Source: Methylocapsa sp. S129
GTDB lineage: Bacteria > Pseudomonadota > Alphaproteobacteria > Rhizobiales > Beijerinckiaceae
Assembly (NCBI RefSeq): GCF_009765995.1
Contig: NZ_LMUI01000059.1
Span: forward strand, 156,581-217,906
DNA: 61,326 nt
Direction: 5' to 3'
The notes beneath the pieces are model-generated. The model was given only the letters and a program-made list of their open reading frames with translations, did not search any database and was not told where the DNA came from. The stretch's first letter is position 1, and each line of letters begins with the position of its first letter. Positions 1-61,326 of this stretch are shown here, in pieces. The position numbers and the translations under genes were made by a program.

Positions 1-104
1 AATTACGGTGATGGTGTGGACGGCGCCCGCACCGGCATCTGGCTCGATTGAGAGCCGTGCCAAAATGGTTGTCGTTGAAGCGACCATTTGAAGGAGCGCC
101 GTCC

Positions 105-572
105 ATGGGAAAGTCTATCACCGATTTGTCTTCTGTCACGAGTGTTGGGCTGGATTTGGCCAAGCTTGTTTTTCAGGTCCATTGCGTCGACGCGTCGGGG
201 CGCGTGGTCGTGACCAAGGCGATCAAACGCAACAAGCTTCTGGAGTTCTTCGCTTCATTGCCGCCCTGCCTGGTCGGGCTTGAGGCCTGTGGCTCTTCCC
301 ATCATTGGGCGCGCGAAAACTGATCAAGCTTGGCCATGACGCGCGGATCATGCCGCCGGCCTACGTCAAGCCTTACGTGCGGCGGCAGAAGAACGACGCG
401 GCGGACGCGGCGGCGATTTGTGAGGCGGCGACACGGCCTTCGATGCGGTTTGTCGCCGTGCGCTCGATCGAGAACCAGGCGCAATTGATGCGCCACAAGG
501 CGCGCGAGATGCTGGTTGCGCAACGCACGCAATTGCTTAACGGCATCCGCGGGCATTTGGGCGAGATCGGAA
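105..572 (+). pseudogene. IS110-family transposase, frameshifted and truncated
   Basis: The reading frame opens at ATG 105 behind a clear AAGGAGC at 91-97. It encodes the N-terminal half of an IS110-type transposase: the RuvC-like start (VGLDLAKLVFQVHCVD), then EACGSSHHWAR, then GHDARIMPPAYVKPYVRRQK and NDAADAAAICEA in a second frame. The frame is lost at about 302-320 by a small indel, so one frame stops at 321-323 and the homology continues in another. Homology ends at 571-573, where an 85-bp palindromic repeat begins. Only about 155 of the roughly 340 residues usual for the family remain, and the C-terminal Transposase_20 part is missing, so the copy cannot be active. The first bases of the window (AATTACGGTGA) resemble the end of the REP-like repeats found further on. 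Confidence 0.85.
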
Positions 573-657
573 TTACGGTGACACGCCCGTCTTTACCTTA
601 TAACGCGCCTTCTGTTATCTGCTTTCTAATTAGTTAAATACGGGCGTGTCACCGTAA
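573..657. repeat. 85-bp palindromic repeat, copy 1
   Basis: The element starts with TTACGGTGACACGCCCGT (573-590) and ends with its exact reverse complement (640-657), giving 18-bp perfect terminal inverted repeats around a 49-bp AT-richer core. The complete 85 bp recur as an exact reverse complement at 2150-2234. It abuts the broken IS110 gene and supplies the last codons of the minus-strand ORF 626-1279. Next to it AACCCCACTA is repeated three times at 656-665, 666-675 and 678-687. The structure resembles a MITE or REPIN-type element; no transposase that would mobilise it is in the window. Confidence 0.9.
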
Positions 658-1279
658 CCCCACTAAACCCCACTAGTAACCCCACTAGGTTCCTTCGAAA
701 AATTAACCAAACGATTCTGATAAATAAATCTGACAAAAACCATAACGAAACAGAAATACAGCATAATTGCAATATAAGATAAAATTTCGCCGAGTAGTTT
801 GATAAGCTGACGAGCGTATCTACTTTCATTTGTAGATTAATGTTCGTCATAAGAAATAATCCCCATCCAAATAAAATTATGCTGAGCACGAAAAGCTGAG
901 CGATAGTAAATATATGCTTGACGGTCTTGTTATAAGAAAACATACGTACAAATATATTGTCGAGAAATTTAATCACTATCAGACCATAAATTATCCTAAT
1001 CATCGTTAGACCAAGGCAAATTGAAAATGTAAAATCAAATATTCTAAACAACAAAAACAGTTCTCCATTGCCTGGGTATTTACTCGAAAATACCCCAAAT
1101 TCTCTATTTATAAATGCAAAATGTGAAATGGGCTTGTTAATAAATAAGGTATCGAGAAAATCTCCAAGAGGATCTGCCAACAAGAACATAAATAGTACAA
1201 AAACGGGATACAGCATTGCTAGCCACAAAAATAATCTGAACCAGTAAAGTGCATAATTCTTTCGCATTGTTCTATCCAT
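626..1279 (-). CDS. AT-rich hypothetical membrane protein, probably 3'-truncated
   Basis: This is a 217-aa ORF much richer in A+T than the surrounding DNA. The product has about four hydrophobic segments, near residues 10-33, 78-110, 122-146 and 165-192, and no recognised domain. Its last 11 or so codons lie inside the 85-bp repeat (573-657), so the original 3' end was probably replaced when the repeat landed. No convincing ribosome site precedes ATG 1279; the Met five codons in (1267) is an alternative start. The different base composition suggests transfer from a lower-GC donor. It may be a dead remnant; function is unknown. Confidence 0.45.
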   Translation of the reverse strand: MDRTMRKNYALYWFRLFLWLAMLYPVFVLFMFLLADPLGDFLDTLFINKPISHFAFINREFGVFSSKYPGNGELFLLFRIFDFTFSICLGLTMIRIIYGLIVIKFLDNIFVRMFSYNKTVKHIFTIAQLFVLSIILFGWGLFLMTNINLQMKVDTLVSLSNYSAKFYLILQLCCISVSLWFLSDLFIRIVWLIFRRNLVGLLVGFSGVTVTRPYLTN

Positions 1280-2149
1280 CGGCGCATACGCCGACGAACG
1301 GAAGATGGCCAGTTTGATAGATGTGGCTGCGGCGGCGCGTCAACCGATTGGCGAAGCCGGAAGAGAACTGCGATTGGAGTGTCAGACCCATAGATGCAGC
1401 GGGCGGAAGCCCTAGAGCCTTACGCCGCTCAAGCTCGCTGGCGGCTCTGACAGGCAAGGGTTCGCTGAAGGCACTCATCGCGTCGCCCCGACCGGGAAAG
1501 CTACTGCACCGTCAGAGCCCACGATACAATTGCCGCCCCTGAATGATCCAATGAAAAACGGTCCGTTGGCGTTTCGCAACCACCCCCGCCAGACCTTAGC
1601 CAATTCCGCCACCACGCCCACTCCAGAATTCCGCGCCAAAATCTAAAGCTTTTCAAACTTAAGCCGCTATTAGGTCGTTGCTCTCGCCTAACGGAAGCCC
1701 CCTTTTTAATAGCTGATGTTCGGAATTGTGCGTCGATCGAACGGGGTAACTCGCCCTCACTGTTCCGGAATTACGGTGACATGAACTGATTTCACCAATT
1801 CAGCGTTCTACTTTCATCGTGCGCGCTGTGCCACAGCACACGGCGACATTTCAGCAAATCTCCATTCTCTTCGCCCGGACCTGCCCGATCGCGCATCGGG
1901 TGGTCACGCGGCCATCTTGTCGAGAACGTTCCGAATGACCGAGCCACCTGTCAGCGTCCCCTCTGTCACGCACGACCGCTGCTTCGCAATAGCTCGCGAC
2001 TACCGATGCGCGATCTCAACACGTGAGCTGCAATGCCGGAAGCGATTCATTTGAACAACGATTGCTCAGAATTGAGCATCAATTCGTCGAAGAAGTTGAG
2101 CGCCACGCTCGAAGACGGCTACGGGACTCACGCTTTTCGGAAGTCGAGG
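1280..2149. other. Gene-poor stretch between the two inverted repeats
   Basis: No convincing gene is seen. A short minus-strand frame (1272-1478, 68 aa) has GC-rich codons but no recognised family and may be a degraded fragment. A half-site of the REP-like family, AATTACGGTGACATG, lies at about 1765-1779. The right end runs into repeat copy 2 at 2150. Confidence 0.5.
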
Positions 2150-2234
2150 TTACGGTGACACGCCCGTATTTAACTAATTAGAAAGCAGATAACAGAAGGC
2201 GCGTTATAAGGTAAAGACGGGCGTGTCACCGTAA
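2150..2234. repeat. 85-bp palindromic repeat, copy 2 (inverted)
   Basis: Base for base this is the reverse complement of 573-657, with the same 18-bp terminal inverted repeats. Immediately after it lies TTACGGTAACGGTGC, which together with the repeat end forms a short palindrome, ACCGTAATTACGGT. Copies 1 and 2 bracket 1.49 kb containing the AT-rich membrane-protein ORF. Confidence 0.9.
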
Positions 2235-2254
2235 TTACGGTAACGGTGCGCGAG

Positions 2255-2800
2255 TTACTTGACTCGTTCGAACTCAAGCACGCCGAACCCTTCGCTCCCA
2301 TCGATGGGGCTCTTGTTGCGCTCAGTCGTGAGGGTCAGCCTGTCGCCGTCAAGCTTGAAGAATCGAACCTGATCGGACCCGAGGCGCGCGTTGTTCCAAG
2401 CAATATCGATGTGATGGACAACCTTGTCGCCGGCGATCGTGTACGTCCCGGCATAAGAAACCATGGACCTGTGCAGTTGGACCCGCTCCGCGTCGGTTGG
2501 CTGGTCGCCAGCGGGAACTATGCGGCCTCCTGCGGCGAATAGCGCGTACATGCGCCCATCGGGCGCGTAGCCGAGATAGCCCTCGGGATGCTCGCCGAGC
2601 GCGGGCCGGCGTTCGCCGGTCGCGGCGTCCTGGCGCACGAATGACTTCAACTTCCAAGTGCCGAGCAGCGGATTATCGTCAGCGAGCGCCACCCCGGCAA
2701 CCCCGACAAGCGCCATCACACAGATCGCTATGATAGCCAGCCACGCGAATTTCGTTGCGAGGCGGGTTGAGCTGCCATGGCCGTGGTCGTTCCGCCGCAT
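2255..2800 (-). CDS. Secreted lipocalin-like domain protein
   Basis: The 181-aa product has an N-terminal hydrophobic segment (LATKFAWLAIIAICVMALVG) followed by a likely signal-peptidase site after VALA. The mature domain begins NPLLGTWKLKSF and contains EGYLGYAPDGRMYALFA and SYAGTYTIAGDKVVHHID, typical of the Lipocalin_5-like beta-barrel family (PF13924 type). ATG 2800 was chosen because GGGAGG lies a few bases upstream; a longer frame to 2968 lacks a site and would put 56 extra residues before the signal peptide. The role is unknown; relatives are often annotated as secreted small-ligand binders. The stop lies 20 bp from repeat copy 2. The stretch 2801-3097 upstream holds no gene that I can support. 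Confidence 0.7.
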   Translation of the reverse strand: MRRNDHGHGSSTRLATKFAWLAIIAICVMALVGVAGVALADDNPLLGTWKLKSFVRQDAATGERRPALGEHPEGYLGYAPDGRMYALFAAGGRIVPAGDQPTDAERVQLHRSMVSYAGTYTIAGDKVVHHIDIAWNNARLGSDQVRFFKLDGDRLTLTTERNKSPIDGSEGFGVLEFERVK

Positions 2801-3097
2801 CCGCGTCCTCCCGTTGGGGCTTGTAGAGTGAGGTGCACTAGCACGCGCAAGGCCGCTTGAGTCGCAGAAGTTATCTTGTGCGACGTAGAAAAAATGGCTT
2901 GGTTGGGCCATTTTCCGCCACCGAGGCGGGCGGTGAATGTTCTCCTGAAACGCAACTGAATTTGGCACGCTGAAAGCTGCGTAGCAATATTTGGGATTAG
3001 CTGCGTCCTTCGCCTTACCACCCTTAACATCATTCCACCCGCTGACATCGATCCCAGCTTCACGTGCTAGGTAATCACCAGGACCTTCCGGCGAGGC

Positions 3098-3295
3098 GTG
3101 ATTTCGGCTCTAATTGTCATATTGCCCCCCTCGCGCGGTCTCGCGTCGAATGCTTCTGGGAAATTGAATATGTTGGGTAGCGACCATATGATCTCGACCG
3201 CGGGTTTTGCGGTTACCCTTACGCCTGAAATCTCAACCGACCTAAGGCTCGCTAACAACGGCTTTACGAAAAGTCCAACAGGCGTTCGACGGTGA
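3098..3295 (+). CDS. Possible 65-aa ORF coupled to the next gene
   Basis: This GTG-started frame ends in TGA at 3293-3295, overlapping the GTG start of the following 343-aa ORF (3292) as GTGA, the arrangement expected for translational coupling or for two halves of one frameshifted gene. The product has no recognised domain. A 136-aa frame on the other strand (3067-3477) covers the same DNA, so either could be spurious. Confidence 0.2.
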   Translation: MISALIVILPPSRGLASNASGKLNMLGSDHMISTAGFAVTLTPEISTDLRLANNGFTKSPTGVRR

Positions 3296-4323
3296 GACGG
3301 CATCCCGCAGTGCATTCGACGCGAATGGCGGACGCCCAGTTCCGCCGCGCCTATCTGCTTGGTAGGGCCTTCGACGTGAATGAAGTCGTCACCGTCGATG
3401 GTGTGATGTTCAATATGCAGTGCGAGCTTGACAAGTCCGTTTGGCGACCAGTCTATCCTCTCGGACTCCACGGACATGTTGCAGCGCTTTATGGGCCGGA
3501 GATCGCGTTTCCTTGGACGCCATCTTATTGGAGGAAACTCTTCGCGGAAGAAGTTCTCGCCAGTGAGAGCGAAATCGTTGAGGCCAAGCCAGGATGTCTG
3601 ATCTCTATTGCGCGCATCGAAACGGCCAAATTCAAGACACCTTATGCCGATTTCGCGTTTGACGGCGAGCGCGAAGGGAAGCGCGCATATCTGTCCGTAA
3701 GAGATGCGCGTGGAGTTACGAAAGAGGTGACGCGCCCTCTCGTCCTACTCCCACGGAGTGCCACGGCTCAGTTGATCGATGTAGGCAACTATTCTGCTGC
3801 TTACGACAGCATGATTGCGAAGCTTGAAAAAGCCCTCGGTGTCAGCGACATCGACGGTCTACTCGACAGGCCGGTATCGGAGTGGCCGGAGCCTCGCACG
3901 AACATCGACCCCGACTACAAAACAGCTTTCATGGTGCTCACGATGGCTTCGCGCGACGGGAATGAAGCGGCGTTCGCGGCGTTTGGCTATATCATGGCGC
4001 GCGCAGAGGGCCAGAACATGCTGATGGAATCAGCGATACGTGGGAAGGCTTCGAAGGTACATCAGGCAAAAGCGGCCAATGCTCGTCATGCCAAAAGTGT
4101 TCTAGCCACAGAGCCGATACGCGACATGGCGCGTCAGATCATCGCGGCCGAAGGCGATATCTCCTTGACCAAATGCGCTCGTCTCGTCGCTGACGAATTC
4201 AGGGGAAAGCCGAACCTGGGAAAAAGCGGTGACGACCCCAAGTGGATCGCGAAGCATATCAAGGTGTTGTTCGAGCAACGAGGGTCTCGGAAGGAATATC
4301 GTCCAAAGCGAAAGGACTCGTAG
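3292..4323 (+). CDS. Hypothetical protein, 343 aa
   Basis: I do not recognise the family. The product is soluble and mixed alpha/beta. The first half is hydrophobic-core rich (RRAYLLGRAFDVNEVVTVDG, then WRPVYPLGLHGHVAALYGPE). The C-terminal third is helical and basic (SKVHQAKAANARHAKSV, ending KEYRPKRKDS), with a stretch (REIIAAEG-like to LTKCARLVADEF, about 283-303) that could be a small helix-turn-helix. The start may be GTG 3292, overlapping the stop of a 65-aa frame, or ATG 3325 (MADAQFRRAY). It lies alone in a repeat-rich accessory zone. A phage, plasmid or defence origin is possible but nothing seen proves it. Confidence 0.55.
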   Translation: MRRHPAVHSTRMADAQFRRAYLLGRAFDVNEVVTVDGVMFNMQCELDKSVWRPVYPLGLHGHVAALYGPEIAFPWTPSYWRKLFAEEVLASESEIVEAKPGCLISIARIETAKFKTPYADFAFDGEREGKRAYLSVRDARGVTKEVTRPLVLLPRSATAQLIDVGNYSAAYDSMIAKLEKALGVSDIDGLLDRPVSEWPEPRTNIDPDYKTAFMVLTMASRDGNEAAFAAFGYIMARAEGQNMLMESAIRGKASKVHQAKAANARHAKSVLATEPIRDMARQIIAAEGDISLTKCARLVADEFRGKPNLGKSGDDPKWIAKHIKVLFEQRGSRKEYRPKRKDS

Positions 4324-4424
4324 GTATTATTCACCGATCGAGGGGGGATATCCAATAGTCATCCCCTGCGGAGTCTCAAGAGATGTGGCCTCACTCCAAA
4401 TCATCACCGGAGAGAGGTTTGAAG

Positions 4425-4508
4425 ATGACGCCCGAATGGATCAATGCCGTCGCCATCCTGGTCTCAGCGGTTGCTGCCCTGATTTGGGCAATTCGCCGTC
4501 GACCGTGA
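4425..4508 (+). CDS. Possible 27-aa single-span membrane peptide
   Basis: ATG 4425 follows a purine-rich GGAGAGAGG stretch at about 4409-4417. The peptide MTPEWINAVAILVSAVAALI continues to WAIRRRP and stop: one transmembrane segment followed by a basic tail, as in many very small bacterial membrane proteins and also in N-terminal stubs of broken ones. There is no homology call, so it could be a remnant. Confidence 0.25.
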   Translation: MTPEWINAVAILVSAVAALIWAIRRRP

Positions 4509-4670
4509 AAGCAGAAGGGCGCACGACCGCGGCGAGTGTGAGACTTGGTGCCACTGAGGCCGCAATTCGCAGAACTCTTATTGTGCAGCGTGAGAGAGAT
4601 GGCTTCGTTGAGCCATTCCAAACTTCGGTTGCATTTCTAGTTACAAGAGTTGGCTTGAATGCCGTGTGCA

Positions 4671-4734
4671 AATTACGGTGACAGGTGCGTATTTCCCTTT
4701 TTTGAAGAAAATGGAGAAATGGGCGCCTGTCACC
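4671..4734. repeat. REP-like hairpin
   Basis: It starts AATTACGGTGACAGGTGCG. Left arm 4677-4697 pairs imperfectly with 4714-4734 (about 16 of 21 positions), leaving a T-rich/A-rich loop. It shares the AATTACGGTGACA end with the repeats at 1, 571, 1765, 2148 and 7875. Confidence 0.75.
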
Positions 4735-4861
4735 ATCATGCCGCATCATAAAGAATAAAAGGAGACGTCACTGGCTAATGGAAGTCCCCGCAAACCGAAC
4801 ATTCGACTTAATTCAGATTCCCGGTAAAAGGGCGCAATACACCGTTAGGGGGTGGGCCGTC

Positions 4862-5638
4862 ATGAAAGGCTGTACGCTAATCACGGTCGCATTTCTGTGG
4901 TTCACGATCCCGTCTATGCTGCCCGTGCGAACGGAAGCCGCGGAACTAAGGGTTGTGAGCACGCACGCCTTCCTGGAAGTACTGACAGCTCTCACCCCGA
5001 CCTTCGAGAATGAGAGCGGGTTCAAAGTAACATTCGGTCTCGATCCTTCGAACGTCATTAAGCGGCAAATCGAGGCGGGAGCCCCTTTTGACGTTGCGAT
5101 CGTAACCCGCGCCGTGCTGGATGACCTTATCAAATAGGGCAAGATCGTGCCTGAAACACAGGCCGTTCTCGCGAGTTCCGGGCTTGGGCTCGTCGTGCGC
5201 AGGGGCGCTCCCCAGCCGGATATTAGTACCGAAGAGGGCTTCAAACAGGCCTTGCTCGGCGCCAAATCGATCATCCGATCAACTGAGGGTACGAGCGGAC
5301 TCTATTTCGAGAGCTTGATGGAACGGCTTGGAATCGCCGACGCGATACGAGCGAAGACCACGTTGGGACCGAGTGGCCGTGTCGCCGAATTCGTCGCGCG
5401 CGGCGAAATTGCGATAGGGGTGCAGCAAATTCCTGAGCTGTTGCCGGTCGAAGGGACCGTTTTTCTCGGCCCGTTTCCGCGGGAATTGCAGTTGAACACC
5501 GTGTTCGCCGCGGGGGTGAGTATCCATTCCCAAAACCCGGAAGCGGCCAAGAGATTCATTGACACGCTAACTGACCCTGCTTCACGGGCCGTCCTGAAAG
5601 CCAAAGGCCTCGAGCCGATGCTTCCGGCTGCACCCTAA
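4862..5638 (+). pseudogene. Molybdate-type ABC substrate-binding protein, interrupted by one TAG
   Basis: The frame encodes a ModA-like/SBP_bac_11 periplasmic protein. A signal peptide (MKGCTLITVAFLWF to TEAA) precedes the mature start ELRVVSTHAFLEVLTALTPT, followed by GAPFDVAIVT, STEGTSGLYFESLMERLGI and VQQIPELLPVEGTVFLGPFP. Codon 92 (5135-5137) is TAG, between DLIK and GKIVPE. Both sides are in the same frame and relatives usually read DLIKQGK there, so a single C-to-T change of CAG explains it. Homology resumes at once and runs to the normal end. A GTG at 5147 could restart translation but would give a protein lacking the first lobe. No molybdate permease or ATPase follows. Most likely a recent nonsense mutation; sequencing error is the other explanation. 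Confidence 0.8.
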
Positions 5639-5921
5639 ATCGGCGGCTAACGCCATTGCGATTCCGACAAAACCCAGATTCGCTATATGATAAAGATTGC
5701 ATGCGGCGCCGACCTTTCTCCGCGGCGGCTCCGCCTTGGTAAGGTTGTTTGGTCATCGACGCCGTCGCAAGGCGGATTCGATGCGCCCTACCGGTAAAGG
5801 CTACAACCATAGTTCAGATCAACTGGTGGGTCGGCTGCTGTTGGGGGATTGCAGACGTTCGTCCACCCCTCGTCGACACGGCGAGGATCATCGTCAGCTT
5901 CGCCCGTAAGCGGCGGCGCGT

Positions 5922-7778
5922 TCACTCCTCCGGCAGCCCCGCCTTGCGCAGCGCGTCGATCAACTGCGCCCGTATACCGAGCCCCAGCAAGAATTTGATG
6001 CTGAGCTTGGGATTGAGGCGAAGCGCTTCGGCAACCGCTGTCTTTGCGTCGTCCATCTCGCCTTTGAGCACGTGCGCGGTAGCGAAATTGAGGTAAGGCC
6101 AAAAGGTCTTGTATCCGGCGTCGATCGCCTTGTTGTCTTCTTCGATCGTCGCGTCGAAATGTCCAAGGCCAAGTTCGGCATGCGCCGTCAAATCGTGATA
6201 CCAGCCGATTCTCGGATCGCGTGGACTGAGACGCATGGGTTGCTGCAAGTCGGATATTGCTTGTTCGAACTGACCCAAATAGATCTCGGCTTGACCACGA
6301 TTTGCATATCCCGAGGGGTAGTTTGAATTGGCCGCGATCTGGGCGTCGGCGACGCGGAGCGCTTCATTCACGCGGCCCGTGTGCGACAAGTATTGGCTTT
6401 TTGCCGTATAAGCGAACATCGTATCGGGCGCGATCGCGATGGCTCGGTCGGCTTGCCCGATTATCTTTGCCTCATAATCGGTCTCTTTGTTCCCCCAACC
6501 CAAAGACTGCTCGAACTGATAGGCCACCGCGTCGCCGGCCAACGCCTGCGCGTCATCAGGATCAATCTTCAACGCCTGTTCGAACAAGGCGCGAATGGCC
6601 ATGGCGTTATCCTTCGTCGGTTGCTGCGAAAACCGCCAGATCGCTGCGTTGCCGCGCATGTCGAGGTCGATAGCGTCTGGGTTTTTGGAGTGAGGTCCCG
6701 TCTCCGCGTCTGCCCGGATGAGTTGGTAATTCAACGCATTGGCTAATCGCGCGACCACCTGATCTTGCAGCTTGAACAGGTCGGCCATGTCTTCCTCGAA
6801 CCGGTCGGCCCAGAGATGCGCGCCGGTTTCCGCGTCGATCAGTTGCGCGTTGACGCGCACCCGGTTCTGATCGCGTTGCACTGACCCTTCGAGCACGTAA
6901 CGAACGCCAAGCTCCTTGCCGATCTCCTTGGCGTCGACGCTCTTTCCCTTGAATGTGAACGCCGTATTGCGCGCGATCACGAAGCTATCGCGGATGCGAG
7001 ACAGATCGGTCGTCAGGTTCTCCGTGATGCCATCGGCGAAATAGTCCTGCGCGGGGTCGCCCGAGAGATTTATGAAGGGCAGCACAACAACGGAAAGGTG
7101 CGCTGCGGCCGCAGGGCGGCTTCCGGCGAGGAAATACCAGGCTCCGCCGACGACAACGATGAGCGCGCCAATCCCGGCGACGAGCGGGGCCAGCATCGAT
7201 CGTTTCTTCGGCTCGGGCGCCCTGGCTTGCGTCGCGAGCCGCGCCACCGCGGGCATGCCGACTTGCAATGAATATGCCCGCACCGGCTCGGCGATGTTTT
7301 TCAGCACGGTCGGTCCGAGGTCCGTCACCGCGAGATCGAGCCGTCCCTTCACTTGCCGGTAGGCGTCCTCGGAAAGACAGATCGCGCCGGGTTGGGCGAT
7401 CCCCTCCAGCCTCGCCGCGATATTGACGCCATCGCCCATCAAGTCGCCGTCGCTCTCCTCGACCACGTCGCCGAGATGAATGCCGATACGAAAGTCGATG
7501 CGCTGATCGGCCGGCATGCCGACGTTGCGTTCGATCATCGCGTTCTGAATTGTAATGGCGCACCGCACGGCTTCGACGACGCTGCGAAATTCGACCAGAG
7601 CCCCGTCGCCGGTGCGCTTGAACACGCGGCCGTTCTGGCCGGCGACGGTGGGATCGATGAGGTCGGAGCGCAGCGCCCGCAACCGCGCCAGCGTGCGATC
7701 CTCGTCGGCGCTGGCCATACGGCTGAAGCCGACGACATCGGCGGCCAGGATCGCGGCGATCTTGCGGGTCTCGACCAT
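5922..7778 (-). CDS. Class III adenylate/guanylate cyclase with TPR domain
   Basis: The 618-aa product has a class III nucleotide cyclase domain at about residues 5-180 (AAILAADVVGFSRMASADED, FKRTGDGALVEF, FRIGIHLGDVVEES, GDGVNIAARLE). A single transmembrane helix follows at about 208-228, then a TolB/FlgO-like segment (LSVVVLPFINLSGDPAQDYF, FADGITENLTTDLSRI) and a run of TPR repeats to the C-terminus. The first metal-binding Asp (ADVVGFS) and the RTGDGALVEF motif are present. This cyclase-TM-TPR build is common and expanded in rhizobia; substrate and signal are unknown. ATG 7778 is preceded by GGAGGGG; an earlier in-frame start at 7901 lacks a site and would run into REP-like sequence. The 283 bp between its stop and the modA-like remnant holds no gene. 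Confidence 0.88.
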   Translation of the reverse strand: MVETRKIAAILAADVVGFSRMASADEDRTLARLRALRSDLIDPTVAGQNGRVFKRTGDGALVEFRSVVEAVRCAITIQNAMIERNVGMPADQRIDFRIGIHLGDVVEESDGDLMGDGVNIAARLEGIAQPGAICLSEDAYRQVKGRLDLAVTDLGPTVLKNIAEPVRAYSLQVGMPAVARLATQARAPEPKKRSMLAPLVAGIGALIVVVGGAWYFLAGSRPAAAAHLSVVVLPFINLSGDPAQDYFADGITENLTTDLSRIRDSFVIARNTAFTFKGKSVDAKEIGKELGVRYVLEGSVQRDQNRVRVNAQLIDAETGAHLWADRFEEDMADLFKLQDQVVARLANALNYQLIRADAETGPHSKNPDAIDLDMRGNAAIWRFSQQPTKDNAMAIRALFEQALKIDPDDAQALAGDAVAYQFEQSLGWGNKETDYEAKIIGQADRAIAIAPDTMFAYTAKSQYLSHTGRVNEALRVADAQIAANSNYPSGYANRGQAEIYLGQFEQAISDLQQPMRLSPRDPRIGWYHDLTAHAELGLGHFDATIEEDNKAIDAGYKTFWPYLNFATAHVLKGEMDDAKTAVAEALRLNPKLSIKFLLGLGIRAQLIDALRKAGLPEE

Positions 7779-7874
7779 CGTGCCCCTCCAGACACGATGC
7801 ACAATAACACAAAGGCCGAGCAGTCCCGAGTGGCGGCTAATGGTCGCTTCACGACATTGACGCCATGCCTCTCG

Positions 7875-7935
7875 AATTACGGTGACAGGTGTGGACTGCA
7901 CCCCGTAAGTGAGACACGGTAATTTCTGTGACAGG
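7875..7935. repeat. Degenerate REP-like sequence
   Basis: AATTACGGTGACAGGTGTGG at 7875-7894 closely matches the first bases of the window and the hairpins at 571 and 4671. A second related piece, ACGGTAATTTCTGTGACAGG, lies at 7916-7935. The inverted structure is decayed. It sits between the cyclase gene and the divergent SDR gene. Confidence 0.55.
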
Positions 7936-8050
7936 TTATCCCAAAGGATGACCTACGACAGACAGAACGACGTTCAGAACATTTCCGGCGTGGTTCTCGT
8001 TTCCAGGGCCATGGAGTATTGAGTCCGCAGGCATGACAGAGGAAACGAAA

Positions 8051-8893
8051 ATGGGCGCTCTCAACGGTAAAGTCGCCATCGTCACGGGCGGAACAAGCGG
8101 CATTGGCGAAAGAATTGTCGAACTCTTCGTCGAGGAAGGGGCCAAAGTCGTTGTCGCCGCGCGCCGCGACGCCGAGGGCCAGGCTCTCGAGAAGCGCCTC
8201 GGCGTCCGCTTCATCCGTACGGATATGTCGTCCGAAGCCGATGTGAAGGCGATGGTCGAAGCCGCATTGCAATCGTTTGGCCGGGTGGATTGTCTGATCA
8301 ACAACGCCGCCGTCCCCGCCCCCATTACCGGCGTCGCCGAAATGGAGGCCGCGACGATCGACCAGATATTGGCCGTCAATGTCCGCGGCGTCATGCTGGC
8401 CGTCAAACATGCGGCGCCCGTGATGCTGTCCCAGGAAAGCGGCAGCATCGTCAATATCGCCAGCGTCGCGGCCCATCGCGGCGGCATGTCGGGCCACATC
8501 TACACCGCTTCGAAGGGCGCGGTGCTCGCGTTTACAAGGTCGGCCGCCGCCGAACTCGGGGAGAAGGGCATTCGCGTCAACAGCATTTCGCCGGGCGCCA
8601 TCGTCACAGGAATTTTTGGCAAGCTCGCCGGCGTCGAGGCTTCCAAGGCCGACAAAGTGACGGATTTGGTGAAAGAGCGATTCGCCACGGTGCAGCCGAT
8701 CCCGCGCGCCGGCGCGACCGACGATATCGCCAGAGCCGCCGTCTATCTCGCCAGCGATGGATCGAGCTTTGTCAACGGACAGGATCTGATCATCGATGGC
8801 GGCATGACGAGCGTGACGAGAGGCTGGTCGACGATGGTCGCCGGCCGCGCCGAGATGAGCAACCGCATCAAAGCGGCGGCTGCTTCGTTGTAG
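8051..8893 (+). CDS. Short-chain dehydrogenase/reductase (SDR)
   Basis: Classical SDR of 280 aa with the cofactor motif TGGTSGIGERI near residue 14, LINNAAVPAP, the Ser-Tyr-Lys site (NIASVAAHRGG, then IYTASKGAV), and the PG motif ISPGAIVTGIFG. It is NAD(P)-dependent; substrate unknown. The C-terminus after DGGMTSVTRG is about 20 residues longer than in most classical SDRs. ATG 8051 was chosen because GAGGAAACG lies just upstream; ATG 8033, six codons earlier, is possible. It has no operon partner. Confidence 0.85.
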   Translation: MGALNGKVAIVTGGTSGIGERIVELFVEEGAKVVVAARRDAEGQALEKRLGVRFIRTDMSSEADVKAMVEAALQSFGRVDCLINNAAVPAPITGVAEMEAATIDQILAVNVRGVMLAVKHAAPVMLSQESGSIVNIASVAAHRGGMSGHIYTASKGAVLAFTRSAAAELGEKGIRVNSISPGAIVTGIFGKLAGVEASKADKVTDLVKERFATVQPIPRAGATDDIARAAVYLASDGSSFVNGQDLIIDGGMTSVTRGWSTMVAGRAEMSNRIKAAAASL

Positions 8894-9351
8894 TTCAACG
8901 CCGTCGCCGTGGCCGCACCTTAACGAAGCTCCCAAAAGTCGCCTACAGATCGCTTCCGAGCACCGCGCGATTGGCTAAATTCCGATTTCGTCATGAACCG
9001 CCCACCAAAGAGCCATTCGCTGGTTCCGAATCTAATTCGCGGCTCCAAGAAATCACGACGTCAGGCTGCGGAAGGATCAGCGAGCCACAACAGCAACTTG
9101 CCCGGCCGAGCCATCGCGTGCCGGCTCAATGACCGGTCCTGAAAAGTCTATTCGAGATATTATGTCGGCCCTAACCAATCCCCCCAAGCGAGCTAGGTGC
9201 TGCCAGGCGTCTTCGGAATTCAAAAATCCTTTCTTGCGCAAATGTGGAAACCGATGGGGAAGTGGTTCTTTGAATGCGCCCCTGTCAACGAACAGGACAT
9301 GAGGCGCCTTCGAGGATATTTCTCGCGACATGCCCGCAAAGAGACGCTTCC
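8894..9351. other. Intergenic stretch without a supported gene
   Basis: Short frames exist on both strands (about 9128-9301 plus, 9077-9331 minus) but neither has a convincing start site or a recognised family. No repeat or strong terminator was seen. Confidence 0.4.
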
Positions 9352-10788
9352 ATGAGTGAGCCCGCCAGAATGTCCTTCATGTCCAAAATTGCGCTGGACA
9401 TGTTGTTTGGCCTTCTTGGCCTATGCTTCCTATACGCGTTGTTCATTGCGTTTCTTGGGGGAAACCATCGGATCGATCCAACCGCCGCCGCAATCGGTGT
9501 GGCCGGCCTGCTCCCGATCCTAATTATCGGTTCTATTCTTACGGCAATCGCGGCGATTGTCTTTGCCGCGAATGGGCGACCGGGCCTGCTAATCTTATTT
9601 GTTGTCTTATTTGTTGCAGCCACGGTTCTGATCCCGTCGGTGGGCGCTTACAACCGCCGCGTTCTCGCGGCCAAGTTGGCAAGTGAAACAATTCGGTTGG
9701 AAGCCGGTCGCAAAGACATGAGGCTGTTCCTGTCGCAAAGCGCTTCCAAGTCATATCCACAATTGGCGGAAGCAAGTATCCCGATTGTCGTCAAAGGATT
9801 TGGACCTTATGACGCCTCCGCTAAAAGCATATGGCTCGCAGCCTTGGACCGGCCACTGGGATTGCTGAGTGGAAGAGTTCCGGATAAGGAACACCCCCTT
9901 GAGCTCCTTAGCCTCGTCACAGGTACGTCATGTCTTGAAAGAGACGAGATCATTTCGATGCTGTCGTACGCATCGGTCGGCGCGTTTGACCAATGCGACG
10001 CAGCGGCTCCCCTTGATCAATCATCCGATCACTTCCTGATCTCTTCCGAAACGATATTGGGAAAGTTTATTCGGCCGGAGTTCGACTCTCTGAATTTCAC
10101 TCAGATCAAGGTCTATCGCGTCTCGAAGGGCGAGGAAGAGCTGATATTTACCGGCGCGAATTTCGAAGGGGAAACGTTCCCGCACTTGCCTGCCGACCGT
10201 CCAGACGCCGGCTTGGGCTACGCGGCATCGGTTATGGCAGCCGTGGGGCTCGCTGATTTCTCGAAGGCGCAGTCTGAACCCAAGGATGGGGCTCGTCTTA
10301 TGAATGTTTCCAAGGGATATATATTTGATTCGGACAGCCATATCCGACATGAAGCCCGAAGCGTTTACGAGACAGGGGTATCTCTTCGTCAGGGAGCGCT
10401 AAACACCGCCACCGACGTCTTGGCTTCGCCTCGCGAGGAACTGACTCAGCAAATATCCGCTACCACGGCATCCTACATCAGCTCAGGATCGCCTGAGGGA
10501 CTTATGGCTGCGTTCAGTCTTGCGCGATATTTGACGCGAGTGCAGCAGCAGCCCTATTTGTTGGACGCGGCGAGAGCGATTGTTCACGGTAGCGACCGGG
10601 ATATGATCTTCTTCGCCGGTCATGCGTTTCCGATTTGCCGGTATTTAGAAAGTTACGATGGGCGATTTCCAGACGACGTTCGAGCCGCCGCCACCCAGTT
10701 CCTGACCCCAGGACTGAGTGCGAGGGCGTATACACTCGTTATGTACATTCGTCAGTATGGTGGACCCCAAGCTACCAAATGTTTTTGA
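9352..10788 (+). CDS. Hypothetical membrane-anchored protein, 478 aa
   Basis: The family is not recognised. The N-terminal 100 residues hold three hydrophobic helices (about 10-33, 42-70 and 75-96), followed by a soluble domain of about 380 residues. The soluble part contains a two-cysteine stretch (GTSCLERDEIISMLSYASV), a beta-rich middle (FTQIKVYRVSKGEEELIFTG) and a helical C-terminus (VRAAATQFLTPGLSARAY). Topology suggests the large domain follows a short membrane anchor. ATG 9352 fits an AAAGAGA-type site; a frame extending to 9274 adds residues with no signal. It stands alone between non-coding stretches. Confidence 0.65.
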   Translation: MSEPARMSFMSKIALDMLFGLLGLCFLYALFIAFLGGNHRIDPTAAAIGVAGLLPILIIGSILTAIAAIVFAANGRPGLLILFVVLFVAATVLIPSVGAYNRRVLAAKLASETIRLEAGRKDMRLFLSQSASKSYPQLAEASIPIVVKGFGPYDASAKSIWLAALDRPLGLLSGRVPDKEHPLELLSLVTGTSCLERDEIISMLSYASVGAFDQCDAAAPLDQSSDHFLISSETILGKFIRPEFDSLNFTQIKVYRVSKGEEELIFTGANFEGETFPHLPADRPDAGLGYAASVMAAVGLADFSKAQSEPKDGARLMNVSKGYIFDSDSHIRHEARSVYETGVSLRQGALNTATDVLASPREELTQQISATTASYISSGSPEGLMAAFSLARYLTRVQQQPYLLDAARAIVHGSDRDMIFFAGHAFPICRYLESYDGRFPDDVRAAATQFLTPGLSARAYTLVMYIRQYGGPQATKCF

Positions 10789-10937
10789 CGTGTGGGGGTC
10801 GAATGCAAGCGGTGCTCGGCGGCGGCTGGGCTCATCAATCGAGATCACACCAGCAGCCGAAGTTTTATGACGGCGTAAAACCCCATGCAACAGGGCCGCG
10901 CGTCGACCTCACTGAGATCGGCCTATCACGGCGGGCG

Positions 10938-11846
10938 TCAAGCTTGGTCAGCCGCCGCCTTGATGAAGTCCACAAACGCCCGCAGCGGCGCAGGCATCAG
11001 CCGCCGCCCGGGATAGTACAGGAACGGCCCCGAGAAGCTCTCCCACCAGGGTTCCAGAACGGGTTCGAGGGCGCCGCTGTCAAAATGCGGGCGCAGCCAG
11101 TCCTCGAAGAGGGAGATGATTCCGGCGCCGGCGATCGCGGCGTCGACGGCGAGATCGATCGCGCCGCCAGCGGTCACGATCAGCGGCCCGGTCGGATCGA
11201 CCCGCACCGCCTCGCCGTCGCGCTCGAACTCCCACAGCGTCATCGCGCCGCTGGGAAAGCGGCCGCGCAGACAGGCATGGCCGAGCAGCTCGCGGGGGTG
11301 CACCGGCCGGCCGCGGCGATCCAGATAGGCCGGAGAGGCGGCGGCGGCCAGGCGCTGGACGCGCGGCCCGATCGGCACGGCGATCATGTCCTGCTCCAGC
11401 CGCTCGTCATAGCGGATGCCGGCGTCGCAGCCGGCAGCGAGCACGTCGACAAAACTTTCCTCGGCGATCACCTCCAGCCGGATGTCGGGATAGGCGGCGA
11501 GGAACGGCGGAACGATGCGGGGCAGCACCAGCCGCGCCGCGCTGACCGGCACATTGAGGCGCAACGCGCCCGCCGGCCTGTCGCGAAAGCCGTTGACCAC
11601 GTCGAGGGCCGCCTCCACCTCGGTCAAGGCCGGACCGAGCCGCTCCAGCAGGCCCTCACCGGCTTCGGTCGGGACGACGCTGCGCGTCGTCCGGTTAAGC
11701 AGCCTGACGCCGAGCTGCGCCTCGAGACGACGCACCGCTTCGCTGAGCCCGGACGCGCTGGCGCCGCTGGCGCGCGCGCCCTCGCGAAACCCGCCGGCGC
11801 GCGCCACCGCCACAAAGGCGTTCAGATCGCCCAGGTCAGCCTTCAT
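10938..11846 (-). CDS. LysR-family transcriptional regulator
   Basis: A 302-aa LysR protein: N-terminal winged helix-turn-helix at about residues 1-65 (DLNAFVAVARAGGFREGARA, LSEAVRRLEAQLGVRLLNRT), then a periplasmic-binding-like effector domain (RLNVPVSAARLVLPRIVPPF). The close relationship of such regulators to aldo-keto reductase and oxidoreductase genes suggests it once controlled the aldo-keto reductase at 14209. The first codons and promoter of lysR are present a second time directly upstream of that gene (14079-14172), although 2.2 kb now separate the two genes. Confidence 0.88.
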   Translation of the reverse strand: MKADLGDLNAFVAVARAGGFREGARASGASASGLSEAVRRLEAQLGVRLLNRTTRSVVPTEAGEGLLERLGPALTEVEAALDVVNGFRDRPAGALRLNVPVSAARLVLPRIVPPFLAAYPDIRLEVIAEESFVDVLAAGCDAGIRYDERLEQDMIAVPIGPRVQRLAAAASPAYLDRRGRPVHPRELLGHACLRGRFPSGAMTLWEFERDGEAVRVDPTGPLIVTAGGAIDLAVDAAIAGAGIISLFEDWLRPHFDSGALEPVLEPWWESFSGPFLYYPGRRLMPAPLRAFVDFIKAAADQA

Positions 11847-11905
11847 TGTTCGCCGCTCCGCACAACCTGTACGGATTATACCATATTATCGCGAGCGTCG
11901 GCGGC
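11811..11905. repeat. Direct repeat: lysR 5' end and promoter, copy 1
   Basis: About 95 bp covering the first 12 lysR codons (minus strand, start 11846) and the upstream region. It recurs with a handful of substitutions and one small indel at 14079-14172. Confidence 0.85.
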
Positions 11906-11935
11906 GGCGCCTTTGCTGATTTGACGGAAGGCGCG

Positions 11936-12619
11936 TCACCGCGCCTTCCGACCAGAATGCGCCAGCGGGCGCGCCGCGACCCCGCTCGCCCCTGTGGGTG
12001 AATGTCGCTCCAGGGCGCGCATCACATCCGCCACAGCCTCACGGATTTGTCTCAGGTCAAAGTCCGGCGACGGCGACTCACGGTCGAAGGTCTTGGCCAA
12101 TGGGTCCAAGCCGAAGAGCGCCCGCGCCAATCGCGGGTGGAGAATCTGGCCGAGAAGCTTTTGCGCCATCTCTTCGCTAAGCGCGGCGGACAATCCAAAC
12201 ATTGTCTTCAGATAGGCGCTCAGACGCGTGTGCGCCTCAATAAATATGACGTCGAAATATTGCGCGGCGCCGGCCGGAAACCGCGTGGTCTCCGCCACGC
12301 TTAAGCGAATCATCTGGATCGAGCTCTCGTAAAGCAGCGTCTCGAGATATCGGCCGCAAAACATGACCAGGGCTTCCGCCGGCGGGCCTGGATAGTCGCC
12401 CGGCATCCGCAATCTGCGGAGGAACAGTCCGCGCACGAGTTCGATGACGGCGAGGAACAGCTTCTCCTTGCTTTCGAAATGCGCATACAGCGATCGCTTC
12501 GAGGTTGCCGCGCGGGCGGCGACCACATCCATCGACGCCCGCTCGAAACCCAATTCGAGGAACACCTCCTTGGCGGTCCACAGAATATGTTCCCGAAGCT
12601 GATCGCCGCGTCTCGCCAT
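11936..12619 (-). CDS. TetR-family repressor
   Basis: The 227-aa product has a TetR helix-turn-helix at about residues 8-52 (ILWTAKEVFLELGFERASMD, VVAARAATSKRSLYAHFESK) and a helical ligand-binding C-terminal domain. ATG 12619 is preceded by only 88 bp to the divergent NmrA-like gene at 12708. That gap holds a perfect TATAC-N6-GTATA inverted repeat, the expected layout for a repressor controlling itself and its neighbour. A longer in-frame opening to 12880 would read through the divergent gene and is rejected. Confidence 0.88.
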   Translation of the reverse strand: MARRGDQLREHILWTAKEVFLELGFERASMDVVAARAATSKRSLYAHFESKEKLFLAVIELVRGLFLRRLRMPGDYPGPPAEALVMFCGRYLETLLYESSIQMIRLSVAETTRFPAGAAQYFDVIFIEAHTRLSAYLKTMFGLSAALSEEMAQKLLGQILHPRLARALFGLDPLAKTFDRESPSPDFDLRQIREAVADVMRALERHSPTGASGVAARPLAHSGRKAR

Positions 12620-12657
12620 GTCCGATTGTCGCCTGTATCTGTCTGTTTGACAAAAAG

Positions 12658-12673
12658 TATACGGTACGGTATA
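12658..12673. promoter_or_regulatory. Probable TetR operator
   Basis: TATACGGTACGGTATA is an inverted repeat with TATAC and GTATA arms, placed midway between the divergent tetR and NmrA-like genes. Size and position suit a TetR-family dimer; binding is inferred. Confidence 0.55.
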
Positions 12674-12707
12674 GTTTACTTCTCGATTCACCAAGAGATA
12701 GAATGTC

Positions 12708-13592
12708 ATGATCGTCGTCACCACACCCACGGGCGCTATCGGCCGGCAGGTGCTCCAGAACATCCTTCCCAGCGGCGAACCGATTCGCGTGATCGCGCGC
12801 GACCCCTCTCGCCTGTCTCCGGAAATACGCGACCGCGTTGAGGTCGTGCAGGGCTCCCATGGCGACAGCGATGTCGTCAACCGGGCGTTTGCTGGCGCCG
12901 ACGCGGTGTTCTGGCTCGTTTCCGCGGACCCTCGGGCCGAGAGCGTCGAGGCCGCCTATGTCGACTTCAGCCGGCCCGCATGCGCCGCTTTCCAGAGCCA
13001 TGGGATCAAGCGGGTGGTCGGAATCTCGGCCCTCGGTCGCGGGACCGCATTGGCCAGGAACGCCGGACATGTGACAGCCTCCTTGAAAATGGACGACCTG
13101 ATCGCGAGCACGGGCGTGAGCTTCCGGGCGCTGACGATGCCTGGATTCATGGACAACATGCTTCGCCAGGTGGAGCCGATCAGGAACCAGGGCCTATTCT
13201 TCTGGCCGATCGCCGGGGACCGCAAGGCCCCGACCTGCGCCACGCGGGACATCGCCGCGGTCGCCGCCAAGCTCCTCGTCGATCCGTCTTGGAGCGGCCA
13301 GGCCATTGCGCCCGTGCTCGGCCCCGAGGACCTGTCGTTCAACGACATGGCGCAAATCATGTCCGACGTGCTGGGCAAACCTGTGCGCTTCCAGCAAATT
13401 CCCGGCGAGGCCGTTCGTTCAAGGCTGCTGGGCAACGGCTATTCCGAGGCGATGGCGCAGGCCATGGTCGACATGCTGGAAGCCAAAAACCAAGGCCTCG
13501 ACAATGCCGAGCCGCGCGCCCCGCAATCGACCACGCCGACCAGCTTCCGGCAATGGTGCGAGGACGTGCTGAAACCGGCGGTATTGAGCTGA
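12708..13592 (+). CDS. NmrA/SDR-like NAD(P)-binding oxidoreductase
   Basis: The 294-aa product starts with the atypical-SDR nucleotide site (MIVVTTPTGAIGRQVLQNIL), followed by VEVVQGSHGD, ADAVFWLVSADPRA and RVVGISALGRGT, the pattern of NmrA-like/NAD(P)H-binding proteins related to quinone reductase QorB and the AgrC-type ergot family. The Tyr-xxx-Lys of classical SDRs is not evident. Divergent from tetR, so probably induced by the TetR ligand, perhaps a quinone or electrophile (inference). The start is supported by position after the operator and by family length. Confidence 0.8.
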   Translation: MIVVTTPTGAIGRQVLQNILPSGEPIRVIARDPSRLSPEIRDRVEVVQGSHGDSDVVNRAFAGADAVFWLVSADPRAESVEAAYVDFSRPACAAFQSHGIKRVVGISALGRGTALARNAGHVTASLKMDDLIASTGVSFRALTMPGFMDNMLRQVEPIRNQGLFFWPIAGDRKAPTCATRDIAAVAAKLLVDPSWSGQAIAPVLGPEDLSFNDMAQIMSDVLGKPVRFQQIPGEAVRSRLLGNGYSEAMAQAMVDMLEAKNQGLDNAEPRAPQSTTPTSFRQWCEDVLKPAVLS

Positions 13593-13652
13593 TGCGCCCG
13601 CCGGATATCGGGAAGATTGCTACGGATGGCATTCATGAAAGGGAGTTTGCCC

Positions 13653-14045
13653 ATGACTGAGCGTGCGCTTGGGACACTCGCGCGAGCCGACAAGGGGCCG
13701 GTGAAACCGCCGCCGGCGCTCGACGGGCCGCTCAGGACGGTGGCGGACGCCATCGCCGGCTGGCCTGGGGTGATTGCGACCGTGCATTGGGATCTGTTCC
13801 ACCCATCGCGGGTCGATGGGATCGACTTCTACTTCGGCGAAGAGGAACTCGGTCATATCCATCTCGATGGCGCGCTCCATCTCGCGACGAGCCCAAGCCT
13901 CGGCAAGGCTTTGATCGCCGAACGCCTGGCCCGCCCGTTCCATTACCAGCGGGGCTGGGTATGCGAGGACGTCCAGACCATCGGTCCCGCCGCCGCCATC
14001 GCGCTATTCCGACGCAACTACGAACGGCTCCGGCGCGCGAACTGA
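13653..14045 (+). CDS. Luciferase-domain (DUF5519-like) protein
   Basis: A 130-aa protein with GWPGVIATVHWDLFHPSRVD, IDFYFGEEELGHIHLDGALH and a C-terminal HYQRGWVCEDVQTIGP, matching the small luciferase-domain family related to the DUF5519 type. No catalytic role is established for most members. It lies 60 bp after the NmrA-like gene on the same strand and may share its TetR control. ATG 13653 follows AAAGGGAG; ATG 13635 is a possible alternative. Confidence 0.65.
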   Translation: MTERALGTLARADKGPVKPPPALDGPLRTVADAIAGWPGVIATVHWDLFHPSRVDGIDFYFGEEELGHIHLDGALHLATSPSLGKALIAERLARPFHYQRGWVCEDVQTIGPAAAIALFRRNYERLRRAN

Positions 14046-14078
14046 CAACGCGCCGATGGGCGCCGGCTCATGCGCCGC

Positions 14079-14172
14079 CACAAAGGCGTTCAGATCGCCC
14101 AGATCGGCCTTCATTGTTCGCTGCTCCGCACAACCTGTGCGGATTGTAGCCCATTATCGCGAGCGCCGGCGC
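14079..14172 (-). pseudogene. lysR 5'-end remnant with promoter, direct-repeat copy 2
   Basis: On the minus strand, ATG 14114 begins the same codons as the intact lysR (MKADLGDLNAFVA) and then leaves the homology, running into an unrelated short tail that stops about 23 codons later. The upstream part matches the intact lysR promoter. The remnant keeps the divergent position expected for a regulator of the aldo-keto reductase at 14209. Confidence 0.8.
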
Positions 14173-14208
14173 CCACTATCTTCGCTTCGCCTTCAAAGGA
14201 GAGCCATC

Positions 14209-15084
14209 ATGTCCAATATCGACCAGTCCGGCGCGTTCCCCCTCGGCGGCTGCAGCGTGAAGCGGCTCGGCTACGGCGCCATGCAGCTCGCGGGACCGGG
14301 CGTGTACGGGCCGCCTAAGGATCACGCCGCGGCGTTGGCGGTGCTGCGCGAAGCGGTCGCCAGCGGCGTCAACCACATCGACACGAGCGATTTCTATGGC
14401 CCGCATGTCACCAACGAGAGCATCCGCGAAGCGCTCCATCCCTATCGCGACGATCTCGTCATCGTCACCAAGATCGGCGCCCGGCGCGGCGAGGGCGGCT
14501 CATGGCTCCCGGCCTTCTCGCCCGAAGCCCTGACCCAGGCGGTGCACGACAATCTGCGCAATCTCGGGCTCGACGTGCTGGATGTTGTCAATCTTCGGAT
14601 CATGTTCAGCGTCCACGGCCCCGCCGAAGGGTCGATCGAGGCGCCGCTTACGGTTCTGGCTGGACTGCAGCGGCAGGGTCTGGTGCGTCACATCGGGCTG
14701 AGCAATGTCACGTCCACCCAGATTGCGGAGGGACGCCGCATCGCCGAGATCGTCTGCGTGCAGAACCAGTATAATCTGGCGCAGCGGGCCGACGATTCCC
14801 TGATCGACCAGCTCGCCCGCGACGGCACCGCCTATGTCCCGTTCTTCCCGCTCGGCGGGTTCACCCCCCTGCAATCGTCGACCTTGTCCGACGTCGCCGC
14901 GCGCCTCGGCGCCACGCCGATGCAGGTCGCGCTCGCCTGGCTGCTGCGCCGCGCGCCGAACATCCTGCTGATCCCCGGGACGTCGTCCCTCGCGCATCTG
15001 CGTGAGAACCTCGCCGCGGCCGAACTCGATCTGCCGGACGATGCGCTGAAGGCGCTCGATGGCGTGGCGAGCGCCGCCGCCTGA
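14209..15084 (+). CDS. Aldo/keto reductase
   Basis: The 291-aa TIM-barrel product carries the family signatures: LGYGAMQLAGPGVYG, the catalytic Asp and Tyr in HIDTSDFYGPH, the Lys in VTKIGARRG, and the cofactor region LAWLLRRAPNILLIPGTSS. At the usual His position of the tetrad it reads DVVNLRIM, as in the YdbC-type subgroup in which His is replaced by Asn. It is NADPH-dependent; the substrate is unknown. ATG 14209 has AAAGGAGA upstream; a frame opening at 14056 is only the lysR promoter repeat read through and is rejected. Confidence 0.87.
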   Translation: MSNIDQSGAFPLGGCSVKRLGYGAMQLAGPGVYGPPKDHAAALAVLREAVASGVNHIDTSDFYGPHVTNESIREALHPYRDDLVIVTKIGARRGEGGSWLPAFSPEALTQAVHDNLRNLGLDVLDVVNLRIMFSVHGPAEGSIEAPLTVLAGLQRQGLVRHIGLSNVTSTQIAEGRRIAEIVCVQNQYNLAQRADDSLIDQLARDGTAYVPFFPLGGFTPLQSSTLSDVAARLGATPMQVALAWLLRRAPNILLIPGTSSLAHLRENLAAAELDLPDDALKALDGVASAAA

Positions 15085-15711
15085 GCGTAAGCGAAAGACT
15101 TGGGGCGATCCGTTTGTTCGGCGGCGTCTAGCGCCTGCGCCGCCGCCATGCGCGTCAGTTCGGATCGCCCCGGGACGCGACACAGCGCCGTTTTTGGCGA
15201 CTGGGAAGCGGCCATCCCGCCCATGGCAAGCGGCGCCTAAACGCCCCTTCCCGCCTCCGCCCACGATCCCGGTGGAGCTTCGAGGCCGGCGCCGCCCGGG
15301 CGCCGCGCCCGGCGGACAGACCGTCTTTTTGGCGCGAGCCCGCCTCTGGGCGCGGCGCCCGGAACCGGCGCAAACCCCTCCCAATAAAAGTTAGCCCGCC
15401 TTAACGAATTTCGATTGCCTTTTCTGCACATTTTTCTTATATTCGTGAAGTAAAAACATCGGCGTCGCTTTGTAATATTCAGGAATTCTGGAAGCGCAGG
15501 GGGGATTCTCGTCGGGATCGAAGCCGCAAACGCCTCGCGGATCCGTCTCGGCGCCCATCACGACCTGCTCAACTTCGAAATGATCTCACGCGTAAAGCCA
15601 ATCGGTTTGTTCGAGATCGTTGTGTTCCGCGCATATCGCAGCCGGCCCCGAGGTTTCTTTCGCCTCGCCTGCCTTTCGGGCCGCATCCGCGTCCCTTCAC
15701 TGGAGCCTGTC
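15085..15711. other. Intergenic stretch without a supported gene
   Basis: Very GC-rich up to about 15390, then AT-richer. Frames on both strands lack start sites and families. The part 15390-15470 is AT-rich enough to hold a promoter for the small gene at 15712, but no clear -35/-10 pair was identified. Confidence 0.4.
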
Positions 15712-15984
15712 ATGAAACTCGCCGCCGCCGTGTTGTTGATCGCTACCTCTTTCGTTTCGCTCTCCGCCGTCAGCCCCGCCTTCGCCGATGGCGACGACGC
15801 CGCCTGGATCAAGAAATGCGTCAACGACAACAAGCGGGAAGGCGCGACGCCCGAAGTGGTCGCCGCCTATTGCTCCTGCATGAACGGCAAGATGTCATCG
15901 AGCGAAACGCTCTCGGTCACCGCTTGGGAAAAGACCCATCCGACGGAAATGGCGGCTTGCGACAAGGAATCGGGCTGGAAATAA
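15712..15984 (+). CDS. Small secreted protein, 90 aa, with conserved cysteines
   Basis: The signal peptide MKLAAAVLLIATSFVSLSAV ends at a likely cleavage site after AFA. The mature part of about 65 residues has four cysteines (KKCVNDNK, AAYCSCMNGKM, MAACDKESGW) and is otherwise charged and helical. It resembles small periplasmic proteins common in rhizobia, function unknown. GGAG lies just before ATG 15712. A strong intrinsic terminator follows at 16078-16115, so it is probably a single-gene transcript. Confidence 0.7.
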   Translation: MKLAAAVLLIATSFVSLSAVSPAFADGDDAAWIKKCVNDNKREGATPEVVAAYCSCMNGKMSSSETLSVTAWEKTHPTEMAACDKESGWK

Positions 15985-16077
15985 AGCCCTACGACGAACG
16001 CGCCTGGGGGCTGGGGGGCCCGAAAGGCCGATGAGGAGCGATTGGGAGAGACCTGATTTCAATCGCTTTTCATAGAG

Positions 16078-16115
16078 AAGCCCCGGGAAACATCTGTTTC
16101 CCGGGGCTTTTGTTT
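16078..16115 (+). terminator. Rho-independent terminator
   Basis: AAGCCCCGGGAAAC (16078-16091) pairs perfectly with GTTTCCCGGGGCTT (16096-16109) across a four-base loop, followed by TTTTGTTT. It ends the transcript of the small secreted protein gene. Confidence 0.9.
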
Positions 16116-16182
16116 GCGCAAGCCGAGCGACGGGCCGGAGGTCAAGCCGGCGCGCGGCAGGCGCGAAATCGCCAGGTCGCCT

Positions 16183-16587
16183 TCAGAGATGCCTGGTCTC
16201 TTCAGGAGTCGCCCCCCAATTGTTGTGACGCCCGTCGGAATAGCGCACGGGGGCGCTGGCGAGTTCGGCGGGATCGGCGTCGTCGAGACAGCTAAGATTA
16301 ACCCCGTAAAAATCGCCGCCCAGGATGTCGAGATGACCGCGCCCGAATGAATGGATGCCGCATCGCTTGCAGAACAGGTGATGCATGGAATTCGTGCCGA
16401 ACTGATAATCCGACAAATCGTCCTCGCCGCTCAGCAGCCGGAAAGCGTCTGGTTTTACGATGACGCCCCAGTTGCGTTTCTTGGCGCAGATCGAGCAATT
16501 GCATTTGCCCGTTCCCGCGGCCAGATCGATGTCGGCCTCGAAATGAACTTTGCCGCAATGGCAGCCGCCCTTGTAAGTTTTCATCAT
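16183..16587 (-). CDS. GFA-domain protein (S-hydroxymethylglutathione synthase-like)
   Basis: The 134-aa product has all cysteines of the GFA zinc fold: CHCGK near residue 9, CNCSICAKK near 30, and CKRCGIHS near 73. It ends in the typical [15 protein letters not shown] proteins are related to Gfa, which joins formaldehyde to glutathione, but most members are of unproven function. ATG 16587 ([12 protein letters not shown]) lies after GAGGG. It diverges from the MarR gene 67 bp away, with a palindromic operator between them, so the MarR protein probably represses it. The paralogue at 22472 is similar in build. Confidence 0.85.
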
Positions 16588-16640
16588 CCGCCAATCCCTC
16601 GGTTTACGCGGCCGCCCCATTGCGCCGCGACGCGCCATAT

Positions 16641-16690
16641 GACAACATGTTGTCATGAGCAAAGATCTAGCGAAACGACAACATGTTGTC
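16641..16690. promoter_or_regulatory. Twin 14-bp palindromes, probable MarR operators
   Basis: GACAACATGTTGTC occurs twice, at 16641-16654 and 16677-16690, each a perfect palindrome, centres 36 bp apart. The first ends at the base before the annotated MarR start (16655); the second lies inside its first 12 codons. The gfa gene reads away on the other side. Confidence 0.75.
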
Positions 16691-17161
16691 AATAGCGGCG
16701 CAGCCAAGCCTGGCCGTTCGCCCGCCGGCGACGCCTTCGCCGCGCTGGCGATCGGCGTTCTCCAGCTTGCCGGCCATCTGACGATAGCGGGCGACGCGCT
16801 CGCCAAGCCTGCTGGCCAGACGAGCGCCCGCTGGCAGGTGCTGGCCGCCGCGGACCATGCGAATATGTCGGTGGCGCAGATCGCGCGCGCCCTCGGTCTC
16901 GCGCGCCAGGGCGTGCAGCGCCTTGCCGACCTCATCGAAGCGGATGGCCTGGCGAGGTACGAGGACAATCCCGCGCATCTGCGCGCCAAACTTCTGGTGC
17001 TGACGCCCAAGGGGCGCAAGGTCCTCGACGCCATCAAGGCGCGCCAAGCCGTATGGGCGAACGCTCTGGGCGCCGAGCTCGGCGAGAATCGTCTGCGCGA
17101 GGCCGGCGTCGTACTCAGCCGCGTTCTCGATGCGCTCAAGGCGCGAGCGGAGGATGAATAG
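16655..17161 (+). CDS. MarR-family transcriptional regulator
   Basis: The 168-aa product has the MarR winged helix: [20 protein letters not shown] (recognition region, about residues 71-90), [20 protein letters not shown], and [20 protein letters not shown] 16655 has no ribosome site, since the 14 bases before it are the first operator palindrome. Either the message is leaderless or starts a little downstream; the first 20 residues are low-complexity and dispensable. The palindromes imply autoregulation and control of the divergent gfa gene. Confidence 0.85.
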
Positions 17162-17505
17162 AGCGGCGAGACGGTCCGCCGCGATCTCCTAGCTAAAAGG
17201 CGCCGAGCGGCGCTCCGATATGTCGTCGCGAAATTGCCGCGCGAGAATCGCGGCCTTTAGCTGACTTTTGCGACGGAAATATATCCGCATCGCGATCCAA
17301 AATCGAAACGATAAACCAGACCTCGATCGTTGATCTTATTCGCTGGAACACGGGCGAATGATCAAGTAATGGCGCGAACGGGCGGCGCAGATTGGCCCCC
17401 TCGGCGGAGACTGCAGCTTAATCCGCCGCATTCTCGGTCGTTTCGAAACCGCCGGCGTCTCGTCGGTGGATAGATTTACTGCCGACTCAAAGGAGAAAAC
17501 GTAGG
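17162..17505. other. Intergenic stretch without a gene
   Basis: AT-richer than its neighbours from about 17260 to 17360, so it may hold the promoter of the secreted protein gene at 17506. No gene or repeat was seen. Confidence 0.4.
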
Positions 17506-17790
17506 ATGATCGTTCAAAAAATCGTGACTGCTGTCGTTCTGACGACTCTGGCCGTTGCGCCCGGGCTTGCCCATGCCGCATGCACGCAGCAAGACGTGAT
17601 GGCGAAGGGCGGACAGCTCAGCCAATTGCTTCAGGCCAAGATGGCGAAAGACCCGACACAGGGACAGGCGCTGATGGTGAAGATGCAGCCGGTCATGCAA
17701 TCCTACCAGGCTCAGATGACGGCCGGCGGCGCCGTCGATTGGGACAAGATCTGCGGCACATACGACGAACTGATCAAGCAAGCGCAATAA
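17506..17790 (+). CDS. Small secreted protein, 94 aa
   Basis: The signal peptide MIVQKIVTAVVLTTLAVAPG ends after AHA, leaving a mature domain of about 70 residues with two cysteines (ACTQQDVM and KICGTYDEL) and a Gln/Met-rich helix. Similar short periplasmic proteins occur in rhizobia without known function. ATG 17506 follows AAAGGAGAAAACG. A terminator at 17815-17863 ends the transcript. Confidence 0.7.
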   Translation: MIVQKIVTAVVLTTLAVAPGLAHAACTQQDVMAKGGQLSQLLQAKMAKDPTQGQALMVKMQPVMQSYQAQMTAGGAVDWDKICGTYDELIKQAQ

Positions 17791-17814
17791 GCCGTTCGCC
17801 GTCATTGAAACCGC

Positions 17815-17863
17815 GCCGCGATCGGCGCCCGCGGCTTTGCCGGGACGCCGATCGCGGCTTTTT
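17815..17863 (+). terminator. Rho-independent terminator
   Basis: GCCGCGATCGGCG (17815-17827) pairs with CGCCGATCGCGGC (17846-17858), followed by a run of T. It lies just after the small secreted protein gene. Confidence 0.85.
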
Positions 17864-17935
17864 CGAAGGCGGCGTCAAACCCGCTGCGTCACGGCGCCAA
17901 ACTTCTGACGTACCTGCTCGTTGAAGAACCGGCAA

Positions 17936-18730
17936 CTATCGCGCCTCGTCGAACAGAGCCAGGAGCGCTGGATAAAGGCTCGGCGGGCCGGCGATCAGGC
18001 GATTGCCCTTCCATAGGCCGTCCTCAGCGAGAAAGTCGCTGACCTTGCCGCCGGCGGCCTCGATGATGGCGAGAGCGCCGAGACAGTCCCAGGAATTGAT
18101 GTGCGGTTCGACATAGCCGATCAGCCGGCCACAGGCGATGTAACACAGCGTCAACGCCCCTGAGCCATCGCGATAGAACATCGCGCCTTCACGCAACAGT
18201 CGGCTGAACAGAGGCAGGAACGCATCGGGACGCACGCGCGGCGAATAGCCGACGCCGACGATGCCATCGTCCAGCCTCGACGCGCCGCTGACGCGGATCG
18301 GCTTGCCGTTGAGAGTCGCCTGCCCGCCGCGGCGGCCGATGAACAATTCATCGCGCGCCGGGCTGGAGACGAAGCCCATTTCCAGCACGCCATTGACGAC
18401 GAGCGCGATCGAAACGCACCATCCGCTCATTCCACTGACAAAGGGTTGCGTGCCATCGATCGGATCGACGACCCAGATGGCTTCAAAAGCCTGCAGATCG
18501 TCCCGGCCGGTCTCCTCTCCGAGGAAGCCGTCTTCTGGAAACATTTGCTTCAAACGATCGCGGATCAGGATTTCGGTATTGACGTCCGCCTCGCTCGCCA
18601 TGTCCTGCTGGCCTTTGCTCTCGACGTGAAGCGATCCGAGATCGCGGAAATAGCCGAGCGCCAGCGCGCCCGCTTCCTCGATCAGACCGGAAGCGAAGGC
18701 GAAGCGATGCTGGAGAGAAGCGGCGTCCAT
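17936..18730 (-). CDS. Inositol-monophosphatase-family sugar phosphatase
   Basis: The 264-aa product shows the IMPase metal sites: GFLGEETGRDD near residue 70, WVVDPIDGTQPFVSG near 85-98, and the C-terminal INSWDCLGALAIIEAAGG. Members dephosphorylate inositol-1-phosphate, histidinol phosphate, fructose-1,6-bisphosphate or 3'-phosphoadenylates. It is the last gene of a minus-strand set with the ROK kinase 35 bp upstream and the ROK repressor before that, so a sugar phosphate substrate is likely (inference). Confidence 0.85.
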   Translation of the reverse strand: MDAASLQHRFAFASGLIEEAGALALGYFRDLGSLHVESKGQQDMASEADVNTEILIRDRLKQMFPEDGFLGEETGRDDLQAFEAIWVVDPIDGTQPFVSGMSGWCVSIALVVNGVLEMGFVSSPARDELFIGRRGGQATLNGKPIRVSGASRLDDGIVGVGYSPRVRPDAFLPLFSRLLREGAMFYRDGSGALTLCYIACGRLIGYVEPHINSWDCLGALAIIEAAGGKVSDFLAEDGLWKGNRLIAGPPSLYPALLALFDEAR

Positions 18731-18765
18731 CGTGTTGTCCTGAGCGTATCGCGGTTGAAGGGGGG

Positions 18766-19665
18766 TCAGGCGTCTTTCCAGAGCCAGGCGGCGCCGCGTA
18801 CGCCGCTCGAATCCCCATGCGCCGCCTTGCGGATCGGCGTCTCGAAGACCGGCGAGAAGGTGTAGCTGGCGAGAGCGCCGGGAAGATCGACATAGAGTTC
18901 GTCGATATTGGACATCCCGCCGCCCATCACGAAAATATCGGGGTCCAGCGTGTTGACGACGATCGACAGGCCTCGCGCGACGCGGTCGACGTAGCGGCGC
19001 CAGACGAGGCGCGCCAGCGGATCGCCCGCCCGCATTTTCGCGACGATTTCCGCGGCGCTCAGGTCCTGCTGGCTATGCCTGGCGAAGTCGGCCTGAAACG
19101 CGCGTCCCGACACCCAGGTCTCCATGCAGCCATATTTTCCGCAATAGCAAGGCGCGCCAGGAATCTCGCTGACGGCCGGGAACGGTAGCGGATTATGGCC
19201 CCAGTCGCCCGCGCTATTGTTGGGTCCGTGATGCGCCCTGCCCCCGACCGCGATTCCAGCGCCGGCGCCGCTGCCCAGAATCACCGCGAAAACGACATTG
19301 AACCCCACCCCTGCGCCATCGACCGCCTCGGAAGCGGCCAGACAATCGGCGTCGTTCTCGACGCGGATCTCGCGCTTCAGCGCCGCGCGCAGATCCTTCT
19401 CGACGGGTTGGCCGAGCAGCCAGGTCGAACTGGCGCCCTTGCCGAGGCGCGACTTTGGTTCAAGCGAGCCGGGAATGCCGATGCCGACGGGCCCGGACTG
19501 GCCCGTCTCTGTCTCGATGCGCGCGATCAGGTCGCCGATGAGGCGAATGCATCCATGATAATCATGGCGCGGCGTATCCTCGCGCACCCTGACAAGCTCT
19601 TTGCCAGCGGGCGTCAACGCTACGCCTTCGATTTTCGTGCCGCCCCAATCGATGCCGATCAGCAT
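18766..19665 (-). CDS. ROK-family sugar kinase (fructokinase-like)
   Basis: The 299-aa product begins with the ATP site MLIGIDWGGTKIEGVAL and has the ROK zinc motif CYCGKYGCMETWVSG, the catalytic VENDADCLA and GNNSAGDWGH-like loop. Family members phosphorylate fructose, glucose or N-acetyl sugars. In rhizobia a kinase gene accompanies the frcRBCA fructose transport genes; the frcB and repressor neighbours here suggest fructose or a similar hexose. ATG 19665 follows AAGAGGATGCA; upstream in-frame starts lie in the repressor gene. Confidence 0.85.
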   Translation of the reverse strand: MLIGIDWGGTKIEGVALTPAGKELVRVREDTPRHDYHGCIRLIGDLIARIETETGQSGPVGIGIPGSLEPKSRLGKGASSTWLLGQPVEKDLRAALKREIRVENDADCLAASEAVDGAGVGFNVVFAVILGSGAGAGIAVGGRAHHGPNNSAGDWGHNPLPFPAVSEIPGAPCYCGKYGCMETWVSGRAFQADFARHSQQDLSAAEIVAKMRAGDPLARLVWRRYVDRVARGLSIVVNTLDPDIFVMGGGMSNIDELYVDLPGALASYTFSPVFETPIRKAAHGDSSGVRGAAWLWKDA

Positions 19666-19714
19666 TGCATCCTCTTGCATGTTGCCTCGCGCGGAAATCG
19701 CCCGTTCCGCCGTC

Positions 19715-20950
19715 TTATGCATCCATCCGGAACAGGAGATCGCGATCATGAGAGAAGCTGGCGAGCAGCGGCAGACTGGCGGCGCCCAGCACGCGGGCGT
19801 CGCGGCCCATGCTGCCTTCGACGATGTCGATCGGCGCCACGCCCTGCATGTCGATCCCTTGCATTTTTTCGCGCGTCCTCTTGACGATTTCGGCGCGAAC
19901 CGCCGCGGGGAAGGCGCCGTCGATGACAATCGCCTCGAAATCGATGACCGCGATCGCCGAACCGATCGCCATGCTCAAGCTGTCGGAAACCTGCTCGATC
20001 CATGCTTCCAGCGGCGCGCCGAGGCTGCTCCAGTCGTCGGCCTGACTGAGGATCGCCGGATCCTTTCCGTCGCGCCGGATCATGTTCTCGAGGACATAGA
20101 GCGACGCGCTGTGAATGAGCCGCCGGGCGGCGCGGCTTTCAGAGGCGAAATCGGGAATCAGCACCGATCCGAGCGAGCCGGCGTAGCCGGCGCGGCCGGG
20201 ATAGAGGCTGCCGTTCAGCACGACGCCGCCACCAATCAGCGTGGCGACGAACACATAGAGAAAGTTCGCGTAACGGGTGCGGCGGCCGAATGAGAGTTCG
20301 GCGGCGCATGCCGCGGTGGCGTCCTTGCAGAAATGCACCGGCCAAGGTACGATCTTGCGCACTTCGCCGGCGATATCGTAATGGCGCCACGCTTCCATCA
20401 CCGCATGCGGCGTGCCGACCTCGGCCTCCCAACTCCACATTTCGAACGGCGCCGCGATGCCGAGCCCGCATATGCGCGCCTTTTGCGCCTCCGTCAGCGG
20501 CGCCGTGATCTCCTCGACGCCCGAGCGAACGAAACGTTCGAGCTGGCGCGGTTCGGGATAGGCATAGGTCGATCGAACGACCCGCCGCACCGCGCCGACG
20601 AAATCCATCAGAACGAGATCGGCGCTTCGGCGTCCGAACTTGAAGCCGATCGAGAATGAACCTTCCGGATTGAGCGATAAGGGCACGGACGGCTGGCCGA
20701 CCTTGCCCCGCTGCGGTTTCTGCTTCAGCAGCAAGCCGTCGCTTTCGAGCTGCTTCATGATCACCGAGCTCGTCTGCGGCGAAAGCCCGGTGATGCGTGC
20801 GATCTCGACTTTGGAGAGCCCGCCGCGCGTTCTGACCAACGACAGAATGAGGCGCTCATTGTAGAGCTTGACGCCAGACTGATTGGTGCCGCGCGTCGGC
20901 AGGCCGTCGTCGCTCCCTTCATGCGCAACCGCGCTGATATCGCTTGGCAT
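19715..20950 (-). CDS. ROK-family transcriptional repressor (FrcR-like)
   Basis: The 411-aa product has a winged helix-turn-helix at about residues 33-85 (ILSLVRTRGGLSKVEIARIT, GLSPQTSSVIMKQLESDGLL) followed by a ROK sugar-binding domain (IGFKFGRRSADLVLMDFVGA, VATLIGGGVVLNGSLYPGRA). The zinc motif and catalytic Asp of ROK kinases are not intact, consistent with a repressor. It is divergent from frcB (21330) across 379 bp and lies first in a minus-strand set with the kinase (49 bp) and the phosphatase. The expected inducer is a sugar, most likely fructose. Confidence 0.85.
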   Translation of the reverse strand: MPSDISAVAHEGSDDGLPTRGTNQSGVKLYNERLILSLVRTRGGLSKVEIARITGLSPQTSSVIMKQLESDGLLLKQKPQRGKVGQPSVPLSLNPEGSFSIGFKFGRRSADLVLMDFVGAVRRVVRSTYAYPEPRQLERFVRSGVEEITAPLTEAQKARICGLGIAAPFEMWSWEAEVGTPHAVMEAWRHYDIAGEVRKIVPWPVHFCKDATAACAAELSFGRRTRYANFLYVFVATLIGGGVVLNGSLYPGRAGYAGSLGSVLIPDFASESRAARRLIHSASLYVLENMIRRDGKDPAILSQADDWSSLGAPLEAWIEQVSDSLSMAIGSAIAVIDFEAIVIDGAFPAAVRAEIVKRTREKMQGIDMQGVAPIDIVEGSMGRDARVLGAASLPLLASFSHDRDLLFRMDA

Positions 20951-21329
20951 GGAGCCTCCCGGTTCGCCTTACGAGGCCGCCCGGAATCGCACCGGCGCGG
21001 CCGCGATGCGGCAGGCCGCGCTAGGACGCGCGGGTCTGACGGACGCGATCCTGTCGATGTCGCGGACTTGTTTCAACAGGCGTCCTCCCGGGCCGATAGA
21101 GACGCGACATAAGCGCATCGACTCCAGCGAGTCAATAAATAAATCATTCCGACTTATCTATTGACACATCAGAAAATCGATGGTTGTCTTTATGCGCCTG
21201 AATGGTCTGCGCTCACCGCGCCCGCCCATTTATCCAACATAAAATCGTCGTCTGGCTGTAACCAGGCAAGACAAAACAGAACAGCAGGCAAACCTGCTCA
21301 TCGTCGAAAACTATAGGGAGAGAAATGAG
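20951..21329. promoter_or_regulatory. Divergent promoter region between the ROK repressor and frcB
   Basis: There is no gene. A TTGACA hexamer at 21161-21166 lies in an AT-rich patch (21130-21190), but no good -10 box was found at the normal distance. AGGGAGAG at 21315-21322 is the frcB ribosome site. Confidence 0.35.
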
Positions 21330-22358
21330 ATGTTCAACAAAACGCCTATACGCGCTCTCATCTGCTCGGCATTGCTCACCGCCTTCAGCGGGGCGTCCGC
21401 GATGACGGATCAGCCGCTCATCGGCCTCATCACCAAGACCGACACCAACCCTTTCTTCGTCAAGATGAAGCAAGGCGCGGAAGCCAAAGCCAAGGAGCTC
21501 GGCGTCAGATTGCAGGCCTATGCCGGCAAGGCGGACGGCGACAATGACAGCCAGGTCGCCGCCATCGAATCCCTGATCGCCGCCGGCGCCAAGGGTTTTA
21601 TGATCACGCCCGCCGATTCGGCGGCGATCGTGCCGTCCGTCGAGAAGGCGCGCAAGGCGGGTCTGCTGGTCATCGCGCTCGATACGCCGCTCGACCCGAT
21701 CACCGCCGCCGACGCGACTTTCGCAACGGACAATTTCAAGGCGGGCATGCTGATCGGACAATGGGCGAAGGCGCAGCTCGGCGACAAGGCGGCGACCGCG
21801 AAGATCGCGACGCTGGACGCGGAAGCCAATGAGCCGTCGGTCGACTATCTCCGCCACAATGGCTTCCTCACCGGCTTTGGCATTCCGGTCAAGAACCCGA
21901 AACATTTCGCCGTGAGCGACAGCCCGCAGATCGCCGGCTCCGACGTCACCGAAGGTTCGGAGGAAGGCGGCCGCAAGGCGATGGAGAACATTCTGCAGAA
22001 GGCCTCGGAGATCAACGTCGTTTACGCGATCAACGAACCGGCGGCGACGGGCGGCTATGCCGCGCTAAAGGCGGCAGGCCGCGAAAAGGGCGTGCTGGTC
22101 GTCGCCATCGACGGCGGCTGCCCGGGCGTCAAAAGCGTCAAGGAGGGCGTCATCGGCGCCACGTCTCAGCAATATCCGCTGCTGATGGCCTCAAAGGGCG
22201 TCGAGGCGATCGTCGAATTCGCCAAGAGCGGCAAGAAGCCCGCCAACACGCCCGGCAGCGACTTTGTCGACACCGGCGCCACGCTCATCACCGACCATCC
22301 CGCCGCTGGCGTGAAGTCGATCGACACCGCGGAAGGCGCCAAGCTCTGCTGGGGCTGA
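21330..22358 (+). CDS. frcB: Fructose ABC transporter substrate-binding protein
   Basis: The 342-aa type I periplasmic binding protein closely follows rhizobial FrcB: signal peptide to ASA, then [75 protein letters not shown] and [20 protein letters not shown], ending in LCWG. It would bind fructose, ribose or mannose in the periplasm. The permease and ATPase (frcC, frcA) that normally follow are absent: a 16-bp inverted repeat comes 35 bp after the stop and then convergent genes. It either works with a transporter encoded elsewhere or is a relic. Confidence 0.85.
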
Positions 22359-22392
22359 TCCCGGCGGGCGACCAAACCGCGACAAGTCAATC

Positions 22393-22426
22393 TCGGCGCT
22401 CGCAAGACCTGTCTTGCGAGCGCCGA
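22393..22426 (+). terminator. Strong inverted repeat after frcB
   Basis: TCGGCGCTCGCAAGAC (22393-22408) pairs perfectly with 22411-22426 across two bases. There is no T run, so it may act as an mRNA 3' stabiliser rather than a classical terminator. Confidence 0.6.
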
Positions 22427-22471
22427 ATGCGTTAAGAGGGGATCAAGCCGCAGGCCCCCGTCGCCTGGATA

Positions 22472-22894
22472 CTATAGAAAACGAATGTCAGCCGGCGGCC
22501 GGTCGAAACGATCATGGCGGCCATCGACATAGCGGATCGGCGCCGCCGCCAACTCGTCGGGGTCGACATCGTTGAGCAAGGAAACCTGGACGGCGTAAAA
22601 GGCGCCGCCCAGGGCTTCGATCTCGCCGCGCCCAGGCGTGCGAACGCCGCAAGTCTTGCAAAAGTGAAAGAGAATTGTCGGCCGCTCGCGCCCCGGCGGC
22701 GTCCATTGATAATCCGCCTGGGAATCGACGCCCGCTGTGAGCCGGAAGCGAGCGGCCGGCGTGAATACCAGCCAGGATCGCGCTTTCGTACAGCTCGAAC
22801 AATTGCACTTTATTGTTCCCTCGGCGATGTCGACATCCGCTTCGAAGCGAACCGCGCCGCAATGGCAAGCGCCCGAATGTGTTTTCAAAGTCAT
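22472..22894 (-). CDS. GFA-domain protein, second copy
   Basis: The 140-aa product keeps all GFA cysteines: CHCGAVRFEAD, CNCSSCTKARSW and CKTCGVRTPG, with PIRYVDGRHDRF near the end. Its build matches the protein at 16183, though the insert after residue 60 (WTPPGRERPT) differs. A glutathione-formaldehyde role is possible but unproven. It lies 121 bp downstream of the sigma-factor gene on the same strand and may belong to its regulon or operon. Confidence 0.82.
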   Translation of the reverse strand: MTLKTHSGACHCGAVRFEADVDIAEGTIKCNCSSCTKARSWLVFTPAARFRLTAGVDSQADYQWTPPGRERPTILFHFCKTCGVRTPGRGEIEALGGAFYAVQVSLLNDVDPDELAAAPIRYVDGRHDRFDRPPADIRFL

Positions 22895-23015
22895 ATTGGA
22901 GCCTTCTCCTTTGTCGTCGAAACCCGGCTCGACGAGGTTGCGCTCCTATTACGTGCCCCGAGCGCCGCGAGATACGCGAAGACCGGGTTCCTCTGTCCGC
23001 CACGCGGCAGCCCGC

Positions 23016-23918
23016 CTAAGCCACCGCGACGGAGGCGGCCGCTTCAAGAAGCCAGGGACATTTGATGTAGTCGACGATGCGCACGACGCGGTCGCCGGCC
23101 ACGCCAAGGCGGATCACCGAGAATGGCGTCAAGCCATCGGCGTCGTCGCGCATGATGATGACGGCCGTTTCGCCATCCACCTCGCCGAGCGCCATGCGCC
23201 AGGGGATGATCGGGCGCTCATATTCGACGAAATAAGGCGAGTCGGCGAGGCGTCCGGCGAAACAATCGGCGACGCGCAGCCGCGCATCGGCGCTCGCGAG
23301 TTCGCGCACGCCGTCCCAGTCGCGCCGATTGAAGCGCTCGACATAGAGGCGAAGCAATTCCACAAGCTCCGCATTCGCCGCGGGCTCGGCGCGCGGCGCG
23401 TCGGTCAGCGTCGCCAGTTTGGCGCGCCCGCGGCTGAGCGCCGCTTTCACGCCGCCAACGGTAGAGTCGACGAGATCGGCGATTTCGTCGAGCGAATAGT
23501 CGAAGACGTCCTTCAGCAGCACACAGGCGCGCTCTTTGGGCGGCAGATTGACCACCAGACGCTCGACTGCGCGGTCGACCTCGCGGCCAGGGAGGTCAAC
23601 CGGCATCACGGAATCGGGGGCCGCGGCGGCGGCTTCGGCCTCCTGCCGCACCTCGCGCCGGCGCAGGAAATCGATGCAGCGATTGTGGACGATCCGGAAC
23701 AGCCACGGGCTGAGCGGCCGGCTGTCGTCGAATGTATCGAGCTTGCGATAGGCCTCGAACAAGGCCTCCTGCATCACGTCTTCGCCATCGAGCGCGGAGC
23801 CGGTCATGCGCGCGCAATAGCGATGCAGCCGCGGGCGCAAGTGAACGATCGTTTCCAGAAACGCGACATAGCGCGCTTCGAAAAGGCCGGTCGAGTCAAG
23901 ATCGAATGGATTGTTCAT
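23016..23918 (-). CDS. ECF-type sigma factor with C-terminal SnoaL-like domain
   Basis: The 300-aa product has sigma region 2 at about residues 22-92 (RLHRYCARMTGSALDGEDVM, PLSPWLFRIVHNRCIDFLRR), region 4 at about 135-190 (LPPKERACVLLKDVFDYSLD, EIADLVDSTVGGVKAALSRG) and a C-terminal NTF2/SnoaL-like domain from about 205, as in SigJ/ECF41-type sigma factors where the extension controls activity in place of an anti-sigma protein. No anti-sigma gene is adjacent. ATG 23918 was chosen because region 2 starts shortly after; the longer frame to 24038 runs into parC. Confidence 0.85.
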   Translation of the reverse strand: MNNPFDLDSTGLFEARYVAFLETIVHLRPRLHRYCARMTGSALDGEDVMQEALFEAYRKLDTFDDSRPLSPWLFRIVHNRCIDFLRRREVRQEAEAAAAAPDSVMPVDLPGREVDRAVERLVVNLPPKERACVLLKDVFDYSLDEIADLVDSTVGGVKAALSRGRAKLATLTDAPRAEPAANAELVELLRLYVERFNRRDWDGVRELASADARLRVADCFAGRLADSPYFVEYERPIIPWRMALGEVDGETAVIIMRDDADGLTPFSVIRLGVAGDRVVRIVDYIKCPWLLEAAASVAVA

Positions 23919-23965
23919 AGCGACCACTACGCAGCCGGACGCCTCCAGGATACGTCGCCGCGCCT

Positions 23966-26209
23966 TCACCCGAACCGATTGTTCCTGGGAAATCCCTTCG
24001 GCGGCAGACGCCCCGCTTCGGCGCGATTGCCGATCCAATCCTTGAGCTCGGCGGCGGCGACCGTCCAGTTGCGCTGCGAGGAATCGCGCCAGGTCAGCCC
24101 CTCTTTCAGCGCGAACACGCGCGCATCGGCAAGACCGCCGTCCTTGTAGCGCTGCAGGCGCACCCCCTTGCCGCGCGCCATTTCGGGCGCCTGGGCGAGC
24201 GGGAAAACCAGCAGCTTGCGATTGTCGCCGATGACGGCGACATGGTCGCCGTCGGCCGGCGTCGCGACGCTCGCCGTCGCCGGCGCATCGACATTGAGGA
24301 GCGCCCTGCCCTTGCGCGTCGAGGACAGCATTTCGTCCTGCGCGACGACAAAGCCGCGCCCGTCGCTCGACGCCACCAGCATTTTGGCGCCCGGTCTATG
24401 CGGCCAGACGGCGACGATGTCAGAGCCCTCGTCAAGGTCGGCCATTAGGCGGATCGGCTCGCCCTGCCCGCGCCCGCCCGGCAGTTTGGAGGCTTCCAGC
24501 GTGAACGCCTTGCCATTGCTGGCGAGCACCAGGATTTTCGATGTCGTCTCGGCGAAGAACGAGATTTTCAGCGCGTCGTCGCCTTTGAAGGCCAGTGTCG
24601 ACAGGTCGGTCAGATGGCCTTTCAGCGCGCGTATCCAGCCCTTTTGCGAAACCAGCACCGTCACCGGCTCGCGCTCGATCATCGCCTCGGCGAGATCGGC
24701 GACGACGACATCGGGCGCGGCTTCGAACGAAGTGCGCCGCTTGCCGAGCTTGGTCTCGGGACCGTATTTCTTCTTGGTGTCGCGGATCTGATAGGCGATC
24801 GTCTGCCATTGCTTCTTTTCGTCGCCGAGCAGCTTTTCGATGTCGGCCTTCTCCTTGAGAAGATCGGCCTGCTCCTTTTTCAGCGCCATTTCTTCGAGCC
24901 GGCGCAGGGCGCGCAGGCGCGTGTCGAGGACGTAATTGACCTGCGCCTCGCTCAGCGAAAAGCGCGCTTTCAGAACGTCCTTCGGCTCGTCCTCCTCGCG
25001 GATGATGCGGATCACCTCGTCGAGATTGAGGAAGACGATGATCATGCCCGCCAGCATTTCGAGCCGGCGTTCGATCGCGGCGAGACGATGCCTGGAGCGG
25101 CGCAGCAGCACCTCGCGGCGATGGTCGAGCCATTGCTGCAAGGCCTCGGCGAGGCTCACCACGCGCGGCGTGATGCCATCGACAAGGACATTCATATTCA
25201 TCGGAATGCGCGTCTCAAGCTCGGAAAGCTTGAACAGGGATTCCATCAGCGTGGCGGGCTCGACCGTGCGGCTCTTGGGCTCCAGCACGATACGCACGTC
25301 TTCGGTCGATTCGTCGCGCACGTCGCCCAGCAGCAGCGCCTTGCGCTCATTGAGCAGATTGGCGAGCTGTTCGATCAACCGCGACTTCTGCACGCCATAG
25401 GGAATTTCCGTGACGATCGCGACCCAGCCGCCCCGCCCCGTCTCCTCCTTGGTCCAGCGCGCGCGCACCCGGAACGAACCGCGCCCGGTGCGATAGGTCT
25501 CCGCGATCGCCGGCCGCTCGTCGATGATGATGCCGCCAGTCGGGAAATCCGGGCCAGGCACGAAGGCCATCAATTGCTCCGATCCCGCCTTGGGATGGGC
25601 GATCAGATAGAGCGCCGCATCGCAAAGCTCCGCCACATTATGCGGCGGGATCGACGTCGCCATGCCCACCGCAATGCCCTGCGATCCATTGGCGAGCAGA
25701 TTGGGAATGGCGGCGGGCAGGACGATCGGCTCTTTGGCGTCGCCTGAATAATTGTCGCGCCAGTCGATCGAATCCTCATCGATCCCCTCGAGCAGCAGGC
25801 CCGCGACATCGGTCATCCGCGCTTCGGTATAGCGATAGGCGGCGGCGTTATCGCCGTCGATATTGCCGAAATTGCCCTGGCCTTCGACAAGGGGGTAGCG
25901 CGAGGAGAAATCCTGGGCGAGCCGCACCAACGCGTCGTAAATCGCCTGGTCGCCATGGGGATGGAACGAGCCCATCACATCGCCGACGATTTTGGCGCAT
26001 TTCTTGAACGCCGTGCCGGGATCGAGCTTGAGAATATGCATCCCGTAGAGAATGCGGCGATGGACGGGCTTCAGCCCGTCCCGCGCGTCGGGCAGAGCGC
26101 GGCCCATAATGGTCGAGAGCGCATAGGCGAGATAGCGCTCTTCGAGCGCGTCGCGCAGATTGACATTGACGGGCGCCAGGGGCGCGGGAGGGGGAGCGGC
26201 TTTGGCCAT
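23966..26209 (-). CDS. parC: DNA topoisomerase IV subunit A
   Basis: The 747-aa product is a full-length ParC. The breakage-reunion domain opens at about residue 18 ([40 protein letters not shown]). The quinolone-region sequence is [20 protein letters not shown], and the catalytic Tyr is Y127 in [10 protein letters not shown] coiled coil lies near 430-480 and the C-terminal beta-propeller blades end the protein. It decatenates daughter chromosomes with ParE, which is not in the window. The Gln and Asp at the places of the E. coli Ser80 and Glu84 are, as I recall, usual for rhizobial ParC. ATG 26209 has no clear ribosome site; a TTG at 26245 is an alternative. Confidence 0.95.
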
Positions 26210-26265
26210 GGCGGGAGGGGTAGACGAGGAGCTGAGTCGGGGCAAGGTCGGTTATGAACGTGGAA

Positions 26266-26416
26266 CCCCTTCTCCCGCTTCGCGGGAGAAGGTGGCGCGC
26301 AGCGCCGGATGAGGGCCTCTCGGCGTGATGGCCCTTTTTCCGTCGCGCCCAGCTTCCGGGCCCTCATCCGACCCGACTTCGTCGGGCCACCTTCTCCCGC
26401 GAAGCGGGAGAAGGGA
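26266..26416. repeat. Large palindromic intergenic repeat
   Basis: Two small hairpins, CCTTCTCCCGC-TTCG-GCGGGAGAAGG at the left end and its counterpart around 26391-26414, are themselves in inverted orientation, with CGGATGAGGGC/GCCCTCATCCG arms inside, so the whole 150 bp folds back on itself. This CCTTCTCCCGC family is frequent between genes in rhizobia and relatives. It begins 56 bp before parC and ends two bases past the acpS stop. Confidence 0.85.
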
Positions 26417-26417
26417 G

Positions 26418-26816
26418 TTATTTCGGCCGCGCCTCGATCACCACAAAAGCCTGCGCCAGCGGATGCTCATCCGTGATCGTCAGGTGAATGAAAGGTTCAC
26501 AGCCGGCCGGCATGATCGCCGCCAGCCGCGCTGCTGCGCCGCCCGTCAGGCGCATTGTCGGCTGCCCCGATGGCAGGTTGACCACCCCCATATCGCGCCA
26601 GAACACGCCATGGCGCAGGCCCGTGCCGAGCGCCTTGGCGCAGGCTTCCTTGGCCGCGAAACGCTTGGCGTAGGAAGCGGCGCGGGTCGCCCGGCGCTCG
26701 GAGCGCCTGCGCTCGATATCGGTGAAGCAACGCGCCACGAAGCGCTCGCCAAAGCGGGCAAGCGTCTCCTCGATCCGGTTGATGTCGCAGAGGTCAGCGC
26801 CGATGCCGACAATCAC
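26418..26816 (-). CDS. acpS: Holo-[acyl-carrier-protein] synthase
   Basis: A 132-aa AcpS transferring 4'-phosphopantetheine from CoA to acyl carrier protein. The Mg-binding Asp lies in [20 protein letters not shown] and the Glu in [16 protein letters not shown], both intact. ATG 26816 is seven bases after the pdxJ stop, so the two are cotranscribed in the usual rhizobial order pyrE-pdxJ-acpS. In many relatives lepB, rnc and era follow; here a palindromic repeat and parC come instead. Confidence 0.93.
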
Positions 26817-26822
26817 AGCCGT

Positions 26823-27572
26823 TCAACCGGCATGGGCGCGCCCCTCGGTCATCGCGATGCGCATCGCCTTCACGCTATGGGCGAGGCCGACGAAGATCGC
26901 CTCGCCGATCAGGAAATGCCCGATATTCAGCTCCACAATCTGCGGCAGCGCGGCGATCGTGCGCGCGCTGTCGAAGTCGAGGCCATGGCCGGCGTGGCAT
27001 TCGAGCCCAAGCGCCGCCGTTTGCGCCGCGGCGGCGCGCAGGCGCTCAAACTCATGCGCGGCGCGCGCGGCCTCCCCTTGCGCGAGCGCATCGCACCAGG
27101 CGCCGGTGTGCAATTCGACGACCGGCGCGCCCGCCGACGCGGAAGCCTCGAGCGCCTCGCCCGAAGGCTCGATGAACATCGACACGCGAATGCCGGCGCG
27201 TTTCAGCTCGGCGACGAAAGGCTTTAAGTGATTGTGGCCGCCCAAAACATCGAGCCCGCCCTCCGTCGTGCGCTCGGTGCGCTTTTCCGGCACCAGGCAG
27301 CAGGCATGCGGCTTGAGGCGCAGCGCGATGTCGAGCATCTGCTCGGTCGCCGCCATTTCAAAATTCAGCGGTTTCGAAATCTCGCGCTTCAGGCGGATCA
27401 TATCGTCGTCGTGAATATGCCGGCGATCCTCGCGCAAATGGGCGGTGATGCCGTCGGCGCCCGCCTCAATGGCGATCAGCGCGGCGCGTACGGGATCGGG
27501 CAATGCGCCGCCCCGCGCATTGCGCACGGTGGCGACGTGATCGATATTGACGCCAAGTCGAAGGGGAGCCAC
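26823..27572 (-). CDS. pdxJ: Pyridoxine 5'-phosphate synthase
   Basis: A 249-aa TIM-barrel enzyme condensing 1-deoxyxylulose 5-phosphate with 3-amino-2-oxopropyl phosphate in vitamin B6 synthesis. Signatures: [67 protein letters not shown] and [16 protein letters not shown]. The catalytic His, Glu and the phosphate-binding loop are intact. Middle gene of pyrE-pdxJ-acpS. Confidence 0.95.
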
Positions 27573-27619
27573 GCGGCGGTCCTTTCAATTCTCGCGGCGA
27601 TCCAAATCCGCGCGCCTGC

Positions 27620-28228
27620 TTACACCGCGCCGACGCTCGCCCGGCTGCCCGGCTTGATAGCCGGGGTTGCGGCAAGATCGGGCGGCAGCGCGTCGGGCGC
27701 ATAATTGGGAATGTCGAGGGTGGCGAGAGAAACTCGCCGCACCCCGATATCGGCCTTGCCCCCCGAGCGATCGATGAGACAGGCGGCGCCGATGATGACG
27801 CCAGGATGTTCGGCGATGGCGGCGAGACATTCGCGCGAAGAAAGACCCGTGGTGATGATGTCCTCGACCATCAGAACGCGCGCGCCCGGCGCGATCTCAA
27901 AGCCGCGGCGCAGCTTGAACACGCCCGCCTCGCGCTCGACGAAGATCGCCTTGGCGCCGAGCCAGCGCGCCGTCTCATAGCCCGGCACGATGCCGCCCAA
28001 AGCAGGCGAGACGACGACGTCGATTTTGCCGAACGCCCCGCGCGCCTTGAGGGCGAGCGCGCGGCACAGGCGCTCGGTGCGCGCCGGGTCCTGAAAGATG
28101 AACATCTTTTGCAGAAAGACGGGCGAATGCAGCCCCGAGGACAGAATGAAATGCCCTTCAAGCAAGGCGCCCGCCGCGCGGAATTCGTCGAGGACTTCGG
28201 TTTCGGTCAGGATTTCGGATTCGGCCAT
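27620..28228 (-). CDS. pyrE: Orotate phosphoribosyltransferase
   Basis: A 202-aa PRTase making orotidine 5'-phosphate from orotate and PRPP. The PRPP loop [36 protein letters not shown] and [13 protein letters not shown] are present, matching the longer alphaproteobacterial form. First gene of the pyrE-pdxJ-acpS set, 47 bp before pdxJ; the divergent cupin gene begins 101 bp away. Confidence 0.94.
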
Positions 28229-28329
28229 GCGCCTTCATAGCAGGCGACGCGTTGGCGCCAAAGCCCGCCATTGCGCATCGCCCGATCTCATGCGCAGGAT
28301 TCTTGCAACGCCAATGCCGGAGCCGCCCG

Positions 28330-28722
28330 ATGCGCGAACTCGAATCCATCCGCCTGCCCGAAAAACCCGACGCGACCGCGCCCGACGGAACGCTGGTGCG
28401 CCTGCTGCCCACGCTGGCGGGCGGCAGCCTCGCTCATTTCGAACTGCCGGCCGGCGCCGTCTCGCATGCGGTGACGCATAAGAGCGTCGAGGAAATCTGG
28501 TTTTTTCTCGGCGGCCGCGGCCAGATCTGGCGCCGGTTCGGCGCGCAGGAAAGCCTCATCGATGTCGAGCCCGGCGTTTCGCTGACGATTCCGCTGGGAA
28601 CGGCCTTTCAGTTCCGGGCGACCGGCGAGGCGCCCCTGACCTTCCTCGCCATCACCATGCCTCCCTGGCCGGGCGCAGAGGAGGCCGAGCGCGTCGAGGG
28701 CCATTGGGCGGCGACCGTCTGA
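28330..28722 (+). CDS. Cupin-domain protein
   Basis: A 130-aa single-domain cupin: GGSLAHFELPAGAVSHAVTH then EEIWFFLGGRGQIWRR form the first motif, and LIDVEPGVSLTIPLGTAFQF the second. The first motif keeps His (HAVTHKSVEE) and Glu; metal binding is plausible but the enzyme activity is unknown. ATG 28330 follows GGAG. A frame opening at 28252 without a site is rejected. The gene is divergent from pyrE. Confidence 0.75.
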   Translation: MRELESIRLPEKPDATAPDGTLVRLLPTLAGGSLAHFELPAGAVSHAVTHKSVEEIWFFLGGRGQIWRRFGAQESLIDVEPGVSLTIPLGTAFQFRATGEAPLTFLAITMPPWPGAEEAERVEGHWAATV

Positions 28723-28816
28723 GGCGGTTCAAGGCGCGACGATTAAAGCGGGACGCCTAGGCAATCGGCGTCCCGCTCGCTACGGTCCGCCGCCATCCCG
28801 CAGAATCGGATCCCCC

Positions 28817-29212
28817 ATGCCTCATTTCACCGCTTTGGCGACATTGCTCGCCGTGCTGTTTTACGCGCTCCTCAGCGTCCCCGTGAGCCAGGCCCGCGTC
28901 AAAGCGGGCATCAAGGCGCCGAGCATGGTCGGCGATCCCGCTTTCGAACGGGCGGTGCGCGTCCAGGCCAATACGCTGGAATGGCTGCCGATCTTCCTGC
29001 CCGCGCTCTGGCTCGCCGCCATTTATATCAGCGATCCCGGCGCGGCGGCGCTTGGCGTGGTCTGGATCGCCGGGCGCTTCCTCTACGCGCGCGACTATGC
29101 CGAAGCCGCCGAAAAGCGCGGCCGCGGTTTTTACATCCAGGCGATCGCCGCGGCCCTGCTCTGGGTGGGCGCCTTCGTCGGCGTCGTCAAAGCGATGCTG
29201 CACACCATCTGA
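28817..29212 (+). CDS. MAPEG-family membrane protein
   Basis: A 131-aa protein with four hydrophobic helices (about 5-22, 54-72, 76-92 and 108-128) and the MAPEG signature VRVQANTLEWLPIFLPALWL, followed by GRFLYARDYAEAAEKRGRGF. Relatives include microsomal glutathione transferases; the Arg and Tyr of the glutathione site are present. It may conjugate or reduce electrophiles in the membrane. It is followed by the tRNA-Thr gene. Confidence 0.82.
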   Translation: MPHFTALATLLAVLFYALLSVPVSQARVKAGIKAPSMVGDPAFERAVRVQANTLEWLPIFLPALWLAAIYISDPGAAALGVVWIAGRFLYARDYAEAAEKRGRGFYIQAIAAALLWVGAFVGVVKAMLHTI

Positions 29213-29336
29213 CGGCGGCGAACAACGATGGCGGCGCCGGGTGCGGAAGTTTTCCTTGTCCGCCGCCGTCCCGCGTCCTATTTGTCCGCTGCTGGCGGCG
29301 ACAAAGCGCGCGACGCGCAGCCTGATATTGGGAAAT

Positions 29337-29411
29337 GCCGGATTAGCACAGCGGTAGTGCAGCGGTTTTGTAAACCGAAGGTCGGGGGTTCGATTCCCTC
29401 ATCCGGCACCA
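29337..29411 (+). tRNA. tRNA-Thr (anticodon UGU)
   Basis: A 75-base cloverleaf: acceptor GCCGGAT pairs with ATCCGGC, D arm GCAC/GTGC, anticodon loop TTTGTAA with TGT at the centre, T arm GGGGG-TTCGATT-CCCTC, and encoded ACCA end. The anticodon stem has one G-A mismatch at its top pair. No integrase gene or repeated 3' end was seen nearby. Confidence 0.93.
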
Positions 29412-29514
29412 ATGATATCAATTATTTAGAGAAAAGACCGTTTGAACGCCGCTTGAATAAACCGGTCTTAAAACGCGGGCTGGCCAATCAGATCGAAAAG
29501 CGCGGTCGCATGAT

Positions 29515-30315
29515 TCACGTCGTATAAACGCCGCCCGTCACATTGACGCCCTGCCCTGTCATGAAGCGCGCCGAATTGGAGCACAGGAATACAACCACAT
29601 CCGCCACATCTTCGGGCGCTTCCAGCCGGCCTAACGGCGTCTGGGCAATATATTCCTTGATCACCTGTTCGGGCGCGATCCCGCGCAGTTTGGCTTCCCA
29701 TTCGACCTCGCGCGTCTGCATGCTGGTTTTCACGAAGCCGGGACAGACGGCGTTGACGCGAATCCCTTTGGGCGCGAGTTCGCGCGCCAGCGCCTGCGTC
29801 CAGCCAAGCACGGCAAACTTGCTCGCCGAGTAATGAGCGAGCAGCGGCGCGCCGACTTTCGCCGCCAGCGAGGCGGTATTGACGATCGTCCCGCTTCCCG
29901 AATCGACAAAATGCCGAGCCGCGATCTGGTTCGAAAGAAAGACGCCGCGGGTATTGACGGCGAAATTGAAGTCCCACTCTTCATCCGTCAATTCCAGCGC
30001 ATGCCGCATCGTGGAAACGCCGGCGTTCGCCACCAAAATGTCGTAGCCGCCAAACATCCGCGCGACGCCGTCGAATCCCGCCTGCACCGATTCCCTTTGA
30101 CGCACGTCCACGGCAAAGGCGACAGCGCCGCCGCCAAGTTCATCGGCCGCGCGTTCCGCCGCCTTCTGATCGATGTCGCCAATGGCGACGCGCACCTCCT
30201 GGCGCGACAGCGCCGCCGCGATGGCGCGTCCGATTCCGGTCGCGCCGCCCGTTACGATCGCCCGCGCTCCCGCAAGTTCGGGGAATTTCGGATTGGCCGG
30301 CCCTGTATGCTCCAT
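29515..30315 (-). CDS. Short-chain dehydrogenase/reductase (SDR)
   Basis: A 266-aa classical SDR: TGGATGIGRAI cofactor site, VAIGDID, ILVANAGVSTM, Ser/Tyr/Lys site (NTASLAAKVGA, HYSASKFAV) and VCPGFVKTSM. The Asp in GDID after the second strand suggests NAD preference. ATG 30315 follows AAGGACTTCGCC; two earlier in-frame ATGs lack good sites. It is divergent from the BtpA-family gene across 319 bp, at the left edge of the catabolic island; a sugar or polyol substrate is likely but unproven. Confidence 0.82.
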   Translation of the reverse strand: MEHTGPANPKFPELAGARAIVTGGATGIGRAIAAALSRQEVRVAIGDIDQKAAERAADELGGGAVAFAVDVRQRESVQAGFDGVARMFGGYDILVANAGVSTMRHALELTDEEWDFNFAVNTRGVFLSNQIAARHFVDSGSGTIVNTASLAAKVGAPLLAHYSASKFAVLGWTQALARELAPKGIRVNAVCPGFVKTSMQTREVEWEAKLRGIAPEQVIKEYIAQTPLGRLEAPEDVADVVVFLCSNSARFMTGQGVNVTGGVYTT

Positions 30316-30634
30316 GGCGAAGTCCTTCATGCGAATGCCTGACATTCATATCAACAAGCGCGATCTTGACGGAAGCGGTTTCGTTTGAAATTGTGCGTTT
30401 AAGTGCTATTTCGGGCAGCGCAGCGCGTGTTTTTGCGCGAGCGGTCGCTGATTTCAGGTCGGGTCCATGCAACCAGCAGCGCGCGCGTCCTGCGTCTTCA
30501 GCGGACGGTCCAGATTTCAGCGCCTGCGGGATCGCTTTTCGCGCACGCGCTAGCCCCGCGCGCCGCCGACGGACGGATACCCGATCGCGGCGCGTTCTTT
30601 CATTCTCTTATGAAATTCCAGCATGGAGCATTCA

Positions 30635-31435
30635 ATGATTTTCGACTTCTTTGGCGCCAAGAAAAAGGCCGTTATCGCCATGGCCCATATCGGCGCCCTG
30701 CCCGGCTCGCCGCTTTATGACGCGGACGGCGGCGTCGACAAGTTGATCGAAGGCGTTTTGAAGGATGTCGAGCGCCTGCAAAAAGGAGGCGTCGACGCCG
30801 TCATGTTCGGCAATGAGAATGATCGCCCCTATGTCTTCAAGGCCGCCCCGGAGGGCGTCGCCGCCATGACGGCGGTGGTCCAGGCCGTCAAGCCCGTTTT
30901 GACCGTGCCGTTCGGCGTCAACTACCTCTGGGACCCCGTCGCCAGCATCGCGATCGGGGCGGCGACCGGCGCCAGATTCGTACGGGAGATTTTCACCGGC
31001 GTCTTTGCGTCGGACATGGGCGTCTGGCAGCCCGATTGCGCCGCCGCATCGCGTCTGCGCCATAATCTGGGCCGCGACGACATGAAGATGCTCTTCAACA
31101 TCAACGCCGAATTCGCCCATTCGCTGGATGCGCGTCCGATCGAATTGCGCGCCAGGAGCGCCCTCTTTTCCTCGCTCGCCGACGCTATTCTGGTGTCAGG
31201 GCCGATAACGGGCGAACCCGCCGATCAATCCGATCTGCAAAAGGTCTGCGCAACCGTCAAAGACATCCCCGTCTTCGCTAATACAGGCGTCAATATCGAC
31301 AATGTCCGCGACGTGCTGGCCATCGCCAGCGGCGTCGTCATCGGCACCCATTTCAAGATCGATGGCCACACCTGGAATGCGGTCGACGGCGAGCGCGTCA
31401 AGCGCTTCATGAATGTCGTGGAGACGCTGCGCTGA
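30635..31435 (+). CDS. BtpA/SgcQ-family TIM-barrel protein
   Basis: The 266-aa product matches the BtpA family: VIAMAHIGALPGSPLYDADG, GGVDAVMFGNENDRPYVF, VPFGVNYLWDPVASIAIGAA, FTGVFASDMGVWQPD and VFANTGVNIDNVRDVLAIAS. BtpA was named for a role in photosystem I assembly in cyanobacteria, but the family is widespread in non-phototrophs beside sugar and nucleoside genes (E. coli SgcQ), where its reaction is not established. ATG 30635 has GGAG eight bases upstream and is preferred over ATG 30623. Its 3' end overlaps that of the convergent amidase by 29 bp. Confidence 0.85.
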   Translation: MIFDFFGAKKKAVIAMAHIGALPGSPLYDADGGVDKLIEGVLKDVERLQKGGVDAVMFGNENDRPYVFKAAPEGVAAMTAVVQAVKPVLTVPFGVNYLWDPVASIAIGAATGARFVREIFTGVFASDMGVWQPDCAAASRLRHNLGRDDMKMLFNINAEFAHSLDARPIELRARSALFSSLADAILVSGPITGEPADQSDLQKVCATVKDIPVFANTGVNIDNVRDVLAIASGVVIGTHFKIDGHTWNAVDGERVKRFMNVVETLR

Positions 31436-32843
31436 CGCGCGGATAGGAATGGCCTGTGGCGCCGAGCGTCAATCCGGTACGCCGGTGGAATTTCGCCGCG
31501 ATCGAAGCCGCTTGCGACTCGGCAAAGCCAGGCGCCAAAAAGGTAACCCCGAGCGGCAACCCATCGGCGCGAAATCCATTGGGAACCGCGACGCCGCAGA
31601 GCCCCATCAGATTCACAAAATTGGTATAGATTCCAAGCTGCGCATTCAGCCGGATCGGATCAGCCGATATTTCGTCCTTGCGATAGATCGTCGGCGTCGT
31701 GGGAACCATCAGAACCTCGATGTGCTCCCAAACCGGCCGCACGGCGCATTTCAACTCGGCGATCCGATGAAAGGCCCGAAAAGCATCCTTCGCGGAATAT
31801 TGTCCGCTCTGCTCCAGAATCGCGAGCGTGACGGGATGGATATGGCTTCGGTGACGCTCCAGCACGGGGTCAAGGGTCAACGCGCGTTCCGCGATCCAGG
31901 GCCCATCGTAGAGGATGCGTTGCGTTTCCTCGAAAGCCGCGAAATCCACCTCCACCAACTCGCCGCCCATCTCGCCCATGCGAGCGACGGCTTCGCCGAA
32001 CAACCGCTCGGCCTCGATATCGCCAAAAAATCGAAGCGCGTCTCCCTTGGGGACGCCGAAGCGAAAATGCGCGGGCGGCGCTCCGACATCGAGCCGAACC
32101 TTATCCGCTTCGGGCCTGGAAAACGGATAGCTCGCGTCAAATCCCGCGATGCGTTCAAGAACCGCCATGCCGTCTTCGACGGTCAGCGCAAAAACCGACA
32201 CCGTCTCGATTGTCTTGACGCAGCCGCCGCCGCTGACGCAGGCGTTGCTGACGAGACCGGGCGTCGGCTTCACGCCGACGATATTGTTAAAGGCGGCGGG
32301 AACCCGGCCCGAGCCCGCGGCGTCATTGGCGATCGAGAAGCTGCACAGGCCCGCAGCGACGGAGACCGCGGATCCCGAGCTTGAACCACCCGAAATATAG
32401 TCTTCGCTAAAGACAGACGAACAGGCGCCATAGGGCGTGCGCATGCCCACCAGACCAATGCCGAATTGATCCATATTGGTCTTGCCGATCAATAAAGCGC
32501 CAGCATCGAACAGGCGCGTGATCGCCTGTCCGGTCGATTGCGCGATATAGGCGCCTTCCGGCAGGCCGTTGGTCGTCGGCAGGCCCGGAATATCGTTGCA
32601 GTCCTTCACCGAAAACGGGACGCCCCAGAGCGGGCGGCCGTCATAGCCCGCCGCCTCCAGCGTCCTGGCCGCGGCCAGCGCCTTTTCCCTGGCGACAAGA
32701 TGGATCCAGACGCTGTCCTCGCCGCGACGCGCAATGCGATCGTAGATCGCTTCGACGACCGCGCTCGGCTTGAGCGATCCCTTGGAGTAGGCGTCGCGCA
32801 GCGTCGAAAGATCAAGACTGCCCGTTTCATGGGACCAAACCAT
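31407..32843 (-). CDS. Amidase-signature enzyme, allophanate-hydrolase-like
   Basis: The 478-aa product starts like the amidase domain of allophanate hydrolases (AtzF): LRDAYSKGSLKPSAVVEAIY, SVWIHLVAREKALAAARTLE, GVPFSVKDCNDIPGLPTTNG. The Lys-Ser-Ser triad is intact: Lys in FSVKD, cis-Ser in YISGGSSSGSAV, and AAGSGRVPAAFNNIVGVKPT with the nucleophile Ser. The C-terminal domain of about 120 residues found in AtzF is missing. It lies ten bases after the degenerate cysteine-hydrolase gene in the set deoR - biuret-hydrolase-like - pseudo-hydrolase - amidase, so it probably takes the allophanate or a similar acyl-urea made by its neighbour. Confidence 0.82.
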   Translation of the reverse strand: MVWSHETGSLDLSTLRDAYSKGSLKPSAVVEAIYDRIARRGEDSVWIHLVAREKALAAARTLEAAGYDGRPLWGVPFSVKDCNDIPGLPTTNGLPEGAYIAQSTGQAITRLFDAGALLIGKTNMDQFGIGLVGMRTPYGACSSVFSEDYISGGSSSGSAVSVAAGLCSFSIANDAAGSGRVPAAFNNIVGVKPTPGLVSNACVSGGGCVKTIETVSVFALTVEDGMAVLERIAGFDASYPFSRPEADKVRLDVGAPPAHFRFGVPKGDALRFFGDIEAERLFGEAVARMGEMGGELVEVDFAAFEETQRILYDGPWIAERALTLDPVLERHRSHIHPVTLAILEQSGQYSAKDAFRAFHRIAELKCAVRPVWEHIEVLMVPTTPTIYRKDEISADPIRLNAQLGIYTNFVNLMGLCGVAVPNGFRADGLPLGVTFLAPGFAESQAASIAAKFHRRTGLTLGATGHSYPRVSAASPRHS

Positions 32844-32853
32844 CGCCTAGGCC

Positions 32854-33489
32854 TTATCCTTTTGAGGAAGGCGGCGCTTTCAACGCCGCAAGAACAGCCG
32901 CGCTATCGGCGACGGCGCCGAACAATCCGTTGCCGAAAGCAGTGATGCGCAATTGCGCCTCATGAAATCCGATCTGCGTCCCGGCGCAGGCGTCGGCGAT
33001 CGCCAGACATTCAAACCCATGATCGTTGGCCGCGCGCATGCTGGCGTGCATAAGACCGTCCGTCGGCAGGCCCGCGATCAGGAGATTGCGGATGCCGGCG
33101 ACGCGCAATTGGGCGGCAAGATCGGTCCGAAGAAACGCATTGTCGCCCGCATGATCGACGATCGGCTCTCCGCGGCGCGGCGCAAGCGCGTCAGCGATTC
33201 CGCTATTTGGCGGTACGTTCTCGCCTCCGTGTCTCGACGCCATAGGATTGGCGCCGGCGCCGAGCGTGCGGCGGGAAAAGATCACGCGAATCCTAGCCGA
33301 CCGAACCGCCGCCAGAATGCGCCCGGCGACCGCCGCCGCTTCCGCGGCGTCCAGCGTCGCGATGGCCTCGGTCTGAAATCCAAACAGCAGGTAGGCGGTC
33401 GTCCCTACCGACCATCGCCCGTCAAAAGGCCAGGGATAGGGATTGGCCGCAATTTGCGGAAAACAACTCTCGACGCCCGCTTCAGACAA
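32854..33489 (-). CDS. Degenerate isochorismatase-fold paralogue without catalytic residues
   Basis: The intact 211-aa frame starts with TTG 33489, overlapping the upstream stop as TTGTCTGA, with GGAG nine bases before it, so translation is coupled. The fold is clear (ANPYPWPFDGRWSVGTTAYL at the N-terminus, GIRNLLIAGLPTDGLMHASM, NDHGFECLAIADACAGT) and most resembles biuret-hydrolase-type cysteine hydrolases. All three catalytic positions are changed: the Asp of the usual IDMQ is Gly (LLFGFQTE), the Lys of PGKSSF is lost (AGDNAF), and the nucleophile Cys is Leu (TDGLMH). No stop or frameshift is present, so it is likely expressed as a non-catalytic partner or binding protein. Confidence 0.8.
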   Translation of the reverse strand: MSEAGVESCFPQIAANPYPWPFDGRWSVGTTAYLLFGFQTEAIATLDAAEAAAVAGRILAAVRSARIRVIFSRRTLGAGANPMASRHGGENVPPNSGIADALAPRRGEPIVDHAGDNAFLRTDLAAQLRVAGIRNLLIAGLPTDGLMHASMRAANDHGFECLAIADACAGTQIGFHEAQLRITAFGNGLFGAVADSAAVLAALKAPPSSKG

Positions 33490-34168
33490 GGCTGTCGGCT
33501 CCCAACGCGCGCAGAAGCGACTCGGAAGTCGCGACCGAACCCCAGCGTCCGCCAAACGCCTTGAGAATATCGAGCGTCGCCACGTGATTGCGCGTCTCCA
33601 CGGCCGCCGTGCAATCTTCGAGCAAAAGGCATTCAAAACCGCATTCGAAAGCATCGCGCATCGTCGATTGAACGCAGCAATCGGAAGTGACGCCCGTTAT
33701 GACCAGATGGGTCAGGCCGCGCGAGCGAAGTTGATCTTCGAGATCGGTCGCGTGGAACGAAGATTTGCCTGGCTTGTCGATGACGAGTTCGCCAGCGATC
33801 GGCGCCAATTCCGGCACGATTTGCCATCCGGGCTCGCCGCGCACCAGGATACGTCCTGTGGCGCCGCGATCGCCGATGCCCAACCCATGCGCGCGGGTCC
33901 GCCATTGCTTGTTGGCGGGCAGGTCGGACAGATCCGGTCTATGGCCCTCGCGCGTGTGAAAAACGGTCAGGCCGGCGTCCCGCGCAACATTCAATATGGC
34001 GCGGATCGGCTCAATCACAGACCGGGTGTTGCTGACATCTTCGCCGAGCTGATCGACCCATCCTCCGGGAGCGCAAAAATCGATCTGCATGTCGATGATC
34101 AGAAGGGCGATCCTCGCGTTATGCGCCGGCTCCGTACGCGGCCATAGAGATTTTCGCGCGCCCGTCAC
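33482..34168 (-). CDS. Biuret-hydrolase-like cysteine hydrolase (isochorismatase fold)
   Basis: The product has the triad of the family: Asp in ALLIIDMQIDFCAPGG, Lys in VIDKPGKSSFHATDLED, Cys in ITGVTSDCCVQSTMRDAF. The segments FHTREGHRPDLSDLPANKQW, GIGDRGATGRILVRGEPGW and FECGFECLLLEDCTAAV closely follow rhizobial biuret amidohydrolase (BiuH), which turns biuret into allophanate; triuret hydrolase is a related possibility. The start is uncertain: GTG 34168 gives 228 aa, while TTG 34216 would overlap the deoR end. The set continues with the degenerate paralogue and the allophanate-hydrolase-like amidase, consistent with a biuret-to-ammonia branch. Confidence 0.8.
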   Translation of the reverse strand: MTGARKSLWPRTEPAHNARIALLIIDMQIDFCAPGGWVDQLGEDVSNTRSVIEPIRAILNVARDAGLTVFHTREGHRPDLSDLPANKQWRTRAHGLGIGDRGATGRILVRGEPGWQIVPELAPIAGELVIDKPGKSSFHATDLEDQLRSRGLTHLVITGVTSDCCVQSTMRDAFECGFECLLLEDCTAAVETRNHVATLDILKAFGGRWGSVATSESLLRALGADSLV

Positions 34169-34199
34169 GGCTTTGCGTCTGTCGCGGTTCGCGCGCGGT

Positions 34200-35033
34200 T
34201 CATGTCGCGGCCACAATCACGCGAACCGCCGCCGCCGAAAGCGCTTCGGCGAGGTCGGCCGGCGGCGGCTGATCGGTGACCAAAATGTCCACCGCATCCA
34301 GGCTCGCAATGCGCGACAAAGCGCGGCGGCCGAATTTCGAGGCGTCGCATAGCACCACGACGCAATCGGCGCTTTCGATGAAGGCGCGCTTCACTTCAGT
34401 GTCTTCGGGCGAATAGTCGTAAAGGCCGGCCGCGTTGATGCCGGAAACGCCGATGAAGGCGCGATCGAGAAAGTGATTTTTGAGGTAGTTGGTCGCGTTG
34501 GCGCCGACGACGGAAAATTCCGGGATGCGCACCTCGCCGCCCAGGATATAGACGGGACTTCTGGCTTCCGCGAGCCGCATCGCGGCATGCATGCTGTTGG
34601 TGAACAGGATCAAGTCGTCGCGGGCGACGAGTTCGTCGACGAGCGTGATGATCGAGGTCCCGACATCCAGGCCGATCGATTCGCGCGGGCCGACGAGTTC
34701 CGCCGCCGCCCGGGCGATCGCGATCTTGGCGTCGGTGTTTTGCCGCAAGCGCTGTTCAAAAACCGGCTCGTCGGCGTCGAAACTCGAAGGATCGTTTTCT
34801 GACGGCGCGACGGCGCCCCCGTGTGTGCGCGTAAGAAGGCCCATCTGCGCGAGCACCACCAGATCTCGCCGGATCGTCATCGCCGATACGCCGATCTCCT
34901 GCGCCATATCCGTGACGGAAATGAATCCGTTGCGCTCGAACGCCGCCATGATCCGCGCATGCCGAACGGCGGCGAGCATACGGCCTTGGCTGGATGGATT
35001 AGAACCGGCAGCTATCGCGTCGTTTTTCGTCAT
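34200..35033 (-). CDS. DeoR/GlpR-family transcriptional regulator
   Basis: The 277-aa product has the DeoR helix-turn-helix at about residues 22-78 ([53 protein letters not shown]) and the DeoR sensor domain with [20 protein letters not shown] and [17 protein letters not shown]. Sensors of this class bind phosphorylated sugars. ATG 35033 follows GGAAGGGA. It is first in the minus-strand biuret/allophanate set and divergent from the ABC ATPase at 35203, so it probably controls both. Confidence 0.88.
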
Positions 35034-35202
35034 TCCCTTCCGTCCGCAACCTCGCCGCAGCAGTCGCGCCATGGGTCCCGGGGCTTTGCGAACGGGAGCG
35101 TGTTCAAACTCAAGCCCGCCAGACATAACATGGGTTTCAATGTCAGCAAATGTCCTTTATTGTTTTTATATGATAAATTTTGTTAAGTCGAAGGAAGCAA
35201 CG
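35034..35202. promoter_or_regulatory. Divergent control region between deoR and the ABC ATPase gene
   Basis: AT-rich from 35125 to 35185. AATGTC is repeated at 35139-35144 and 35149-35154, a 10-bp phased pair. The promoter region at 39519-39537 has a similarly phased ATGT pair on the minus strand, so both may be bound by the DeoR protein (inference). AAGGA precedes the ATPase start. Confidence 0.4.
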
Positions 35203-36294
35203 ATGCTGGGTCTTCGCCTGGATGGGGTGAGCAAGTCTTACGGCAAGGCGGAGGTGGTTTGCGGCGTCGATCTCGACGTCTCGCAAGGCGAGTTCGTCGT
35301 GATTCTCGGCCCGTCGGGATGCGGCAAGTCGACCCTTTTGCGCATGATCGCCGGCCTTGAGGACGTGTCGGCGGGCCAGATCGAGATCGCCGGCCAGATC
35401 GTCACGCATCTGCCGCCGCGCCGGCGGGAATGCGCGATGGTGTTTCAAAATTATGCGCTCTATCCCCATCTGACCGTTCGCGACAATATTGGCTATCCCC
35501 TGCATGTGGCGGGCGTCGCCAAAAGCGAGATCAAGGCGCGCGTCATCGAGGTCGCGCGGATCGTCAGCCTTGGCGATTATCTCGACCGCAAACCCTCGCA
35601 ACTCTCTGGCGGTCAGCGTCAGCGCGTCGCGATGGGACGCGCCATCGTCCGCAAGCCGAAATTGTTTCTGTTCGACGAACCGCTGTCCAACCTGGACGCC
35701 AAGCTCAGAGTTCAGATGCGCGCGGAAATTCGTCAGTTGCAGGAACGACTCGGCGTCACCTCGGTCTTCGTCACCCATGATCAGGTGGAAGCGATGACGC
35801 TCGCCGATCGGATCGTCGTCATGAACGCGGGGCGGATCGAACAGGTGGGGCCGCCGACCGAAGTCTACCGAAGGCCAGCCAGCCGCTATGTCGCGTCCTT
35901 CGTCGGCGCGCAGCCGATGAGCTTTCTCGACGGCTTCCTATCCAGTGACGGCGGCGGCCTCGAGATTCCCGGAGCCGGGTCGATTCCGTTGGGCTTCACG
36001 GCGCCGCCTGACGAGCGCGGCCGCCCTGTCGTCGTCGGCTTGCGCGCCGAGGCCGTACGGGTCGCGGGGCCGGAGACGGGAACCCTTCGCGGAACGGTCG
36101 TCTTTACCGAAGAACTCGGCCCCCATGCGATCCACCATGTCCAGGTCGGCGCCGTCGAAGTTCTCGCGCAAGGCGTCTCCGGAACTTTGCTCCATGACGC
36201 CAACGTCCTGCTCAGCGTCGAGGCGCCGGTTCATCTGTTTGAACCCAAGACGGGTCGACGCGTGGAATTCGACCCCGCCCTGGCGGCCGCGTAG
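35203..36294 (+). CDS. Carbohydrate ABC importer ATPase (MalK/UgpC-like)
   Basis: A 363-aa ATPase with Walker [20 protein letters not shown] loop [17 protein letters not shown], signature [20 protein letters not shown], Walker [17 protein letters not shown], and a C-terminal TOBE-type domain from about residue 240. This is the UgpC/MalK form that serves CUT1 sugar importers. ATG 35203 follows GAAGGAAGC. It is transcribed toward the permease genes, which lie on the opposite strand and with which it converges at 36294-36321; the three probably form one transporter with the binding protein at 38146. Confidence 0.92.
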
Positions 36295-36320
36295 GACAAA
36301 CGCCTGGCCTCGGCTTCAGA

Positions 36321-37148
36321 TCAGCTCATGCCTTTGGTCAGGCCCTGGACGAAATAGCGGTTGAGCAGCAGCGCCATCAGGATGATCGGCAGGGTCGAGA
36401 AATGCGCGAGCGCTCCCATCGTGCCCCAGGAGACGTCCTTGGTGCCATAGGCCGATAGAAGCGCGACCGAAAGCGGTTTCGAATCCCCGGTGGTCATGAA
36501 GGCGGGCGTGAGAAAATCGTTCCAGGCGAGCATGATGCTGAACAAGGCGCTGGCGATGACGCCCGGCATGACGAGCGGAATGCCCACGAAGAAGAAGGCC
36601 CCGAAAGCGGTGCGCCCGTCGAGTTGCGCCGCATATTCGGCTTCTGGCGGGACGGCGCGAAAATAGGAAAACATCATCCACACGACGAAGCCGGAGCTGA
36701 GCGTCGCATCCAGCAGGACCACCGACCAAACGGTCCCGAGGAGCCCGACGTCGCGCATGATCAGATAAAAGGGCATAAGCGTGACGACGCGCGGCATCAT
36801 CCTCACGGCGAGAAGACAATAGGCGATAGTGATTGCATGACGCGATCGACTGCGCGCGAGGGCGTAGCCGCCGGGAACGCCGAGCACGAGCGCCAAAGCG
36901 GTCGCGCCCAGGCTGATCGCGAGGCTGTTGTAGACAAGCTTGGAAATGTCGAACAGGCTGAACAGAACTCGAAAATTTTCAAGCGTAGGGGTGAAGAAAA
37001 GTTTCGGCGGCAAGCTGAATATGTCGACGGCGGGTTTGTAAGCGGTCGCGGCCAGCCAGACGACCGGCGCCAGGAATGCGACGACCGCCAGCGCGACGGC
37101 GGCGCTCTGGGCCGCTGAACTCAAGCGCCCGACGATCGTTCGATTCAT
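36321..37148 (-). CDS. Carbohydrate ABC permease (MalG-type)
   Basis: A 275-aa membrane protein with six hydrophobic helices and the coupling EAA-loop PPEAEYAAQLDGRTAFGAFF that meets the ATPase. The C-terminus LLLNRYFVQGLTKGMS is typical of CUT1 MalG-like permeases. Its ATG overlaps the stop of the MalF-type permease by four bases. Substrate unknown. Confidence 0.92.
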   Translation of the reverse strand: MNRTIVGRLSSAAQSAAVALAVVAFLAPVVWLAATAYKPAVDIFSLPPKLFFTPTLENFRVLFSLFDISKLVYNSLAISLGATALALVLGVPGGYALARSRSRHAITIAYCLLAVRMMPRVVTLMPFYLIMRDVGLLGTVWSVVLLDATLSSGFVVWMMFSYFRAVPPEAEYAAQLDGRTAFGAFFFVGIPLVMPGVIASALFSIMLAWNDFLTPAFMTTGDSKPLSVALLSAYGTKDVSWGTMGALAHFSTLPIILMALLLNRYFVQGLTKGMS

Positions 37149-38149
37149 GGCGCCGCCTTCCTGTCATAGCGGTTGATCAGAACGAAAAAGACGCTGGCCA
37201 TGACTGCGACAAGCGCCAGCATTAGAGCGGAAATCGCGCTGGCGGTTCCGATATTGAAGAATTCCAGACCCTCCTTGACGGCGCGGATCATCAGAACGTT
37301 TGTCGCGTCGCCCGGGCCGCCGTTGGTGGTCACATAAATCGTGTCGAACACCATCGACGCGTCGATGACGCGCAACAGGAGGGCGAGAAGAATCGTCGGC
37401 GTCATGACGGGGACGATGATGGTCGTAAACCGCTGCCAGGCAGTGGCGCCGTCCACCTCCGCCGCCTCCAGAAAGCTGGACGGGATGGACTTCAGGCCGG
37501 CGAGCAGAATGAGCATCATCAGCGGGGTCCATTGCCAGACATCCATCGCGACGATGGTCGCCAGCGCGGTCTGCGGCGAGCCGAGGAAGCCTCGCTCGCT
37601 GGAAATTCCAAGCACGCGCGCCCAATAGCCGATCGGGCCATAATCGGGCGTCAGAAGCGCGCGAAAAATCAGGCCGGTGGCCAGAGGCGTCACGGTCACC
37701 GGCACGAGAAGCAAGGCGAGGCTGACGCGGTTGATGAGCCGGTCGCGCCACAGCAACAGCGCAAGCGCAAATCCCGCGACGAACTCGAGGATCACCGCGC
37801 CGGCGACGAAGGCAAGCGTATTGAAGATGGCGGTTCTGGTGCTGGGATCGGTCCAGAGCGCGACATAATTCTCAAGACCCACAAACGCGGTTCGCTGCGG
37901 GCGCAACAGATTGTAGCGGAACAGGCTATAGCTCAGGCCGACGACCGCCGGCCAAACCGCGCAGGCGAGCACATAGAGGATCACCGGCGCCGTTAGGCAG
38001 AAGAAGAACAGCCGGCGCCGCGCTTCGAGGGGCTCTCCGGGCGGCAGGAGGCGCGCGCGCAATCCAAACCAATCGAAGGGGCCAGCGACAGCGAGAGCCG
38101 TCGCCGGCCGCTTCGGCGGGCCGGAGGAAGAAAATCCGGACTCCGTCAC
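37145..38149 (-). CDS. Carbohydrate ABC permease (MalF-type)
   Basis: A 334-aa membrane protein. After about 45 cytoplasmic residues the first helix begins (FFFCLTAPVILYVLACAVWP), with further helices through IFNTLAFVAGAVILEFVAGF and a coupling loop SIPSSFLEAAEVDGATAWQR. It pairs with the MalG-type gene, overlapping by four bases on each side with its neighbours (binding protein stop, MalG start), so the three are one operon. Confidence 0.92.
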   Translation of the reverse strand: MTESGFSSSGPPKRPATALAVAGPFDWFGLRARLLPPGEPLEARRRLFFFCLTAPVILYVLACAVWPAVVGLSYSLFRYNLLRPQRTAFVGLENYVALWTDPSTRTAIFNTLAFVAGAVILEFVAGFALALLLWRDRLINRVSLALLLVPVTVTPLATGLIFRALLTPDYGPIGYWARVLGISSERGFLGSPQTALATIVAMDVWQWTPLMMLILLAGLKSIPSSFLEAAEVDGATAWQRFTTIIVPVMTPTILLALLLRVIDASMVFDTIYVTTNGGPGDATNVLMIRAVKEGLEFFNIGTASAISALMLALVAVMASVFFVLINRYDRKAAP

Positions 38150-39429
38150 TCTTTGAAGACAGCCAACGCCCGGCTCTGCGCATCGTCAAGAGCGGCTTTC
38201 GGGTCGGAATTGCCGGCCAGCACCGCATTGACGGCCGAGCCCAGAATGTCCTGGATCTCTGGATATTCAGGGACGCGGGGACGGAAGTCGCCGTTGCCCT
38301 TTTCGAAGGATTCGCCGATCACCGGCAGGAACGGGAACATGGCGTTCAGCTCGGCGTCCTTGATGCTGCTCTTTCGAATGTAGCCGCCGCCGCCAAGCTT
38401 CGCGAGCTCCTTCTGGATCTCCGCGCTCGTCAGCCATTTGATGACCTTCCAGGCCGCCTCCTGGCGATCCTTGGTTATGTCGCCGTTGATCGACAATCCC
38501 CAGCCGCCGATGCCGTATTGCTGCGGCGCGCCTTGACCTGGCGGGGCCTTTACGACGGCGAATTTGCCGACAATTTTGGACTTGTCGGGATCGCCGTAGC
38601 TCGAGGCGCCGACCGACCAGGTCTGCATCGTGGCGGAAATGCCCTGACGGAAGGATTCCTCGCGCCCGCCCCAATCATAATCCACCGCGCCTGGAGGCGC
38701 AGCCTTGTCGAACAGAGCCTTGTAGACGGTGAGACTCTTGATGTTGGAGGGGGAATTGATCGCGGGCTTTCCGTCCTTGTCGAGAATGGATCCGCCCAGT
38801 TCCGCGTTATACTGCATCCAGTCCTGAGCGACGGCCGGCCCTTTCTGGCCATTGGCGACCCAACCATATTGGCCCTTCTTGCGATCGGTCAGTTTCTCGG
38901 CGTCCGCCTGCAATTCCTCCATGGTCGCCGGCGCCGCCAATCCGGCGGCGTCGAACAGGTCCTTGCGATAGACCAGCACATTGGCGTAGCCGGAGAACGG
39001 CATGGCGATCTGAACGCCCTTGTAATTGCCAAGGGAGTTCATCACTACGGGATAGATGTCGTCGGGTTTGATTTCGTCCTTGTCGCGCTTGATGAGCGCA
39101 TCGAGCGCGATCACATGGCCGCCCGTCGCATATTGACCCGATAGGACATTGTCCATCGTGATGATGTCGTAGCCTGCGGTATGGCCGATGAAATCGGCGG
39201 TGGTCTTGGTCATCAGCTCGCCGTAGTTCATGATGTCGACCTTGATGCCGACGCCGGTGTCTTTTTTGGCGCGATCGGCGAGCTTGGCCATGGCGGCCCC
39301 GAAGGGGTCGTTCATCGACGCGATGTTGAGGGTGATGTCCGCCGCCGCGGCGCCCGCCGCCTGGAAGCCAAGGAGAGCGACGGTCGAAAGAGCGATCCAT
39401 GCGGTTCTGCGATATCGGAGCATTTTCAT
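38146..39429 (-). CDS. Extracellular solute-binding protein, family 1 (CUT1 sugar type)
   Basis: A 427-aa periplasmic protein. Signal peptide AWIALSTVALLGFQAAGA ends near AAA; the mature part opens ITLNIASMNDPFGAAMAKLA, with YDIITMDNVLSGQYATGGHV, PFSGYANVLVYRKDLFDAAG and AAWKVIKWLTSAEIQKELAK, the usual cluster for MalE/UgpB-like proteins. Start ATG 39429 follows GGAGG at ten bases. First gene of the permease operon and divergent from the monooxygenase fusion across 159 bp. The ligand cannot be read from sequence. Confidence 0.88.
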   Translation of the reverse strand: MKMLRYRRTAWIALSTVALLGFQAAGAAAADITLNIASMNDPFGAAMAKLADRAKKDTGVGIKVDIMNYGELMTKTTADFIGHTAGYDIITMDNVLSGQYATGGHVIALDALIKRDKDEIKPDDIYPVVMNSLGNYKGVQIAMPFSGYANVLVYRKDLFDAAGLAAPATMEELQADAEKLTDRKKGQYGWVANGQKGPAVAQDWMQYNAELGGSILDKDGKPAINSPSNIKSLTVYKALFDKAAPPGAVDYDWGGREESFRQGISATMQTWSVGASSYGDPDKSKIVGKFAVVKAPPGQGAPQQYGIGGWGLSINGDITKDRQEAAWKVIKWLTSAEIQKELAKLGGGGYIRKSSIKDAELNAMFPFLPVIGESFEKGNGDFRPRVPEYPEIQDILGSAVNAVLAGNSDPKAALDDAQSRALAVFKE

Positions 39430-39588
39430 CTTCCACGCGCCTCCTCTAAGGGGGTTATCCCGACCTGCGTTGAAAACATAAAGCAAGTCACATGCCACTT
39501 GCAACAGGATCGAACTTGGTCAAACATAGTCAAACATTTCTAGACAACGAGCGATAGCAACAGGCGCTGCGCAAGAGACAGAGACTCG
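39430..39588. promoter_or_regulatory. Divergent control region, binding protein / monooxygenase fusion
   Basis: GCAAGT (39483-39488) and ACTTGC (39497-39502) form an inverted repeat with 8-bp spacing. GTCAAACAT is directly repeated at 39519-39527 and 39529-39537, a 10-bp phase. Both look like regulator sites; the direct repeat on the minus strand reads ATGTTTGAC twice, comparable with tandem DeoR-type sites. Confidence 0.45.
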
Positions 39589-42150
39589 ATGCTAAAGGCT
39601 GGGCAAAAGACCAAAAAAGAGGCGGCGGCGCCGAGGCCTAGCCGTAGCCGGCCCGCGCGCCGGCGTCTGGAAAGCGGGCCTTTGGACCGCCTGGCGGCTC
39701 ATGTCAGGGCCGACCTTGAGAAAATCGAATATCCGCCGCGCGCCTGGGTTCCCCCTCGCATCGGGCCGGATGGCGTTCCGGCCCTCGACGTTCTGGTGGT
39801 CGGAGCGGGCCTCAGCGGTCTCTCGATCGCTTTTGGATTGATGCGGCGACGCGTCTCCAACATCCTGGTGATTGACCGGAGCCCTGCGGGCAAAGAGGGC
39901 CCCTGGGTCACGCATGCCCGTATGGACGTCCTCAGATCGCCCAAGACTCTGTCCGGCCCCGACTTTGGCATTCCCAACCTCACGTACCGGTCGTGGCATG
40001 AGGCGAGATATGGAAGCCTCTCATGGGATCGCCTCGACAAGATCGATCGCCGCGATTGGATGGCCTATCTCGTCTGGTATCGCGACTTGCTCGCTTTGCC
40101 GGTCCGCAACGAAACTTCGCTTGAGGGGATCGCATCGCAGGACGATTGGCTCGCGCTGACGCTCGCCTCTCCCGAGGGCGCCCGCACGATCTATGCGCGC
40201 AAGCTGGTGCTCGCCACGGGCATCGACGGCGCCGGCGCGCCCTATGCGCCAGAAGAAATCGCGGCGCTGCCCAGATCAGTCTGGAGCCATAATGCGGATT
40301 CGATCGACGGCCCAGGTCTAGCAGGGCGACGCATCGCCATTTTGGGCGCCGGCGCCTCCGCGTTCGATTGCGCGGTCCATGCGCTGCAGCACGGCGCCGC
40401 GCAGGTCGCGCTCTATGCGCGCCGGACGACGTTGCCCCATGTCGAGGTGTTAGCCTGGTCGAACTTCCCCGGCTTCCTGACAAGCTTTGCCGATCTCCCC
40501 GATCGGCTGCGATGGAATTTCATGCGCCGCATGCGGGACCTGCAACCGCCACCGACGCAGACGATGTTCGATCGCGCCGCGCTCGATCCCCGCTTCGAAC
40601 TCAAGCTGGGCCATCGGCTCGACAGCGCGCGCATGGAGGGCGATGAGATTGTGCTCGTCGCCAACGGGGCGCCCCGACGCTTCGATCGCATTCTGGTCGC
40701 GACGGGATTTCGGACAGACCTGTCGCTTCGTCCCGAATTGGCTGGCGTGCGCGACGAAATTTGTCTCTGGCGCGACCGTTTTGTTCCCCCGCCCGGAGAG
40801 GACGACGAAGAGCTCGGCCGCCACCCTTATCTCGGCGCCGGCTTTCAACTGCAGTCGAAAAATCCCGCCGCCGCCGAGCTGCTGGGCAATATCCATCTGT
40901 TCAACGCCGGCGCTGTGCCGAGCGTCGGCCCGGTGTGCAACGGCGTCACAGGGCTTAAATATGGGACGCCAAGGGTCGTCGACGCGATAACCCGCGACCT
41001 GTTCCTGGAGGACGCCGACATGCATTACGACAAGCTGCTGGCGTTCGACGATCGGATGTTCGATGGCTCGGCGGACCGCATCAACGGTTTGCGCAGGGAA
41101 ACGCCGGCCGCCGATGATGGCGACCGGGCGGAGGCGCGAACGATCGCCGACCGGTTGATTGCCGACACGCGTCGCCAGAGCGCCGAATTCCCGGTGGATT
41201 TGGCGAACCACCTGCCGATGGTGATCGAAGCGTTGTTCCGCCTCGGCGCCTCGCCGGACCGGATGGCGGCCTATGCCGCCCATTACGACAAATTCCATGC
41301 GGTCCCGGCTCTCCGGCCGGCGAAAAAATCAATCGAGCGGGATAATTGGCGCGGCGCGCTCGGCGATCGGACCAGGGAGGCCGACTATCGCCGGTTTTTC
41401 GTGGATGAAGCGCGGCGGCTCGGCGGTTCGGCGGCCATTCGTCTCTATGTCCCCGAATTGTCGCGGGGCGTCGGCGCAAGCGCGCTGCATGGCCTGATGC
41501 GTCTTGCCTATGGCGCATTGCGAGGCGACGAAGCGGAGATCGGCGCGGCGCTTGGCTATTGGGCGACGACCTTTCTTCCCCTGCCTGAACCCTCCGGCGC
41601 TGCCGCGTCGACCGACGATCCCCTGGAGACGCTCGACCATATGCGCGCCGATCCCGCATTCGCCCGCGTCGAGATCAATTCTCCCATGCTTTGGCATTGG
41701 ATAGATGGCGTGGGCCACATGCCGGCCTTCGGCGCCATGATCGACCGGTTGGCGGTCGGCCCCGGCACGCTTGACCGCATCGCGCAGGCGTCTCTATCGC
41801 TTTACGCCGGCTCGATGAGCTTTGAGGCTCTGCATGCCGTCACCGGCAGCCACTGGCTTCGGCTCGTCGCCCCGCATATGGACGATCCGACGCCGCTGAT
41901 CCGGCACTTCTGGCAGGCGATTCTGTCGATCTATCCCAAAATAGGCATGCCCGCCGCTCCTGATGAAGCGCAGCTTGAGGAATGGCGGCGCCTTGTTCCG
42001 CCGCCGGCGGCGGCGATCGCGGCGGCGGCTGTCGCCTCCGATGATGAGCATGACCACAGCCTGGTGTTTTCCGCGTTTCAGGAGTTCGACCGCACGGGCG
42101 ACCCGCTTTATCGCATCGTTGCGGCTCGGCGCGTCGGCTTGATCGCATGA
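39589..42150 (+). CDS. Fusion: flavin-dependent monooxygenase + questin-oxidase-like domain
   Basis: An 853-aa protein. After a basic, disordered-looking 60 residues, a flavoprotein domain spans about 64-480: FAD site LDVLVVGAGLSGLSIAFGLM, the conserved PWVTHARMDVLRSPKTLSGP, the NADPH site RIAILGAGASAFDCAVHALQ, and DRILVATGFRTDLSLRPELA. From about 520 to 845 it matches the questin-oxidase-like family (AflY type, DUF4243): DLANHLPMVIEALFRLGASP, NWRGALGDRTREADYRRFFV, VGASALHGLMRLAYGALRGD, MSFEALHAVTGSHWLRLVAP. Fungal questin oxidases open an anthraquinone ring by Baeyer-Villiger chemistry. The fusion suggests a self-contained oxygenase for ring cleavage; substrate unknown. The stop overlaps the amidohydrolase start by four bases. 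Confidence 0.75.
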   Translation: MLKAGQKTKKEAAAPRPSRSRPARRRLESGPLDRLAAHVRADLEKIEYPPRAWVPPRIGPDGVPALDVLVVGAGLSGLSIAFGLMRRRVSNILVIDRSPAGKEGPWVTHARMDVLRSPKTLSGPDFGIPNLTYRSWHEARYGSLSWDRLDKIDRRDWMAYLVWYRDLLALPVRNETSLEGIASQDDWLALTLASPEGARTIYARKLVLATGIDGAGAPYAPEEIAALPRSVWSHNADSIDGPGLAGRRIAILGAGASAFDCAVHALQHGAAQVALYARRTTLPHVEVLAWSNFPGFLTSFADLPDRLRWNFMRRMRDLQPPPTQTMFDRAALDPRFELKLGHRLDSARMEGDEIVLVANGAPRRFDRILVATGFRTDLSLRPELAGVRDEICLWRDRFVPPPGEDDEELGRHPYLGAGFQLQSKNPAAAELLGNIHLFNAGAVPSVGPVCNGVTGLKYGTPRVVDAITRDLFLEDADMHYDKLLAFDDRMFDGSADRINGLRRETPAADDGDRAEARTIADRLIADTRRQSAEFPVDLANHLPMVIEALFRLGASPDRMAAYAAHYDKFHAVPALRPAKKSIERDNWRGALGDRTREADYRRFFVDEARRLGGSAAIRLYVPELSRGVGASALHGLMRLAYGALRGDEAEIGAALGYWATTFLPLPEPSGAAASTDDPLETLDHMRADPAFARVEINSPMLWHWIDGVGHMPAFGAMIDRLAVGPGTLDRIAQASLSLYAGSMSFEALHAVTGSHWLRLVAPHMDDPTPLIRHFWQAILSIYPKIGMPAAPDEAQLEEWRRLVPPPAAAIAAAAVASDDEHDHSLVFSAFQEFDRTGDPLYRIVAARRVGLIA

Positions 42151-43394
42151 AGCCAGCCTCGATCGATCTTCTGCGATGCCGGCTTGCGGGACGGAATGGC
42201 CTCTTCGACGTCGCGGTGCGCGAGGGGTTCATTCAGAGCATCGCGGAGGCCGGCGTGGCCTCGCCCCAGCAAGGCGCGCCGATCGAAAATCTCGACGGGC
42301 TGCTGCTTCTGCCCGCCTTGACCGACGGCCATATCCATCTCGACAAAACCTTTTTGGGGCTGGAATGGATGCCGCACATCAGCGGCGCCAGCATTGGCGA
42401 GCGCATAGAGGCGGAGCGGCGGCAAAGACAATCGGTCGGCGTTCCGATCGTGCGCCGCGCGGGCCTGTTGATCGAAAGAATCCTCGGCTTGGGCACTTTG
42501 GCGCTCCGATCGCATGTCGATGTGAGCGAAGAGATTGGCCTTGCGCATCTCGCAGCCTTGCTGGACGTCAGACAAAAATACGCCGATCTCGTCGACATCC
42601 AGTTTGTCGCTTTCCCGCAGAGCGGGATCAATTCGCGCGTCGCTGAACTCATGGACGAGGCGTTGCGGCTTGGCGCGGAGGTCGTCGGCGGCCTCGATCC
42701 CGCCGGCATTGACGGCGATGTCGAAGGCCATCTGGACACAGTGTTTGGACTGGCGGAGCGTCACGACTGTCGCGTGGATATTCATCTGCACGATCCCGGC
42801 TCGCTCGGCGCCTTCGAGCTGCGCCAGATCGCCAATCGTTCAGCCGCGCTTGGCCTGCAGGGGCGCGTTGCGGTCAGTCACGCCTTTGCGCTCGGCATGA
42901 TCGACGGATCGGAGCTCCGCACGACGCTTGCCGCTTTGGCGCGCGGCGGCGTCGCCATCATGACGAACGGTCCGGGGCCGGACGCCATCCCACCCGTCGC
43001 CCGTCTTGCCGAGGCGGGCGTGACCGTCTTCGCCGGTTCCGACAATATCCGGGACGCGTGGTCGCCCTTCGGCAGCGGCGATCTCCTTGAGCGCGCCCGG
43101 ATGATCGCCTATCGCGCCAATCTCCGCATGGACGGCCAGCTCCGTCTGGCGTTCGAACTCATTACCACGAACTCCAGAAAAGTTTTGGGCCTTTCGCCTG
43201 TCGCGGTTGAAGTCGGCGGCGTCGCCGATCTCATCGCGGTCGCCGCCGGCGACGTACCCGAAGCGGTGGCTTCCTTTCCACCCCGCCGTATCGTCCTCAA
43301 GCGCGGCGCAATCGTCGCCCGCGATGGTCGCGTCAACGTCGCCGGATTCGAACGTGGCGAAGACGCTACTCGCGCTGGCGCATGCGAATCTTGA
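42147..43394 (+). CDS. Amidohydrolase, cytosine-deaminase-like
   Basis: A 415-aa TIM-barrel metal hydrolase. Metal ligands: the His pair in LTDGHIHLDKTFLG, His in RVDIHLHDPGSLGAF, His in VAVSHAFALGMID, and Asp in VFAGSDNIRDAW; VDIQFVAFPQSGI and LELITTNSRKVLGL-like segments match the CodA group. CodA relatives deaminate or hydrolyse cyclic amidines and ureas such as cytosine, isoguanine and creatinine. It is coupled to the monooxygenase fusion by a four-base overlap, so both act on one pathway. Its 3' end overlaps the convergent aldehyde dehydrogenase by 29 bp. Confidence 0.83.
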   Translation: MKPASIDLLRCRLAGRNGLFDVAVREGFIQSIAEAGVASPQQGAPIENLDGLLLLPALTDGHIHLDKTFLGLEWMPHISGASIGERIEAERRQRQSVGVPIVRRAGLLIERILGLGTLALRSHVDVSEEIGLAHLAALLDVRQKYADLVDIQFVAFPQSGINSRVAELMDEALRLGAEVVGGLDPAGIDGDVEGHLDTVFGLAERHDCRVDIHLHDPGSLGAFELRQIANRSAALGLQGRVAVSHAFALGMIDGSELRTTLAALARGGVAIMTNGPGPDAIPPVARLAEAGVTVFAGSDNIRDAWSPFGSGDLLERARMIAYRANLRMDGQLRLAFELITTNSRKVLGLSPVAVEVGGVADLIAVAAGDVPEAVASFPPRRIVLKRGAIVARDGRVNVAGFERGEDATRAGACES

Positions 43395-44817
43395 TATGCT
43401 TCGACTCGCGAAAAGCCATCAGGCCTTCCGGGCCAAGCTCGCGGCCGACGCCCGACAATTTCCAGCCGCCGAAAGGCGCCTGAAGTTCGGTCGTGTCATT
43501 GATGTTGACGCCGACCGCGCCGGTCTCAAGACGCTCGGCGAAGGACCAGGCGCGCTCAAGATCGCGCGAATAGACATAGGCGGCGAGCCCAAACGGTAGC
43601 GCGTTGGCGACCGCCAACGCCTCAGCGTCGTCGCAAACGCGGCGGATGCCGGCGATCGGCCCGTAGCTTTCTTCGGTCATGACCAGCGCCGCGTCCGGCG
43701 CATCGTCGATCAGCGTCGGCTCGAAAAAGAAACCCTTGTCATAGGCCGAACTCCGCGGAGCCGCGCCGCCCACGAGGAGCTTTCCACCGCGACGCACGGC
43801 ATCGTCGGCATGTCTGACGGCGCGGCTGCGCACGCCCTCATGCAGCACCGGGCCGTATTGCACACCCGGCTCAACGCCATGGCCGAGCTTGATCCGCCGC
43901 GTCTCGGCGACAAGCGCCTCGACGAAGGAATCATGCACCCTGTCGGCGACAAGAATGCGATTCACCGCGATGCAGATCTGACCCATATTCGAGAAGGAGC
44001 GGCGCGCCGCCGCGGCGGCGGCCTCCACAACGTCAGCATCGTCAAGCACGACAAAGGGACATTGACCGCCAAGCTCCAATGTCAGGCGCTTCATATTGTC
44101 GGCGCCGGCCCGCATCATCGATTGCCCGGCGGCGACCGAGGCCGTCGCGGTGATCATAGCGACGCCAGGATGGGCGGCGAGAGCCGCGCCCGCTTCCGGG
44201 CCGGTTCCCGGCAGATCGTTCAGCACGCCGGGCGGCAGCCCCGCGTCGGCGAAGCATTGAACAATCATGGCGATCGCCAGCGGCGTCTCATGCGGCGGCT
44301 TGACGACGATCGTGCAACCCGCCGCCAGCGCGGGGCCGATTTTCCAGGCGTAAATATCGACCGGATAGTTCCATGGCGTGATCGCGCCGACGACGCCAAC
44401 CGGCGAGGAAACGACCAGGCTGCGGATATCGCGCCGGGACGAGGGCCGCAGCGAACCGCCAACGCGCTTCCCCTCCTCCGCATAATAGCGAATGACCTCG
44501 ACGCCGAAGCGAATTTCCTTCTCGGAATCCGGGATCGGTTTGCCCTGTTCACGCGTCAGCAAATCGGCAATTGCGGCAACGCGCTCTTCGATCAGATCGG
44601 CTGCGCGCTTCAATATTCTGGCGCGCTCGTCGGGATGCATATTCGCCCATGCGGGAAAAGCGCGCGCGGCGGCTTGGACGGCGCCGTCCACGTCGGCGGC
44701 GTTGGCGAGCGCCGTTGTCCCCACGAGATCTCCTGTCGCAGGGTCTTTGATCTCCAGGCGGCGGCCCGCGACGGACGGGCGCCATGCGCCGTCAATGAAA
44801 AGATTTCGCTCACGCAT
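43366..44817 (-). CDS. Aldehyde dehydrogenase
   Basis: A 482-aa ALDH with catalytic Cys in NMGQICIAVNR, Glu in LTLELGGQCPFVVLDDAD, NAD site VGVVGAITPWNYPVDIYAWK and C-terminal PFGGWKLSGVGRELGPEGLM. It is closest in feel to succinate-semialdehyde/aminobutyraldehyde-type enzymes; the usual Lys of ELGGKSP is Gln here. ATG 44817 follows AGAAAGG. Last gene of the operon that starts with the GntR and BMP genes, 14 bp after the SIS gene, so it probably oxidises an aldehyde produced from the imported compound. Confidence 0.9.
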   Translation of the reverse strand: MRERNLFIDGAWRPSVAGRRLEIKDPATGDLVGTTALANAADVDGAVQAAARAFPAWANMHPDERARILKRAADLIEERVAAIADLLTREQGKPIPDSEKEIRFGVEVIRYYAEEGKRVGGSLRPSSRRDIRSLVVSSPVGVVGAITPWNYPVDIYAWKIGPALAAGCTIVVKPPHETPLAIAMIVQCFADAGLPPGVLNDLPGTGPEAGAALAAHPGVAMITATASVAAGQSMMRAGADNMKRLTLELGGQCPFVVLDDADVVEAAAAAARRSFSNMGQICIAVNRILVADRVHDSFVEALVAETRRIKLGHGVEPGVQYGPVLHEGVRSRAVRHADDAVRRGGKLLVGGAAPRSSAYDKGFFFEPTLIDDAPDAALVMTEESYGPIAGIRRVCDDAEALAVANALPFGLAAYVYSRDLERAWSFAERLETGAVGVNINDTTELQAPFGGWKLSGVGRELGPEGLMAFRESKHIKIRMRQRE

Positions 44818-44831
44818 GATGTCGACCTTTC

Positions 44832-45599
44832 TCAACGCGCTTTCAGCCGGCGCCATAGCTCGTCGTAATTGCGGTCGTTCTTCTCGTTGGCGGACGCTTT
44901 GCCGGCGGTGTTGGGATTGACCATCACGAAGGGCTCGATGCCTCGCTGCACCAATTTTTCCGCCGTGGCGGAAACGATCGCATGCGCTATGGCGATCGTG
45001 ATGCTGGTCGAATTGGCGCCGACCGGCGCTTCCAAGCCATCGATGCGAAGCGACGCGTCGGCCAGCGGCACGCCGGTATCGATGACGATGTCCGCGACCT
45101 CAAAAAGCCGCTTGCCTGACGAATGGCGCGACGGACTCGCCGAGGAATGGGGCAGCGACGTTACGCCGACGACCTGCATCCCAAGCGCCTTGGCGCCCAG
45201 CGCGATATCGAGGATCACCGCATTGACGCCTGAATGCGAAAACAGGATCATCGTATCGGCGGGGTCAAGCTGATGAGAGCGCAGGATCGCTTTGCCATAA
45301 CCCTCGACTGCGTGAATGAAGCGATATTGGCGCGCGCCCATATCGCCCCAGACATGGTGAAACGAGATCATGGTGCTCTCGACGATCGGACGGAACCCGA
45401 CGATCGTTCCAGTGCGGGGGAAGCTTTCAAGCGCCGGCAATGCGCCATGGCCGGTGCCGAAAGTGAAAGCGAGCTTATCGTTCGCGATGGATTGCGCGCA
45501 AGCTTCCGCGGCGCGCCCGATCGCCTCGATCTGGGTTGTGCGGACGGTTTCAAGACGCTCGGCGAGCGACGCGAAATAGCGGTCGATGATTGAGGTCAA
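44832..45599 (-). CDS. SIS-domain phosphosugar-binding protein
   Basis: The 255-aa product has a single SIS fold: AFTFGTGHGALPALESFPRT near residue 44, MILFSHSGVNAVILDIALGA near 118, QVVGVTSLPHSSA and DIVIDTGVPLADASLRID. The layout resembles the COG4821 group, unlike sugar isomerases of the KpsF type; the reaction is unknown. TTG 45599 is the start, with GGAG seven bases before it. It lies 16 bp after the nucleoside phosphorylase gene, so a sugar phosphate released from a nucleoside is a plausible ligand. Confidence 0.83.
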   Translation of the reverse strand: MTSIIDRYFASLAERLETVRTTQIEAIGRAAEACAQSIANDKLAFTFGTGHGALPALESFPRTGTIVGFRPIVESTMISFHHVWGDMGARQYRFIHAVEGYGKAILRSHQLDPADTMILFSHSGVNAVILDIALGAKALGMQVVGVTSLPHSSASPSRHSSGKRLFEVADIVIDTGVPLADASLRIDGLEAPVGANSTSITIAIAHAIVSATAEKLVQRGIEPFVMVNPNTAGKASANEKNDRNYDELWRRLKAR

Positions 45600-45615
45600 A
45601 GAAAAGCTCCAGAAA

Positions 45616-46362
45616 TCAGGATGAAAGGCTGGCGACGATCGCGTCGAGAGCGATCTCGAACATCGCGCGCTCTTGGGCCTCGAGTTCGGCGGCGCCGATT
45701 TTCTCCTGCGTGAGGCCGTCGACCGTGCCGAGGCAAAGGCTCGCGGTGCGCGCGCCGAGCACGCGCCCAGCGGTCAACAACGTCGCGGTCTCCATGTCCG
45801 TGGCAATCAGGCCGAGACGGCGGACCTCGTCGCGCAGGCCGTCGATCATCTGTTTTTCGCCCGCCGAGAGAGCGAACATCTCGGTGTAAAAACCGTCATA
45901 GGTGCCGAAGATCCCGGCGCGCCAGGACACTTTGCGTTTGACTAGCGCGGCGCGCAACGCGGCGCTGAGGTCAAAGTCGGCGACGGCGGGATAGCCAATC
46001 GGCGCATAGGTTCGCGACGTATTTTCACCGCGGACGCCGCCGTCGGCGAGCACGAAATCGCCGAGCTTGGCGGGCGGCATGACCATCGCCGTCCCGATAC
46101 GCAGAAATGTGCGCAGGCCGAGGTCGAAGAGTTCATGCAGCACGATCGCGGCAATGGGGCCGCCCATGCCGAAAGCGGAAACCGTGATGCGACGGCCGGC
46201 GCGAACGCCGGTGACGGTGCGAAGGCCGCGATTCTCCTCAACAAAATGAGGGCTCTCAAGATGCTCAGCGATCCTGTCGATCCGGGCGCGATCGCCAACC
46301 AGGATCGCGGCTTCGCCGACTTCATCCTCACGACAGCCAATATACCAGGCGCTACGGGTCAT
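45616..46362 (-). CDS. Nucleoside phosphorylase (uridine phosphorylase-like)
   Basis: The 248-aa product belongs to the PNP/UDP phosphorylase family: AAILVGDRARIDRIAEHLES, VSAFGMGGPIAAIVLHELFD, FLRIGTAMVMPPAKLGDFVL, and the ribose-contact motif LIATDMETATLLTAGRVLG. It would cleave a nucleoside with phosphate into base and sugar 1-phosphate. The base is not predictable; the base-contact region differs from classical Udp. ATG 46362 has AAGGAAAC upstream. It lies between a PfkB kinase and a SIS protein in the BMP-importer operon. Confidence 0.87.
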   Translation of the reverse strand: MTRSAWYIGCREDEVGEAAILVGDRARIDRIAEHLESPHFVEENRGLRTVTGVRAGRRITVSAFGMGGPIAAIVLHELFDLGLRTFLRIGTAMVMPPAKLGDFVLADGGVRGENTSRTYAPIGYPAVADFDLSAALRAALVKRKVSWRAGIFGTYDGFYTEMFALSAGEKQMIDGLRDEVRRLGLIATDMETATLLTAGRVLGARTASLCLGTVDGLTQEKIGAAELEAQERAMFEIALDAIVASLSS

Positions 46363-46384
46363 TCCTCGGGTTTCCTTTCGTTGC

Positions 46385-47233
46385 TTAACCGCGCGCAACG
46401 AGCATCGCGCGCGCGGCGCGTCCGCCCGCCTCGACGGCGTCGGCCGGTTTGTCTGGGTTGTTCACAAGGGCGGCGAGCAAGCCGCCCAGAAAAGTATCGC
46501 CGGCGCCGGTCGTGTCCTCGGAGGCAAGCGGCTCGGCGGCGATGAGTTGTTCGTGCCCGTCAAAGGACAGCAAAACGCCATCGCGGCCGCGCGTCTCGAT
46601 CAGCAGGCGGCGGCGCTTCGATTCCCCCGCGGCCTTAAACGCTTCCGCGACGAAGGGCGCCTCGCCGCGGCTATAGGCGACGACGTCGGCGCGCGCGGCG
46701 ATGGCCGCAGCAAGTTCAGGAGGAACGGCGCGGCGATCGGCCTTAACCGCCCATACGAGCTTGGCCTCAGGCTTTGCCGCCGCGAGCGCCTGTGCGGTCG
46801 CCTCGGTCGGCCCCACGGTCAGGCAGACCCATTCCGCGCCGGCGACGAGCCGCCGCTGGCCTTCGTCGAGCGTCTTTGGCCCGGACAGGCTTGGATCATA
46901 AAAGCAATGGCAGCCGCCGTCAGGTTGGTAGGCGAGGATGCAGATCGGCGTGCGGCCCGGCCGCAGCGCAATCCCGTCGACCGCAACGTTGCGAGCGGTC
47001 AGCGCGGCGCGGTAGAGGCGACCGTCCGCATCGTCGCCAATCCAGCTCAAAGGCTTCACGTCGGCAAGCCCAGACGCGACCATCGCGCAGGCGATATAGG
47101 CCGGCGAGCCACCGAGGCGCGGCCATTCCAGCGGTCGCGCGAGAATGGTCGCCGTCGCATCGGGTTGCGGCGCGCGGTCCAGCCGCATGGCGTAGTCGAG
47201 GCTTGCGTAGCCGGTGACGACGACCCTCGTCAT
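46385..47233 (-). CDS. PfkB-family (ribokinase-like) sugar or nucleoside kinase
   Basis: The 282-aa product has the PfkB N-terminus VVVTGYASLDYAMRLDRAPQ, GGSPAYIACAMVASGL, and the C-terminal ATP/anion-hole motif SEDTTGAGDTFLGGLLAALV with the catalytic Asp. It is shorter than E. coli ribokinase and lacks an obvious lid-specific signature, so the substrate may be a nucleoside, ribose or a deoxy sugar. Its start overlaps the stop of the upstream cysteine hydrolase by four bases, and the phosphorylase follows at 22 bp. Confidence 0.85.
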   Translation of the reverse strand: MTRVVVTGYASLDYAMRLDRAPQPDATATILARPLEWPRLGGSPAYIACAMVASGLADVKPLSWIGDDADGRLYRAALTARNVAVDGIALRPGRTPICILAYQPDGGCHCFYDPSLSGPKTLDEGQRRLVAGAEWVCLTVGPTEATAQALAAAKPEAKLVWAVKADRRAVPPELAAAIAARADVVAYSRGEAPFVAEAFKAAGESKRRRLLIETRGRDGVLLSFDGHEQLIAAEPLASEDTTGAGDTFLGGLLAALVNNPDKPADAVEAGGRAARAMLVARG

Positions 47234-47811
47234 GCGAGCATCCCGAGCGCGGCGTCGAGCGAGATCACTTTGCCGATGTAACGGTCGATGTCTTCGAGCG
47301 AAGCTTCGGCGAGATGCGGCCGGTTCGAATTCGTCGCCTCCCTCGGCACCACCACATCGAAGCCGCTGGCGAAAGCGTCTTGCGCGCTGGCGCGGATGCA
47401 GACATTGGTCTTCACGCCGGCGATGACGACGCGCTCGATCTTCTGCTCGTGCAGGAACAACGCAAGATCGGTGGCGAAGAACGCGCTGTAACGCCGTTTG
47501 GCGGTGACGATTTCGCGCGGGCCAGCGGGTTCAAAACCGGCAAAAAACGCAGCGTCGGGGTCGCCGATGAAATGGTGGCGCGGGAGTTTCCGCCATTCGT
47601 AATCGTCGAAGCCAGGATAATGCTGCTCGACCGCATGGACGATGATTTTTTGCGCCGCGCGCGCTTGCGCCAGAAGCTGGCGCAGGGGCGCGACGACTTC
47701 CGCGGCGGCCGGGTAATAATTGGGCATCCCCTCCAGGAAGAACGAATTGGTGACGTCGACAAGAATCAACGCCGTAGACTTATTGCCTGATTGCGGATGA
47801 GAAGCGGTCAT
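47230..47811 (-). CDS. Cysteine hydrolase, isochorismatase fold
   Basis: A 193-aa amidohydrolase with the intact triad: Asp in TALILVDVTNSFF, Lys in TAKRRYSAFFATDL, Cys in IAGVKTNVCIRASAQDAF. It is distinct from the biuret-hydrolase pair at 32854-34168 (shorter, different substrate loop, HHFIGDPDAAFFAG). Family members hydrolyse ureides, N-carbamoyl compounds or nicotinamide. It overlaps both neighbours by four bases (permease stop, kinase start), so it is an integral operon member. Confidence 0.85.
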   Translation of the reverse strand: MTASHPQSGNKSTALILVDVTNSFFLEGMPNYYPAAAEVVAPLRQLLAQARAAQKIIVHAVEQHYPGFDDYEWRKLPRHHFIGDPDAAFFAGFEPAGPREIVTAKRRYSAFFATDLALFLHEQKIERVVIAGVKTNVCIRASAQDAFASGFDVVVPREATNSNRPHLAEASLEDIDRYIGKVISLDAALGMLA

Positions 47812-48710
47812 GACAACGCCCTTTCCGAGACGCGGCTACGGTCGGCGAGGCCGAGGCCGGTCAGCACGATGATGACGATGAGATAAGGGAGCATCTGAAC
47901 GAGTTCAGCCGGCGCTCCATGCCCCTGCAGACGAATCTGCGCGGCGTCGAACAGACCGAACAGCAGCGCGCCGAGCGCCGTTCGCCACGGGGCGCTGCGG
48001 CCAAAATAGAAGGCGGCGAGCGCGATGAAACCTCGCCCGCCGGTGATGCCCTCGTTGAACAATCCGACCACCCCGATCGATAAATGCGCGCCGGCGAGGC
48101 CCGCCATAGCGCCGGCGAAAACTGTGGAGGCGTCGCGAATGCTCAATGGCGAGAGCCCAACGGCGCGGACCGTCGCCTCGGCGGCCCCGGTCGCGCGAAG
48201 CCTGAGGCCGGCGCGCGTGCGATGGAGCAAGAAAGCAGTCGCTGGAACCATCGCCCAGGCGAACCATGTCAGGCCGTCCTGGCCAGATAGGATGGCGCCG
48301 AGCACAGGAATGTCCGAGACGAAAGGAATATTGATCCGCGGCAGCATGGCGACGCCAGGCGGATTGAACGTGCCGGAGACACCGTAGGCGCTCTTCAGAA
48401 CGAAGCGCACGAGGCCCGCGACAGCCACGCTGAAGCCGAGGCCGACAATGATTTCGTTCGCCTGCAAACGCGTCACGACCAACGACATCGACAGGCCGAT
48501 CAACCCGCCGATAAGCGCCGCGGCGGCCAGCGCCGCGATCACGCTGCCAGTCGCGGCCGATACCTCAACGGCGACAAGAGCGCCTGCCAGCATCATGGAT
48601 TCCAAACCGATATTGACGAGGCCGCCGATGCGATTGACGAGGCCGCCGATCGCCGCGAGCAGGATCGGCGTCGTCATCAGCAGCGCGGCCTGGATGAATG
48701 GATCGATCAT
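47808..48710 (-). CDS. ABC permease, BMP/nucleoside importer type (second subunit)
   Basis: A 300-aa membrane protein with 8-9 hydrophobic segments and the family sequence GGLVNIGLESMMLAGALVAV, TRLQANEIIVGLGFSVAVAG and INEGITGGRGFIALAAFYFG-like VVGLFNEGITGGRGFIALA. It matches NupQ/YufQ-type subunits of purine-nucleoside importers. It pairs with the permease at 48707 (four-base overlap). Confidence 0.9.
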   Translation of the reverse strand: MIDPFIQAALLMTTPILLAAIGGLVNRIGGLVNIGLESMMLAGALVAVEVSAATGSVIAALAAAALIGGLIGLSMSLVVTRLQANEIIVGLGFSVAVAGLVRFVLKSAYGVSGTFNPPGVAMLPRINIPFVSDIPVLGAILSGQDGLTWFAWAMVPATAFLLHRTRAGLRLRATGAAEATVRAVGLSPLSIRDASTVFAGAMAGLAGAHLSIGVVGLFNEGITGGRGFIALAAFYFGRSAPWRTALGALLFGLFDAAQIRLQGHGAPAELVQMLPYLIVIIVLTGLGLADRSRVSERALS

Positions 48711-49744
48711 GCGCGCGCGCCCCTCGCCTGACCAAAGCCGAACTTGGCCACCGCGAAAATCATCACTGCGCCCTGCATGATCTCGACGATCTCGATCGGC
48801 ACGTCACTGAAGAGCTGCATCGTCGCGCCGGCCGAAGAGAGAGCGCCGAAGACGATGGCGGCAAGAATGATTCCAAGCGCGGAATTGCGTCCGAGCAGCG
48901 CGATCGCAATGCCGGTGAAACCGTAACCCGGCGAAAAGCCCGCCACGAAACGATGAACGAGACCCAAAGCGTGAATGCCTCCCGCAAGACCGCCGATCAG
49001 GCCCGACAGAACCATCATCCTCAGGAAAGTTGACGAGACGTGGATTCCAACCGCGCGGGAAAATCGGGCGTTCAACCCAACGATGCGTGAACGGAAGCCC
49101 GCGACGGTGAATCGACTCCAAAGCCCGTAGAGAGCGACTAAAGCCAGGCTGATGACGAAGCCCAGATGCAGCGTTGTCGGCGGCAGCAATCGCGGCAGTT
49201 CGGCGCCGACCGCGATCGGCGCCGTCGCGGAATTGGCGGAACCGCGGGCGAGCAACGGACCATTGACGAGCCAACTCGTCAGGTCGACAGCGATGAAGTT
49301 GAGCATCAGGGTTGTAACGACTTCGTCGACCCCAAGCCGCGCGCGCAGGACGCCGGGACCGACCAGCCAGAGGCCGCCAACGATCGCCGCGCCGACAAGA
49401 GCGACCGGAATCAGCAGGACCGACGGCCAATCGCCGAGCGCAAAGCCGAGCACCGCGGCGACCATGCCGCCTAGATAGAAGCAACCTTCCGCGCCGACAT
49501 TGAAAATGCCGGAGCGAAAGGCGACCGCCGCCGCAAGGCCCGTCAGCAACAAAGGCGTCGCCGCTGTCAGCGTCGCCGCGATGCGTCGCTCGCCGCCGAA
49601 AGCTTCGGACGCCATCAGTCCATAGACCCCAAGCGGTTCATGGCCCGTCGCCGCGAGCACGATGGCGCCGATCACGACCGCCAGGGCAAAAGGCGCAGCG
49701 ACGCCAGCGGCTCGCGACAGAGCAGGAAGCATGGCGACGCCCAT
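48707..49744 (-). CDS. ABC permease, BMP/nucleoside importer type (first subunit)
   Basis: A 345-aa NupP/YufP-like permease: FNVGAEGCFYLGGMVAAVLG, LGVDEVVTTLMLNFIAVDLT, PGYGFTGIAIALLGRNSALG. Its ATG 49744 shares one base with the ATPase stop (TAATG) and GAAGG lies seven bases upstream. Together with the ATPase and BMP protein it forms a complete importer. Confidence 0.9.
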   Translation of the reverse strand: MGVAMLPALSRAAGVAAPFALAVVIGAIVLAATGHEPLGVYGLMASEAFGGERRIAATLTAATPLLLTGLAAAVAFRSGIFNVGAEGCFYLGGMVAAVLGFALGDWPSVLLIPVALVGAAIVGGLWLVGPGVLRARLGVDEVVTTLMLNFIAVDLTSWLVNGPLLARGSANSATAPIAVGAELPRLLPPTTLHLGFVISLALVALYGLWSRFTVAGFRSRIVGLNARFSRAVGIHVSSTFLRMMVLSGLIGGLAGGIHALGLVHRFVAGFSPGYGFTGIAIALLGRNSALGIILAAIVFGALSSAGATMQLFSDVPIEIVEIMQGAVMIFAVAKFGFGQARGARA

Positions 49745-51279
49745 TACGCCGCCTTCTGGCCGAGCATCAGACGCCCGACTTTCTCGACGCTCGCCTCGCT
49801 TCGAAGCAATTGGCCGGTGACTTGTCCGCCATAGAGGCCGACGATGCGGTCGGAAAGCGTCAATATCTCCTCGAGTTCTTCGGAGACCAGCAGCACCGCG
49901 CCGCCCCGATCGCGGAACGCCGCAATCTGCTCGTGGATGAAGGCGATCCCCACAATATCGACGCCGCGCGTCGGTTGCGCTGCGACGAGCAACCGCGGAC
50001 CGCGCTCAAGCTCCCGCGCGATCGCCACGCGTTGCTGGTTGCCGCCCGACAGGCTGCGCACCGCATCGGTCAAGCGGCCATAGCGAACCGACAATTTCGC
50101 AAGCGCGTTCTCGGCGCCGGCGTTGATCATTTTGAGGCGCAGAAAGCCGCCGCGGGAGAAGGGCGATTCCTGCTCGCGGCCGGCGATGAAATTATCGGAG
50201 ATCGACGCGGTCAGACAGAGCCCCTCCTCGGACCGGTCGGCGCTGAGATAGCTGATCCCCGCCGCGCGGAAGCGGCTGGCCGGCGCGCGCGTGAAATCAC
50301 GCCCGCCGAACGAGATGGCGCCCTCCGCGATCGCCCCCAGCCCCGCGGCGCTCGCGACAAGTTCATCCTGACCATTGCCCGCGACGCCAGCGATGCCGAC
50401 GATTTCGCCCGCGAAAATATCGAGGTCGATGGGTCCCAGTCGTTTGAGGCCGCGTCCGTCGCGCGCGACAAGGCCTCGCGCCGAGAACAGCGGCGCGCCG
50501 GGCGGCCGTGAATAAGGCGCGACTTTCGCCATCGCGACCGCTTCACCGACCATCAATTGGGCGAGTTGCGCCTTGTCCGTCTGCGCCGGCGTCGTTGTCG
50601 CAACCACCCGGCCAACGCGGATGACGGTGATGACGTCGGCGACGCTCATGACTTCGTCGAGCTTGTGGCTGATGAACAGAATCGTGCGCCCCTCGGCCTT
50701 CAGGCGCCGCATCAGGGCGATCAATTCCGTTACCTGCGCGGGAGCAAGAACGGCCGTCGGCTCGTCCAGGATGAGGACGTCGGCGCCGCGATAAAGCAGG
50801 CGCAGGATTTCGAGAATCTGGCGCTGATGCACCGGCGCGTCCGCCACCTTGACGCGCCAGTCGAGCGCGACGCCGGCGAGCGCCGCGAGTCTGTCGGCCT
50901 CCGCCTGCGCCACGCGCCAGTCGATCAGACCGCCACGGCCAACGGGCTCGCGCGCGAGGATCAGATTTTCCAGAAGCGTGAGATTGGGCGCCAGCATGAA
51001 TTCCTGATGCACCATGCCGATGCCGCGTGCGAAGGCGTCAGCCGGCCCTGTCAACCGGACGGGCGCGTCGTCGAGAATGACGCTGCCTTCGTCGGGCTGA
51101 TCGACGCCTTGCAGAATACGCATCAGCGTCGACTTTCCGGCACCGTTGCCCCCGACAATAGCGTGGATTGTTCCGGGAGCCACCGCGAGATCGATCTGAT
51201 CGTTTGCGACGACCGGACCGAATCTGCGCGTTACTTTGCGGGCGCCGAGTCGAATGGCGACGCGGGCCCTATCCATCAT
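49744..51279 (-). CDS. ABC importer ATPase with two nucleotide-binding domains (NupO/YufO-like)
   Basis: A 511-aa duplicated ATPase. First half: Walker A AIVGGNGAGKSTLMRILQGV and Walker B ADVLILDEPTAVLAP. Second half: GIAGVAGNGQDELVASAAGL in place of a canonical Walker A, LSGGNQQRVAIARELERGPR and LLVAAQPTRGVDIVGIAFIH. The degenerate second Walker A is usual in this class. Overlaps the BMP stop by four bases. Confidence 0.92.
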   Translation of the reverse strand: MMDRARVAIRLGARKVTRRFGPVVANDQIDLAVAPGTIHAIVGGNGAGKSTLMRILQGVDQPDEGSVILDDAPVRLTGPADAFARGIGMVHQEFMLAPNLTLLENLILAREPVGRGGLIDWRVAQAEADRLAALAGVALDWRVKVADAPVHQRQILEILRLLYRGADVLILDEPTAVLAPAQVTELIALMRRLKAEGRTILFISHKLDEVMSVADVITVIRVGRVVATTTPAQTDKAQLAQLMVGEAVAMAKVAPYSRPPGAPLFSARGLVARDGRGLKRLGPIDLDIFAGEIVGIAGVAGNGQDELVASAAGLGAIAEGAISFGGRDFTRAPASRFRAAGISYLSADRSEEGLCLTASISDNFIAGREQESPFSRGGFLRLKMINAGAENALAKLSVRYGRLTDAVRSLSGGNQQRVAIARELERGPRLLVAAQPTRGVDIVGIAFIHEQIAAFRDRGGAVLLVSEELEEILTLSDRIVGLYGGQVTGQLLRSEASVEKVGRLMLGQKAA

Positions 51280-52310
51280 TTGAAGAAATCCGGGTAACCT
51301 TGGTCGACCACGTTCCAGACTTTGATTTTGCCCGACAAAATGTCCTTTTTAACGCTCTCGATTTTGGTCAGCGTCGCTGCCGGAATGAGGTCGTGCGTAT
51401 ATTTCATCGGGGAAAGGCCGACGCCGTCCTCGGCAAGGCCGAGCGTCACCGTCTTGCCGCCTGGGAACTTGCCCGCTGCATAGTCCTTGACGACCGTCTC
51501 GACAGCAACGTCCGTCCGCTTGATCATGCTGGTCAGCACGGCGCCGGGCGCGACGCCATCCTGATCGGTGTCGACGCCGATCGCGTAATGGCCGGTTTCC
51601 TTAGCTGCCTGGATGACGCCAAGGCCCGTGCCGCCTGCGACCTGATAGACGACATTGGCGCCGCCGTCATACATCGCCTTGGCCATTTGCAGGCCAATTG
51701 CCGGATCGCCGAAATTGTTGGAATAGGCGACCTTGACCTCGACTTTCGGGTTCATATCGCGGGCGCCCTGGATGTAACCGACAATGAATTTGTCGATGCC
51801 GACCGATTTGGTGCCGCCAATCACGCCGATGATCGGCTTGCCGTTCATGCCCTTGACCGACGTGTCGGTCGCGACAAGCGCGGCCAAAGCGCCGGCGAGA
51901 TAGGAGCCTTCCTGCTCCTGGAACAAGACAGAGGCGACATTGGCGCCCGGCTTCACCTGGTTGAGGATCACGTAATCGGTGCCGGCGTAATCCTTGGCCA
52001 CGGTCGCCAACGCATCGCCATGCGAATATTCAAGATCGACCACGAGGCCGAAGCCGGCGTCCGAAGCGCGGCGAAGAATATCAGCGGCCTGAGCGACCAC
52101 GTCTTTCGATTCGACCGGCTTGCCCTCAAGCTTGGCCTCGGCGACCGCTTTCTTGAAACCGGCATAGGCCAGGTCGTTATAGGATTGATCGCCGAGGCCG
52201 CCCTGCGCGATGATCAGCGCGACGGGCTTTTCAGCCGCCAGCGCTGTCGACATCGCCCCAAGGCCCAAGACGAGGACCGAAACTCTGCTCACCATTCGCA
52301 TGCGAAACAT
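51276..52310 (-). CDS. BMP-family substrate-binding protein (nucleoside-type ABC importer)
   Basis: A 344-aa binding protein with signal peptide VLVLGLGAMSTALA and mature KPVALIIAQGGLGDQSYNDL, GFGLVVDLEYSHGDALATVA, VSVLFQEQEGSYLAGALAAL-like and VVYQVAGGTGLGVIQAAKET. The BMP family (PnrA, Med) binds purine nucleosides; no lipobox Cys is seen, so it is probably soluble in the periplasm. ATG 52310 follows GGGAGAACGATA. It lies inside the last 80 bp of the upstream GntR gene. Confidence 0.9.
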   Translation of the reverse strand: MFRMRMVSRVSVLVLGLGAMSTALAAEKPVALIIAQGGLGDQSYNDLAYAGFKKAVAEAKLEGKPVESKDVVAQAADILRRASDAGFGLVVDLEYSHGDALATVAKDYAGTDYVILNQVKPGANVASVLFQEQEGSYLAGALAALVATDTSVKGMNGKPIIGVIGGTKSVGIDKFIVGYIQGARDMNPKVEVKVAYSNNFGDPAIGLQMAKAMYDGGANVVYQVAGGTGLGVIQAAKETGHYAIGVDTDQDGVAPGAVLTSMIKRTDVAVETVVKDYAAGKFPGGKTVTLGLAEDGVGLSPMKYTHDLIPAATLTKIESVKKDILSGKIKVWNVVDQGYPDFFK

Positions 52311-53100
52311 TATCGTTCTCCCGTGAAGTTTGAGGATGGCGGTTGGAAGGGATCAAGCCAGGAGCGCGCCGGATTTCAGCCTCATAGGCGTAGCGGCGGG
52401 CGTCATAGACAGCGTCGACGACATCGAGAATTGTTCCATCGGCCGCAAAAGTGCATCGGCAGACGGCCATGACCACCCGGCTGTCGTCGAGGCGCAGCAG
52501 CCTGGATTCCTCAAGGCTGGCGCCGCGCGCCCGCAATGTCTCGACGCCGCGGTCGACGAATAAGCCCGTCTCGTCAAAACGGCGATAGAGCGAGAAACTG
52601 GGGCTCGCGACGACGTCGGACGTCAGACCGATGCGTTCGGCTATGGCGGCGGAAATGATTGAGCGATGAATTGCTGTCGGCACGCGATCGACGAAACGCA
52701 AACGATCAAGCGAAATTAAGGGCTCGTCCTCGCGATAAGGCAGGCTCTCGCGCCAAGGGGTCGGCCCATAGGCGAGCACGCGATGCGACGCGACGCGTCT
52801 GGCGGACGAAACCGCCTCCGAAAAGCTTGAGAGATAAGACGGCGCCCGCTTCAGCGCCGGAGCTGCGACGAAAGTCCCCAACCCCTGGCGACGGCTGATT
52901 AAGCCCTCGTCGACAAGAATTTCGATCGCGCGCGTGACGGTAAAACGACTGACGCCAAAACGCCTTGAGAGCTGCGGTTCGCTGTCGATCCTGTCGCCGG
53001 GCGTCTTGTTCGCGATATCGATGCGAAGGCTGTCGACCAACTGCAAGTAAAGCGGCCGGTCAGAGGAAGCTTCAGAAGTTGCGAAGTTCGCACGCGCCAT
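52231..53100 (-). CDS. GntR-family regulator (HutC/UTRA type)
   Basis: The product has the GntR winged helix at about residues 15-75 (RPLYLQLVDSLRIDIANKTP, SEPQLSRRFGVSRFTVTRAI, LISRRQGLGTFVAAPALKR) and a UTRA effector domain (LISLDRLRFVDRVPTAIHRS, YEAEIRRAPG). ATG 53100 gives 289 aa; TTG 53130 is an alternative. The frame runs 80 bp past the BMP start, an unusually long same-strand overlap; the UTRA domain ends before it, so the tail may be non-essential. It heads the BMP-importer operon and is the obvious local regulator. Confidence 0.86.
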   Translation of the reverse strand: MARANFATSEASSDRPLYLQLVDSLRIDIANKTPGDRIDSEPQLSRRFGVSRFTVTRAIEILVDEGLISRRQGLGTFVAAPALKRAPSYLSSFSEAVSSARRVASHRVLAYGPTPWRESLPYREDEPLISLDRLRFVDRVPTAIHRSIISAAIAERIGLTSDVVASPSFSLYRRFDETGLFVDRGVETLRARGASLEESRLLRLDDSRVVMAVCRCTFAADGTILDVVDAVYDARRYAYEAEIRRAPGLIPSNRHPQTSRENDNVSHANGEQSFGPRLGPWGDVDSAGG

Positions 53101-53148
53101 CGGGGCCCAGTCATATGGTTGACTGGACAAGCTATGACACTTTCATGT

Positions 53149-53201
53149 GCCCTTTGCAAGCGACCATGGCTGCATCGCAACATCGCCAATTTGCAAAGGG
53201 C
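53149..53201. promoter_or_regulatory. Paired TTTGCAA sites, possible GntR operators
   Basis: GCCCTTTGCAA (53149-53159) and its exact reverse complement TTGCAAAGGGC (53191-53201) flank 31 bp; each contains a near-palindromic TTTGCAA core, with centres 42 bp apart, about four helical turns. They lie upstream of the gntR start. Confidence 0.45.
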
Positions 53202-53358
53202 TCGGGAACCCACCCGAGAAAGCCGTGCATGTCCAAATCAACGCTGCCGCGGCTTTTTGAGATGATGATTGCGATCGGCGGCCTTGATGCGCCGCCAGAC
53301 GGCGCGCTTGGCGCGCAAGCCCCTCTTGCGCGCCCTCAAAGTCGCCGATGATTCAGCG

Positions 53359-54549
53359 TTAAGCGGCCTTGGACACGATGCCGTGTGGATCAAGGACAAA
53401 TTTCGCCGCCGCGCCCTGATCGAAGGTCTCGTAGCCCTTGGGAGCGTCCTCGAGCGAAATCACCTTGGCGTTGACGATTTCGGCGATATTGAGCCGCCCA
53501 TGCAAGATCGCCATCATGAGTTGGCGATTGTAGCGGATCACCGGCGTCTGGCCGGTATGGAAAGACTGCGCTTTCGCCCAGCCCAGACCGAGCCGCAGAC
53601 TGAGGCTCCCCTTCTGGGCCGCAGGGTCGACGCCGCCCGGATCCTCGGTGACATAAAGGCCCGGTATGCCGATCGAGCCCGCCGCGCGCGTGATTTCCAT
53701 CATCTGGTTCAGCACGATGGCGGGCTGCTCGGCGCCCGAATGACCGCGCGCCTCGAAACCGACCGCGTCGATCGCCGCGTCGACCTCAGGCGCCCCAACC
53801 ACTTCGGCGATCATCTCGCCCAGACGATCATGCTTGCCAAGATCGATCGGCGTGAAGCCCATCTTGCTCGCATGCGCGAGGCGCTCCTTGTTGAAGTCGC
53901 CGATCATCGTCACGGCCGCGCCCAAAATCCGAGACGAGGCGGCCGCGGCCATGCCGACTGGCCCAGCGCCGGCGACATAGACGACGGAACCGACGCCCAC
54001 CCCTGCCCTGACCGCGCCATGAAAGCCGGTCGGCAGGATATCCGACAGCATAGTGAGATCGCGGATTTTCGCCATGGCCTGATCGCGATCGGGAAATTTC
54101 AACAGATTGAAGTCCGCGTAAGGGACCATCACATAGCGCGCCTGTCCGCCGATCCAGCCGCCCATGTCGACATAGCCATAGGCGCCGCCGGCGCGCGCAT
54201 CATTGACGTGGAGGCAAACGCCGGTATCGCCCGACTTGCAGGTTCGGCAACGGCCGCAGGCGACGTTGAACGGCACCGAGACGATATCGCCTTTGCGCAG
54301 GAGTTCGACGTCCGACCCCGTTTCAATCACCTCGCCGGTAATCTCGTGCCCGAGCACCAGGCCCGGCTGCGCGGTCGTGCGGCCGCGCACCATATGCTGG
54401 TCCGACCCGCAGATGTTGGTCGAGACGACTTTGAGAATGACGCCATGGTCAATCTTTCGCCCATGCGGATCTTCAAACTTCGGATCGTCGATGTTTTGCA
54501 CCTCGACCTTGCCAGGTCCGAGATAAACCAAACCGCGGTTGTCGCCCAA
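53359..54549 (-). CDS. fdhA: Glutathione-independent formaldehyde dehydrogenase
   Basis: A 396-aa zinc-dependent MDR enzyme that oxidises formaldehyde to formate with NAD. It starts NRGLVYLGPGKVEVQNIDDP, carries the catalytic zinc site (NICGSDQHMVRGRT, GHEITGEVIE), the structural zinc cysteines (CGRCRTCKSGDTGVCLHVN), and the family-specific insertion YGYVDMGGWIGGQARYVMVP. The start is TTG 54549, with GGGAGG five bases upstream; the overlapping ATG is in another frame. It lies downstream of the demethylase-like flavoprotein on the same strand, whose product would be formaldehyde. Confidence 0.93.
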   Translation of the reverse strand: MGDNRGLVYLGPGKVEVQNIDDPKFEDPHGRKIDHGVILKVVSTNICGSDQHMVRGRTTAQPGLVLGHEITGEVIETGSDVELLRKGDIVSVPFNVACGRCRTCKSGDTGVCLHVNDARAGGAYGYVDMGGWIGGQARYVMVPYADFNLLKFPDRDQAMAKIRDLTMLSDILPTGFHGAVRAGVGVGSVVYVAGAGPVGMAAAASSRILGAAVTMIGDFNKERLAHASKMGFTPIDLGKHDRLGEMIAEVVGAPEVDAAIDAVGFEARGHSGAEQPAIVLNQMMEITRAAGSIGIPGLYVTEDPGGVDPAAQKGSLSLRLGLGWAKAQSFHTGQTPVIRYNRQLMMAILHGRLNIAEIVNAKVISLEDAPKGYETFDQGAAAKFVLDPHGIVSKAA

Positions 54550-54759
54550 AGCATCCTCCCTTTTTCATTTTTCTGAATCGAACGGAGCCGATGCGCAACA
54601 GTCTATGCCTCGGCGCTTGGGGACGCCAACGCATTCGAGATATGGACGCAAGCTCAAAATTGCAGAGGAAGCCCGGCAGGCGAATTCAAGCCTGATTCAT
54701 CGAACGCGTTTCAGGCGAGGCCCCGCCCCTCCGCGAGCAAACGGCTCGGCGTTGCGCGA

Positions 54760-56796
54760 TCACAGATCCTTTACAAGCCTCAAGGCGTCGTAGATGGCGG
54801 CATGAGTGTTGCGGGCGGAAACCGCATCTCCGATGCGAAAGAGTTCGAATTCGCCATCGGAATTGCGGGCGCTTTTTTGCGCGCGGCCAGCGACGAGGTC
54901 GTCGTAGTCGATCGCCCCGAGATTGCGGGAGAGCGGCTTCAGCTCGAAATAGAGCGCGTCCATCGGGATCGTTCCATGATTGACGACAATCTGATCGAAA
55001 CGCCGTTCCTTTCGCACGCCGCCATAGTCGCTGCCGATCAGAGCGATCAACTCGTTGCCGCCGCGACGCACGGTTTCAACCCTATAGGTCACGGTGAACG
55101 TCACGTCGAGCTTTTGCAAGCTGCGCATATAGGGCACCAGATTCATGGCCATGACTTCCGGCGCGAAAGCGCGGTCCGGCGTCATCACCTCCAGCTTTGC
55201 GCCACTTCTCGCGATGACCTCCGCCGCCTGCATTGCCGCATGATCGCCCGCGTCGTCAAACAGCAGGACATTCATGCCGGGTTTCACATCCCCCGATATG
55301 ATGTCCCAGGTCGATACGACGAGGTCATTGCCGGAAGCCAGGCTCTCCGTGTCAGGGAAGCCGCCCGTCGCGACGATCACGACATCGGGATTTTCGGCGA
55401 GCGCCACACTCGCCTCCGCCCAGGTGTCGAAGCGGAAAGCGACTCCTCGCGCTTCGCATTGCGCCATGCGCCAATCGATAATGCCCATCATGTCGCGGCG
55501 CCGAGGGCTTTGCGCGGTGAGCCGCACTTGACCGCCAGGTCTGCTCGCCGCCTCGAAGACGACGACCTCGTGGCCCCGCTCGGCTGCGACTCGCGCCGCC
55601 TCCAGACCAGCCGGGCCGGCGCCGACGATGACGACCTTGCGCCTGACATTGGCTTTGGCGATGTCGTGCGGCATCGTCGTTTCGCGGCCGGTCGCGGGAT
55701 TGTGAATGCAATAGGCGGCGCCGCCCTGATAGATTCGATCGAGGCAATAATTCGCGCCGACGCAAGGGCGGATATCGCCTTCGCGCCCCTCGACGATCTT
55801 TCGCACAATATGCGGATCGGTCATGTGCGCGCGCGTCATCCCCACCATGTCGAGCTTGCCCGCCGCGATCGCGTGCCGCGCTGTCGCGACATCGGCGATC
55901 TTGGCGGCGTGGAATGTCGGGAACTTCGTCGCCTCGCGAATTTCGCCTGCGAAATCGAGGTGTGGCGAACTCGCCATTCCCTGAACCGGAATGACATCGG
56001 TCAGTCCGGCGTCGGTATCGATGTGGCCGCGAATGACGTTGAGAAAATCGACCAGGCCGCTTTCTTTCAGTCTTCGCGAGATCTCGAAGCCATCCTGTTT
56101 GGTCAAGCCGCCGTCGAGAACTTCATCGGCCGTGTAGCGTACGCCAACGATGAAATCGGACCCGACACGTCTGCGGATCGCCGCCAGAACCTCAAATGTA
56201 AAGCGCAGCCGATTGTCCAGGGAGCCGCCATAGGGCGCATCCAGCTCATTGGTCAGCGGCGACCAGAACTGGTCCATCAGATGCCCATAGGCCTCCAACT
56301 CGATCCCATCGAGGCCCCCGGCCTTCATCCGTTCCGCTGCGTTCGCATAGTCCTCAATGATGCGCTCAATATCCCAATCTTCGATCTTCTTTGGAAAGGC
56401 GCGATGAGCCGTCTCTCTTTTATGCGAGGGAGATACGACCGGCAGCCAATCGCCATTGTCCCAGCGCGTGCGCCGACCCAGATGGGTCAGTTGAATCATC
56501 ACGGCCGCGCCGTGTTCGTGGCAGGCGTCGGCCAGTTCCTTCATCCACGGCACCACCTCGTCTTTATAAGCGAGGATATTGTTGAACGCGGGTGGACTGT
56601 CGCGCGACACCGCCGCCGATCCCGCCGTCATCGTCAAGGCGATTCCACCCTTCGCCCGCTCGGCGTGATAGGCGCGATAGCGCTCCTTCGGCATTCCATC
56701 TTCCGGATAGGCCGGTTCATGAGCGGTGGTCATGATCCGGTTTTTCAACGTGAGATGCTTCAGTTGATACGGCTGAAGGAGCGGATCATTCGACAT
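54760..56796 (-). CDS. NADH:flavin oxidoreductase, N-methyl-amine demethylase-like (TMADH/StcD family)
   Basis: A 678-aa two-part enzyme. An OYE-type FMN barrel spans residues 1-370 (LTLKNRIMTTAHEPAYPEDG, GLDGIELEAYGHLMDQFWSP). A short iron-sulphur motif (RPCVGANYCLDRIYQGGAAYC) follows, then a FAD/NAD-binding half from about 385 (KVVIVGAGPAGLEAARVAAE). It most resembles N-methylproline and dimethylglycine demethylases, which release the N-methyl group as formaldehyde. In place of the four-Cys cluster of trimethylamine dehydrogenase, one Cys is Ala (CVGANYC). I recall the same change in the N-methylproline-demethylase subgroup, so it is probably a family feature. ATG 56796 follows AGAAGG. The fdhA gene downstream fits detoxification of the product. 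Confidence 0.85.
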   Translation of the reverse strand: MSNDPLLQPYQLKHLTLKNRIMTTAHEPAYPEDGMPKERYRAYHAERAKGGIALTMTAGSAAVSRDSPPAFNNILAYKDEVVPWMKELADACHEHGAAVMIQLTHLGRRTRWDNGDWLPVVSPSHKRETAHRAFPKKIEDWDIERIIEDYANAAERMKAGGLDGIELEAYGHLMDQFWSPLTNELDAPYGGSLDNRLRFTFEVLAAIRRRVGSDFIVGVRYTADEVLDGGLTKQDGFEISRRLKESGLVDFLNVIRGHIDTDAGLTDVIPVQGMASSPHLDFAGEIREATKFPTFHAAKIADVATARHAIAAGKLDMVGMTRAHMTDPHIVRKIVEGREGDIRPCVGANYCLDRIYQGGAAYCIHNPATGRETTMPHDIAKANVRRKVVIVGAGPAGLEAARVAAERGHEVVVFEAASRPGGQVRLTAQSPRRRDMMGIIDWRMAQCEARGVAFRFDTWAEASVALAENPDVVIVATGGFPDTESLASGNDLVVSTWDIISGDVKPGMNVLLFDDAGDHAAMQAAEVIARSGAKLEVMTPDRAFAPEVMAMNLVPYMRSLQKLDVTFTVTYRVETVRRGGNELIALIGSDYGGVRKERRFDQIVVNHGTIPMDALYFELKPLSRNLGAIDYDDLVAGRAQKSARNSDGEFELFRIGDAVSARNTHAAIYDALRLVKDL

Positions 56797-56971
56797 AGGC
56801 GACCTTCTCGCGCGTGACGGAACTGTCCCGAAAGATAGCGGCGCATTCGGCTAGCATAGGGGCTTTCTGGCCTCGTTTCACTTCGATGGTCTGGCAGGGT
56901 CAATTTGCGCGTGACCGTTGATAGGCGGTCACACCTCTGACTGGGCTCAAGCGTTAACGCGATGGCGTTTT

Positions 56972-58972
56972 CTATAGGTGATCGCGGGGGATCGTCTGCT
57001 CCATGTCGCGTCCGCCCGCCAGAGTCCCGTTCTCGTACGCTCGAACGCTCGCCTGCACGACGAAATCCGTCGCCGTCGCATGCATCGAAGTCCGGGTTTC
57101 GATGAGGATGCGCCAGCCCTCGCGCCCGAGCTCGTAGTTCTGGGTGATCTGGTAACGGGCTGTGAGAGGATCCTCAGCGCCGATCGTCAGCTCGCGCTTG
57201 AGGTCATGCGAGACCGTCGTGTCGATCTCATCAAAGCGATGGGCGCCCTCGCCGAACAAGCCCCCCTCGCCATGAGTCACATAGGTCGCGACGCCAGTCA
57301 GGAGATCGAGGGCGGCGGCGCGAGTCATGCGCCCTTCGGCCACTTTGGTGACCGGCGCCAGGCTGCCGCGCAGCGGCGGCGCGAAACCTGCCGCCGCATC
57401 CTTCGGGTCGGGCGGACGCACCGGCAGGACGAGCTTGGCGGGAGCCCTCAGCTTCAATGTCGCAGCTTCCGGCGCTGGCCAGACCAGCGGCCAATAGGCG
57501 CTCGAGAGCGCCAACCGCACGACATGGCCGGGAGCGAAGGCGTAGCCGCAATCATTGAGCTTCAAGCGGACATTGTAGAACACGCCCGGCGCCAGCGCGC
57601 TTGGTTCGGCATGGCTGTCTCTATGGGTGAGGTTGAGCACGCCATAGGAGACCCGGCGCGACGAACCGTCCGGCGCCACATCGCAGAGCCGCGCGCAGAG
57701 CTGCGCTGCAGGTTTGTCGGAGGCGATCGTAACCACGATCTCGGGGGCGCCAAGCAGTTCCATGCGTTCGTTCAGGGGCTCGCTGTCGAAGACGAGCGAA
57801 AAGCCGTCGTCATGGCGCTGGTCGGCCGGTCCTTCGCCGGCCACGCCCGTGCCCATCCATTCGCCGACGGCCATGCCGGTCCAGCAAGGCGAGCGGATCG
57901 CGAACTCTTCGACTGGACCCGGCAAGCCGCGCAAACCATCGCCAGTGAGATGGAGCGCGCGGCGCTCGATGCGCGGCGAAGGCCATTGCGCTTCGCCGAC
58001 GAAACGCCCCGGCGCCGGGTCGCGATCGCCGGGCTTGGACCAGTCTTCGACGAAGGCGCGGAGCATCGGCTCCGCCATGATTCCGCGATCCTCGTCCTTC
58101 AGCCAATGGTCCCACCAGCGCAGGGCTTCTTGCAGAAACCCGATGGCGGGTCCAGGCTTGCCATCCTGCGGATAGATGTGCGCCCATGGGCCAATCAGCC
58201 CAAGCCGCGGCGCGGTGAGCCCTTCGAGCAAGCGCGGCACGGCGTTGGTGTAGGCGTCGGCCCAACCGCCCACAGCGAATACCGGGCAAGCGATGGCGGA
58301 AAAGTCCTCGCATACGGAGCCATGCCGCCAATAGGCGTCGCGCCGCTGATGGGCGAGCCAGAGCGCCGGAAAGAACGGCAAGCTCTTCAGTCGTTCAAGC
58401 CATTGATCTCGCCATTCCTCGCCCACGAGAGCGGGATCGGCGGGCCGGGCCTGATAGGCGAGCATGATCGCGCCCCACCACAGATTGTCGTTCAGCAGCG
58501 CGCCGCCCATGTAGTGGATGTCGTCGGCGTAACGATCGTCCGTCGAGCACACCGTGATGATCGCCTTCAGCGCAGGGGGGCGCAGCGCAGCCGTCTGCAG
58601 CGCGTTAAATCCGCCCCAGGATTTGCCCATCATGCCGACGCGCCCGCTGCACCAGCTCTGCCGGCTGAGCCAGGCGATCACCTCGCAGGCGTCTTCCAAC
58701 TCCTGGGCGAGATATTCATCCGCCATGTGCCCGTCGGACTCGCCCGAGCCGCGCATGTCGACACGGATGGCGCCGTAGCCTTGCGCGGCGAACCAGCCGT
58801 GCATCGGTTCGTCGCGACCACGGGTTCCGTCGCGCTTGCGATAGGGGATATATTCGAGGATCGCCGGCACCGGCTTCTGGACTGCGTCCTTCGGCAGCCA
58901 CAGACGCGCGGCAAGACGGGCGCCGTCCGAGAGCGGGATGAAGAAATGCTCAATAATTGTGACATCCATCAT
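56972..58972 (-). CDS. CocE/NonD-family serine hydrolase
   Basis: A 666-aa enzyme: alpha/beta-hydrolase domain at about 1-260 with the nucleophile in VGMMGKSWGGFNALQTAALR and GYGAIRVDMRGSGESDGHMA; the Asp (VFAVGGWADAYTNAV) and His (GPWAHIYPQDG) follow; then a jelly-roll C-terminal domain (FNVRLKLNDCGYAFAPGH-like VFYNVRLKLNDC). Family members cleave acyl esters or the peptide bond of X-Pro peptides. It precedes a dipeptide-type ABC importer on the same strand and may hydrolyse the imported compound. ATG 58972 has a weak GGAAAG site. Confidence 0.85.
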   Translation of the reverse strand: MMDVTIIEHFFIPLSDGARLAARLWLPKDAVQKPVPAILEYIPYRKRDGTRGRDEPMHGWFAAQGYGAIRVDMRGSGESDGHMADEYLAQELEDACEVIAWLSRQSWCSGRVGMMGKSWGGFNALQTAALRPPALKAIITVCSTDDRYADDIHYMGGALLNDNLWWGAIMLAYQARPADPALVGEEWRDQWLERLKSLPFFPALWLAHQRRDAYWRHGSVCEDFSAIACPVFAVGGWADAYTNAVPRLLEGLTAPRLGLIGPWAHIYPQDGKPGPAIGFLQEALRWWDHWLKDEDRGIMAEPMLRAFVEDWSKPGDRDPAPGRFVGEAQWPSPRIERRALHLTGDGLRGLPGPVEEFAIRSPCWTGMAVGEWMGTGVAGEGPADQRHDDGFSLVFDSEPLNERMELLGAPEIVVTIASDKPAAQLCARLCDVAPDGSSRRVSYGVLNLTHRDSHAEPSALAPGVFYNVRLKLNDCGYAFAPGHVVRLALSSAYWPLVWPAPEAATLKLRAPAKLVLPVRPPDPKDAAAGFAPPLRGSLAPVTKVAEGRMTRAAALDLLTGVATYVTHGEGGLFGEGAHRFDEIDTTVSHDLKRELTIGAEDPLTARYQITQNYELGREGWRILIETRTSMHATATDFVVQASVRAYENGTLAGGRDMEQTIPRDHL

Positions 58973-59145
58973 TGGAACCGGGGCTTTCCCTAAGTTAAGT
59001 CTCGCGATGCTGCGCGGAATTCAGCGCGCATTCGTCGCCCTATTGGCGTGATCCGCCAAATGCCAACCCTCAACCGCATTGAGGTTGGAACGGAAAGCGG
59101 GAAGGGATTGATAAGTCTTCGCAGGACGCCCGGCAGTGGGCGGTC

Positions 59146-60762
59146 CTAAGCCGCGACTCCCCTTCTCGCCAGCACCTGATCGAGCCAGGTCGTATCCATC
59201 TCCGGCACGGAGGCGATGAGCTTTTCCGTATACGGGTGGAACGGCGGCGAGAAGATTTCCGCGGTCGCCCCTTGCGCGATGATCTCGCCTTTCAGCATCA
59301 CGGCCGTCCGGTGGGCGATGCGCCGCACGGTGCCCAGATCATGCGTAATGAACATATAGGCGAGGCCGAGTTCATCCTGAAGCCGCCTCAGGAGCTTCAG
59401 CACTTCTTCCGCCACCAACGGATCGAGCGCCGAGGTCGGCTCGTCGCAGATGATAACATCCGGCTCGGCCGCGAGAGCCCGCGCAATGCATACGCGCTGC
59501 TTCTGACCGCCGGAAAGCTGACCGGGACGGCGGCCGGCGAAATCCTCGGGCAGGCCGACCAGTCGCAAAAGCTCGGCGACGCGTTCTCTGATCGCCGCCT
59601 TCGGACGGTTGAAGAAGAACGCCACGGGGCGCCCGATAATGTCCTCCAGCGTTTGGCGCGGATTGATCGCGACATCCGGCATCTGATGCACCATCTGGAG
59701 GCGGCGCAAGACATCGCGCGGGCGCTGCGCGAGAGCGGGCGCCAAGGTTTGACCCGCGAGTTGCACATCGCCGCGCCAACGCGGCAATAGTCCCATCACG
59801 ATCCTCGCCACGGAACTCTTGCCGGAGCCCGACTCGCCCACAACCGCGAGCGTTTCGCCGCGCGCGATCGAGATATTGATGTTCTTGACCACCGGAATGC
59901 CCGCGCGATAGCCGGCCTCGAGGTTGACAATGCTGAGCACTGCGGTCGCGTCCGAAGGCGGATCGATGAGCGGAACATGCGTCGCATCGCGCCGCTCGTT
60001 CACAAGAGCGGTCGCATAAGGGGTGTTCGGCTTTTCCAGCACCTGGCGCGCATCGCCGACTTCGATCATTTTTCCATGACGAAGCACCATGATCCGTTGG
60101 GCGATCTGCGCCACAACCGCCAGATCATGGGTGATGTAGAGGCCAGCCGTGCCGAATTCCCGGATAAGATCGCGCAATAGCGCCAGCACCTCGATTTGCG
60201 TCGTGACGTCGAGCGCCGTCGTTGGCTCGTCAAGCACGATAATGTCGGGGCGGCAGCTCATCGCCATGGCGGCCATCGCGCGCTGCAACTGCCCTCCCGA
60301 CGCCTCGTGCGGATAGCGGTCGCCAAATGTATCGGGCTCGGGCAATTGCAGCGTGCGGAACAGGCGCCGCGCATAGGCCTCGGCCTCCGGTCGACTCATG
60401 ACGCCGTGGGTGACGGGCGCCTCGCAGACTTGATCCATCAGAGTCATCGCCGGATTGAACGAGGCCGCCGCGCTCTGGGCGATATAGGCGATGCTCTTGC
60501 CGCGAAAATTACGCCGCTGAACCGCCGTGCTGGCGCGCAAATTCGTTCCGTTGATCGTGATGCTGCCGCCGGTGATGCGGCAACCCGCGCGCGCATAGGC
60601 CATGGCGGCGAGGCCGATCGTCGACTTTCCGGCGCCGGACTCGCCGATGAGGCCAAGAATCTCCCCGCGCTTCAGCGTGGCGTCGACATGATCGACAAGC
60701 ACGGCGCCTTTGATGGTCTCAACTTTGAGACCCACGAGGTGGAGCACGAGGTCGTCGCTCAT
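59146..60762 (-). CDS. Peptide/nickel-type ABC importer, fused two-domain ATPase
   Basis: A 538-aa protein joining DppD-like and DppF-like ATPases. First: Walker A GLIGESGAGKSTIGLAAMAY, signature SGGQLQRAMAAMAM, Walker B IIVLDEPTTALDVTTQIEVL. Second (from about 275): VVGESGSGKSSVARIVMGLL, QLSGGQKQRVCIARALAAEP, VIICDEPTSALDPLVAEEVL. Both sites are intact. The stop is 173 bp from the CocE gene; a permease gene lies 13 bp upstream. Confidence 0.92.
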   Translation of the reverse strand: MSDDLVLHLVGLKVETIKGAVLVDHVDATLKRGEILGLIGESGAGKSTIGLAAMAYARAGCRITGGSITINGTNLRASTAVQRRNFRGKSIAYIAQSAAASFNPAMTLMDQVCEAPVTHGVMSRPEAEAYARRLFRTLQLPEPDTFGDRYPHEASGGQLQRAMAAMAMSCRPDIIVLDEPTTALDVTTQIEVLALLRDLIREFGTAGLYITHDLAVVAQIAQRIMVLRHGKMIEVGDARQVLEKPNTPYATALVNERRDATHVPLIDPPSDATAVLSIVNLEAGYRAGIPVVKNINISIARGETLAVVGESGSGKSSVARIVMGLLPRWRGDVQLAGQTLAPALAQRPRDVLRRLQMVHQMPDVAINPRQTLEDIIGRPVAFFFNRPKAAIRERVAELLRLVGLPEDFAGRRPGQLSGGQKQRVCIARALAAEPDVIICDEPTSALDPLVAEEVLKLLRRLQDELGLAYMFITHDLGTVRRIAHRTAVMLKGEIIAQGATAEIFSPPFHPYTEKLIASVPEMDTTWLDQVLARRGVAA

Positions 60763-60775
60763 TGGCGCGATATCC

Positions 60776-61326
60776 TTACATTTCTGCTTGAGATCCGGAG
60801 GGTCTGGCGTCGATTGACAAGAGCCAGTCGACGACGAGGTTGACGCCGACTGTCAATGTCGCGATCGCGAAAGCCGGATAAAGCGGCGCGTAAATGCCGA
60901 AGTTGATGGCGGCTGCGTTTTCACGAACCATGCCGCCCCAATCCGCATAGGGGGGTTGGACGCCGATTCCGAGGAAGCTCAAAGTCGCTACAAAGAGAAA
61001 ATTGAAGCAAAATCTTAAGCCAAATTCCGAAATGAGCGGCGCCGCGGCGTTGGGAAGGATTTCCCGGCTGATGACCCACCATAGGCCTTCGCCGCGCAGG
61101 CGCGCCACTTCGACAAATTCAAGCACGACAAGATTCTTGCCGAGCGCTCGCGCGAGACGGAACACGCGGGTCGAATCCAGGACGGCGATTGTCACGATCA
61201 GAACTGGAATCGAGGAGCCGAACACACCCAGAATGATCAGAGCGAGCACCAATGACGGGATCGAAAGAATGACATCGACCAGGCGGGAGAGCAGCATGTC
61301 GACCCAGGCGCCCATCACCGCGGCGG
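60776..61326 (-). CDS. Peptide ABC permease (DppC-type), 5' end beyond the window
   Basis: The visible part encodes the C-terminal 180 or so residues of a DppC/OppC-like permease: LVDVILSIPSLVLALIILGV, VEVARLRGEGLWWVISREIL (the EAA coupling loop), GVQPPYADWGGMVREN and a last helix LVVDWLLSIDARPSG. DppC proteins are about 280-300 aa, so the N-terminal third, and the partner DppB and binding protein, lie off the right edge. Cotranscribed with the ATPase gene. Confidence 0.9.
   Translation of the reverse strand, partial: AAVMGAWVDMLLSRLVDVILSIPSLVLALIILGVFGSSIPVLIVTIAVLDSTRVFRLARALGKNLVVLEFVEVARLRGEGLWWVISREILPNAAAPLISEFGLRFCFNFLFVATLSFLGIGVQPPYADWGGMVRENAAAINFGIYAPLYPAFAIATLTVGVNLVVDWLLSIDARPSGSQAEM

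Follow-up and report, generated by a model that had tools for sequence, protein, structure and literature searches.

A flavin monooxygenase fused to a PF14027 dioxygenase domain in a conserved catabolic locus of Methylocapsa sp. S129

Is a bacterial gene that joins a flavin monooxygenase to a questin-oxidase-like domain a real fusion, and on what would its product act? The question is raised by gene P0001 in a 61,326-nucleotide stretch of DNA from Methylocapsa sp. S129, referred to below, at its full length, as the window. A sequence-only reading had described two domains in one chain of 853 aa, coupled by four bases to an amidohydrolase in a nitrogen-heterocycle setting. Both domains were recovered by Pfam search, four bases were seen to be common to the fusion stop codon and the amidohydrolase start (42147), and the protein families of the neighbours back the setting. 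The gene is a real, conserved fusion of two known enzyme kinds, probably of single origin as judged from sequence comparison, in a conserved catabolic locus, and its substrate can now be guessed. The gene set of this soil bacterium probably serves to import and break down a nitrogen-ring compound with a sugar-alcohol tail, possibly a riboflavin-like one. The window locus is the run 29515-43394, from the SDR to the amidohydrolase, and comprises the following features.

29515..30345 (-): short-chain dehydrogenase (SDR) of the locus
30623..31435 (+): BtpA/SgcQ family protein (TIGR00259, 249.6 vs 153.4)
31407..32843 (-): allophanate-hydrolase-like amidase, 478 aa (best solved relative 4cp8, 402 bits)
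32854..33654 (-): BiuH2, paralogue of BiuH1 without the catalytic residues; the called start overlaps BiuH1
33482..34216 (-): BiuH1, biuret-hydrolase-like cysteine hydrolase (triad D/K/C kept; best solved relative 6xjm, 274 bits)
34200..35126 (-): DeoR-type regulator
35200..36294 (+): ABC transporter ATPase, the conserved part of a longer called ORF, 34591-36294 (alignments begin near ORF residue 204)
36321..37148 (-): ABC transporter permease 2
37145..38149 (-): ABC transporter permease 1
38146..39504 (-): ABC transporter substrate-binding protein, relative of ribitol-bound 5IAI
39589..42150 (+): fusion gene (P0001), 853 aa, one open frame; same fusion in three further genomes
39769..41028 (+): N half, residues ~61-480, predicted class-B flavin monooxygenase with an N-hydroxylase-like fold (conserved glycines G72, G74, G77 and G253, kept in 35-36/36 rows, and fold)
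41029..41109 (+): linker, residues ~481-507, in a stretch where 503-509 are predicted with pLDDT <50
41110..42147 (+): C half, residues 508-853, PF14027 ring-cleaving dioxygenase domain
codons spanning 41209..42051 (+): candidate iron-site residues H541, H634, H749, H755 and H821 (with T752 and D819), invariant in 91/91 rows
42147..43394 (+): amidohydrolase, cytosine deaminase/AtzC-like (PRK05985, 485.5 bits vs a cut-off of 408; best PDB relative 6nbo, 276 bits)

The possibility that the C-terminal part lacked a PF14027 match, raised in the sequence-only reading, was examined by profile search; PF14027 was matched over residues 539-821 (profile 2-332 of 340, 76.6 bits vs a gathering cut-off of 27, E 3.5e-21). 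The predicted structure of the C half has the fold of the ring-cleaving dioxygenases BTG13, GedK and PaD. Its five invariant histidines, candidate metal ligands, were identified in a 91-row alignment that includes the window's domain twice. H749 and T752 align with H296 and T299 of BTG13, T299V being a crystallised mutant, and a match to a fungal histidine is given only where that alignment shows it. A questin oxidase in the strict sense was ruled out: the scanned neighbours of the fusion are transport, hydrolase, regulator and sugar genes, with no anthraquinone or polyketide gene among them.

The N half was matched in Pfam by general FAD/NAD(P) families (PF13454, 1.5e-10; PF13434, 6.3e-10; PF13738, 6.1e-9). 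No NCBIfam model was reached at its own cut-off, and the best of them, ArsO (NF040505), scored 36.6 bits vs an equivalog cut-off of 425, by which membership of that family was ruled out. Two dinucleotide-binding glycine motifs are present (G72, G74 and G253 in 36/36 rows, G77 in 35/36), and the class-B flavin monooxygenase fold was found in the predicted structure. The FMO fingerprint is FxGxxxHxxx(Y/F); H234 is invariant (36/36 rows), and the letters around it depart from that fingerprint. An AlphaFold model of the whole fusion was made from a 79-row alignment comprising the window protein, the whole L087 protein, 34/45 other non-redundant flavin rows and 43/62 other PF14027 rows. Mean pLDDT was 91.6, with values <50 only in residues 1-28 and 503-509; pTM was 0.60, and the relative placing of the two halves is therefore unsure.

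PF14027 was present in 29/397 genomes sampled from the order and in 5/398 genomes of a phylum sample, four of these over the cut-off. An open frame of 868-907 aa including the flavin half was found in 4/29 of the PF14027 genomes (893-907 aa in G045, G129 and G121), and the fused copies of other genomes are 62-66% identical to that of the window. The four fused PF14027 halves formed one clade in a tree of 83 domains (SH-aLRT 89), as did the fused flavin halves in a tree of 69 (SH-aLRT 100), from which L097, whose flavin gene has an internal stop, and L111, whose flavin gene is short, were left out. One fusion event is therefore enough. The sequence-only reading had named a frameshift joining two genes as a possible refutation; the same one-frame fusion was seen in G045, G129 and G121. 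Adjoining separate genes are a common arrangement, which would favour an assembly or sequencing artefact, but this explanation was rejected as having a negligible chance of being correct, given independent open fusions in four genomes and a single clade in both trees.

Among the best 80 of 274 named loci, a flavin gene was located ≤1 kb from PF14027 in 47 (31 same strand, 16 opposite) and farther off within the flank in 12; it was absent in 21, several of which lie on short contigs (e.g. L140, L147). One of the 31 same-strand pairs was open through (L087, Methylobrevis albus L22), and the other 30 had a stop or frame change between the genes. Plasmid records matching some part of the fusion numbered 328, of which at least 45 cover ≥80% of it in one place. 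In all 40 plasmid matches listed, the fusion counterpart is split into at least two pieces with <60% identity, and on rhizobial plasmids an 'NAD(P)/FAD-dependent oxidoreductase' adjoins a 'questin oxidase family protein'. Since flavin and PF14027 genes are paired in several arrangements, both enzymes belong to one process.

The sequence-only reading had proposed a new type of ring-cleaving oxygenase. Ring cleavage is retained as a guess and the fusion is the new part, no description of a flavin monooxygenase-PF14027 fusion having been found in the literature searched. Both enzyme kinds are known; for the dioxygenase this follows from its presence in 29/397 genomes and at least 45 plasmid records, and from MinC, a bacterial DUF4243 (PF14027) member of minimycin/oxazinomycin biosynthesis reported in section 6 of PMC8724604 to act on a sugar-attached N-heterocycle. 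The same 29 genomes qualify the earlier statement that questin-oxidase-like proteins are best known from fungi.

Locus conservation was counted in 60 named loci with full flanks, a match being defined as identity ≥35%. Around PF14027 were found the transport protein (49 loci), flavin gene (47), amidohydrolase (42), FGGY kinase (40), SDR (38), DeoR (37) and BtpA (35), followed by BiuH1 (24), BiuH2 (19), amidase (18) and an 8-oxoguanine-deaminase-like protein (10). The window's own genome also has, away from this locus, an FGGY kinase with 68% identity to the L096 one. A compact set on pWSM1274_3 (L171) comprises gamma-glutamyltransferase, FGGY, BtpA, DeoR, SDR and ABC transporter genes together with the flavin gene, PF14027 gene, amidohydrolase, 8-oxoguanine deaminase and a further amidohydrolase. 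Gamma-glutamyltransferase-family genes were located at 2332-3906 (-) of L074 (Devosia) and 3455-5014 (-) of L171 (Rhizobium WSM1274). At 25515-27663 of pWSM1274_3, ~10 kb from the flavin/PF14027 pair, lie a Rieske protein, a ring-hydroxylating dioxygenase alpha subunit and a glutathione S-transferase; a BMP-type transporter is near this locus too. Next door to the window locus, a second cluster (43366-52310, -) comprises aldehyde dehydrogenase, SIS sugar isomerase, PNP/UDP phosphorylase, PfkB kinase, isochorismatase and BMP-type ABC transporter genes and looks like nucleoside-type catabolism. Two short overlapping ORFs at 48-637 (+) resemble a broken transposase, presumably an IS110-like remnant.

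BiuH1 scored 301.9 bits vs the NF050097 biuret-hydrolase cut-off of 370. Biuret-hydrolase-like proteins are common (129/397 genomes at E≤1e-50). Matches to BiuH1 of 69-76% identity were found in five other genomes, every one in the locus; the in-locus BiuH1 of Kaistia-type genomes is 55-58% identical to the window's, no closer than copies elsewhere, so that BiuH1 is only in part a subgroup peculiar to the locus. BiuH2 is a conserved protein of the isochorismatase fold and is without the catalytic Cys and Lys in 24/24 rows (window and 23 loci; the L163 match, 33% identity, was left out of the BiuH comparison), the first Asp being kept only in L104, L110, L122 and L123; it is possibly a pseudoenzyme partner of BiuH1. 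The naming of the catalytic triad follows in part PMC7948467. The amidase was over the PRK08186 cut-off (523.8 vs 487) and under that of TIGR02713 (491.6 vs 511.05); its 478 aa compare with 608 aa in L096 and 476 aa in L122.

Divergent PF14027 loci, L161 and L069 among them, have other partners (creatininase family, amidohydrolases, luciferase-type monooxygenase), and no match to the locus hydrolases, the window's amidohydrolase included, was found in L073, L079, L082, L085 and L086. The PF14027 family therefore need not act on one substrate, and it seems to serve several N-heterocycle pathways. The PF14027 protein of L069 (7941-9866, -; 641 aa) has ~300 extra N-terminal residues without a Pfam match at E≤1e-5, possibly another fusion or a wrong start. 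In L040/L081 (G209:C731), from another genome of the order, the PF14027 gene is broken by a stop codon on a contig with low third-position G+C; the L081 gene, having this stop inside, was left out of alignment A2.

A clue to the substrate is given by the transport protein, whose best solved relative is 5IAI (568 bits). The transport protein of L088 (R. rhizogenes NBRC 13257) is identical to 5IAI except for one residue and a tag-like start, in an alignment read by eye, and the L088 locus also carries the flavin gene, PF14027, SDR, DeoR, BiuH and amidase. According to PMC8468352, 5IAI holds ribitol (1.6 Å resolution). Orthologues of the transport protein (E≤1e-80) were found in 23/397 genomes, with 59-74% identity apart from the window's own; all 23 belong to the 29 with PF14027, and in 21 the genes are within 6 kb. 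In G220 the PF14027 gene is cut by contig ends, one piece adjoining the transport protein; in G092 the transporter locus is 4.5 Mb from the PF14027 gene. Because orthologues in this sample occur only in PF14027 genomes and mostly close to the PF14027 gene, the transporter goes with the dioxygenase. By analogy with 5IAI, the transport protein is best guessed to grip a ribityl-like group; the ribitol in the crystal may be a stand-in ligand. Natural ribityl heterocycles, among them riboflavin, ribityllumazine and 5-amino-6-ribitylaminouracil, are pyrimidinediones with the ribityl-bearing nitrogen on the carbon beside N1. Devosia riboflavina is a riboflavin degrader, and PF14027-alignment matches were found in 5/75 genomes of the Devosia genus group.

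The best explanation as a whole, given a probability of about 0.45, is import of a ribityl heterocycle followed by two-step oxygenation and biuret release, with the fusion gene encoding a one-chain, two-step oxygenase; we infer the steps from import to biuret. The ABC transporter would import a fused pyrimidinedione that bears a ribityl tail and is of the riboflavin/lumazine/5-amino-6-ribitylaminouracil type. The N half, dependent on NADPH and FAD, would oxygenate the heterocycle or keep it reduced, and the C half, as a non-heme-iron dioxygenase, would add O2 across an electron-rich enediamine bond (C4a-C10a in flavin numbering, or C5-C6) and open the ring. The opening would expose N3-C2-N1-C10a-N10, a biuret unit capped by an oxalyl-type amide. 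The remaining acyl-N bond would be hydrolysed by the AtzC-like amidohydrolase, the nitrogen part mineralised by the biuret-hydrolase-like and allophanate-hydrolase-like enzymes, and the sugar-alcohol part taken by the SDR, FGGY kinase and BtpA. By their families, these three hydrolase-like proteins would be the ones that such a ring-opened product needs. Fusion would hold an unstable intermediate between both active sites. A more specific proposal is that the locus encodes a bacterial pathway, not described so far, that handles ribityl heterocycles of the riboflavin type, with ribityl-binding import, a flavoenzyme step, BTG13-type C4a-C10a cleavage of the reduced ring and (ribityl)biuret leaving, both oxygenation steps being on one chain in the window; this is doubtful. 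Against the best explanation, none of the window's locus genes was recognised, in a non-systematic scan, as breaking a dimethylbenzene ring or as a known riboflavin catabolism gene; on pWSM1274_3 the ring-hydroxylating dioxygenase alpha subunit does lie ~10 kb away. At the gathering score, the window, L088, L096, L101 and L122 gave no FMN riboswitch. Also against it, BiuH1, BiuH2 and the amidase are in the flanks of only 24, 19 and 18 of the 60 loci, BiuH1 is under its curated cut-off and not a clean subgroup, the flavin half has no match (E≤1e-3) in 6/18 chosen PF14027 genomes, the G092 genes are 4.5 Mb apart, and the pTM of 0.60 makes the domain arrangement unsure.

An alternative substrate, suggested by deaminase genes in some of the loci, is an amino-purine or amino-pyrimidine. 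The same type of enzyme would then act on 8-oxoguanine/urate, pterin or 5-hydroxy-6-aminouracil. Cleavage at C5=C6 (C4=C5 in urate) also leaves biuret or triuret, and the ribitol of 5IAI would be incidental. An 8-oxoguanine deaminase family member adjoins the Devosia flavin gene (577 bits vs a cut-off of 532), matches of ≥35% identity occur in 10/60 full-flank loci and one is so annotated on pWSM1274_3, amidohydrolase-family genes were present in 3/3 divergent loci scanned with Pfam (L069, L075, L161), and a triuret/biuret/allophanate operon is reported for R. leguminosarum in PMC7948467. However, the deaminase is absent in 50/60 full-flank loci at 35% identity and among the scanned window locus genes, and the ribitol-bound transporter relative and the SDR, FGGY kinase and DeoR set are left unexplained. 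The five divergent loci without a match to the window's amidohydrolase also count against it, and the context of the PF14027 family therefore varies. Such a substrate is considered unlikely, though a serious contender. Vicine and convicine aglycones were considered because several locus hosts nodulate Vicia; the literature listed dealt with food, feed and medicine, and Kaistia, Devosia and other bacteria have the locus too, so these aglycones were kept only within this amino-purine reading.

A different division of labour is possible, with rather low odds: the flavin half would be an NADPH reductase keeping the substrate hydroquinone-like for its partner, and the fusion would be the fungal GedF and GedK pair in one chain. 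In the review PMC9890505, GedK is called cofactor-free, and in its section 3.1 fungal ring cleavage is described as an NADPH enzyme plus a dioxygenase acting on the hydroquinone, with reduced substrate and O2 and no electrons passed to the dioxygenase. Either hydroxylation or reduction of the ring may be the task of the flavin half, whose predicted fold leans to hydroxylation. Among 18 chosen genomes, all with a PF14027 gene, a flavin-half match (E≤1e-3) was found in 12, two of them weak or partial (G003, G231), and none in six. This argues against obligatory electron supply between the halves, and sequential chemistry on one substrate fits better than electron handover to the dioxygenase. Direct supply of one half by the other, as suggested in the sequence-only reading, is thus less likely; the two domains, their fusion, the coupling to the amidohydrolase and the nitrogen-heterocycle setting described there stand. 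That one half is vestigial, leaving a plain monooxygenase or plain dioxygenase, is very improbable: the dioxygenase half is able to stand alone, as seen from loci that lack a flavin gene, but invariant family residues are kept in both halves, and the fusion persists in four genomes at the divergence given above.

Most of what is known of ring-cleaving dioxygenases with the PF14027 fold comes from the pigments and toxins of fungi, and here the family belongs to a widespread rhizobial catabolic locus. The locus offers a defined partner set, a ligand-bound transport-protein structure and a natural fusion naming two co-working enzymes, by which the role of bacterial questin-oxidase-like proteins is narrowed to a short list of candidate substrates. 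Its study may show by what route vitamin B2-type compounds are recycled by bacteria of soil and roots.

Of the systems already described, BTG13 (questin oxidase, anthraquinone ring-opening dioxygenase of Cercospora sp.; PDB 7y3w/x/y) stands at 17% identity. BTG13 opens the anthraquinone ring, and its iron ligands are four His and a carboxylated Lys. It is a stand-alone enzyme with a fungal polyketide substrate, whereas the window's domain shares its chain with a flavin monooxygenase and belongs to a catabolic locus of a bacterium. The PaD hydroquinone dioxygenase (8z4q) and the fungal non-heme iron dioxygenase AflY (8yxs) are likewise stand-alone fungal enzymes, with other substrates. The N-hydroxylating monooxygenases PvdA, KtzI and SidA stand at 13-18% identity, and their substrates are free amino acids or diamines. 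GedF and GedK of Aspergillus terreus, as described in PMC9890505, resemble the fusion in two-component logic, an NADPH enzyme with a ring-cleaving dioxygenase, but are two proteins in a polyketide gene cluster. MinC, according to section 6 of PMC8724604, is likewise a bacterial PF14027 domain fused to another enzyme and acts on an N-heterocycle joined to a sugar; its fusion partner is a HAD phosphatase and its role is biosynthetic. The separate rhizobial pair lies in the same kind of locus, with 47-51% identity among the records listed, and is encoded by two genes where the window has one.
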